Source: a virus. From it: a stretch of DNA of 39,195 bases. This document shows, piece by piece, positions 1 through 39,195 of this stretch (position 1 is its first letter; each line of letters begins with the position of its first letter). The DNA lies in the IMG/VR virus record IMGVR_UViG_3300029319_000148, positions 1 through 39,195 of that record; one strand, given 5' to 3'. Below the pieces are notes generated by a model. The model saw nothing but the letters and a program-made list of their open reading frames with translations, had not been told where the DNA came from and ran no database searches. A program made the translations under genes and the position numbers.

Positions 1-223
1 GACATTTAACGAGAACGGTTTCGTTGGCCTCATTAAAGTAAGGCAAATTATTAAATCTATTTATAAGGAATCGAACAATTTCCTTGTAACTGTTCAAGGA
101 CATCGCACTTTTGCTATCTCTCTCTCGCAATTGATTTAACATATATTTATGTGATGATCCTAGCGAGGCAGGCGTTTGGAAAGCGTCATCATTTGAATAA
201 TATGTTTCTTTATATGTTGTCAA
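1..223 (-). CDS. Truncated ORF following the gp14-like neck gene, unknown function
   Basis: An open frame of 74 codons runs off the left edge. A TAG lies just upstream, so the possible starts are a TTG at 223-221, which overlaps the preceding gene by 14 bp and follows a GGGGGG run, or an ATG at 142-140 with no clear ribosome binding site. From the TTG the protein begins MTTYKETYYS and continues hydrophilic, ending at the edge with NETVLVKC. The TTG start is preferred because a similar 14-bp overlap occurs elsewhere in this operon and the reading stays plausible throughout. I do not recognise the family. Position after two neck genes makes a tail-completion or tail-terminator role possible, but that rests on T4-like gene order only. 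Confidence 0.45.
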   Translation of the reverse strand, partial: MTTYKETYYSNDDAFQTPASLGSSHKYMLNQLRERDSKSAMSLNSYKEIVRFLINRFNNLPYFNEANETVLVKC

Positions 224-788
224 GATCTAAGTACCCCCCAACATCCTCAGTTTTATTTGTTAGTGGTTCATCTACTGTATCGACATCTCCCCTGAGAAGC
301 TTACCAGAGCATACCATATGGTAAACACCATACAACTGGAACCCATCCTCTTGAACCTCAAAAATTTCATACCGTTGATTTTGAAATTTAGGCTTCACCA
401 CATCACCCGCTATAGGCTCACGACCTAGCTTTCTAGTAATGTAAGACTTATTAAATATAAATAACTGATCATTTGTTAATTCCAAACCAAACTCTGTTAA
501 GTTTTGTTCTAACGCTTTAGGCTCGTAGTGACCGTAAACTTGAATAGGATCCGAAGCCCTAGGCTTTGATCTAGATTCAAGGTAAACCTCATCATATTCT
601 TCAGATTGAAAAAATTTAAAGTAAAGAAGTTCAGATCCTGAAATTCTGATCAGTTCGTCATCTACTAAATTAAAAAGGTTTAAGTCGGGATTGGACTGAT
701 CAAAAAAAGATAACTCACTCTTGCCCTCTAACTCTGGGATTAGGGGCATATCAGTTGATGTTTTAAATAAATCTTTATTTCTTTCCAT
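210..788 (-). CDS. Neck / head-completion protein, T4 gp14-like
   Basis: This 192-aa soluble protein probably sits at the head-tail junction. The C-terminal part (residues about 121-165, GREPIAGDVVKPKF then YEIFEV and YHMVCSGKLLRG) has the pattern of T4-type neck proteins: a G-[DE]-x-[IV] entry into a small beta barrel, then a short strand and a Y-x-[IVM]-x-C segment. The N-terminal half is acidic and probably helical or extended. The ATG shares one base with the stop of the gp13-like gene (TAATG), implying translational coupling. Adjacency to a gp13-like gene supports the assignment, because gp13 and gp14 act together to seal the portal after packaging. The family call is from pattern recognition, not a search; another head-tail connector type is the alternative. 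Confidence 0.55.
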   Translation of the reverse strand: MERNKDLFKTSTDMPLIPELEGKSELSFFDQSNPDLNLFNLVDDELIRISGSELLYFKFFQSEEYDEVYLESRSKPRASDPIQVYGHYEPKALEQNLTEFGLELTNDQLFIFNKSYITRKLGREPIAGDVVKPKFQNQRYEIFEVQEDGFQLYGVYHMVCSGKLLRGDVDTVDEPLTNKTEDVGGYLDLDNI

Positions 789-1678
789 TAGTAAGTACTA
801 AAAGCTGGAGGCTCCTCAATCTCATTAAGAAGTTCCTGCACTAAGGTCTCTTTTTCCTTCTCACTTTCTTGAATAAGCTGACCGCCATTTAGCATGGCAC
901 CCCCTGCTGGAGAAGGGACAGAGGCAAACTTACCTCGAATTTGGCCCAAAACACCCTTTGCTACAGCCAGGGCATATCGCTGAATCCAATTAAGGTAGGC
1001 TGGTTGAACAGTGTTAGAGTCTATTGCGCGGTACTCTAAAATAACTCTTTCTGGTGTTACCGCAGGACTAGGGTATATTTGGAGATACTTACCCCCTACA
1101 ATGTTAAAGCCCCCATCTGAACTAAGAATTTTTCTATATGTTTCCAGTGTCTGCTGCATAAGATAGTAATCACCCACACGCATATTACCGAACAAGAAGT
1201 TGTCTTGGAAGTATTTTAAAAAGAAATCAAACTCTAGCGTACCTGCCTGAGCGGCAATAGTTAACAAGTTTTTTCTATATGCCACATACTCTAAGTTGTG
1301 AAGCATGTACAAGGGAATTTCATATATGTTTTGCCCTGCTGAGGCATCAAACGAAGCGTATTGCAGAGTCCACAAAGGCGCATGGTAGTTAAGTTTATTG
1401 ATTGCCTCTTGAACACAGTGCTTTAGCTGAAATGCAGTAAGCTCGACCCTAACCACAGGAAAGCCTAACATCCCTAAGACATAATCTTTTACTACAGTTT
1501 CAAATTCAGAAAACTCTCCTGCCTCTTCTAGAGTTAAGCGGTTAAGCTTTGGGGCATCTATCTCTCCAGCGGAGGTATAATCTGTCAGGGAGTCTCCTCC
1601 ATAATCTCCAAAACTAGTGCCGTACCCGTTAAGAAGAGGCCGAGGTATTTGTGGATGATCGTTCTGATAATTTTTCAT
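788..1678 (-). CDS. Neck protein, T4 gp13-like
   Basis: A 296-aa protein with the features of T4-superfamily gp13 neck proteins. After a variable N-terminus of about 55 residues there is a helix ending in MLGFPVVRVELT (residues 70-81) and a following amphipathic helix (AFQLKHCVQEAINKL), matching the family pattern of G-x-P-V-V-x-V-E-[LV] followed by a helix with Q and A. A central beta-rich region (YLQIYPSP, VILEYRAID) and a C-terminal helix with YALAVAKGVLGQIRGKF then GGAMLNGGQLIQES are also typical of this family. The role is to bind the packaged portal and join the tail. It overlaps the upstream small gene by 50 bp and abuts the gp14-like gene downstream. Confidence is good for neck protein, moderate for strict gp13 orthology. 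Confidence 0.68.
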   Translation of the reverse strand: MKNYQNDHPQIPRPLLNGYGTSFGDYGGDSLTDYTSAGEIDAPKLNRLTLEEAGEFSEFETVVKDYVLGMLGFPVVRVELTAFQLKHCVQEAINKLNYHAPLWTLQYASFDASAGQNIYEIPLYMLHNLEYVAYRKNLLTIAAQAGTLEFDFFLKYFQDNFLFGNMRVGDYYLMQQTLETYRKILSSDGGFNIVGGKYLQIYPSPAVTPERVILEYRAIDSNTVQPAYLNWIQRYALAVAKGVLGQIRGKFASVPSPAGGAMLNGGQLIQESEKEKETLVQELLNEIEEPPAFSTY

Positions 1679-1853
1679 TCTTTTTTACCTTTTTACTTTT
1701 TTTCTTTTGTTTCTTAGAATCAGGAATTAAAACTAAATAATCTGAGTCTATTTCCTTATCAGATTCAATGATCTGTTTTGGACGAATCTCAAGTATCTGG
1801 TCCCCTACCGTGGTTAACATCCGAAACTTACACTTGCTTTGATATCTGTACAT
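1629..1853 (-). CDS. Small basic-tailed protein between capsid and neck genes
   Basis: A 74-aa protein beginning MYRYQSKCKFRML. The first about 45 residues look like a small beta domain (YQSKCKFRML, ILEIRPKQII, YLVLIPD). The rest is a lysine-rich tail (KKQKKKSKKVKK) ending in Ser/Thr. I chose ATG 1853 because the next in-frame upstream start, TTG at 1877, lies inside the terminator's T-rich tail. ATG 1823 is a shorter alternative. No good Shine-Dalgarno is visible for any of them. The 3' end overlaps the gp13-like gene by 50 bp in another frame. Many tailed phages carry a small protein of this shape next to the head-tail genes, but I cannot name a family. Function is unknown; a minor head or connector role is inferred only from position. 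Confidence 0.55.
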   Translation of the reverse strand: MYRYQSKCKFRMLTTVGDQILEIRPKQIIESDKEIDSDYLVLIPDSKKQKKKSKKVKKNEKLSERSSTNTSASS

Positions 1854-1878
1854 ATTTATATAGCTAAAAAAGAACAAA

Positions 1879-1914
1879 GGGTGGGAGATAAATTATATCC
1901 CCCACCCCTTTTTT
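1879..1914 (-). terminator. Strong intrinsic terminator after the major capsid gene
   Basis: On the minus strand a 12-bp stem with one G-T wobble (GGGTGGGGGATA pairing with TATCTCCCACCC) closes a 5-base loop (TAATT) and is followed by TTTGTTCTTTTTT. It lies 24 bases past the capsid stop codon at 1938. The plus strand also ends in six T, so it could act in both directions. It would separate the heavily expressed head cassette from the neck genes. Confidence 0.85.
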
Positions 1915-1937
1915 ACTTATCTAGGTTTGATTAATTA

Positions 1938-3566
1938 TCAAACATAGGAGTTATTCTTCACTTGGACGAATGGTGTGAAGAGGTAGTTAGATGTTGGGCC
2001 GATGAGTCTAATGATTCTGTAGAATCTAGACGCAGGAGCAACCTCTGCTTTACCGTAACGAGTCATGATACCCTTTCTGGGCTGGAAGGTATCAGGATCG
2101 GTAATAGTTGGTGTTTGCTGGAGGGGGATGTATGGAGCATACACATAACCACTATCCATAGCGTTGGCACCCTTATAACCGATAAGAATTTCGTCCTCAG
2201 GATACATGGGATCAACATAGAGATCGAATTGACCAGCAAGCTTACCACGATACTCAACCTTAGCACCATTCATGTTTGTGGGACCATCGGTTAACTGAAC
2301 ACCGCCCTCTAACTTAGCTGCTGCATGAAGCATAGCTGCGACAGTGGGAGAGGTCACCATGAAGTTGCCAGGACCGCGCATGGTGGTCTTGTAGATATCA
2401 GTTGCTGCTCTCTGGCAAAGTGCCATGAGGTTAGCGTAGACATGCCCAACATGCTGAGGAGCGAAATCAAGAGCAGAGCTTGAGAAGTCGATAACAAAAA
2501 CATTGTCATAAACCGTTGCGGCCTCGTTCTTGTTATATTTGTTATCAAAATCATAATCAAACGCACCAGCGGTGGGGAAATCGGGCTGGAAATCAAAGCT
2601 TGGGCCATTAGCACCACTCTGCGACTGATCTAAAGCTGCTCTATCCCAACCAAAGGTATCGCCATCATTTCTACCGACACCATAAGCCATCATTCGAACA
2701 TCTTCGATGATTTCACGGTCGATCTCAAGACGAAGCTCTTTGCCAAGAAGGTCAGTAAGCTCCTGCTCAAGGTCAAGGTTGTGATAAGCCTTAAGGTCTT
2801 GAGAAGCCTCAAGAGTCCAAAGGGCTCTCATCTTACGAGTTCTAGCGGCAACAGGCTGCTGCTCAATGTTGAACATCATCTCTGGGATACCAGAGCCATC
2901 AAGACGCTCACCAGCAGAGACATTGAAGCCCATAAAGCCAGCAGGTCCGTGTGTTACACCTTGGGTACGAGCAGCACCAGAAACAGGGAAGCCAGCAATC
3001 TGACCACCAACGGTGTCATCAGGAGTACCAGAACCAGCTTGAAGAAGCTCGTTAACATTTAGCGCAGAAACTGCTGCCGCAGTTCCGTCTGCGGGAGGCA
3101 TGAAACCATCACGCAAGTCGGTGTCAAAGGCTCTACCATTAGACCCAATAGCACCTGCGACCTGACCACGATAAGTAAGGTTGTACTTGCTGTAAACGAG
3201 TTGTTCGCCACCACCATCTTGGTGTGCATCTCTTCGTGAATTTCCTATGTAGAAAATTTGTGAAACTGGACCCTGCATAGGCTGAACACCAACGATGTTG
3301 TTAGCGATTAGCTCGGGATAGACGCGGCGAACAAGAGGGAATGCAAACTTTTGGAAAGTACCAAGGCGACCAACTGTGGTTTGTGCGCCAACACTGTTGG
3401 CTCCAGTTGATTCATCAAGCTTATCAGAAATGATTTGCTTGGCTTGGTTCTCTAAAAGTTGTGCAGTAACTTTTCTTGTATACTCGCTATCAATACCTTC
3501 TAATACAGGAGACCACTTATCAATTGTTTCGTTGGCAATACTGCCATTGACATCAATGTTATCCAT
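1938..3566 (-). CDS. Major capsid protein, T4 gp23-like
   Basis: The 542-aa main shell protein (T4 gp23 is 521 aa), with an HK97-type fold expected for the family. Recognisable blocks include VRRVYPELIANNIVGVQPM (about residues 79-97; T4 has MVRRAIPNLIAFDICGVQPM), KMRALWTLEASQDLKAYH (T4: LKAAYSIELAQDLRAVH), LRLEIDREII, then EILIGYKGANAMDSG and YVYAPYIPL near the C-terminus and a final FQPRKGIMTRYGK. A GGAG ribosome binding site lies 7 bases before ATG 3566, and the gene follows the scaffold by 12 bases. T4-type capsids are trimmed by the prohead protease after a [LI]-x-E motif. The best placed site here is LDE at residues 50-52, which would leave a 490-aa mature protein. That cleavage is a prediction. 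Confidence 0.95.
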   Translation of the reverse strand: MDNIDVNGSIANETIDKWSPVLEGIDSEYTRKVTAQLLENQAKQIISDKLDESTGANSVGAQTTVGRLGTFQKFAFPLVRRVYPELIANNIVGVQPMQGPVSQIFYIGNSRRDAHQDGGGEQLVYSKYNLTYRGQVAGAIGSNGRAFDTDLRDGFMPPADGTAAAVSALNVNELLQAGSGTPDDTVGGQIAGFPVSGAARTQGVTHGPAGFMGFNVSAGERLDGSGIPEMMFNIEQQPVAARTRKMRALWTLEASQDLKAYHNLDLEQELTDLLGKELRLEIDREIIEDVRMMAYGVGRNDGDTFGWDRAALDQSQSGANGPSFDFQPDFPTAGAFDYDFDNKYNKNEAATVYDNVFVIDFSSSALDFAPQHVGHVYANLMALCQRAATDIYKTTMRGPGNFMVTSPTVAAMLHAAAKLEGGVQLTDGPTNMNGAKVEYRGKLAGQFDLYVDPMYPEDEILIGYKGANAMDSGYVYAPYIPLQQTPTITDPDTFQPRKGIMTRYGKAEVAPASRFYRIIRLIGPTSNYLFTPFVQVKNNSYV

Positions 3567-3578
3567 AATTTATCTCCG

Positions 3579-4208
3579 TTATTTTTTAAAGGGCATAAAA
3601 GCCATCATATCTTCGTTGATGAACTCATTACGAAGCTGAGTCTCAACTGTATTATCTTCAATAATCTCGGAATCTACATCGTCCGAGATCATGACTGCCT
3701 TTTCATTACTTTCAAAAGACAGTTTTGCCGACTCCTCTAGAGACACTACTGCCTCCTGAAGACCGTGCTTCTCCTCCTCAAGCATTTCGTTCTTTTCAGA
3801 CAAAACTCTCAAGGTGTTTTCTAATTTAGAACACTCAACTAACGCTGAATCAAGCTCTCTAACGAGAATATCATTCTCTTCTTGAATCTCATCAAACTCT
3901 TTCTTAGTCTGACCGATTGCGGTTGCTTCATCACCTGCATTAAGCTCCAAAGCCATGAGCGACTTAAGTGATTCGAAGATGCGAGCGTTCTTAAAGGTAT
4001 CATTTTCTTGCTCTAGCTCTGAAAGAGCATGATCCTTAACTTCATCAATTTTCATTCTAAGAAAACCGTGAACTTTGTTTTCTAAGTCCTTTACTTTATT
4101 CTCAACCTCTTCGCTAATGACCTCGCCAACAAGGTTAGCGATTTCAGAGACGGTCTCCTCAGTAAGACCCTCAGGAAGAAGTTGGGAAATGCTATCAAAT
4201 TTACTCAT
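3579..4208 (-). CDS. Prohead scaffold / core protein, T4 gp22-like
   Basis: A 209-aa highly charged, almost wholly helical protein with long coiled-coil stretches (residues about 20-65 and 95-165) and no cysteine-rich or membrane parts apart from one isolated Cys. It sits between the protease and the capsid gene, exactly where T4 gene 22 lies. Many [LI]-x-E tripeptides (LPE, LTE, ISE, IDE, LSE, IQE, LEE, LQE) are spread along it, as expected for a scaffold that the T4-type protease degrades to small peptides during maturation. The C-terminus ends in MMAFMPFKK; a short basic or aromatic end is plausible as a capsid-contact peptide, as in other scaffolds. A GGAG ribosome binding site lies 7 bases before the ATG. 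Confidence 0.85.
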   Translation of the reverse strand: MSKFDSISQLLPEGLTEETVSEIANLVGEVISEEVENKVKDLENKVHGFLRMKIDEVKDHALSELEQENDTFKNARIFESLKSLMALELNAGDEATAIGQTKKEFDEIQEENDILVRELDSALVECSKLENTLRVLSEKNEMLEEEKHGLQEAVVSLEESAKLSFESNEKAVMISDDVDSEIIEDNTVETQLRNEFINEDMMAFMPFKK

Positions 4209-4222
4209 GATTAAACTCCGTG

Positions 4223-4236
4223 TCTACAAGTATGTA
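4223..4236 (-). promoter_or_regulatory. Leader motif TACATACTTGTAGA upstream of scaffold gene
   Basis: On the minus strand this 14-mer lies 14 bases before the scaffold ATG. A copy differing at one position (TACATACTCGTAGA) lies upstream of the acidic core gene at 6660-6673. Only these two copies were noticed, both in the only sizeable gaps of the head cassette. A phage-specific promoter, an RNA processing site or a protein-binding site are all possible. Confidence 0.4.
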
Positions 4237-4237
4237 C

Positions 4238-4266
4238 ACCTCTCAAAAAAAGAGGTTATTTTTTTC
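4238..4266 (+). terminator. Hairpin with T-run facing the plus strand, between protease and scaffold genes
   Basis: ACCTCT at 4238-4243 pairs with AGAGGT at 4251-4256 around a CAAAAAA loop and is followed on the plus strand by TTATTTTTTTC. This has the form of a small intrinsic terminator for plus-strand transcripts, although no plus-strand gene is present. On the minus strand the hairpin is instead preceded by an A-run and lacks a U-tract, so there it may act as a leader structure for the scaffold mRNA. Confidence 0.4.
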
Positions 4267-4275
4267 TAAATTTTT

Positions 4276-5301
4276 CTATTTATTATAGGGCGCTTTTCGA
4301 GCGTCCCTTTGAGTAGCTTCAATTCTACCTTGTTCTGCACCTGCTTTTCTAGCAGCCTTATAGCCTAAGAAGCCTTGCCGACTTAAAAATCTTTTTAGTC
4401 TACCACCAAGAGACTTACCTGCGGTGACAGAACCCATTTTGACCATTCTTCTTGCACCCTCTCGGGTGATATTTTCTGATAGGACGCTCTTGAGAAAAGC
4501 ATATTTGTTCTCAGTTACCTCAACGGGAGCGGTAACATCAGCCGAATCTTGATAACCTCGGGTTCTAACCACTCTAGGCTTACCTGTATTAGGGCCATAC
4601 AAATCCTCCCAATTGCGGAAGGGATCCTCAGGGGTAGGCTTTTTCTTGTCCTTTTTAACAGGGGTATCCTTACCGCCCTGATTACCAAACTGGGCCTTCT
4701 CTCTAATCTTATCCTTAAGCATAGTAGTAAAAACCTTCTCTTTTGCCGCTTTATCCAAGGTGTCCGATACAATCTCCTCAACCAAGTTGGATTGTGTGGA
4801 TTCAGAAAGACCAGGGAACGCACCTCTGGTTGAAGGGTCGGCAACCAAATCAAAGGTGACGAGCTTGAAATCCTCATTCACAGTCTTTGTTCCATCAGCT
4901 TGTTCAGATAAAGTCCCCATTCCTCTTGAAGAAATGCCTACCTTCACTCCACCCTCAACTAAAGCCTTTGCAACTTTACCTGCGGGAGTATCAAGTAATT
5001 CACACTCACCGACCAACTCGTTTCCCCTGAAATCTAAATTAGTAATAAGATGCGAAACATTACTCAACTTAACTGAGTCGTGGCTAGGATGATCTAACTC
5101 ACCTAGAAGTCTTCTTTCAGTCATGGCCTCCGCGATTCTTTTAACCTCACGCTCAAGAATAGGCTTTGAGTAAACCCTGCCATTGTTATTCTTTTCATCG
5201 CAACGACCAAAAGTTCCGCGCAATTTTGTAACGGATGAGCCGTTTCTACTCTCTTGAATAAGTTGAGCGTTTTCTACAATAAATGTATCAGTTAAAATCA
5301 T
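4276..5301 (-). CDS. Prohead maturation protease, T4 gp21-like
   Basis: The first about 165 of 341 residues form a phage prohead serine protease domain: NGRVYSKPILEREV (40-53), LLGELDHP (65-72) with the catalytic His at 71, then VGISSRGMGTL (121-131) with the catalytic Ser at 124 or 125, and FDLVADPS (150-157). This His-Ser arrangement is the herpes-assemblin-like fold used by T4 gp21 to cut [LI]-x-E sites in the core and capsid proteins. The protein is longer than T4 gp21 (212 aa). The extra C-terminal region, about residues 180-341, is basic and linker-like, with an LSE tripeptide at 274-276 that could be a self-cleavage site. The start overlaps the previous gene by 4 bp. Confidence 0.9.
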   Translation of the reverse strand: MILTDTFIVENAQLIQESRNGSSVTKLRGTFGRCDEKNNNGRVYSKPILEREVKRIAEAMTERRLLGELDHPSHDSVKLSNVSHLITNLDFRGNELVGECELLDTPAGKVAKALVEGGVKVGISSRGMGTLSEQADGTKTVNEDFKLVTFDLVADPSTRGAFPGLSESTQSNLVEEIVSDTLDKAAKEKVFTTMLKDKIREKAQFGNQGGKDTPVKKDKKKPTPEDPFRNWEDLYGPNTGKPRVVRTRGYQDSADVTAPVEVTENKYAFLKSVLSENITREGARRMVKMGSVTAGKSLGGRLKRFLSRQGFLGYKAARKAGAEQGRIEATQRDARKAPYNK

Positions 5302-5702
5302 TTCTTTACCTTATATTTTTCGAATTTTTTAGATCTCTGCCCACCATGTTTCCTCATGGTCCTTACTGCATGACCTTTAATACTGGCCCACTTAGAAGAA
5401 GGTGTGGATGATCCAGGGGTAAAACCCTTGGCGATCCGCCCACTACTCTTCTTGCCCCAACCAGCGTTGCTAATTACATATAGCCGAGCCGCATTTTTTG
5501 TTGAAAAGATCTGCCCAACATAGCCTTTACGCAAAGCAATCTTAATACTAGGATAGTTTTTCACCTTAGATTTTTTTGAGGTTACCACACCATCCTTTAG
5601 AGTGTGGTATGAACCTCTAGTCTTAGGGCGACTTTTCGCTTCACTTAGTATATCGAGGAGCACGGCTTTTTCTTTTCTTTCTTTTTTCTTTAGTTCCACC
5701 AT
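5298..5702 (-). CDS. Small very basic head-cassette protein (gp68 position)
   Basis: A 134-aa lysine- and arginine-rich protein. The N-terminal about 20 residues are dominated by Lys and Glu. The middle part, KVKNYPSIKIALRKGYVGQIF then ARLYVIS, looks folded, and the C-terminal half (WGKKSSGRIAKGF, SSTPSSKWASIKGHAVRTMRKHGGQRSKK) is strongly basic with many Gly and Ser. It is placed directly before the protease, where T4 has gene 68 (a prohead core protein). An internal head protein or a DNA- or RNA-binding protein is plausible. Its first 62 bases overlap the end of the preceding gene in another frame. The ATG at 5702 lacks an obvious ribosome binding site, and an in-frame GTG near 5663 is an alternative start. 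I do not recognise a named family. Confidence 0.75.
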   Translation of the reverse strand: MVELKKKERKEKAVLLDILSEAKSRPKTRGSYHTLKDGVVTSKKSKVKNYPSIKIALRKGYVGQIFSTKNAARLYVISNAGWGKKSSGRIAKGFTPGSSTPSSKWASIKGHAVRTMRKHGGQRSKKFEKYKVKK

Positions 5703-6078
5703 AAGTAGGTGACATACCGTTGCCTGTTGTCGTTTGCGCTCCTACGCTAACCATACCCATTGATTCCATAATATCAATAAGTTCCTCTAAGTCTTGCATC
5801 TTCTTTTCATATTCGTTCAGAAGGTGCTGCTTATATATCGAGGCTTCGTTGATTGGTTCTTTGGGGGCTGTAGGTTGTTTAGGGGCGACAGGCTTTGGAG
5901 CGGATTTAACACTAAAACTTTCGGACAACACCTGATCAGCAAAGTTATCAGGGACCCTAACATCCGAAATGTCAGGAGCATCAGGAGCCTGTGGAGCAGC
6001 GAACTGCACAGGCTTACCCTGATTCACGCTTTCAGAAACTAAACTTTCTGCAAAACTTGCGATATCTAGTTCTTTCAT
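5641..6078 (-). CDS. Proline-rich head-cassette protein of unknown function
   Basis: A 145-aa protein with three parts: a short helical N-terminus; a Pro/Ala/Lys-rich linker (residues about 25-80, with APQAPDAP and KPVAPKQPTAPKEP); and a helical segment (INEASIYKQHLLNEYEKKMQDLEELIDIMESMG, 76-108) followed by SVGAQTTTG and a basic tail (KEKRKKRKSRAPR). The SVGAQTTTG peptide is nearly identical to SVGAQTTVG just after the predicted cleavage site of the capsid protein. It starts in a 4-bp overlap with the acidic protein and contains several [LI]-x-E tripeptides (LSE, LNE, LEE, IME), so it may be a prohead core component cut by the protease. No family recognised. Confidence 0.75.
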   Translation of the reverse strand: MKELDIASFAESLVSESVNQGKPVQFAAPQAPDAPDISDVRVPDNFADQVLSESFSVKSAPKPVAPKQPTAPKEPINEASIYKQHLLNEYEKKMQDLEELIDIMESMGMVSVGAQTTTGNGMSPTYGGTKEKRKKRKSRAPRYTK

Positions 6079-6620
6079 TTTGCTTGTTTACGAGCTTTAA
6101 GCATTGCATGGATTCTTTTGGCCTTCTTGGAACCGCCAGGAGCGCCTTTATAACCCATCTTATCATCTTCTTCAACAGCTTCAGCTTCCTCAGCTTCCTC
6201 GGCCTCTTCAGCCTCCTCTGCTTCCTCTGCTTCCTCTTCTTCCTCGTCCTCTTCGTCTTCATCTCCAGAGGCTTCGTTTAAAGCTTCATAAGCAGTATCA
6301 AAAACATCAAGCATGTTGATTGCGTGCTCCATAAGGGCATCATCCTCTAAGTTATCAAGAACATACTCAAGATCGTCTAAAGTAAAAGACTCCTCGGGGG
6401 TATCCTGATCTTCTAAATTGGTGGGCTCTTCAAACTGATTCATTACCCCATCCTCGTACTCAGCGATGTTACCGATCTCGCCTTCGTTTTCGGTGCCAAT
6501 GCTGTTTACTTCCTCGTTGACAACCTCTCTCTTAACCACATCAACCTGTGCTTTTTTCCAAAGAGAGCTTTCTAGAATGGCATCGACCACTTCTCTATCT
6601 ACTTTTGCATTAAAATTCAT
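6075..6620 (-). CDS. Acidic prohead core-like protein with Glu-Glu-Ala repeats (gp67 position)
   Basis: A 181-aa strongly acidic protein. Residues 1-118 hold predicted helices with many Asp and Glu (SFTLDDLEYVLDNLEDDALMEHA). Residues 119-153 form an uninterrupted acidic tract with (EEA) repeats, followed by a short basic C-terminus (GGSKKAKRIHAMLKARKQAK). T4 has an acidic core protein, gp67, at the head of the same gene series. Acidic tract plus basic tail suggests binding to basic partners inside the prohead. A GGAG ribosome binding site precedes the ATG by 9 bases, and the gene opens the head cassette after a 97-base gap, so expression may be set here separately. Equivalence to gp67 is inferred from charge and position only. 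Confidence 0.8.
   Translation of the reverse strand: MNFNAKVDREVVDAILESSLWKKAQVDVVKREVVNEEVNSIGTENEGEIGNIAEYEDGVMNQFEEPTNLEDQDTPEESFTLDDLEYVLDNLEDDALMEHAINMLDVFDTAYEALNEASGDEDEEDEEEEEAEEAEEAEEAEEAEEAEAVEEDDKMGYKGAPGGSKKAKRIHAMLKARKQAK
6171..6236 (-). repeat. 9-bp tandem repeat encoding Glu-Glu-Ala
   Basis: Degenerate 9-base units (GCTTCCTCA, GCCTCTTCA and similar on the plus strand) encode about seven EEA triplets in the acidic core protein. Synonymous variation between units shows it is not a fresh expansion. Length may vary between strains by slippage. Confidence 0.85.
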
Positions 6621-6647
6621 TTTTTATTTCTCCAATAAGTTTTAAAA

Positions 6648-6673
6648 AGGGCGAAACCCTCTACGAGTATGTA
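6648..6673 (-). promoter_or_regulatory. Leader of the acidic core gene: conserved motif and small hairpin
   Basis: Reading the minus strand, TACATACTCGTAGA (6673-6660) matches the element upstream of the scaffold gene at 13 of 14 positions. It is followed immediately by AGGGTTTCGCCCT, a 4-bp stem with a TTTCG loop, then TTTTT, and the GGAG ribosome binding site about 25 bases further on. The motif itself also overlaps a palindrome, GTATGT-ATTGC-ACATAC (plus 6667-6683). This is a candidate promoter or mRNA-processing leader for the head cassette. Confidence 0.4.
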
Positions 6674-6717
6674 TTGCACATACATCAAAATATAGAAATT
6701 TTTTATATTTTGTAAGG

Positions 6718-9519
6718 TTATATTGACCTGTATCCCCCCCTTACAACAGGGGCATCAATTGCATCCCCTACATCCACCGCTTCCCCCGCAGATGTAGGAG
6801 TAGCAGTCCAACTAGGCGTAAGGTTTTCTAAAAGAGTAGGCGTCTTTTTATCAATGTTCGAAACTTCTTTAACTGAAACAAAGCTCGTTTTATTTGTGTC
6901 TTTATCGTCTGTTACAATATTGTAGCGTAACTTAGATTTAAAATCATTAAAATCCAAGGTGTCTGCTGACAAAGACCTAAAGGTTTTTGGATCTAGATTA
7001 GAATAAAGATCATACAAGGAGATCGAATCCCTCTGACCGAGAGCATAATCTGTTTTTATAGTATTAAGTTTTTGCAATACCGCAGGAACTGGAAGAAGAG
7101 TTCTAGGTAATAGCTCTGCATCGTTTTTGTATTTTTTAATGTTAGTTATGGCATCAGTATCTAAAGAATACTCTAAGCCCTCCTGATATGTAATTCCGTC
7201 CTGAATATCAGGAGAAAAGTTTACACTGTCTGTAGTGGTAATGATCGGTGTTAGATATGGAGGGTTAGCCATGCCCCCGTCAATATCTGTTAAGAACGGA
7301 GAAAATTTAAGATTTACTCTTCGAGTGTTAAAATCAATAAATTTAGATCGAGTGTGATACGGGCACTTTAGTGTAGAGTCTGTGGGAACTAAAAGAATAT
7401 ACTGCGGAATCAATCTTGGAAGAATAATATCTGGAGTATTGCTAAAGTTATCAAGAGTCAGATCCCTAAAGATTAGTTTAGCTTTATTGGATGACTCTAA
7501 ATGATTAAAAATCATATCGTCATGTCTAAGATAAACAATGCCATATGGAAAAGCCTTGTGCTTAACATAATCGTTTAAGCCTGTGGTTGCATAATCATAG
7601 GAAGCGGTGGTTCTTCTAAAAAATAAGCTAGTGTCAGGAGAATCCTCTATGGTGTCCTTATCTAACTTTAAAAAATAATAATCCTGTCGATTGGACGAGA
7701 CATCTGGGGTATACTCGTTTAACTGACTCGTTGTAGAGGTGCATTCGAGAGACAAGAAATATTCATCGTCAGCCAACAAGGAAGCCTGATCAATTGCAGT
7801 GCAGTCAAGGACTTTAGCATTTGCAATATCAGAGAAAACAGTTAGCCTATCATCACCGTTTAAAACAGAGGCGTTAAAAAAATCGCCATCTTGCATCTCT
7901 AAATCATGAGATACTCCACAGGCGTCTTTAACAACTATTTTTTCATTATTTGGAATATAAATAAGGGTCTCTATTTCATTGGAAGTTTTGTAAATAATTC
8001 TTTTGTTCACATCCTCAGCCAGAGTCTTCCAATTGGCGAGCCTATTCTTAGCTTTTATGGTATAATCATCTGGGTATATCGAGATTGCTTCTTGCAAAAT
8101 AATATCCATTGCAGCTATATTATTTAAAACTTGTGTTGATTTTCTTTGCAACACCTGTCTATTCTGGTTCTCATTATTAAATTTTTCTAAGTCTTCTTTC
8201 CTGAAAAAAGCTTGCTCCCCCCTAATCAAAGCTTCTTTAACTGAGGAGAGCATCGAAGTTTTTAAAGATTTACCACCCAAATTTAAAGAACTGTTGATAA
8301 TAGATAAAGAATCAGAATCTAAACTAGCTTCAATTTTATTATTTGTTATTGCATTATAAGGATAATCTGAGTAGCCACTATCACGCCTATTAATAAGATC
8401 AATCAAAGCCACGGTCTCATCAACATTATTTGAAAAAATCAACGGAACCCCAGCCTGAGAAGTTACAGAATAATCAAGTTCAAGCGAGTGCGATTGCAAA
8501 TTGGTTGCGGTGTCTGTTTTAACTTGAAAGAAACTATAATTCGAATCTGTAATTCCTGTTGTATAACCATACAAGTCCCTTTTCTTTGCCAAAGCATCAT
8601 TACCTAAATCAATAAATCTTCCAGAGTTAAAACGACGGTCGCCTCCAATAAGACCAATTAAATAGGAATCCCCCACATTTTGATTACCAACTAAAATTGG
8701 CTGGGGGTTTTTCTCTGCCTGCTCTACCAAAGCAGTTGGGACCTTGATTGATGTATTTAAAGACTTATTTGTTACTATTGTAATCTTAGGGTCTTCTGAT
8801 AACTCAGTTAATACATCAGGAAACTCAGGAGTTACTAAGTCCTGAGCAGGAGAATAAGTTGGTTGAGAAGTATTTTCGTATGCTTGTCCCATATCTATTG
8901 ATATGGGAACACCAAAGTTTCCTTCAAATCTAGAGTACTCAAAATTTTCTCTGTACCCTTGAACATCAATCTCGTATAAAAGATTGTACTCACAGACAGC
9001 AGCTAAAGAATTAAGAATAGTTGGATTATCATTAAATACCTGAATTGCCTCTGTCGAATTTGCAATGTTAAACTGCATCGTGGCAACAGGCACATTATTA
9101 TCGTAACTAATATCTAACTTTCCCGTAACAGGAGGTAGGTTTGCCTCTTCTAACTTACCCTGCAACGCACCTGTAATTGTTAAAGGTATTTCAGTTAAGT
9201 TATCAAAAGATTGAGAGTCTTTAGTGAAAGAAATATAAGTCCCAAAATTATTTACAGGAACCTGACCCAAGACAAACTCATCAAATGGAACGACAACCTC
9301 CCCAACTGGCGTCAAAGTAATTACTTGAGGGGGCGTTATATTTGGTAGAGGTGGGTCAGGCAGACCACCTAAGCCAACATCTCTAGGGTTGGTGTCAGTT
9401 GGTATTTGATCGGCAGAAGGTTCAGGAACAAAAACATACCCTCCATAAGGAGCTTTGTACCCCTTAGGATCATTATATTCACCTTCAGCGGCAGTTAGGG
9501 GTCCAACAAATTCGACCAT
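6718..9519 (-). CDS. Large structural protein of unknown function (933 aa)
   Basis: A 933-aa protein lying between the fibre genes and the head cassette. It has no signal peptide or membrane segment. The N-terminal about 100 residues are Pro- and Gly-rich (DPPLPNITPPQVITLTPVG) and look extended. Residues about 110-250 appear beta-rich (FGTYISFTKDSQSF, TGKLDISYDNNVPVATMQF). A helical stretch follows near 430-520 (LIRGEQAFFRKEDLEKFNNENQNRQ in part), then another mixed beta region. The C-terminus ends in a Thr/Ala-rich linker and VVRGGYRSI. I do not recognise a family. Its place at the end of the tail-adhesin operon suggests a virion protein such as a fibre, a baseplate accessory or a head decoration, but the sequence alone does not decide. 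Confidence 0.85.
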   Translation of the reverse strand: MVEFVGPLTAAEGEYNDPKGYKAPYGGYVFVPEPSADQIPTDTNPRDVGLGGLPDPPLPNITPPQVITLTPVGEVVVPFDEFVLGQVPVNNFGTYISFTKDSQSFDNLTEIPLTITGALQGKLEEANLPPVTGKLDISYDNNVPVATMQFNIANSTEAIQVFNDNPTILNSLAAVCEYNLLYEIDVQGYRENFEYSRFEGNFGVPISIDMGQAYENTSQPTYSPAQDLVTPEFPDVLTELSEDPKITIVTNKSLNTSIKVPTALVEQAEKNPQPILVGNQNVGDSYLIGLIGGDRRFNSGRFIDLGNDALAKKRDLYGYTTGITDSNYSFFQVKTDTATNLQSHSLELDYSVTSQAGVPLIFSNNVDETVALIDLINRRDSGYSDYPYNAITNNKIEASLDSDSLSIINSSLNLGGKSLKTSMLSSVKEALIRGEQAFFRKEDLEKFNNENQNRQVLQRKSTQVLNNIAAMDIILQEAISIYPDDYTIKAKNRLANWKTLAEDVNKRIIYKTSNEIETLIYIPNNEKIVVKDACGVSHDLEMQDGDFFNASVLNGDDRLTVFSDIANAKVLDCTAIDQASLLADDEYFLSLECTSTTSQLNEYTPDVSSNRQDYYFLKLDKDTIEDSPDTSLFFRRTTASYDYATTGLNDYVKHKAFPYGIVYLRHDDMIFNHLESSNKAKLIFRDLTLDNFSNTPDIILPRLIPQYILLVPTDSTLKCPYHTRSKFIDFNTRRVNLKFSPFLTDIDGGMANPPYLTPIITTTDSVNFSPDIQDGITYQEGLEYSLDTDAITNIKKYKNDAELLPRTLLPVPAVLQKLNTIKTDYALGQRDSISLYDLYSNLDPKTFRSLSADTLDFNDFKSKLRYNIVTDDKDTNKTSFVSVKEVSNIDKKTPTLLENLTPSWTATPTSAGEAVDVGDAIDAPVVRGGYRSI

Positions 9520-9536
9520 ATTTTTAGCTCAACCTT

Positions 9537-11744
9537 TTAATTACTGCCTCCAGCGGTTATGGGTCCTTCAGTCCCGTCTAAGTTTGCAAGTCTTGTAAGG
9601 TGAATGCTGCCTCTAACATTTAATTTCTGAGAACTGCTACCACTATCCCTGCTAATCTGTAGCTTTAACCGCCCTGGTGCGCTCTCTGGGACTGTCACCA
9701 TGGCTTTAAAAGAGGCAGACCCGCTCTCTTGCTTATAAGCATCCCCTTCATCAGCGTAACATCTAAAAGTTTGCTTGTTTGAATCAGAAGCAGGGTAAAG
9801 ATCAGCCTCACCATTTATCAGTTTTATCTTCCAGGTACTTCTAGAATTTGAATTAAAATAGTTTTGAGGGGAAGCATGTACCGTCGCTTCGACTAAGTAT
9901 ATACCTGGAAGACATGTAATAACTCCCGTTGAATCCTCACCTGTAGTGGGAGTTATAACCTGACCACCCACTGTCATATCAGAATAAAGCTCAGGCAGCG
10001 ATGCCGGATTATTAGATACTGTCCTAATTTCGTTTAGACCTAAAACTCCTCCTTCACCCGTGAGCGATTCATTAAACAAAGCACTAAACTTAGCTTTTGC
10101 AATAGGAACAGCCTGAATCAAAGCTGTTAAAGAAGTATTCAAGTTGTCTAATTTTATTTGCTGAATATCCCGCATTAATTGCAATGCGTTATATAATTCA
10201 TACTTGCCAACAGAAGGATTAGCTAATGAAAGGGGTGGGTTGGCAGCGGCTACACCTGCTCTCTCGTTATATGTAAGCTCCGAGGTTCTTAAGAAAGGCC
10301 TAATATCAATAACATCATCACTAGTTATAACTCCTGCACCCTCTTTAACAATAACATAACAAATGGGTAGGACAGATTGCCCGACAGTGGCAAAAGCATT
10401 ATCCACAGCATCCTGAGAAACAATAGGAGCTAGATTCATTAAATCGTCAGGCGATGGGAAACTTAGCCCTGTGCCTTTACCTGGGAAGGGCATTCTCTGA
10501 GCAGTGGTGGCGTGCTGATCTGAAAGAGGTGCCTGTATCGCAGCGTCCTGAAGAGGCGAGAGGTTTTGTGTAGTATCATAATATCTACCTGCTTGAGTCT
10601 CTTGATTAATCCAATCTCCAGCCCCAATTTCCGCAGGATTTGTAATGATATCTACTGCGGTTTCAGCACCACCATAGCTTTTAGCCGTAATAATACCTCC
10701 CGCTCCTTTTACAACACCCAAGCGAGGAGCAGTAAGCGTCTCAGGGCCAGCGGCATCCTTGGCGATTGAAGTTCTGGAAGAATCAACAGGCACAGTATAG
10801 GCATATACCAAATCAATTCTAACCTTAGGATCATAAGTTGAATTATTGTCAATATAATCAGAAGAATCAAAAGGCTCAATTTGAACGCTTAATTGCTCTG
10901 CAATATTAACAACAGAAGTTCTAAAAATACCTTGCCATCTGCGACAAAAATCAACGGATAGTTGCTGTAAGTCTACGCGATTAGGTGGAGTTTCATTAGA
11001 GCTATTGCTTAGTTGTTGCCAAATCGCGGTCTTAATTTTAGGTATATCGTTTACTGTACCTCCAGCCTCATTCAAAAAATCAGAGATATTTGAATAGGTA
11101 ATTTGTATACCAGGACTATTAACATTCTCTGAATTAGGAGTTACATTATTAGCAACAGAGGGATGGTGCTGGTAATGATCGGACAATCCGTTACTATAAA
11201 GTAAGGTGTCCATTGTAGAACCTACAATCGCCCTAAACTCATCGTTGCTTATTCTAATACTTGGAGTTTGGTAAATAGGACTTCGGGTAAGATCAATTGT
11301 TGGATTAGCCTCGACGGGAGTAACTAGGTTAGAAATACTATAAGCATCATTAACTCTACCTATGAATTTTCCAGGCCTAACCTTAACCTCTCGATCAGCA
11401 TTAGTTGTGTATGGCTGCAAGTCTAAAATCTGCGAGGTGCTAACTCCAGTTACACTCAGCGAGACACCCTCGATTTGATCCTTTAACCACAAGCAGTTTT
11501 CATGAATTTGTTTTAGTGGGATATTATCAACCTCAAAATAATAAGGGTCATTTGCTTTATAATATCGAGGTGGATCTGTAAAATTATATTCAGAGCCAAC
11601 AAACCCAAAAGCTGGATCTGTGTCAGCACCCGTTAAATTTACAACAGCATCTCCAGTGCCTCCTGCGGATCCTGTTGAGTATCCTCCCCCTCCGCTATCA
11701 CCATATTGCTGCATAAAAACATTAAATGTATTTGAGTATCTCAT
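9537..11744 (-). CDS. Tail fibre with DN-PL anchor and C1q-like tip (735 aa)
   Basis: The 735-aa protein starts with a Gly/Ser-rich segment (GDSGGGGYSTGSAGG) and then PYYFEVDNIPLKQIHENC (residues 67-84), a motif shared with the neighbouring 1177-aa fibre (YNWEQDNQPLYDLEERT). This is probably the attachment domain that fixes both to the baseplate. The middle is long and without recognised domains. The C-terminal about 110 residues (610-720) alternate strands (GIYLVEATVHASP, STWKIKLING, TFRCYADEG, SFKAMVTVP, LKLQISRDSG, LNVRGSIHLTRL) in the order typical of C1q/TNF-like jelly rolls, which often form receptor-binding trimer tips in phage fibres. It overlaps the 1177-aa gene by 4 bp. Confidence 0.75.
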   Translation of the reverse strand: MRYSNTFNVFMQQYGDSGGGGYSTGSAGGTGDAVVNLTGADTDPAFGFVGSEYNFTDPPRYYKANDPYYFEVDNIPLKQIHENCLWLKDQIEGVSLSVTGVSTSQILDLQPYTTNADREVKVRPGKFIGRVNDAYSISNLVTPVEANPTIDLTRSPIYQTPSIRISNDEFRAIVGSTMDTLLYSNGLSDHYQHHPSVANNVTPNSENVNSPGIQITYSNISDFLNEAGGTVNDIPKIKTAIWQQLSNSSNETPPNRVDLQQLSVDFCRRWQGIFRTSVVNIAEQLSVQIEPFDSSDYIDNNSTYDPKVRIDLVYAYTVPVDSSRTSIAKDAAGPETLTAPRLGVVKGAGGIITAKSYGGAETAVDIITNPAEIGAGDWINQETQAGRYYDTTQNLSPLQDAAIQAPLSDQHATTAQRMPFPGKGTGLSFPSPDDLMNLAPIVSQDAVDNAFATVGQSVLPICYVIVKEGAGVITSDDVIDIRPFLRTSELTYNERAGVAAANPPLSLANPSVGKYELYNALQLMRDIQQIKLDNLNTSLTALIQAVPIAKAKFSALFNESLTGEGGVLGLNEIRTVSNNPASLPELYSDMTVGGQVITPTTGEDSTGVITCLPGIYLVEATVHASPQNYFNSNSRSTWKIKLINGEADLYPASDSNKQTFRCYADEGDAYKQESGSASFKAMVTVPESAPGRLKLQISRDSGSSSQKLNVRGSIHLTRLANLDGTEGPITAGGSN

Positions 11745-14700
11745 AGTTTTCTCCCAATGTCGAAGAGGTTAATTGATTTTAATCCTGAGCCTAGCCCAGT
11801 TGGATGTCCAGCAGGCGAGCCATTACTTCCTTCTCCTCCAGTTCCAGTGGTAGATTTCAGGATAGTAACTTTTGGGTTCGCTCGACCATGATCCCGTCTA
11901 GAGGCGCAGTTCTTTGCATTTGCAAAAACATCAGCCGCGTTCTCATCTAAGTAAACATGCGTGCCACTATCACTTTCCAACATACTAGACCCATAGTAGT
12001 AACCAGAGGCTGTAAGCGTAGTGCCCTCAAATCTTAGTAAGTTTGTGAGCGTTCCACTTGTAGTAGAAATTGAAAGTGGGATGCCTGCCCTACCTGATAA
12101 GCTATAGCCTTGAGACAAGTGTTGCATTGGTCTTGTATCCTGAGAGTTAAAACCAGGAGTTACAAATATTTGATCATTCGTTGTGCCTGAGGGATAGCCC
12201 AAAGACCTCATAGCAGAGTTTGTGCTAAAGAATAATCGGAAAGGGCCGTAATTGTGAGCATTAGGATGCCCGAAACAAGTGGCTGAAGTTGTTAGAGCAT
12301 CATTAAAACTTTCCGTTTCAGCGTCTAATTCAGCGGCATTAACGATAGCCCCTAATCCAAATAGATCACAAACACTAATCCTTCCAGTGCTTGGGGTTGA
12401 CCCCGAAGCTCCATAAGCCACATACTGCCCATCACCGTGAATGTCTCCTAGTCCATACTCATCAGCAACACCACTTAAAAATACCGATCTAGGCCCATGG
12501 TAATTTACGGCGGAGGGCTGCAATCCACTGACAGCAGCATGAGACATATACAATTTAGAATCATCTCCAATGTTCCAAATTCTTAATTGATGGCTTCCTG
12601 TAGCAGTGGCACTGGGGTCAAAGTAAGTACCTTTGGGGTTTGACCAGCCCGTGGGGAAGTTAATATTATTAGCTCTAACAACACTATTACCAAAAGCCTG
12701 AACACATATGCCTCCCAACGAACAATTTTCTTCGATGGTAGATGAAGAATCCCCTTGGAAGTAAGGGTCTGTTAAGTAATAACTGTAGTTCAAGTATTTT
12801 GCACCAGCTAAAGCAACGGCACTAGCTGTCATAGAATCATCTGCCGTTACCGCGTCAGGCAAAGTAGGTGAATCCTGGCCATGAGCAAATATTCCTGCAA
12901 TGTTAGGATTGGGATAGAACTGCATAGAACCACCACTTACAAATACAGAGGTATTTGTAATATCGTAATCGCTATCTGTTTCAGTGTACAGAGTCCCTGC
13001 ACTACCTAAGTCCTCCATAATAAGATTAGAATTATTGTTTGCAACTAAGCAAGCTCTACTGGCAGAGTGTAGTTCTACTGCGGTGTGATTTGCTGGAGAC
13101 TGTAGCGAGAATGCGCTAACATCAAGAGAAAGGTCATCTTTTTTGTGGGGACAAAATTCTAAAGTCGAGTTATTTTCAGCTAACCCTGCCACACCCCACT
13201 GCGCTAAAACTGTAGGCCCTCTAAAACTAACCTTGGAATTGTTTTCGGCAACAACGCCTGCGGCATTTAACGAAGCCGTATGTCCTGCGGGACCTTGAAC
13301 AATAGTGGCTCCATTTGAAGTACCCAAAAGCTTAACCAAAGAGGAGTCGGTTGCGTGAATTGCTGCACCCTTAACGCCTGGAGAATTAAGTTCTAACGCA
13401 CTAACAATGATTCTTGGGTGAAGTAATTCTGCCTTGGAGTTCTGCAACTGAATTGCTGGTAAAGCGAACTTAGCAGATCCGTTAGGGTTGCTAACTCCGT
13501 GTGATCCAGTAAATCGTAAACCACCAAACTTTGTGGGGATATCCATGGTTGATGGATCTAAGTGATGGTTAAAAGAGCTTCCTTTTTCTAAATTTAAATG
13601 AACCCCATTGCCCTTGAGCAATGTTTGAGTCATCCTCACACTTTTAAGAGTGTCAGCATATGTCCTTCGCTCAAGACTGTTATTGTATTCTATTATTGAG
13701 TTACTGGCTTTTATACCCTCCAAAGAGTGGTTTTCTACAGTTAGCCTATCCGTCGATAAGTGGGAGTCTATTAAATCTACACCAGTGCGATTGTTATAAA
13801 CATCTAAGTTTCCACTTACTTCGATGGTTGAGTTTACAGCTTTTAATCCAGTTTCGTTATATGAAAATGCAATAGTGGTGTCCTTCAGATCGGCATTGGA
13901 CCTACTCGAACCACCCTTTAAAACACTATTCTCAAGCACTGCACCGAAGGTATGGTTCTGGGTATTGAATATGAAATCAGCGCCCGAAGCATAAGTGTTG
14001 TGGGTTCTCAAAGTAATATCACTATTAATAGCATGTAACCCAATTGTAGTTCTATCCCGCCTTTCGGTTCCTGCTGTAATAACTTCGTAATTTCTGTTTG
14101 CAATAAACCCTCGGTCAAGTTTTACAGTTGAGTTTATTAGTTTTGCTCCTGTAGTGGTTGCCCGTGTAACTGAACAATTCTCCAAAACAACATCTGAGTT
14201 TTTGACATGAATACCTGTTTCAGCTTTGTTGTTAGCAACATATGCCGTTCCACCACCAGAAACACCATCTACGCAGAAGCCACGGATGTACAGAGGCCCA
14301 TCGCAGTTTTCAATCTCGATTGAAGAGACCGCATTACAGTAAATCAAACCACCTACTTCCCTGGAGACATAACTTGCGTCTCCTGGCTTGGCTGTGGTGA
14401 TGGGGTCTCTTGATAAAGTATCGAGAGTGTCACCTCGAACCGCAGAAACATCTGCATTATGTGTGGTTTTATCAGTGATATTTCCTGTATAGCCCATGGC
14501 CGTATCTTCATATGCCTCTAAATTAAAGACATCAGCAGCGCCCATAAAATCTTGTTGACCACCTGCGGTATTTTGTACAATAAAGCCGTAAGAAACCCTA
14601 GAATTTCTCTCCCTGTTGGTGGTAAAATTGGCAGCCTGAACGAAGCCTCGCAAGAAGGGTGCCGTAAATAGTGCGGAACAGTCACCCCCATCACTAAAGC

Positions 14701-15274
14701 GAGTTGCAGCACCTAAGGCGCGAGTATCTCTAATGGTCTCAGTAAGATCAATGGAGGAAACCTGATTCATATAATTATGGCTCCCTAATAAAGGTTCAGA
14801 ACCTCCAATATACCCATAAGATCCTTTCGCAGCGCCGACTCCGTTACCAAACCCAGTATACGCTTTCGCAAACCCCCTGTTGATTATCTCCAGAGCGCCA
14901 TTCTCTACAATCCTAACATTGCTTAATTTTAAGGTGCCTAAAGCCCCAGAAGCTGCCACCTCAATCAAGGTAGGCGTTCGGATAACATTAGGGAGGGCAT
15001 CAAGAGCTTCCTGCAAGTTAGTGAAAACATTTCTATTGCTGGAATCCGCTACACTAGAAACGACCAAAGGCATACCATTTAAGCTAGAGGTAGAATAGCC
15101 TGTGGCTTTCTCCCACAGTCCGTAAGTTCTTTCCTCTAAATCATAAAGAGGCTGGTTGTCTTGTTCCCAGTTATAAAAAGACTGGCTATCAAATTTAGTT
15201 ACGAAAGGGTTGAAATAATCATATATTTCTGTTCCTGCGCTAACTGTATAGAGATCTGTTGGATTGAATGGCAT
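11741..15274 (-). CDS. Beta-helix tail fibre or tailspike (1177 aa)
   Basis: An N-terminal anchor-like part (FYNWEQDNQPLYDLEERT, residues 33-50) resembles that of the 735-aa fibre. From about residue 100, and clearly between 325 and 770, there is a right-handed beta-helix: short rungs repeat the pattern hydrophobic-x-[N/D]-S-x-hydrophobic-x-hydrophobic (LINSTVKLDRG, AINSDITLRTH, AVNSTIEVSGN, LQNSKAELLHP, AENNSKVSFRG, AENNSTLEFCP, ANNNSNLIMED). This fold is used by pectate lyases and by phage tailspikes that bind or cut polysaccharide. The C-terminal about 300 residues are Gly/Ser-rich and could form the trimeric tip. No catalytic residues can be named, so it may be an enzyme or only an adhesin. 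It starts three bases after the preceding stop. Confidence 0.8.
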   Translation of the reverse strand: MPFNPTDLYTVSAGTEIYDYFNPFVTKFDSQSFYNWEQDNQPLYDLEERTYGLWEKATGYSTSSLNGMPLVVSSVADSSNRNVFTNLQEALDALPNVIRTPTLIEVAASGALGTLKLSNVRIVENGALEIINRGFAKAYTGFGNGVGAAKGSYGYIGGSEPLLGSHNYMNQVSSIDLTETIRDTRALGAATRFSDGGDCSALFTAPFLRGFVQAANFTTNRERNSRVSYGFIVQNTAGGQQDFMGAADVFNLEAYEDTAMGYTGNITDKTTHNADVSAVRGDTLDTLSRDPITTAKPGDASYVSREVGGLIYCNAVSSIEIENCDGPLYIRGFCVDGVSGGGTAYVANNKAETGIHVKNSDVVLENCSVTRATTTGAKLINSTVKLDRGFIANRNYEVITAGTERRDRTTIGLHAINSDITLRTHNTYASGADFIFNTQNHTFGAVLENSVLKGGSSRSNADLKDTTIAFSYNETGLKAVNSTIEVSGNLDVYNNRTGVDLIDSHLSTDRLTVENHSLEGIKASNSIIEYNNSLERRTYADTLKSVRMTQTLLKGNGVHLNLEKGSSFNHHLDPSTMDIPTKFGGLRFTGSHGVSNPNGSAKFALPAIQLQNSKAELLHPRIIVSALELNSPGVKGAAIHATDSSLVKLLGTSNGATIVQGPAGHTASLNAAGVVAENNSKVSFRGPTVLAQWGVAGLAENNSTLEFCPHKKDDLSLDVSAFSLQSPANHTAVELHSASRACLVANNNSNLIMEDLGSAGTLYTETDSDYDITNTSVFVSGGSMQFYPNPNIAGIFAHGQDSPTLPDAVTADDSMTASAVALAGAKYLNYSYYLTDPYFQGDSSSTIEENCSLGGICVQAFGNSVVRANNINFPTGWSNPKGTYFDPSATATGSHQLRIWNIGDDSKLYMSHAAVSGLQPSAVNYHGPRSVFLSGVADEYGLGDIHGDGQYVAYGASGSTPSTGRISVCDLFGLGAIVNAAELDAETESFNDALTTSATCFGHPNAHNYGPFRLFFSTNSAMRSLGYPSGTTNDQIFVTPGFNSQDTRPMQHLSQGYSLSGRAGIPLSISTTSGTLTNLLRFEGTTLTASGYYYGSSMLESDSGTHVYLDENAADVFANAKNCASRRDHGRANPKVTILKSTTGTGGEGSNGSPAGHPTGLGSGLKSINLFDIGRKL

Positions 15275-15277
15275 AAT

Positions 15278-15856
15278 TTAAAAGGTGATTGTCCACTTAA
15301 ATACTAAAGAAAAGGTGCTGGTCTTTTTTAAACCAGTGAATGGCCTGTATGCAACTAATATCGGGCTAGGAGTATTTAGTCCTCTCGGGTTACGCATGAA
15401 TAATCCTACCTCATCAATTTCAGTGCTTAATCCGTTTGCGGTGTTTTTATCCAAGATTAAATTAAATCGAACTGTCGTTGGTCGCACTTTTTGAATATTG
15501 GAATAAGGAATCCGTACAAAGGCTTTAGTCGAAGATGTTTTAGCTCCATTTTCAATCGGCTCTAGATTTTCAACTAAAATCTCAGACCCAGAACTCTCGT
15601 AATTAGCCTCGGATAAAGGTGTCGTTAATGAGTATGTCCAATACCCATAGCTTGCAGTGTCACCGCCTGTGCCAACTTGAAAGTTTAATATTTGAAAGTC
15701 TCGAATATTAGAAGCTCCGCTTCCTGCAAAAAGGTGAGCTAACCCCACGCCCATGCCTGATACAATAACATTTTGCTCATCAAAATGAATTTCTTCAGTT
15801 CCATCATCATATATTTTTAGGACTTGTAAGTGACCTACTGGTTTTAATTTACTCAT
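15278..15856 (-). CDS. Stand-alone tail anchor-domain protein, paralogue of the sulfatase N-terminus
   Basis: A 192-aa protein that consists only of the domain found at residues 1-203 of the upstream sulfatase protein. Shared landmarks in order are a start strand with [IV]-Y-x-D-G, FQVGTGG (FQVGGGH in the sulfatase), PLSEANY (PFSEEQY), EVGLFMRNPRG (EFGLFSKNPSG), ILVAYRPF (LLLAYKQF) and a final FSLVFKWTITF (FSLVVDWQIQF). The 638-aa gene carries the same ends. It ends exactly where the domain ends, so it may be a fibre base without cargo, a cap, or a partner that forms mixed oligomers with the two larger paralogues. Function inferred: attachment to the baseplate or to a fibre. It follows the sulfatase gene by 6 bases. 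Confidence 0.8.
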   Translation of the reverse strand: MSKLKPVGHLQVLKIYDDGTEEIHFDEQNVIVSGMGVGLAHLFAGSGASNIRDFQILNFQVGTGGDTASYGYWTYSLTTPLSEANYESSGSEILVENLEPIENGAKTSSTKAFVRIPYSNIQKVRPTTVRFNLILDKNTANGLSTEIDEVGLFMRNPRGLNTPSPILVAYRPFTGLKKTSTFSLVFKWTITF

Positions 15857-15862
15857 TTTCTA

Positions 15863-18800
15863 TTAATCCTGATCCTCATCTAAAGTGTAAAATACAGAGT
15901 ATGGAGTGGTGGTAGGGTCAGATCTGGTTGAAATAAAGCCTCCCAGACCGCTAGTCATCGCAGAATATATCCTCACCATATTCCAATAATGCACACTATT
16001 ATTTAGTGTTCCTGTAGCTCCAGCCTCAGTTACTGCTTCCTTAACAAACTGCTTTAATATATATTTAGGGACCAAATAATCAATAGCAGCATTTCCCGTC
16101 GTAGTATCTCTGTATGCCTTCCACGCCTCTGGAATATAATCTTCTAACTCATACTTATCTACGGAGGAAAAGTTTAAGTCTTGTGTGTGGTATAGCTCTT
16201 CTAAAAATCTTCCATAACCATCATCCTGCTGATATTCGTCAGCAGCCTCCTCAGTCACTCCATTGCCTGCGGGTCTAAGTATTTTCCAAACTCCTGCACT
16301 TGCATCAGGAATTTTATCATATACGACTGTTCCTGTGTGCCCGTTAGCTTTTAAGGCTTGACGAACTGTAAACCCGTAAGAATTAGTAGGACCCTCTAAA
16401 TACCCCTCAAACCATGTAGGCTTTAAGCGAACAGACATGGTTCGTCTAATCCTTCTAGGCACTACGGGATCTCCTGGAGAAGGTATATCATCATTTGTTG
16501 AATTTGAATCTGCGCCTAACACCGCCCCATTATTTAAATTTAATAATTTTACTCGGTTCTCTGTATCTCTTCCAGCCCAACCTGTGAATGACCCCCACCT
16601 TCTATTGCTGCCCACAGAGTTACCTAAGGGAAAGAATATTTCTCCATAAGAAAACTGCCTACCGTGATTAGAAGCATCCACGCTACCTGTCAACACAGGA
16701 TAAAATGATTTAGAATCACTAGGTACTTGCGTATCTTGGACTGCATCTACACCTCCCCCAATGTGAACCACGGTAGCCAAAAGGTCAACTAAATCAATCA
16801 TAGCTTCCGTCGATGCCCCAGATACTACAGGCGTCGAGGATCCCCCATAGGCAACAAAAGGCACAAGTAATCCTGTGTCATACAAAGATGCCTTAAACTG
16901 ATTTGCAGAATCATTTTCCCCGCCCCGCCTAACAGCCGAGGGGCTTAGACTACTAGCATACCAATCTAGGTTTAATAAGTTATCATAGGTAGGACCTAAA
17001 CCTCCAGAAGCGGCTGATTCGTGAGCAGGAGCAACACTCGAAGAAGTACCCAACCCTAGCGTTCCAGAGCAGAATGCTCCACGCCTAGCAAAATCAGTAG
17101 AAACGGACCCATTATCGGAAGTTACGATAAAGATCGTTCTCGATCTTCTATCGTGATCCAAGCCCTCCATAAAAGAACTTAAAGACGAATCAAAGTTCTC
17201 CATCTGTGCATTAACATTAATCCAAGTAGCTGATGCATTTCCAGGGGATGCCGATAGGGATGCAACCTGTTGATGGTTATCATTGTAATATGGGTTATGC
17301 ACCATGGAGCTTGGGGGATATGTATAGGGCGTGTGGGGGGCATGAGTTGTAACATACATGAAGAAAGGCTCAGGGCAGTTAACAGTATCGTTGAAATGAG
17401 AACTCGCCTCAGAAAATAAGAAATTTGTTGCAAACGAACTTGCAGCACCTTGGGCGTAAGGCTCGCCTGAAGCGGTTTGGCTTAATGCCATATAGCCTGT
17501 ATCAGAAACAGTTAAGACTTCGTTTTTTCCTCGCGTATTAGTCCCAGACAATGCGAAGAAGTTAACATAGCCCATGCCGTTTCCATTTTGTCCATTACCA
17601 AAGTGAGGCCATCCAGCCTCATCCTCACCTTCAGCTAAGTTTTTCCAGGTATTGCTTGAAGTTTCAAATCCTGGTCTAGGGCCAGTGTTTAAGTTACCCC
17701 AGGTTGCAACATAATGATCCCACTTACCTACACTGGATACATGCCCCCAAGACTCCCCGAACTTCTTTCCTGGTCCATCTTGAGAGACCTCGGTAGCACC
17801 TTGAACAAAAGAGGTTGAAGTAAAGTTACCTTCCACAAAAATTTCTGCCTCAGCGTGCGCTGGGTAATAGGTTACTGCTGTGTTACCGTCTTCGCCTCCC
17901 ATTTGCTGAGTAAAATATAGAATCCTATTAAATCCGCCTGTTTGTCCCGCTGGTTGAGAGCTTTGCCTTACACGCATTCTATAGCCAAAAGAGTCTTGTG
18001 ATGGATACTGAGTGTAGTGATCATACTCATATGGCAAGGCTCTATAGTCTTTCCACTCAAATAAATTAAAATCCTCTATAACATCGTTTGTAAGAATATA
18101 CCTAGGTGAAGCATAAGAACCAAAGCCGAATTTTATTGCCTCTGCAAGTTTCTTTTGGATATTCGCAGCCGCTTCTTCAGAAGTGCTCCCTAGTGTAGGT
18201 AAGAATTCAGAAGTTCCATCGCCGTCTACCCAATAAGGAATCACCACCTGATCTGCGTCAGTATCATAACCTGAGATCCATTGCCTTTGTGCAGTAGCCC
18301 CAGGAATATTTTGCATTGTATACCCCTTGTATGCAAAATGGATGTCAGTAGGAGTTGAAGAATTGCCATCAATTTTCAAAAACCTAAATACTAAAGATAA
18401 ATTATCAGGATCTTGACCTTGGCTTTGATAAATGGTTCCATCAGTATCAGTCCAAGTTGTATTAGCCCCTCCCCCAAACTTCAACGAAATCATTTTTAAG
18501 CCCGATCCATCAAGAGAATTAACTAAGGTCTGAGCAGCGGTGTCTGTACTAGTTGGCTGAAGCAAAAGAGCGGCCCTAGCGTTGGCTAAAGTAATTACAT
18601 CATCTTCCTCAGAATAGATAACCTCATCTTCCCAATTGGCTAAGTGCCATTTGCCAAAGAAGGATGTATGGTATCCTATTTCCTTTAAGTACTCCGCAAA
18701 AACTTTTTGTTTTGCGATTGTGTTTGGCTGACCTAGAGCATCTCTAACGGCATCGCTCAGAAGGGCGTAATCACCGTCCTGATAAAGCTGACTCCCTTCA

Positions 18801-19930
18801 GCGTCTAAAACTGTGCTGGAGCACTGCTGAAACTCATACTCAACATTGAATGCGGCAAGTCCCCCTCTGGTAGAGCGGAGAGTTTTCTTAGCTTGTTGGC
18901 CCACGGTCCCATCGCCTGTAACTTTGCCATATCCTGGTCCCCAAACAGGTGGGAGTATATTGCCATTTTCATCTTGCCCTGTGGACTTACAACTAAAGTT
19001 GTACTTTCCTGCCATAATAGTTGATCGGGTAGGACTGCACATAGGCATTGCTCTTGCATTATAAAATAACATCCCTGAAGAGGCTAGAGCACTTAGAGTT
19101 GGCGTATGTGGGTAAATACCACACCCATCAGGATGATCTAATTGGCTGAATGGATTAGCGTTTGGATAACCCGCGCTGGACAAATCGAAAGCATTTTTAT
19201 TATTATACAGACCTAAGTACTCAAAGCCTACATCGTCAAGCATAATAAAAACAACATTATACTGAGTTCCTGGGGGACCTCCACCCTCCCCTCCTGCAAC
19301 AATGGATTCAGAACCCTTATCACCATCAATAAATTGTATTTGCCAATCAACGACTAAGGAAAAATCACTGCTTTTTGTGATCGCCTCATCGCTAGGAAAT
19401 TGTTTATATGCCAAGAGTAAGGACTTGTCGGTGCCCCTGGAACCACTTGGGTTTTTAGAAAACAAACCGAACTCAGAAATAGTGTAGCCATTCCCCATAC
19501 TTTCAGGAAGTTCAAGCCTGAAATGAACAACATTATCAATGACCTTACTGCTATAGTGATTTGATAAAGAGACAAAAGACTCTCTTGTTACTCTTTCCTC
19601 GATCACAGGCGAAAAATTTGTAGCGTGTAGTTTGTTTAAGTTATGTGTGGTAACCAAAAACTCAGCGTTCTCTCCATACTGCTCCTCGGAAAAAGGAGCA
19701 TCGAGATTTGAAATAAACCTATTATCAAAGGAGTCTGCGTCAGTGGTTAAGTGCCCACCCCCTACCTGAAAGTATCCAATAATATGATCAGAAATTTTTG
19801 AGGAGCCTGTATCAGTAAAGATATTTGCAACACTAACACCTAAAGAATCGGTTAAGATATTATGATCTTTACAGAGGGTCTCTTTTCTACCATCTGTATA
19901 AACTTTACTAATTTCAACAAAACCTTTCAT
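15863..19930 (-). CDS. Tail-anchored sulfatase (formylglycine-type)
   Basis: A 1355-aa fusion. Residues 1-203 are the anchor domain shared with both neighbouring genes. A Gly-rich linker (213-220, GGEGGGPP) leads to a sulfatase of the alkaline-phosphatase superfamily: NVVFIMLDD (225-233, metal-binding Asp pair), CSPTR (298-302, Cys298 to be oxidised to formylglycine), GKWH (426-429), HAPHTP (863-868) and SDNG (938-941, metal-binding Asp-Asn), then K1013 in KASLYDTGLLVPF. All key positions are intact. About 320 residues (437-760) are inserted between GKWH and the later histidine, including a LamG-like stretch near 725-750. The C-terminal subdomain (1215-1260) resembles that of bacterial sulfatases. 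Substrate is probably a sulfated polysaccharide. Cys298 needs host FGE or anSME. Expression is coupled to the 638-aa gene by an ATGA overlap, with GGAG upstream. Confidence 0.93.
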   Translation of the reverse strand: MKGFVEISKVYTDGRKETLCKDHNILTDSLGVSVANIFTDTGSSKISDHIIGYFQVGGGHLTTDADSFDNRFISNLDAPFSEEQYGENAEFLVTTHNLNKLHATNFSPVIEERVTRESFVSLSNHYSSKVIDNVVHFRLELPESMGNGYTISEFGLFSKNPSGSRGTDKSLLLAYKQFPSDEAITKSSDFSLVVDWQIQFIDGDKGSESIVAGGEGGGPPGTQYNVVFIMLDDVGFEYLGLYNNKNAFDLSSAGYPNANPFSQLDHPDGCGIYPHTPTLSALASSGMLFYNARAMPMCSPTRSTIMAGKYNFSCKSTGQDENGNILPPVWGPGYGKVTGDGTVGQQAKKTLRSTRGGLAAFNVEYEFQQCSSTVLDAEGSQLYQDGDYALLSDAVRDALGQPNTIAKQKVFAEYLKEIGYHTSFFGKWHLANWEDEVIYSEEDDVITLANARAALLLQPTSTDTAAQTLVNSLDGSGLKMISLKFGGGANTTWTDTDGTIYQSQGQDPDNLSLVFRFLKIDGNSSTPTDIHFAYKGYTMQNIPGATAQRQWISGYDTDADQVVIPYWVDGDGTSEFLPTLGSTSEEAAANIQKKLAEAIKFGFGSYASPRYILTNDVIEDFNLFEWKDYRALPYEYDHYTQYPSQDSFGYRMRVRQSSQPAGQTGGFNRILYFTQQMGGEDGNTAVTYYPAHAEAEIFVEGNFTSTSFVQGATEVSQDGPGKKFGESWGHVSSVGKWDHYVATWGNLNTGPRPGFETSSNTWKNLAEGEDEAGWPHFGNGQNGNGMGYVNFFALSGTNTRGKNEVLTVSDTGYMALSQTASGEPYAQGAASSFATNFLFSEASSHFNDTVNCPEPFFMYVTTHAPHTPYTYPPSSMVHNPYYNDNHQQVASLSASPGNASATWINVNAQMENFDSSLSSFMEGLDHDRRSRTIFIVTSDNGSVSTDFARRGAFCSGTLGLGTSSSVAPAHESAASGGLGPTYDNLLNLDWYASSLSPSAVRRGGENDSANQFKASLYDTGLLVPFVAYGGSSTPVVSGASTEAMIDLVDLLATVVHIGGGVDAVQDTQVPSDSKSFYPVLTGSVDASNHGRQFSYGEIFFPLGNSVGSNRRWGSFTGWAGRDTENRVKLLNLNNGAVLGADSNSTNDDIPSPGDPVVPRRIRRTMSVRLKPTWFEGYLEGPTNSYGFTVRQALKANGHTGTVVYDKIPDASAGVWKILRPAGNGVTEEAADEYQQDDGYGRFLEELYHTQDLNFSSVDKYELEDYIPEAWKAYRDTTTGNAAIDYLVPKYILKQFVKEAVTEAGATGTLNNSVHYWNMVRIYSAMTSGLGGFISTRSDPTTTPYSVFYTLDEDQD

Positions 19931-21843
19931 ATAAATTTAATTCTCCACACAAGAGTTAGATCCTGATATTTAAAGCACCCAGGTTCATTACTATGGTCTT
20001 TTATTGCAGCTAAATTTTTCGTAAAATTCTTTTCCGCAAACAACTTATATACTAGTCTATTATAGCCAGAGCTAAATCTTAAAGGGAAGGTTGGAGGTAT
20101 TTTAGGTATCCCATGAGGATCACGATCAGAGAGAGTCTTCTCTAAATCAATTGTCCATAAACCACACTTGTATAAACCACCATACATATTAGCCAAACCC
20201 AAATCACCCGAAGAGATAGTGCAAATGTACATAACCTCTCCTGTAGATGAAAAATCCGACAGTGCCGATACAATCATACCTGAGGCTGGATCTGCGCCCT
20301 CACCACCTTCCAAGGGTGCCGAAATTGAGCTTGGGTAGATGGGAAAGTCTCCTGTCGTAGAGGAGGGAGCATAAGCTCTAATGAAACCATTCTCATCCAT
20401 GGATCGAATGGCGGAAGAGTTAAAGAAGTTATTACCAAATGTTGCATTTGTGGAATTTGGATATGCCCCGCTAATCTCAACATAATCACTAAGCTTATCA
20501 ATGTTTGATATGGAATTTAATATCGCAAAATTCGTTCCACTTGTATGCGGATAACAACCTAAAAACAAATCGCCATTTATACCACCCTCATCAAAAGTCG
20601 GAGTTAATCCAGCTACACGCTTAAATTCAGAAGCCCCATACCTCTCTTCTAATTGCCAGCCATACATTTCAAGGGGGGCCATTTGCCCTCCTGCGCCTAG
20701 GAATTTACACTGGGCTCTCATCGAATGCGTGTTCTTTGTTGCAGCGTCAGTTCCCAAACCAGGAAGAACTAACTCAAATCTATACCACCCTGCGGACCCG
20801 TCTGCTCCAGAGGCAGGTGTTATGTAGGCGTCCGCTCCATTTGGAGTGCTTACTAAATTTCCTACTGTACCCAAAACCGCGCTGGGGGAACCAAACTCCA
20901 AAGTCTGTTGGTCAAAATAGGAAATGCCCACTGAATGATTTTTTGATCCTGTAGTATCTCTTAAATTAATTATGATAGAAGAAGTGGTTCCACTAGCACC
21001 TACAGGTTGTTTTGCATAAAAACTTAAAGTGTGATCTACATTATGGTGAAACTGAGTTCTATGCTCAGGAACTAAATGTAGCAGTTGCTTATTGTTTACA
21101 GCACTTACTAAAAACGAAGAGGTGCCATAGAAAGGGCCTGTGTTATCGCCCTGTAACTCAATTGAACTAAGCCCCCCTAGAGAAGAGGACCACATCACAT
21201 TATTGCCTAACCTAAAGTCTTGCTCTACGGGAGGGCCATCTGTAAAGGAAAGCAAATTAGGGTTAGTGCCGCACATAATCTTATTAAGATTGTGTCCGTG
21301 GGCGTGAGATCTACCCTGCATCATCCTATCGCCCATTTTGTGCGCCTGACCTGAAACATAATCAATCGCCGTCATCGTATTAGGTTCTAGTTGTGTGTCA
21401 TTAGGGTTAGGCGTTGTTCCTGGATCCCGCTTGGGATCATAAGAAGATGTGGTTGAATCAATGTTTTCATTCTCTAATGAAACAGCCCTAATTACATTGT
21501 CATACTTAACGGCTGATACATACTTCGCATACTCAGGAAGTGCAGAGAAATAAACTGTTTCTGAGCCAGTAGGTGGCGACCAAATATAATAAGATGATAC
21601 ATCTCCAGGATGGAAATGCGCGTTTTCTTTATAAGCGTCCGAGCTTTTACCAAAAGAAATAGCTTGTACGGTAAAGTTTGAAGAATCTCCTGGGCCAGTT
21701 GTTACATCTGCAACAGAAGAGGGTAGTGTTAGCATGTCGCAGATTGTTTCACCTGCTCCATTTACAATCAGATTATTTTCAGTATGAATTAACTCCTGTT
21801 CTGGAGTTCCAAACTTTGAATATATTTCTACTACGCCAATCAT
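19927..21843 (-). CDS. Tail adhesin with split anchor domain and inserted glycan-binding-like module (638 aa)
   Basis: The first about 110 residues (GVVEIYSKFG, NNLIVNGAG) and the last about 60 (YKCGLWTIDL, NRLVYKLFAEKNF, YQDLTLVWRIKFI) match the beginning and end of the 192-aa anchor protein, so about 460 residues have been inserted into that domain rather than added at its end. The insert contains a jelly-roll-like module (about 270-400: LSFYAKQPVG, WYRFELVLPGLG, YGWQLEERYG) with the look of carbohydrate-binding modules of the CBM4/9 kind. A similar module is present in the 2214-aa protein upstream. Likely a receptor- or glycan-binding tail component. The start overlaps the 2214-aa gene by 4 bp. 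The domain names are from pattern, not from a search. Confidence 0.75.
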   Translation of the reverse strand: MIGVVEIYSKFGTPEQELIHTENNLIVNGAGETICDMLTLPSSVADVTTGPGDSSNFTVQAISFGKSSDAYKENAHFHPGDVSSYYIWSPPTGSETVYFSALPEYAKYVSAVKYDNVIRAVSLENENIDSTTSSYDPKRDPGTTPNPNDTQLEPNTMTAIDYVSGQAHKMGDRMMQGRSHAHGHNLNKIMCGTNPNLLSFTDGPPVEQDFRLGNNVMWSSSLGGLSSIELQGDNTGPFYGTSSFLVSAVNNKQLLHLVPEHRTQFHHNVDHTLSFYAKQPVGASGTTSSIIINLRDTTGSKNHSVGISYFDQQTLEFGSPSAVLGTVGNLVSTPNGADAYITPASGADGSAGWYRFELVLPGLGTDAATKNTHSMRAQCKFLGAGGQMAPLEMYGWQLEERYGASEFKRVAGLTPTFDEGGINGDLFLGCYPHTSGTNFAILNSISNIDKLSDYVEISGAYPNSTNATFGNNFFNSSAIRSMDENGFIRAYAPSSTTGDFPIYPSSISAPLEGGEGADPASGMIVSALSDFSSTGEVMYICTISSGDLGLANMYGGLYKCGLWTIDLEKTLSDRDPHGIPKIPPTFPLRFSSGYNRLVYKLFAEKNFTKNLAAIKDHSNEPGCFKYQDLTLVWRIKFI

Positions 21844-24800
21844 CCTAAAGTATCCACCCGTGTAAAGTTTTCATAATTTAAAACCTTAGTTCCAATATGT
21901 GGGTTGTCAGGGTTAATAGTGTAATCTAACCTGCTTCCACCACTTGCGGCATGTATTGCAGAAGAATCAAACATTCGTCTTGTATTGAATGCTGTTCCTC
22001 CTACACCTTTACCGATCTTATTAAAGTACCTAAATAAGTGCAACAATTCTTTGGGTTCGACAGGGATAATGCCAGCAACACTTCTTACTAAGTTAGTCCC
22101 AGCGGTTGAGCCTGACACTGTAAGAACCCTATCCAAGCCTAGTTCCAAAGGATAATTGGCAGGCCTCACTAGTCTTTTGTTTATGTCCATGTAAATATCG
22201 CCTGCGTACTGCAAACCACTATTATCATACAATGTAACTTTATTATAAATCTCTGAGTTGAATACCTCATTATTTTCGGCATCTTTCAGGACTGTAAGCT
22301 TTTGCAACCCAGAAACATCTTTATTATAAAGGCTTAAAGAACCTGATAAATCATATACTTTTTTGGGGCCGTTGATCTCATATTGTCTTGCTTCAAATGA
22401 TGGATCTACTACACTACCATTTCCTTCGTATATAATAGCGGGGACTCTTCCTGGGCTATTTTCAAAATCCTCGCTCCATATTCTTGTACCTACTCCCTCT
22501 AAGATCGTCTCTTTTCTTGTAAAGTCTACCAAATCGTCATTAATACCTTCTTTGAGATCGGGTCGAGCATTAACCATATAGCCCCAAGTGTTTAGTCTAC
22601 AAGGACTATGGATTAAGGAATCCCTTTTAGCTATAGCACCCACATTTTGACCTGTAGGTAAATTGTTTGGCAGCCCAGAATCAAAAGTATTATTATAAGC
22701 TTGCAGTGTACAACGAATTCCTAAGTTAGGTTTATTTGCCGAATCTAGCTCTAAAGCGTCATAAGGCATGGTCACCTCCATTCTAAACCAGCGTAAAGTA
22801 TTATCACTATTGGGCACGGCTTGAACAGACACCTCTCTAACTCTTGCAGCAGACGCATCCACTAGAGTATGTCCATTTGTTAATATGGAACTAGTGGCTG
22901 AGTTTTGTGCAAAACCTTCCGCAACAGGAGTTGGAAGCTCAAGAACTAGTCGAGTATACGAGTTTGCTGTACCTATAGGGGAAATGGTTAGTATTGCTGA
23001 ACTAGCATACCCATCTCTTAGCCGTTTTCTCTCGGTATCGTCGTAATTAACAGAAGCTACACCCTCCTCCGAAGTAGCAACCCAAACAGAAAAGGTGTAG
23101 TACTGATCGTCTAGTAAATCCTCTTTCCTTATGTCCCGATAAACTGACATGGGTGGGAATGTAATTCCGTGCCCCTCATCAAGAAATTTTTCGTCAAAGG
23201 AAGGGTCCTCATTCCACATAAATCTCCGCTCTTCATTGTAGTCCTCTAAATCATCTACCTCTGAAAATGCACAATCCTGATTCACTAATTGCCATATAGC
23301 TAGTCCAGAGGTCACCGATCCCATGGGATCTAAAATTGAGGGCAGAAGAGGATCCTCACCTGGAACCCATTCCCAATTTAAGTAATCATCATATGCGGCG
23401 ACTTCTTGAGCGATGTCTCCAGTTTCAACAGCGGTAGACCTCACTCTGCGTGTAGTGAAATCAATCATCGTTGGTGAACCTGGGGATATCCCCCAAGGAA
23501 AGGGAGGGCCTTGGAATAGATCGGGCTGTAAAGCGGGAGGCTCTCCAGGACTTACATAATCTGTCACTTCACCTAAAGCAGCCCAAGTTAAGCCCCCCAC
23601 ACTCCCAGGCTGGTCTTCCTCATTTCTGTAGCAAAAATACTCCTCAAGTGGATGATAGCCTTGTGGGTTGGTGTAACCCCATTGGCTGAAACCGTAAATG
23701 TGGGGTCTGTCATCTGTTGTAATGTTTTGCTGATAGGAATCGTGGCCTGCTCGGGCTAGACCTAAAAGTGTTACCCCCATTGATCTGTCCTGAGTCGCTT
23801 CTTTGGCAATAGGGTGATTACCTAAAAGGTCCCATGCATAGCACCCCCTGCCTGGGCCATCAGCTTCAGGTTCAAACCCAGTTGCAGTTTCATTTTCTCC
23901 AACCTGATATCTATTACCAATGTTTGGGTAGGGTGACCAATCATTAAATGATAAGAAGCCTTTCCTAGCACTCCAGTATTCCTTAAGTAATTCTCGTTTA
24001 TTTGCAATTTTTTCAGAAAACTCTTGACTATAGCCAAAGAATGCAATTGTTTCTAAGTTACTTTGATTAAATCCTTCTTTTAGGTTAGTCCATGTATTAT
24101 TGCAAATTCCACAGAATGGAATCTTCCCATAAGGCAATCCCCTAGTAACCATCTCCACTGGTCCTTGTTGTACAGGTGGAAACTCAAAGTACTTGTGCAT
24201 GTAAACTGCTATCTTATTGTTGCCGTCTGTTATGGGTCCTAAGCTATTCGAAATTGAACCGAACGAATCAGGATCGCGTGGAACCTTTGCATACTGTTTT
24301 GATGTTGGGTTAAAGGCACAACCCCACATTTCAAAATTGTAGGTCATTCCAGGCGAGGTCGCTCTAAAAAGATCAGTGCTAAAATATTCAAAGGACAGGT
24401 CGGCAACACCTTCACTGGCAAAAGATGCAAAGGCAGGCTCACTTCCATCAGGCAATAAAAATCTTGTGGAAGTTACTGATTGCAACTGCTTCGTTACATC
24501 TGGAATAACTCCATCATACGGAATAGCAGCAGCATCGTTTAAGGTTTTATCAACCACACGCAAATCGTCTAGAATAACATAGTTACCTTCTGCGTTATTT
24601 TGTGGAAGAGGAAATACTTCAACTATGTAATTCTGTGTTTTTCCACTAAGATTTGCAAAAGCTCGATGAAGCTGAACACTCCTTCCATTATAAACATCCG
24701 ACTGTGCTCCACTCTTGTAGTATGTGGCATACTCAAAAGGCAAATCAGTTTCACTATTTTTTGTATTGAAATTTATCTTTGCAGTTTGGATATGATCCTT

Positions 24801-27800
24801 ATTAACATAAGATAGAACACTGTTATTGGCTACATTTTCATTACAATTTGCGTTTTGATTCAACAACATCTCTTCTCCACCAGAGAATACATGTGCGTAA
24901 TTGTTTACAATATTATTGATTCCAGCGTTCCCATTTACGACAGAAGAGGCTTGAACCATCTCCCATTTGTTTCTTGGAGTCCAGACAAAAAATACTATAT
25001 CTCCTTTAGAGGTAGCTTCATTTTTTGTTCTTATTAGGATACCTACACTACCACCGCCTATAGCAGCAGAGTTTTCCTTAGATGTTAGGTAATTTAAAGT
25101 TAATTCAAAATCATGCTCAGGGATAAGAATATTTTTCTGTTGCGGATCTATGCCACGCATGGTAAATTGAACTCTTGGTAGCCCTGTTCCTCCGTTCTTT
25201 AATACCACGCATTTATTATTAATTAGATAATTATCATCACTTAAGACATCAGACTCCTGAGACTCATCGAGATTGTAAACACCTAAAACATTATTGTTTA
25301 TCAAAGAGGTAGAGGTGTCTATGAAGTTCATACTGCTTAAGATAGTGGGGCATCTATATTCGGCAGCGCCGTAATATGGGCCTTGTGCGAGAGAGGAATT
25401 ATCAAACAGGTCGATGTAAAAACTCCCATCACTATACTCTTCATCGTTGCCCTGGGCGTATAAATCTTGCAATTTAATGTTATAAAGGCTGTTTGCTTTT
25501 CTGGAAACTAGCTGGGCACTTAAATCCACAGCAGAAGCGTCAATAGAGAAATTAGCATTGTGATAAATTGGCCCATACACATGAGAAAGGATTGTGGGTC
25601 CTCCCTCATCGACATCCTTAAGGGAGGCTTCAGGCAATGAACTGGCTACAGGAGAAGTTAGGAAATATTCATTATAATAATTATAAATTGAGTGTAGCCC
25701 ATCTCTCCTAGAAGTAGTTACACTTCGAATATCTAATACAGGAGAAGTGTATTTCCCATATCCAGTATCCTCAATTCTATTTGCCAATGAGTCTTCTAAA
25801 TTCATCCAATAGGATGAAGCTTGAAGCAATGTGGAATTGTAGTCAGTAGTCTCCTTAGCTAAAGCTTTTTTCTTTTTTTCATTAAAGCCAAAGAATAGAG
25901 CAGCTTCCTGAGAAATTTGATCCCGTCTAACAAATTGATCACAGGAAGAGAAAGATAAACTATCATTTCCTCGGGGTGAGAAAGTGTTGCTCACATCTAC
26001 GCCATAGAAGGAGTCTGCATTTGTAGTTGTAGCACAGCTTCTAGAGTAGACAGAAGATAGGTTTGCAGCAGTTGGAGAGGCAAAACTAATGGAGGATGGT
26101 ATGTAACCGAGATTAGTGAAATCTAAAATTGAACTTGTGTTATTATAGAAGGAGGGCATATTTCTGCCATCTCTTCCATACCAGCGTGCCGATTCTAAAG
26201 TGTTATGAAAATTTCTTCTTCGTAAAGATCTTCTGGGTATTGCGCTTGCGGCAGGAACCACCTCATGGGTGTTTACTACAGAATTAGAAATATTATTAGA
26301 ATATCTAGCTTGATTTCTCTTGAATACAGGAAGGAGGTTGTGGTTCACGGTGCTTCTTGAATCATCGTACCCAAAATCCTGACCTACTGAATCATCAGCA
26401 CCTCTGATATATGTCCCGCATACTTCATAGTTAGATAAGGCAGTTGACGATGCGGGTGTATCTTCATTGGGCCACCTAATTGTTGGACAAGCAAAATCAA
26501 TGCCACTAGGCTGCTCCACTGCGGACAAACTTAATCGCGTTCTAGGGATAGCCTTGGCTGGGCTGAATTCATCAATAATATCTAATGAATCTAAAATTTC
26601 TGCTGTTGTATGCAAAGCAGAGGAGTCTGCGAAGAAGGTCCCTGAGAAGTGACCAGCACAAACAGAGAAATCATAAGTAGATGATTTACCATTCCATAGA
26701 GACAGATAATCATATTTGTCACTATCATAACTTTGTAAAATGGTATTGTAATTAGGCGGTTGCTCTTGCGATGAAGTAAAGAACACATATGAATTACCTA
26801 TAAACAAGTCATTGGTTGTGTTCGCTGTAAGAATGTAAGTATTAGTATAATTAAAGAATGCGTCTTGCACCCCCTGCGACACGCAAAAGAAGCTAAGTTG
26901 TTTTTTAAAGAAGCTTAGGAGTTCTTCTGTAACAACACAATTTTTATAAAACTTCTCCTCCTCCCATGGTGGGATGGGGAAGTCTCTCCCTCTGTATTTA
27001 AATGAGAATTTTGGATCACCTAAAATTGCCACCCTCTTAGAATCTGAGTCAAAAAATGTCCCAGTATAGTAAGTGTTACCTACTTGGATTACTGGACCAA
27101 AATAAGCTTCGCCACTGTCAAGAATATTAACCCTAAAGGGTTCATTTCTAACAAAGAATAGTTGTGGGTATCTCTGAACAGCATTCCTTAGTATGCAATC
27201 TACAGCCGCTCTAACATTATTATCTCTATTTACAGGGTCAAATATATCAATTCCATAACTAGCTGCTTTTGCCTCATCAAAAGTAGAGCTATTAAAAACA
27301 TCAGTATCAGTTTTTAAAATATAGTATAGTAAGTTTGGAATATAGGACTCATATAATTCTGTTATGGCCGAACTTGTATCAATGGGGTTGTTGACAATAA
27401 CTGTATTCATTGCATCAACCAAACCGCGCTTAGTTCCTTTTTTCTTATATAAAGAGACTGCGTTTCTTATTTGGTTTCTCCACGAATTCTCATCATTACC
27501 TCTTAATCTCCAACCAATAAGATTTGAGAGGTAAGGAAGAAATTCTTTTGGGCACTCAGATATCGAAGTTAAGAGTTCTAAATTTTCTACCTGACTATCT
27601 ATATCTCTGAATAGATATGAAATAGCTCGATAAAATTTATTCAACGGTCCCGCTACTTCTGTACCAGCAAGAAAAGTATTTGCACCTAGATGAGTCTCTA
27701 TAGCGTTTTTAACCGTTACATCTTCTCTATCAATGTGAAGTGGTGAATAGATCACATCAATAAAGGTGTGTAATTTATCTAAATTTTGTATTCCACTTGT

Positions 27801-28484
27801 GTATGTCGTATCCCCTCTCCAGAACATGCTGGGGACAATTTGCTCATCTACAGAACTCAAAGATGCAAGGTTATTCCAAAGATAAGTTTGGAAGTCCTTA
27901 ACGCCATCATTGATCTTATACTGCTTTCCTTTATACAAGATATTAGTAATAGAATCAACAACAATAGAAGAGGGGTGGTATGTGGCAGCACTTGTATTTA
28001 AAAAGTAAAGCCATCCTAAATTATTAACAAGATACTCATGCGTGCTTGCTGCTGTGGTCGCAAAGACGCTAGAAGTATCAGTCGCCAAATCATTTGAGTT
28101 CAATCTTAATTTGGGTAGTAAATTAGTCCGAAGATAATTCTTAAATTTAGATGCAGTGGGGTAATCTTCTAGCTTAACACCTAAAGGAGTTAAAATCTTT
28201 TTGGTAAACTTATTTATATCTAAATCTGTAAGTTTATTCTGCTTGATAAAATACCTAGAAAACCCAGTGGGTGTATTAATATCGCTTGCAGTGAGAGAGC
28301 CAGCGATTGCGCTAACATTCAAAACTGAGGTAATGTTGTCCAATGCCCGTATGTGGCTATTGATTACTCTATCAGTAAATTTTATTTGAGTGCCACTAAC
28401 CTCTGCATCTTGATTTAGATACAAGTCAGGCGTAATAATTTTTACCGCATCAACAAAGTTAAGTTTTGAAAATTTTCTTGCCAT
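21840..28484 (-). CDS. Giant baseplate wedge / tail-fibre protein, P2 gpI (T4 gp7)-like N-terminus (2214 aa)
   Basis: Near residues 311-359 the sequence CPKEFLPYLSNLIGWRLRG then YKKKGTKRGLVDAMN matches the P2 gpI / tail protein I family: a helix with P-x-[FL]-L-P-x-L, an L-I-G-W core, then Y-x-x-K-G-T. Its position directly after the J/gp6-like gene fits the conserved W-J-I order. Canonical gpI is about 180 aa, so nearly 1850 residues are extra. These include beta-rich, probably glycan-binding modules: about 1090-1325 (ending VILDDLRVVD) and about 1790-1970 (YYTFSVWVATSEEG, LRWFRMEVTMP, NTWGYMVN). The first about 300 residues look helical and may be the true wedge contact region. It starts on the base following the previous stop. 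Likely a wedge protein that also forms a peripheral appendage. Confidence 0.8.
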   Translation of the reverse strand: MARKFSKLNFVDAVKIITPDLYLNQDAEVSGTQIKFTDRVINSHIRALDNITSVLNVSAIAGSLTASDINTPTGFSRYFIKQNKLTDLDINKFTKKILTPLGVKLEDYPTASKFKNYLRTNLLPKLRLNSNDLATDTSSVFATTAASTHEYLVNNLGWLYFLNTSAATYHPSSIVVDSITNILYKGKQYKINDGVKDFQTYLWNNLASLSSVDEQIVPSMFWRGDTTYTSGIQNLDKLHTFIDVIYSPLHIDREDVTVKNAIETHLGANTFLAGTEVAGPLNKFYRAISYLFRDIDSQVENLELLTSISECPKEFLPYLSNLIGWRLRGNDENSWRNQIRNAVSLYKKKGTKRGLVDAMNTVIVNNPIDTSSAITELYESYIPNLLYYILKTDTDVFNSSTFDEAKAASYGIDIFDPVNRDNNVRAAVDCILRNAVQRYPQLFFVRNEPFRVNILDSGEAYFGPVIQVGNTYYTGTFFDSDSKRVAILGDPKFSFKYRGRDFPIPPWEEEKFYKNCVVTEELLSFFKKQLSFFCVSQGVQDAFFNYTNTYILTANTTNDLFIGNSYVFFTSSQEQPPNYNTILQSYDSDKYDYLSLWNGKSSTYDFSVCAGHFSGTFFADSSALHTTAEILDSLDIIDEFSPAKAIPRTRLSLSAVEQPSGIDFACPTIRWPNEDTPASSTALSNYEVCGTYIRGADDSVGQDFGYDDSRSTVNHNLLPVFKRNQARYSNNISNSVVNTHEVVPAASAIPRRSLRRRNFHNTLESARWYGRDGRNMPSFYNNTSSILDFTNLGYIPSSISFASPTAANLSSVYSRSCATTTNADSFYGVDVSNTFSPRGNDSLSFSSCDQFVRRDQISQEAALFFGFNEKKKKALAKETTDYNSTLLQASSYWMNLEDSLANRIEDTGYGKYTSPVLDIRSVTTSRRDGLHSIYNYYNEYFLTSPVASSLPEASLKDVDEGGPTILSHVYGPIYHNANFSIDASAVDLSAQLVSRKANSLYNIKLQDLYAQGNDEEYSDGSFYIDLFDNSSLAQGPYYGAAEYRCPTILSSMNFIDTSTSLINNNVLGVYNLDESQESDVLSDDNYLINNKCVVLKNGGTGLPRVQFTMRGIDPQQKNILIPEHDFELTLNYLTSKENSAAIGGGSVGILIRTKNEATSKGDIVFFVWTPRNKWEMVQASSVVNGNAGINNIVNNYAHVFSGGEEMLLNQNANCNENVANNSVLSYVNKDHIQTAKINFNTKNSETDLPFEYATYYKSGAQSDVYNGRSVQLHRAFANLSGKTQNYIVEVFPLPQNNAEGNYVILDDLRVVDKTLNDAAAIPYDGVIPDVTKQLQSVTSTRFLLPDGSEPAFASFASEGVADLSFEYFSTDLFRATSPGMTYNFEMWGCAFNPTSKQYAKVPRDPDSFGSISNSLGPITDGNNKIAVYMHKYFEFPPVQQGPVEMVTRGLPYGKIPFCGICNNTWTNLKEGFNQSNLETIAFFGYSQEFSEKIANKRELLKEYWSARKGFLSFNDWSPYPNIGNRYQVGENETATGFEPEADGPGRGCYAWDLLGNHPIAKEATQDRSMGVTLLGLARAGHDSYQQNITTDDRPHIYGFSQWGYTNPQGYHPLEEYFCYRNEEDQPGSVGGLTWAALGEVTDYVSPGEPPALQPDLFQGPPFPWGISPGSPTMIDFTTRRVRSTAVETGDIAQEVAAYDDYLNWEWVPGEDPLLPSILDPMGSVTSGLAIWQLVNQDCAFSEVDDLEDYNEERRFMWNEDPSFDEKFLDEGHGITFPPMSVYRDIRKEDLLDDQYYTFSVWVATSEEGVASVNYDDTERKRLRDGYASSAILTISPIGTANSYTRLVLELPTPVAEGFAQNSATSSILTNGHTLVDASAARVREVSVQAVPNSDNTLRWFRMEVTMPYDALELDSANKPNLGIRCTLQAYNNTFDSGLPNNLPTGQNVGAIAKRDSLIHSPCRLNTWGYMVNARPDLKEGINDDLVDFTRKETILEGVGTRIWSEDFENSPGRVPAIIYEGNGSVVDPSFEARQYEINGPKKVYDLSGSLSLYNKDVSGLQKLTVLKDAENNEVFNSEIYNKVTLYDNSGLQYAGDIYMDINKRLVRPANYPLELGLDRVLTVSGSTAGTNLVRSVAGIIPVEPKELLHLFRYFNKIGKGVGGTAFNTRRMFDSSAIHAASGGSRLDYTINPDNPHIGTKVLNYENFTRVDTLG

Positions 28485-30086
28485 TTAAATGTAACTTATA
28501 TTTACTGTTAGGTTATTCAATGATATTACTTCATTAAAGTCTACTGAAATGTTATCGGACACATTATCAATTGTTGAGTACCTGACCTCCGCCACATCAA
28601 AAATCTTTCTATTTAATTCTTGTGGGACAAATTTTACGCCAAAATCAAATTTGGAATAGGAGAAGAATGAGTTTACTATAGAAGAGATCTTGCCTTTCAC
28701 CACATCCTCAATATTTTGTAAGGAGGAATCGACATACGCTGTAACCACAAGGTCTAATGTTCTTATCAAACCATCAACAATAACCAATTGATCAGTTAAC
28801 ATCTTTTTGTCCTCCATTGCTGCTAAAAGATTTGTTTTGTAATCAACGGTTGCTTTTTGCAGTTGGTTATCCGTAGCCTTCTGCAAAACAAACACATCTA
28901 CTATATTAGCAGAGGAATAAGCCTTCCTTGTTGATGCAGTGCCTATCGCTGCTCCTCCATTTGGGCTAACATATCTAGAAACGAAAGACTTGTAATCACC
29001 TAAGGTCACTAAACGATCTTGCTGCTTGAAGACTAAAGGCGCATTAAGCTTCGCGTCCTCAACCGTCTCCGCGTCAATACCACCAGTAATAACAGTAGTG
29101 TTGGTTATAATTCCATCACCTTGTGATGTATTGACAACATTACTTAAAGCATTTCCTAATACATTACCTCTGGCACCACCTCCAACTCTATAAACGACTC
29201 TATAAGACGAGGAGTTTGGAGGAGAAGCACCGAGATTACCATCACCAAATCTAATTGTAGCATTATATAGCTCGTCATACACCACTTCAAAGATCTTGTC
29301 CGTGGATCCAGACGCACTAAACAAATTATCAACTTGCTTGTATGTTCCTGATAGCGAGTTTTCTGATGTAACAAAGACTTGAACACTATTTTCAATCACG
29401 GGTCCTTGAGTTAAAGCAATAGACTTGAATGCGTCTGCTGTGTCAAAGGTGCCTGTTTCTTGTGCTAACGCACCCTCAAGTAAAGCGAGATTACTCCAGG
29501 TTGTGCTTGTGTCCGTGGAATCATTAAGCGATAATTCAATGTCTGTGCTATTGGAGGCAAGTGATTGAATCTTACCATTAGACACGGGGTACATCGTGTA
29601 AGTTATCTGACCTCCATCTAGAGGAGAAGAAATGGTAACAACGCGATCTGATGCAGCAATAGTAGGATTAGCGGTTGCAGCAGAATTCAAAGTTAATCTT
29701 GCGCTACCGCCTGCCGAAGTGGGGCCTTTTAAACGCACGCCGATTAAGTTTAAAAGCTTTGATACATTTCTTCTTGTTCTTGCGGTTGGCAAATACGCTT
29801 CGTTTGCTAAAGCATCTGCTTTAAAGGACATTACGGCTCCCATGTATGCCACTAACTCAGTAAACATCATCCCATAATCAGATTCTGTAAAGTTCTGATA
29901 GTCCGTGGCATACGCAGCCTTCATATAAGCAATTAGAGAGTCTCTTAGCCCAGCAAAATCAGTGGCGGCATAATCAATTAACGCTTCTTTTTTGAGATAA
30001 TCTTTTCCACTTTGAATCAGTTTTTGATAGTCAGATTCGGCAGTGGTAAATGGAACAGGATCGGGCGTGTTATAATTTGTAGTCAT
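28485..30086 (-). CDS. Baseplate wedge protein, P2 gpJ / T4 gp6-like
   Basis: The 533-aa protein has the J/gp6 signature: DYAATDFAGLRDSLIAYMK (residues 38-56), then FTESDYGMMFTELVAYMG (66-83) and NEAYLPTARTRRNVSKLLNLIGVRLKG (95-121 in part), followed by a beta domain and a Gly-rich region (FGDGNLGASPP, VYRVGGGARGN, 260-310) typical of baseplate J proteins. The family dimerises to form the inner ring of the contractile baseplate, holding it in the pre-contraction state and triggering sheath contraction. It lies 11 bases after the gp25-like gene and directly before the gpI-like gene, the order seen in P2-type and T4-type baseplates. Length is close to T4 gp6 (660) and larger than P2 J (302). 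Confidence 0.92.
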   Translation of the reverse strand: MTTNYNTPDPVPFTTAESDYQKLIQSGKDYLKKEALIDYAATDFAGLRDSLIAYMKAAYATDYQNFTESDYGMMFTELVAYMGAVMSFKADALANEAYLPTARTRRNVSKLLNLIGVRLKGPTSAGGSARLTLNSAATANPTIAASDRVVTISSPLDGGQITYTMYPVSNGKIQSLASNSTDIELSLNDSTDTSTTWSNLALLEGALAQETGTFDTADAFKSIALTQGPVIENSVQVFVTSENSLSGTYKQVDNLFSASGSTDKIFEVVYDELYNATIRFGDGNLGASPPNSSSYRVVYRVGGGARGNVLGNALSNVVNTSQGDGIITNTTVITGGIDAETVEDAKLNAPLVFKQQDRLVTLGDYKSFVSRYVSPNGGAAIGTASTRKAYSSANIVDVFVLQKATDNQLQKATVDYKTNLLAAMEDKKMLTDQLVIVDGLIRTLDLVVTAYVDSSLQNIEDVVKGKISSIVNSFFSYSKFDFGVKFVPQELNRKIFDVAEVRYSTIDNVSDNISVDFNEVISLNNLTVNISYI

Positions 30087-30097
30087 GAGCTTAAGTT

Positions 30098-30568
30098 TTA
30101 CGGTCTATGATAAACAGTTATTTCTGTATCTGTTTGAAATTCTAATGAAAAAACATTTAAACTTATTCTCAATCCAGGTATTCCAAAGGCTGATCCTTCA
30201 TCTAAATATTTAATTTGCATATCCTTAATTTGCACATCAGGAATGTAGTCATATATTGCTGTGGCAATTCTTGTTTGTATCGCAATGACAAGTTCTTCTG
30301 TGAGGGGCTCAAATAAAAACTCCTCTAAGTTTACTCCAAAGTTAGGTAGCATCAATCTTTCCTCACCGCCCGTTCCAAGTAACTGAGTGAGCTGACCTTT
30401 TAGCCTATCAATTCCTGCGGTTTGTGCAAAAATTCCCTTCGCTCCGCTGTCTTTGTCGTAGAGTGGGAAGCGAACGCCCTTAACGCTTTGGGAGGGATTA
30501 GCGTTGCTTATTTGGTCTTTTATGCGTTGAGAAGGCAACACCCCATAAATTGTTGTCGTATTCGTCAT
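30098..30568 (-). CDS. Baseplate wedge protein, gp25 / gpW-like
   Basis: A 156-aa protein with the GPW/gp25 core: GEERLMLPNFGVNLEEFLFEP (residues 68-88), then ELVIAIQTRIATAIYDYIPDV and a final hydrophobic beta pair (GLRISLNVF, TEITVYHRP). The conserved E-R-x-[MR]-x-P-x-[FY]-G strand-turn is intact. Despite its old name as a lysozyme, gp25 acts as the wedge component that nucleates sheath assembly. An extra about 45 N-terminal residues (KGVRFPLYDKDSG) precede the core. The ATG overlaps the previous stop by 4 bp, and the next gene is the J/gp6-like protein, as expected. Confidence 0.93.
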   Translation of the reverse strand: MTNTTTIYGVLPSQRIKDQISNANPSQSVKGVRFPLYDKDSGAKGIFAQTAGIDRLKGQLTQLLGTGGEERLMLPNFGVNLEEFLFEPLTEELVIAIQTRIATAIYDYIPDVQIKDMQIKYLDEGSAFGIPGLRISLNVFSLEFQTDTEITVYHRP

Positions 30569-33246
30569 ATCTCAATATTTTTGAAGAAGCCACTTTGTGC
30601 TTCATAGTTTTTAAGGACTTCCTTAGTAGTTAGGGGTCGAGAATAAAACTTTAAACTTCCAACATTGCCGTGAAGGCTACCTGTGTAGCCGTGTCTAGTG
30701 CCCATAAAGCCACCTGCACTGGCTGAGAAATCAATAGGATATCCTTCAGTCCACCCGCCTCCTACAATCCAAGGGGTGAAGTAAGTATCATTCTGTGGTC
30801 CTGTATCGAAAGCGGTAACTCCAGGTGCCTGATTAACAGTTCCAGAACTATAGTAAAAACTACTGTAGGGTTTATTTTTAGGAACTATGAAGGTAGGTAC
30901 TTTGGGCGCGGTAAAAGATTTAACGCCAAACACATCAGAAATTGCCGAAGTAGAAAGAATGCTTCCGTCTAGATATACCGTACACTCATCCTTTGGAACA
31001 TTGAATGCTATGTGTAAATGAATATAGGTGGACGATACATCAGATAATGATTTTCCGTTTGACAAAGCAGAGGAAACATCAACCTTCATTCGATGATATC
31101 CTGTAAAACTACAATCTTTAATCTTAGGAATGAACTCAACTGAGTCATCCCCAAAAGATTGCGTTGGCGCAATAAAGAAACAAGAAGATACAACAGTGGC
31201 CGAGCTATCTAACCCTGCGTTCAGCCCTGGGTTTGTATTTGGCCCAGGGATAATGGGAGAATCAGAGAATATGACAGGATCCCGAGTAAAACCTATAAGT
31301 AGGCCTTTTGTATTCTCCTGTTGTTCTGATGCAAGTAAAGAGCTAACGCTATTTACTTGAGGAGCACCACCCATGTTTTCGTTACCTATTAGAATTCTGT
31401 AGTAATTATAATCTGTCCAAGCACCATTATTATTGTTCAATAGGCGAGCGGGTTCTGTTGGATAGGTTTCTTGTTGAACTAGGTCGTAACCAAAGAAAGG
31501 TATATGCAACCAACAATCAATGCTGCAACCTTCAGGATTGTACATTAAATTTTGAAATTCTTTACTAGAGGGTAATCTAAAATAACCTGCCGTTTTTGTG
31601 ATCTCTCCTGTATTAGTTTTTATTCTAGAGATTCCTGCTAAATAAGGCACCCCTAATCCCGTATTAAACACATTCTGAGCTATACCTACTAGCTGTCCAT
31701 CCAAATCTGAGGAGGGCTGTGCTGGATTGGTTGTGTTGTACAGTGTTGAAGAAGGTGATACAGTGGATCCTTTTAAGAAATTGTAGATTGCAAATAATCC
31801 GCTTGTAGTAACAGAGTCTGTTAAGGAAACAGCGGGGGCTGCTTGGTCGTTTATAGAAGGATTAAAAACGATAGAACCTAGACCTACGGGGGGAATCACC
31901 ACGGGAGATAAAAGAGAGTTAGATTCAGTTCCATAGTTTCTAACGAACTTAGGCTTGATTGGCAGCACAACCCCCGACACCTCACCAGAATCAAAAGACA
32001 ACTCCTTCTGCTTATCCACAGGAATGTTTACAGCAACACTACTTAAAAAGGAGAAGTCGTTAACTGGAATTTGTCCTGGTTCAAACACTTCGCTGGAGCC
32101 AAGCAAATCAGAAGATTTTACAGCAACTTCAATCTGCTTTTTGCGTTTATCTTCTTTTTCTTTATATGTTGATACTACTGAAAGTAAATTTTGTCTAGTG
32201 TTTACCACTAAAGCCGAGTCTTCGGTGTAACCACCACCTAGTAACTCTTCTACCTGAGACTCTGTATCATATACGAGTTTGTCCTTTTGCTCTTGCAATA
32301 CAGCTAAAAAGTAGTCTTTAGCATAGTAAGTTTGAAGTTCTGAGGAATTATCAATATAAGAAAGATCAAAAATTGTATTAACATACTCATTTAATTGATC
32401 AATCGTAATCATGCTTCCTTTGCCTCCAAGATTAGGTGCATAATTTAGGTTCCACCTTTCATTATCAACAACAAAGCCTATGTCAGAAGCAGATGGGATC
32501 TCTTTTCCATTATATAAACGCTCCTGGGAATCGAAGTAAAGACCATCCTCTGATAAAACAAACACACCTTGTTTAGAAACAGGGGGACCAAAGGTTAATC
32601 TAAAGATAGGACCGTCATCTTCTTCTGCCGCAGCGGCTTCTAGTTGCCTCTCAAAGAGGATGTTTCCTATTGTCTCTATCTGACTAGAGCATTGAGCGGC
32701 AAAATTCAATGCATCTTGAATTTGTGATTGAGCTATTGCAAAGTTAGCTTGGCGCGTATTTTCGGTGTATTGGTTCCCTCCGTAAGTAGAGGCAATTCCA
32801 CCAAAACCACCCTGGTCAAGGGGTCCATTACTATCCAACCACGCCCCAAACTGTCCCAAGCAGTCCATAACTTCTTCGAACCCGTCAACTGCTGCCTCTC
32901 CTGCCTCAACAAAAGCATTTATTTGGCCTGTCCAGTTGGCTGCCGTCTCTAGCCAATCAATATCAAAACCGTTTTGAGACGATTGAGAAAATAATTCAAA
33001 TCTTCCTGTTGCTGTATTATAAGAAATGATTCCAGTATTCTTAAATACCTCATTAACCTTATCCGCTACTTGCTGTCGTGCTGTCTTTCTCCCCTCAAAT
33101 AATGCTTTACTTAAAACCGATAATGAACCACCGCCCATAAACTGTAGAACATCAACACCAAAGTTTGTTGCACACTTTGGAATACCATACTTTGTTGTTA
33201 AAAACAAAGCAGGATTTGTAAACATTGTAGGGTTGATTAGTGCCAT
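30565..33246 (-). CDS. Tail/baseplate protein with C-terminal LamG-like lectin domain (893 aa)
   Basis: The N-terminal about 230 residues are helical (residues 40-70, and 160-215 with AIAQSQIQDALNF and ETIGNILFERQLEAAAAEED). A beta segment follows (IFRLTFGPPVSKQGVFVL, VLSEDGLYFDS), and a further helical region. The last about 400 residues have the course of a LamG/concanavalin-A-like lectin: an early CSIDCWLHIPFF, HLHIAFNVPKDECTVYLDGS, then GNVGSLKFYSRPLTTKEVLKNYEAQSG at the end, the latter a near-textbook LamG finish. It is located between the spike and gp25-like genes, so it is likely a baseplate-associated protein that binds glycan or carries a fibre. The N-terminal family is not recognised. 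Confidence 0.7.
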   Translation of the reverse strand: MALINPTMFTNPALFLTTKYGIPKCATNFGVDVLQFMGGGSLSVLSKALFEGRKTARQQVADKVNEVFKNTGIISYNTATGRFELFSQSSQNGFDIDWLETAANWTGQINAFVEAGEAAVDGFEEVMDCLGQFGAWLDSNGPLDQGGFGGIASTYGGNQYTENTRQANFAIAQSQIQDALNFAAQCSSQIETIGNILFERQLEAAAAEEDDGPIFRLTFGPPVSKQGVFVLSEDGLYFDSQERLYNGKEIPSASDIGFVVDNERWNLNYAPNLGGKGSMITIDQLNEYVNTIFDLSYIDNSSELQTYYAKDYFLAVLQEQKDKLVYDTESQVEELLGGGYTEDSALVVNTRQNLLSVVSTYKEKEDKRKKQIEVAVKSSDLLGSSEVFEPGQIPVNDFSFLSSVAVNIPVDKQKELSFDSGEVSGVVLPIKPKFVRNYGTESNSLLSPVVIPPVGLGSIVFNPSINDQAAPAVSLTDSVTTSGLFAIYNFLKGSTVSPSSTLYNTTNPAQPSSDLDGQLVGIAQNVFNTGLGVPYLAGISRIKTNTGEITKTAGYFRLPSSKEFQNLMYNPEGCSIDCWLHIPFFGYDLVQQETYPTEPARLLNNNNGAWTDYNYYRILIGNENMGGAPQVNSVSSLLASEQQENTKGLLIGFTRDPVIFSDSPIIPGPNTNPGLNAGLDSSATVVSSCFFIAPTQSFGDDSVEFIPKIKDCSFTGYHRMKVDVSSALSNGKSLSDVSSTYIHLHIAFNVPKDECTVYLDGSILSTSAISDVFGVKSFTAPKVPTFIVPKNKPYSSFYYSSGTVNQAPGVTAFDTGPQNDTYFTPWIVGGGWTEGYPIDFSASAGGFMGTRHGYTGSLHGNVGSLKFYSRPLTTKEVLKNYEAQSGFFKNIEI

Positions 33247-33255
33247 TGGATAGTT

Positions 33256-34422
33256 TTATAATTGTCTTAAGGGTGGTGATGCTGTGTTAACATTATTGAA
33301 ATAACTATAATTACCAGACCATAACGGGTGTGAAAAGAAAGGCCACCATCCAAAAAGTTTTTCAGAATCAATCTCAAAATTAGTCTTTCGGATAGCCATT
33401 CGGATATCAACAGAGTTGGGTGGTAATGGATTTAATTGAATCGTCCCTCCTTGAGAAAGATCAGATTCGATATTGACACTACGCCCCTTTATATTTATAT
33501 CTCCCAAAGATTTCATATCAATTCCTTTATCTGAATAAAGATGAATTTTATTATTACTTCTCACTTGAAAGGAGGCGGCGGTGGTTCCGTCTTCCTTATC
33601 TGCACCGATACAATCAATAAAAATCCCATTACCTGTGCTGATAAGGCTTATATCTCCACGATCACTCTGTATAATTATATTTCCTGTCTGACTTTTTCTT
33701 GTTTCTGGGGTTCCCTTTGCGGTAGTGGAATGATTTTTAATCTCTAAGTTACCGCCGTCTTGAACGGTCAGTGAGGCATTTCCTTCCGCGCTGTGTAAAG
33801 TTAGATTGCCTCCTGCGTTTATCGCTACACCTTCTGGTCCTATCTCTGAGCTATCGTCTTCTGAGTCTGTAAGACGGACACTTGATTTTTGTCCATAGCT
33901 GTACAAGTAAGCGCCACCGTTATGAGCAACATCATTTAAAAGCAGCCCATGGCCCCCTGCGCTTTTTAGGCTTACCTGCTGCCTGCTTTGTTCGGTGTCC
34001 CTGTTCTCCCTCATGACTAGCTGATGCCCTAGTGGAGTGCTCCAGCCGTAGGACATGCTCTGAAACGCCTCCTTTGAGTCCTGTGCGTCGTGAGGTAAGG
34101 TCTGCTCCTCACCAAATACAGGGTCCTGATCATCAGTATATGCAGCCTGATCTTGTAAAATATCGTACTGCTGGTCCATCACGGCTCCGAGGTAATAATA
34201 AGTGTTTGTAGTATCATTCTCTGCGTAATCATAAAGAATTTCCTGATTAACTTCAGGTACAAACGCTGCTCCTGCTTGCACACCTCCACCGTAAAAACTT
34301 ACATATTTAACAGAGATCCAATTATTAGCGTCAGTTATATCTGCCCCTGTAGGGCACACAGTCAAAAGACCTTTTCCGTTTAGATCTCGTTTGGAGACAA
34401 CACAACCCTTATAAACTCCCAT
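33256..34422 (-). CDS. Central spike protein, gp5/VgrG-like, without lysozyme domain
   Basis: The 388-aa protein opens with an OB-fold (residues 1-85: YKGCVVSKRDLNGKGLLTVCP, WISVKYVSFYGGG, FVPEVNQEILYDY, YYYLGAVMD), as in gp5, VgrG and P2 gpV. Residues about 195-345 alternate short strands (NLTLHSAEG, NASLTVQDG, NLEIKN, GNIIIQSDRGDISLIS, KIHLYSDKGIDMKS, GDINIKGRSVNIESD), a triple-stranded beta-helix needle. T4 gp5 has a lysozyme domain between these parts. Here the region 85-190 has no visible lysozyme motif, so the spike appears non-enzymatic. The Trp/Pro-rich C-terminus (WWPFFSHPLW) may form the tip or a PAAR contact; no PAAR gene is in the window. The ATG shares its A with the previous stop. 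Confidence 0.88.
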   Translation of the reverse strand: MGVYKGCVVSKRDLNGKGLLTVCPTGADITDANNWISVKYVSFYGGGVQAGAAFVPEVNQEILYDYAENDTTNTYYYLGAVMDQQYDILQDQAAYTDDQDPVFGEEQTLPHDAQDSKEAFQSMSYGWSTPLGHQLVMRENRDTEQSRQQVSLKSAGGHGLLLNDVAHNGGAYLYSYGQKSSVRLTDSEDDSSEIGPEGVAINAGGNLTLHSAEGNASLTVQDGGNLEIKNHSTTAKGTPETRKSQTGNIIIQSDRGDISLISTGNGIFIDCIGADKEDGTTAASFQVRSNNKIHLYSDKGIDMKSLGDINIKGRSVNIESDLSQGGTIQLNPLPPNSVDIRMAIRKTNFEIDSEKLFGWWPFFSHPLWSGNYSYFNNVNTASPPLRQL

Positions 34423-34622
34423 TAAATATCACCCTCTAATTTTCGTCTTGCTGCGTTTCGTCTAGTCTTCTGCACTTCGGAAAGGTTTACCTTTTCAAAG
34501 CTGTTTGTTTTTCCTGAACCTTCGCGCTGGACCACACTATTATAGGAAAATACCAGAGGCTGTTTTCGTTCTTGATTTAACAAAAACTCATTACTTTTAT
34601 TTGTTAAGTTAATCTTCTGCAT
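34422..34622 (-). CDS. Small protein between hub and spike genes
   Basis: A 66-aa basic, Asn/Lys-rich protein (MQKINLTNKSNEFLLNQ to RRNAARRKLEGDI), probably disordered or helical. It overlaps the hub gene by 14 bp and meets the spike gene in a TAATG junction, so it is tightly coupled to both and unlikely to be a chance frame. I do not recognise a family. Its place suggests a hub-spike accessory or assembly factor. Confidence 0.65.
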   Translation of the reverse strand: MQKINLTNKSNEFLLNQERKQPLVFSYNSVVQREGSGKTNSFEKVNLSEVQKTRRNAARRKLEGDI

Positions 34623-37413
34623 CGTTAACCTCCGATCTAATATCTTTTACAACTACAAACTCAGATTCAGCTTTGGACTTAGTGATACTGTGTTTCCAGC
34701 CTAATATTTTATATAGCCCACTAAAAAAGTCCGCAGTCGATCTGTCTAGCTCCGATGAAGTCTTAAGGCGAGGAGTGCTTTTTAGTAAAGCGATAGCTGG
34801 CTTTTGTATGTTTGCTACATTAGCTAAATTAAACATAGGCAGCGTCTTAATTATACCTTTGTATCTCTTTTCATATAAACCAACAAATAAAGAAAGCATT
34901 GCAATATATGGAGAAGAGTAATTTTTTCTTAAATTTTTGGTAGGACCTTCAGTTTCTAGCAATAATATGTCTTTTAGGTCTGTAGAAAACTGTGTTAATG
35001 ACATTGACGGAGCCGTAGGAAAAAATGAATGAAATCCCTTACCATAAAATCCGCGCTCTCTCCAGGAATCTATAACTTCGTATAATTTGGCGTCAATAGC
35101 AGAAGAACTAGGGACGCCCTGGCTTATCTCAGAAAGTTTTGAGTATCTTAATGCTACTTCATGGTAGATTTCCCCTATAGTGCCTAAAAATTGGCTTAAA
35201 AGAAAGTTATCGGCATCTATGTTGAATGATAAAACATTAGAATTCTTTTCGTTTGCTATAAAAAATGGAATTCTTAGTGCTTCTACCTGTTCCAGTATGG
35301 TTGTGGGGGAATCATCGGTTTTTGTAGTTAAGAATCCAAACTCATCAGGTAAATTTTTTCTAAAATCTCCTGATTTACTAGCATAATCGTTAAAAAAGCC
35401 TAGCGGTGTATAGGCCCCTTTATATATGAGGGCTTGCGCTTGTCCGAAATAAGTGCTCTCTAAAGTTTTTAGGTACTCTGAGGTAGTTTGGTTTGGATCT
35501 ACTTGTTCGAGTTGCGCTATGTCTTCAGTAATTCTATTCCAAAAGGGGTCTAAAAAGTACTTATTACCTGTATTTGAATTAACTAGCCCCACAAACTGCT
35601 TTTCTTGTAAAAATTCAACCGATCTAAACCGCTTATTATAATCAACAACTTGTTGTATATGCCCATAAAGGTACTGATCTATAAGTGATCTATCACCGAA
35701 GACAAAAAAAGCGTCATCGCTAACCGATCTAGGACTAGTTGAGTAGTTCGCTCTATTTCCTCTGGCGTCTTTATAGCCTGTAAAGGTTCCCGATCCAAAT
35801 TTTTTCTTAAACAATTCGCACATGCCTAAATTACTCTCAAAAAAGTAATCAACATCAAATAGCTGTTGTCCTTGTGCGCCTAATATGCCTTGGATAAATT
35901 GTTTGATAGGCTCTGCGTAATTATTTTCATCAAAAGTGAAAAGACCATCTCCTTTTGTTTTTAGCGTCCCTGTGTTGTCCGTGTACTCAATCTGACCCTC
36001 CCACTGCGTTAAATCTAAGCCCAAATTAAGAATACCGTCAGCTAAAGGTGTTGTTGCAGCGTCACTAAAAGGATCCTGAATTTTAATTTGATTAACATAA
36101 TCAAATATAGCCGTATCAGTATCACCCGTTCTATTGACGGTGGGATCTAAAATATCGGGACTACCCTTCTGAAAAGTAACCAATTTTGGGTTAACATCGC
36201 TGGATCCTGCTCCAGAAGTAAGGTCAGAACTCAAACCGCCTAAGTTTGATAGAACTCTCTGTAATGCCTTGATATATTGTCTGGTCATCCTGACTCTTCT
36301 TCTCTGAGCCCCTAATCTAGTGGGGTCCGTTTTCGAAATTTTCAAGGCATCAATATCACCTCCGCTAAACAACGCATTACTAACAAACTCGTTTTCATCG
36401 TCTTCAAAATTCACAACCTCTTCTTTCAGCACATTAGTGATATATGGTGATAGTAATTGATCTAAATTTGGTAAAACAATTATATGATTTTTTACTCCAA
36501 TACTATGCAAATAGTAAGAGATTAATTTAACCACACAATCATGGATTGAGGGTGCGTACCCATCCCATTCAACTATATCAGCGTATGCATCAAATAACAA
36601 GGCTCTGTTGATGCCGAGAGCGGCCTCTTGAGGAACAAAATCATAGGCCTGCACAGGTATGCTAAATTTATTTGATGTTTCTTTGGAAACTGCTTTAGAA
36701 AGATCCAAAACAGTTTTTCCATCATAAAGATGTTTTACCTGATCTGAAGAAAAGAAGTAAGTTATGGTTTCTTTTTTTCCATCGTTAGAATATTGAGTCT
36801 CTCCTAGAATAGATTGGAAAGGCCCAGCCCAATATTTCATATCATCCCCTATGCCATAAGCAATATAAACTTTTTGCCCCTGAGCATTTCGTGCTACCAC
36901 AGATTTAAGCTGCTCACGCTGTGTGTGGTATCGAGATTGTTCTGGCGTCTTTGCTTCCGCATTTGGATCACTGATGCTACCTTGTCCATATTTCCTGTCG
37001 TAGTCCTCAGCGAGAGTATTAATACTCTTGTTTAATTCATTAATATAACTTTTTCTCTCCTTAAGAAAGGTAAGCGACTCGCCCGTGGACATGAAGAATA
37101 ACTTCTTTAAAAAGCCCAGTCCCGCTTCATGTGTTTTTATTGTAAAACCAGAATCTTTGGAAGCGTTCTTGCCTCCACCTGCGTAGTTAAACACATGACT
37201 AAATTCTAAAATATTGACGCCTTGTGATGCTGGAGTTTGCATGGACTCCTGAAGTTTCTCACCGCCTGTAGACAAAAAAACAGCGTCTTCATCTGTGGCA
37301 TGAACCTCCATAAAACGCTTGTAACTCTCAAACTTTGTTAAGCTTAAAGCAGTTTGCTTGTTTGAGGTAATTACAATGTTATATGTTCCAACACTGTTTG
37401 CTAAATTTCTCAT
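34609..37413 (-). CDS. Probable baseplate hub protein (934 aa)
   Basis: The assignment rests mainly on position: it lies between a gp53/LysM-like gene and the spike, where contractile phages encode the hub (T4 gp27, P2 gpD type). The N-terminus (TYNIVITSNKQTALSL) and the segment KDSGFTIKTHEAGLGFLKKL (about 85-104) resemble the first beta layers of hub proteins. Residues about 175-220 (KVYIAYGIGDDMKYWAGPFQ, KKETITYFFSSD) look like a second beta layer with the usual 'x-G-x-[IV]' and Tyr/Trp pairs. The rest has mixed helices. At 934 aa it is more than twice T4 gp27, so additional domains are present that I cannot name. The start overlaps the previous gene by 4 bp. Confidence 0.6.
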   Translation of the reverse strand: MRNLANSVGTYNIVITSNKQTALSLTKFESYKRFMEVHATDEDAVFLSTGGEKLQESMQTPASQGVNILEFSHVFNYAGGGKNASKDSGFTIKTHEAGLGFLKKLFFMSTGESLTFLKERKSYINELNKSINTLAEDYDRKYGQGSISDPNAEAKTPEQSRYHTQREQLKSVVARNAQGQKVYIAYGIGDDMKYWAGPFQSILGETQYSNDGKKETITYFFSSDQVKHLYDGKTVLDLSKAVSKETSNKFSIPVQAYDFVPQEAALGINRALLFDAYADIVEWDGYAPSIHDCVVKLISYYLHSIGVKNHIIVLPNLDQLLSPYITNVLKEEVVNFEDDENEFVSNALFSGGDIDALKISKTDPTRLGAQRRRVRMTRQYIKALQRVLSNLGGLSSDLTSGAGSSDVNPKLVTFQKGSPDILDPTVNRTGDTDTAIFDYVNQIKIQDPFSDAATTPLADGILNLGLDLTQWEGQIEYTDNTGTLKTKGDGLFTFDENNYAEPIKQFIQGILGAQGQQLFDVDYFFESNLGMCELFKKKFGSGTFTGYKDARGNRANYSTSPRSVSDDAFFVFGDRSLIDQYLYGHIQQVVDYNKRFRSVEFLQEKQFVGLVNSNTGNKYFLDPFWNRITEDIAQLEQVDPNQTTSEYLKTLESTYFGQAQALIYKGAYTPLGFFNDYASKSGDFRKNLPDEFGFLTTKTDDSPTTILEQVEALRIPFFIANEKNSNVLSFNIDADNFLLSQFLGTIGEIYHEVALRYSKLSEISQGVPSSSAIDAKLYEVIDSWRERGFYGKGFHSFFPTAPSMSLTQFSTDLKDILLLETEGPTKNLRKNYSSPYIAMLSLFVGLYEKRYKGIIKTLPMFNLANVANIQKPAIALLKSTPRLKTSSELDRSTADFFSGLYKILGWKHSITKSKAESEFVVVKDIRSEVNDAED

Positions 37414-37715
37414 GTCATCTCTGGTATTTTAATATAGTCTCCTGGTTTTAACGCTTCAAAAGGATCGAAGTAGGAGTTATACTGTAAGGGATACCACCAA
37501 TATCCTGGGCTGCCATAAAATAAATTTGCTATGTTGTCAGGTCTATAAGCGGCAAACTTAGGCACTTTACCTTGTCTAGACTCTACATTGTTTAAGGTAA
37601 GTAAAAAGTTATCATACTCAGACCCTACAGAAGTAGTTGTAATTGTACCCTTATGGTTTAAATAGTTTACTCCGTAAGAATACCGTGTATAGCTTGCATT
37701 TGCTTTATTGACCAT
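37410..37715 (-). CDS. LysM-like baseplate wedge protein, T4 gp53-like
   Basis: A 101-aa protein whose C-terminal half (residues 56-98: YRPDNIANLFYGSPGYWWYP, then FDPFEALKPGDYIKIP) has the LysM/gp53 pattern: D-x-[IL]-A-x-x-[FY]-Y-G, Y-W-W, and a final [AL]-L-K-P-G-D-x-[IL]-x-[IV]-P. Small LysM adaptors join tube initiator and hub or wedges in contractile systems, and T4 gp53 links neighbouring wedges. Its position, between the tube-initiator-like gene and the hub, fits. It overlaps the preceding gene by 11 bp and the hub gene by 4 bp. Confidence 0.8.
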   Translation of the reverse strand: MVNKANASYTRYSYGVNYLNHKGTITTTSVGSEYDNFLLTLNNVESRQGKVPKFAAYRPDNIANLFYGSPGYWWYPLQYNSYFDPFEALKPGDYIKIPEMT

Positions 37716-38688
37716 AACTGTTACTCCATACGCTACCGCCAGCGAAATCTAATGGTTTTCCTGCGTCTCCATTTATGAGTCGCTTCAGATACTGGTTGTC
37801 TACATTTCTCTCCCAGCCATAAATCGTCTCTTCTCTATCTCCTGGAGCATTATTAGGATTCTTTTGTATCTCGAATAAATTCAACTTTACCCTAATTCTG
37901 CGGGGTAGCAAAGATACCATATCATAGCCTGCTGGCTCCACGATATCTATAGAGTAATTCTCTGCTATGGTAGAGATACGATCATACATAATCCCATGCT
38001 TTAGTTTTATAACAGGAGGACCTAAAGTAGGATTCTGAGAATTGTTCATAACAGACGAGCGAATTAATCCAATCCAAAAAGTAATAATCTCTACAGCCTG
38101 AGCGTACAAGTGTGTTCCGTGGTACGCTCCCATTTCGGATGCAAAAATAGTATTATCATTTATGGGATTTGGTGTTGCAGCGGCAGCGACTCCTGCTGGA
38201 CCTGCTGCGGCCAGGGCAGCAGCAGCCGTGCCTGGGTCAGGTGGAGTCGTGCCTAATGGATCAATCCCATCATTTAATATAGTTAAAAACTCTTTTCGTT
38301 TAGCTTCCCACTTAGTAGCCTCAATAGCCGCATCAGTTTGTATTTCTAGTTGGTTAAAAAACTTTTCTCGCTTAGAGTCATCTGTTTCAAGTGTAATTTG
38401 TTCCGTTGAAAAATTTTGAGAAGCAAAATGAAAGACTTGAGGAAGTGTAATGTTAAATTCAACATTTATCTGTCTGGACTTAGATCCCGTATATCCAAAA
38501 AGATTTCCAGATCTGCCTAAAACATCGTATTTTACTAAATTAGAGCTTCTTCTCTCTGAAATAGTAGGATTTTCAAAAAAAGGGCAAACTCGTATAATTG
38601 GGTCTTTCCCTGCTTCTTGAGGAAAAACAAACAAAAGTCTGGATCTATCCTCTAATTTATGATTAACATGTGTTGGTTCTCCTGCCAT
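37705..38688 (-). CDS. Tube-initiator / contractile-system tube-like adaptor protein (327 aa)
   Basis: Residues about 30-85 (ISERRSSNLVKYDVLGRSGNLF then GSKSRQINVEFNI) and 223-276 (PPVIKLKHGIMYDRISTIAENYSIDIV, then PRRIRVKLNLFEIQ) form two beta halves similar to proteins that join the tail tube to the hub (T4 gp48/gp54, the CIS-tube family with 'p-x-x-x-l-x-[WH]-G' and 'P-R-R-x-x-[VI]-x-[LV]-x-[LF]-x-E'). Between them lie a helical stretch and an Ala/Gly/Pro-rich linker (154-173) that makes a short GC-rich patch. Two upstream and downstream neighbours, a tape-measure end and a LysM-like protein, match this role. The family call is moderate; strict gp48 or gp54 orthology cannot be shown here. 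Confidence 0.65.
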   Translation of the reverse strand: MAGEPTHVNHKLEDRSRLLFVFPQEAGKDPIIRVCPFFENPTISERRSSNLVKYDVLGRSGNLFGYTGSKSRQINVEFNITLPQVFHFASQNFSTEQITLETDDSKREKFFNQLEIQTDAAIEATKWEAKRKEFLTILNDGIDPLGTTPPDPGTAAAALAAAGPAGVAAAATPNPINDNTIFASEMGAYHGTHLYAQAVEIITFWIGLIRSSVMNNSQNPTLGPPVIKLKHGIMYDRISTIAENYSIDIVEPAGYDMVSLLPRRIRVKLNLFEIQKNPNNAPGDREETIYGWERNVDNQYLKRLINGDAGKPLDFAGGSVWSNSYGQ

Positions 38689-38692
38689 AATA

Positions 38693-39195
38693 TTACGCGA
38701 ATGTTACGCCCTCTTCTGTTCCTATTAGTTCATCTATTTTTGATCCAAAAATACCCGCTAAATTATCTAATCTTTCAATCTGTGCCTCACTGGTTGCAAC
38801 AGCAATGGAATCAGCCATACTCTGACTCTGTATAAAATCACCAATCAAAGCTGCTGTAACAGCTTCGAACCTCGATAACGCTTTTTCATCATCGTCAAGC
38901 TTTCTAAGTTCAGATTTAGCTCTTAATTCTTCTGCGCTCGCAAGTTTTTCTGTGGAATCACCTAATTTAGATAATACTGCAAGAACACCTAGACCGAGTA
39001 AAATTGGAATTAGGACTGGAGCGATGCTCGCGGCCAAGCCTCCGACTCCCAAAGCAGGAAGTAGGCCAGCAGCTAACTGCGTCCTCGCTGATAAGAGCGC
39101 AAAAGTATTTTTTATAACGGCACCTGTCTGAAGTGCCATTTTTCCTATAAGGCTTAACATGGTAACTTTTAGTACTGTTGTTAAGGCTCCAAAGG
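38693..39195 (-). CDS. Tail tape measure protein, C-terminal part (truncated by window)
   Basis: An ATG at 39160 is available, but the frame stays open upstream to the right edge (reading FGALTTVLKVT before that ATG), so this is most likely the end of a longer gene. The visible 166 residues contain two hydrophobic Ala/Leu/Gly-rich segments (LAAGLLPALGVGGLAASIAPVLIPILLGLGVLAVL in part, about 29-63 counted from the internal ATG), then a charged helical region (EELRAKSELRKLDDDEKALSRFEA). Membrane-like stretches followed by helices are typical of tape measure C-termini, which lie near the baseplate and may enter the host membrane. The downstream tube-initiator and LysM genes agree with this. Confidence 0.6.
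   Translation of the reverse strand, partial: FGALTTVLKVTMLSLIGKMALQTGAVIKNTFALLSARTQLAAGLLPALGVGGLAASIAPVLIPILLGLGVLAVLSKLGDSTEKLASAEELRAKSELRKLDDDEKALSRFEAVTAALIGDFIQSQSMADSIAVATSEAQIERLDNLAGIFGSKIDELIGTEEGVTFA

Follow-up and report, generated by a model that had tools for sequence, protein, structure and literature searches.

To our knowledge, the enzymes that phages are known to direct at glycans either cut the chain or remove acetyl groups. Tail proteins that take substituents off a polysaccharide have been described as gp63.1 of G7C, gp55 of PP99 and the SGNH RBPs of Klebsiella prophages (PMC10743462, PMC6989608, PMC13123978). Searches of the literature and of phage records found no published sulfatase on a virus tail or virion, in agreement with a previous sequence-only reading of the DNA discussed here, which knew of no well-described virion enzyme that removes sulfate. 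The stretch analysed (the window, 39,195 nucleotides of the metagenome-derived virus record IMGVR_UViG_3300029319_000148) holds, within a module of tail genes (Table 1), a gene that in our view likely encodes a virion-borne carbohydrate sulfatase of the formylglycine type (S1), proposed to act on a sulfated glycan of the host surface. A tail-borne sulfatase would add desulfation to the glycan chemistry of phages.

Table 1. Position of the sulfatase gene, its domains and other virion genes in the window
Feature	Position	Strand	Basis or remark
Tail-anchored sulfatase gene	15863..19930	-	1355 aa, ATG start, without internal stop
Residues 1-203, tail anchor domain, PHROG 5417-like	19322..19930	-	Paralogue of adjacent 192-aa tail protein
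Residues 204-222, Gly-rich linker	19265..19321	-	Sequence
Residues 223-445, sulfatase domain part one: D232/D233, CSPTR (298-302), GKWH (426-429)	18596..19264	-	
C298-S-P-T-R302, predicted formylglycine site	19025..19039	-	C-x-P-x-R motif; conservation in viral copies
Residues 446-715, fast-evolving insert inside sulfatase domain	17786..18595	-	Alignments with relatives
Residues 716-1355, sulfatase domain part two (H866, D939/N940, K1013) and C-terminal part	15866..17785	-	
192-aa core tail protein, full-length anchor homologue	15278..15856	-	
638-aa tail protein, about 45 N-terminal residues anchor-related	19927..21843	-	Conserved in module
2214-aa tail protein with Tail_P2_I domain	21840..28484	-	PF09684, 4.6e-5
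Baseplate wedge (gp6/J-like)	28485..30086	-	PHROG 219, 8.5e-40
Baseplate wedge, gp25-like	30098..30568	-	PF04965, 1.3e-9
893-aa baseplate-region protein, unextended in window	30565..33246	-	Alternative carrier in relatives
T4 gp23-like major capsid protein, marks virus type	1938..3566	-	PHROG 138, 8.1e-84

Results

A predicted sulfatase with all ten catalytic residues

The proposal of one intact frame encoding a sulfatase holds on both counts, as the frame is exact in its coordinates and the protein matches Pfam PF00884 (Sulfatase) at E=3.3e-23, with 82.9 bits against a gathering score of 25, which excludes a chance match. The family and the fold of a modelled relative agree with this identity, and PHROG 19870, which has no assigned function, matches the same region (2.6e-13). 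The ten active-site residues named from the sequence (D232, D233, C298, R302, K427, H429, H866, D939, N940 and K1013) all sit where they had been placed, with not a single substitution across 16 aligned viral copies; the Cys and Arg of CSPTR are kept in all 15 copies that cover the site, and some copies with every covered catalytic residue share just 34–37% identity over the domain. The ten columns are also largely conserved in 68 bacterial homologues, a set pre-selected for a CxPxR-like motif. Comparison of the sulfatase core with relative L001 gives pN/pS of ~0.1 (about 0.09 for residues 223–445), indicating purifying selection. PF00884 is the sole Pfam family in the protein: no backbone-cleaving (lyase or glycosidase) domain was found, and the anchor, insert and C-terminus gave no significant family in the Pfam search (Ntox37 at E=0.19 is noise). 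The C-terminal part is common to all viral copies.

An AlphaFold2 model of the insert-free relative L009 (48% identical to the window protein), calculated from an alignment that included bacterial rows, shows a sulfatase fold with pTM 0.85. Its best match in the PDB has a value of 2.9e-14 and the best 50 listed are all sulfatases, with TM-scores to the target of 0.48–0.59; in BFVD it finds giant-virus sulfatases (Yasminevirus, Satyrvirus, Tetraselmis virus 1) at TM-scores of 0.26–0.31 normalised to the query. The window sulfatase, modelled from a shallow alignment of 11 viral rows, reached a mean pLDDT of 35, too low for the model to be of use. PDB matches of the viral sulfatase scatter over several S1 subfamilies. 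Sequence and model together support the assignment of the 1355-residue protein as a formylglycine-type (S1) sulfatase with an intact predicted active site.

The sulfatase domain is split in two by an insert of ~270 residues, a feature absent from the sequence-only reading. It is present in the window and in L001, the closest relative, and missing from the other eight relatives aligned, and no further homologues were found among the loci searched. Between the two proteins the insert is 38% identical with pN of 0.45, against 84–90% and 0.07–0.10 in the core. Lying near active-site sequence, it probably tunes glycan recognition.

The anchor domain and the tail module

Residues 1–203 are homologous to the entire downstream 192-residue protein (E=1.2e-19, 34% identity). 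The N-terminal domain had been read as repeated in two adjacent genes, and this stands in full for the downstream gene and only partially for the upstream one, where the first ~45 residues of the 638-residue protein match the anchor in profile–profile comparison only (hhalign probability 95.5, E=1.6e-8). An anchor homologue of 190–240 residues occupies a conserved place in most of the more than 60 related tail modules; PHROG 5417, with no assigned function, also matches the anchor (4.9e-4). The sulfatase gene overlaps the upstream tail gene by ATGA and is separated from the downstream one by 6 bases. Identity to L001 falls to 68% in the linker, compared with ~87–90% in both flanks. The major capsid protein is 29–31% identical to cyanophage gp23. 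In baseplate gp6, even the nearest cultured phages share just 24–40% identity, too distant for any inference of the host.

Two carriers and exchangeable enzymes

Counting the window, 23 related viral contigs make up the sulfatase-bearing family. The sulfatase follows the anchor in 13 of them (window included) and stands at the end of the 893-residue protein in the other 10, two of which break off before the carrier; both arrangements sit within one conserved tail module with the same order of tail genes. On the 893-residue carrier the sulfatase begins directly after the last carrier residues (...YFKNI followed by ...LHEFN..GEGFNVV). Homologues of this carrier bear a C-terminal sulfatase in 8 loci and a SASA acetylesterase in 6, and are unextended in 32, so that the enzyme part (sulfatase, SASA carbohydrate acetylesterase or none) is exchangeable on a constant protein. 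Since the sulfatase occurs on two tail carriers, the second of which elsewhere bears SASA or nothing, the pattern in these sequences is that of a swappable enzyme on a structural carrier of the virion. The suggestion that the enzyme is carried on the virion gains support from gene context, and the fusion of one domain to two different tail proteins is the strongest evidence, beyond what the sequence-only reading had to go on. In a tree of baseplate gp6 the viruses with a sulfatase do not group as a single clade (AU p=1e-29; three changes or more), although the viral sulfatases themselves form one, separate from the bacterial sulfatases sampled.

Against a phage collection, the window protein had no match at E≤1e-3, and with the sulfatase of a relative as query the matches were weak and confined to three fragments of faecal origin. 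A generic bacterial sulfatase used as query matched 35 phage records. Two of these records were inspected, and both look like bacterial DNA: in one the sulfatase adjoins a radical-SAM maturase-like gene, the other, in 'Campylobacter phage A11a', it lies beside transporter-like genes.

Discussion

Proposed mechanism

We propose that the N-terminal domain, as a copy of the neighbouring core tail protein, would dock the enzyme on the baseplate or tail tip, as homology and gene order suggest. In the producing cell Cys298 would be converted to formylglycine by the formylglycine-generating enzyme of the host; no such enzyme (PF03781) was found on the 30 viral contigs searched, so the host would have to supply the maturation step. 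Once on the particle, the formylglycine hydrate, bound to metal, would strip sulfate esters from the host polysaccharide, leaving the chain uncut. The target would be a sulfated polysaccharide such as capsule, LPS or exopolysaccharide, presumably one attached to the host and not free in the medium around it. Desulfation would serve both to bind and to unmask during adsorption, much as deacetylase tailspikes do. More broadly, and here we see the balance as even, the T4-like lineage may own a long-diverged family of tail-mounted sulfatases, swapped with acetylesterases between two carriers, with particle infectivity set by the formylglycine capacity of the producer cell, a tie that follows from the virus encoding no maturation enzyme.

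What else could such a protein do? The sulfatase fold could be catalytically idle and serve purely as a lectin, with sulfated glycans as its receptor; such a binding role would fit a protein of the tail tip, and contigs on which no maturation enzyme was found. Losses at the active site would then be expected, however, and no viral copy that covers the ten catalytic residues has a substitution among them, copies of 34–37% identity over the domain included, which makes this role improbable. PF00884 and CxPxR belong equally to formylglycine-dependent phosphodiesterases and phosphonate monoester hydrolases, which here would act on phosphate-bearing surface polymers (such as teichoic acid or phosphorylated LPS), and 4upk is among the profile matches (1e-11). 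Phosphonate monoester hydrolases differ at the places of the GKWH Lys/His and of the Asp-Asn pair, whereas the window retains the sulfatase-type residues at both, and carbohydrate sulfatases are the best matches in sequence and structure; we hold a phosphate substrate to be very unlikely.

Sulfatases are also counted among viral auxiliary metabolic genes in a review (PMC10029852), and such a gene could free sulfate within the infected cell, a role reported for some viral contigs that carry sulfatase genes. Here, however, the N-terminus is a tail domain, the enzyme is fused to two kinds of tail protein, and the gene lies in a tail operon with start/stop overlap; we rejected the metabolic role on the recurrent tail fusions and leave it hardly any probability. 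The same recurrence refutes a chimeric assembly of a bacterial sulfatase with a tail gene, which the metagenomic origin of the record might suggest: besides the window, 12 contigs have the identical fusion and others have the second fusion type, pN/pS is ~0.1 across the joined frame, and the viral clade is separate from the sampled bacterial sulfatases, so that the probability of an artefact is negligible.

Tail-borne desulfation, if true, fits marine bacteria bearing sulfated capsules, such as Vibrio sp. KMM 8419 (PMC11641403) and Cobetia marina (PMC11766843). Sulfation of the surface polysaccharide would then be a receptor or a shield, and the formylglycine-generating enzyme of the host would influence infection in the following round. 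The viral sulfatases, distant from the cellular ones compared, would also offer a new group for glycan tools.

Comparison with known systems

Like G7C gp63.1, PP99 gp55 and the Klebsiella SGNH RBPs, the window protein would be an enzyme of the tail that takes a substituent off surface polysaccharide with no cutting of the chain, and in its family, as between G7C and Alt63, the carrier stays constant while the enzyme on it changes. The esterase tailspikes, however, are acetylesterases, mostly SGNH, whereas the window family is predicted to hydrolyse sulfate esters and to need formylglycine maturation; unlike the esterase-tailspike phages, it belongs to a T4-like lineage with no close cultured members in the phage collection searched. 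Giant-virus sulfatases are likewise viral and share the fold, but come from eukaryotic viruses. With the cellular S1 sulfatases (GalNAc-6-sulfatase 7stt, S1_16 9fo1, S1_19 6psm and the mucin O-glycan sulfatase 7oqd) the family shares the predicted fold, the CxPxR motif and the ten active-site residues. Those compared are mostly 450–530 residues long and are not tail fusions, whereas the viral proteins are tail fusions with insertions, forming a separate clade about 19–27% identical to them.

The sulfatase gene and its product

The sequence-only reading had described a sulfatase fused to a phage tail anchor domain, and this observation is confirmed: the 1355-aa protein is encoded by a single uninterrupted frame on the minus strand, matches the sulfatase family (PF00884, 3.3e-23) and carries every active-site residue named in that reading at the position given. 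The nearest PDB sequences are carbohydrate sulfatases. At its start the sulfatase gene shares 4 bases with the end of the upstream 638-aa tail gene, and the 192-aa tail gene begins 6 bases past its end, which places the sulfatase gene inside a tail operon. The ten active-site residues (D232, D233, C298, R302, K427, H429, H866, D939, N940 and K1013) show no substitution in any of 16 viral copies, aligned together with 68 bacterial homologues whose conservation is partly by choice, as they were selected beforehand for a CxPxR-like motif.

The model of the window protein itself was unusable, and the fold was judged on the insert-free relative L009 (mean pLDDT 73, pTM 0.85). The structure prediction suggested as a check gave, on a relative, a sulfatase fold: each of the 50 PDB matches listed is a sulfatase, with a mucin O-glycan sulfatase at the top (2.9e-14), and the only good matches in the viral structure library are giant-virus sulfatases.

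Between the window and its closest relative L001, the anchor, both sulfatase parts and the post-insert stretch are 84–90% identical (pN 0.07–0.10, synonymous sites saturated). The insert (residues 446–715), which begins 17 residues past H429, is 38% identical with a pN of 0.45. It is missing from the remaining relatives aligned, and no homologue was found in the loci collected for comparison; it is likely a fast-evolving recognition part.

Two carriers and exchangeable enzymes

The window, a virus record of 39 kb from a metagenome, encodes a capsid protein of the T4 gp23 type (29–31% identical to cyanophage gp23 among the matches listed), a head maturation protease, gp25- and gp6-like baseplate wedge proteins and a Tail_P2_I protein; the best matches of its gp6 in the phage collection are just 24–40% identical. 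Scans with the anchor domain and with the sulfatase family as queries found over 60 IMG/VR contigs that share the window's order of tail genes. This order runs from the 893-aa protein through gp25, gp6, the Tail_P2_I protein, a 638-aa-like protein and an optional gene to the 192-aa anchor protein, the 1177-aa fibre-like protein and the 735-aa protein. The 1177-aa protein, matched by neither Pfam nor PHROG, may be another tail protein that acts on glycans.

Most of these viruses have nothing in the optional slot; the window and a further 12 contigs have the anchor–sulfatase fusion there. In ten contigs the sulfatase instead sits at the C-terminus of the 893-aa protein, in some judged by position (in L203 and L205 the contig breaks off before the carrier). 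The boundary is abrupt: ...KNYEAQSGFFKNIEI closes the carrier of the window, and in L196 ...EAQRGYFKNIDLKLHEFNYLTGEGFNVVLILVDD passes directly into sulfatase. No contig examined has both fusions, and L192 and L201, with the anchor fusion, have an 893-aa homologue without extension.

Tail proteins and sulfatases in the window and related loci
Feature	Locus	Position	Remarks
Anchor–sulfatase	window	15863-19930 (-)	1355 aa
Anchor protein	window	15278-15856	192 aa
Fibre-like protein	window	11741-15274	1177 aa, conserved; repetitive asparagine-rich segments resembling right-handed beta-helix
Carrier	window	30565-33246 (-)	893 aa
Anchor–sulfatase	L001, L005, L006, L007 (partial), L008, L009, L050, L189, L190, L191		
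Anchor–sulfatase	L192	7826-12373	~500 additional residues of unidentified kind between anchor and sulfatase
Anchor–sulfatase	L201	7811-12382	as L192
Carrier–sulfatase	L193, L194, L195, L196, L197, L198, L199, L203 (by position), L205 (by position)		
Carrier–sulfatase	L202 (record of L035)	7202-12525	two frames, 1117 + 657 aa; frameshift or sequencing error
Carrier–SASA	L041, L048, L058, L078, L018, L020	start of each locus	same place as sulfatase elsewhere
Anchor + ~750 residues	L010, L011	9998-12862 (each)	954 aa, in anchor slot
Slot protein	L026	8549-10267	572–577 aa (L026–L028), in sulfatase slot
Slot protein	L027		
Slot protein	L028	8217-9950	
Sulfatase	L204	9842-12151	769 aa, distant from the viral tail family; 59-kb viral contig, no recognised tail carrier

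Of the 893-aa homologues whose end can be seen, 32 have no extension, 8 end in a sulfatase and 6 in a SASA domain, a carbohydrate acetylesterase (PF03629; 1.9e-11, 3.6e-15 and 2.4e-12 in the three proteins scanned); no other extension was found among them. In L010 and L011 the residues past the anchor match neither sulfatase nor Pfam, and a GFSNGG motif weakly suggests an alpha/beta-hydrolase esterase (PDB E=0.14). In the slot protein of L026–L028, for which no family was found, a large insertion seems to interrupt the anchor domain.

Sulfatase-bearing viruses do not form a single clade in the gp6 tree (at least 3 changes; AU p=1e-29), and the viral sulfatases are one clade, separate from the cellular sulfatases compared. 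The L192/L201 sulfatase, on the anchor carrier, clusters with the 893-aa-carrier type (100/99), and their gp6 clusters elsewhere. The simplest reading is that the sulfatase domain moved among viruses as well as between the two carriers on the virion.

Maturation and proposed role

No formylglycine-generating enzyme (PF03781) was found on 30 viral records searched, including records of 67, 75 and 130 kb, and the same search gave matches in 4 of 14 control genomes. As the viral records are fragments, this absence is not proof; if the viral sulfatase is active, the host probably supplies the formylglycine. The family match, the intact active site, the fold of a relative, the tail-gene fusions and the exchange with an acetylesterase support and strengthen the earlier interpretation of a virion-borne desulfating enzyme. 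On the most likely reading, the protein would be present in the virion, matured by the host, directed at a sulfated surface polysaccharide and involved in adsorption. The anchor would position it at the tail tip, where it would strip sulfate esters and leave the chain uncut, and desulfation would serve reversible binding and penetration. Marine bacteria with sulfated capsules have been described (PMC11641403, PMC11766843).

Comparison with known systems

Phrase searches of open-licence full texts yielded nothing on phage or viral sulfatases, a sulfatase with a tailspike, or a sulfatase with a receptor-binding protein and depolymerase; an earlier report in subscription papers or preprints is possible. 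Sulfatase genes are mentioned among viral metabolic genes in groundwater (PMC10029852). Sulfatase matches in the phage collection were mostly faecal fragments and, in inspected cases, records resembling bacterial DNA. Two public phage records, L287 (Campylobacter phage A11a, MG065691.1) and L286 (MT835490.1), have bacterial-looking sulfatase regions, possibly from host-DNA contamination.

A direct precedent for a tail enzyme that does not cut chains is the deacetylase tailspike. G7C gp63.1 leaves the O-chain intact, yet is essential for infection, and Alt63 has a lyase in its place on the same carrier (PMC10743462); PP99 gp55 deacetylates O-polysaccharide (PMC6989608), and SGNH deacetylases are frequent in receptor-binding proteins of Klebsiella prophages (PMC13123978). 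The tail sulfatase would add a new type of catalysis to an already known device, the enzymatic and exchangeable tail protein.
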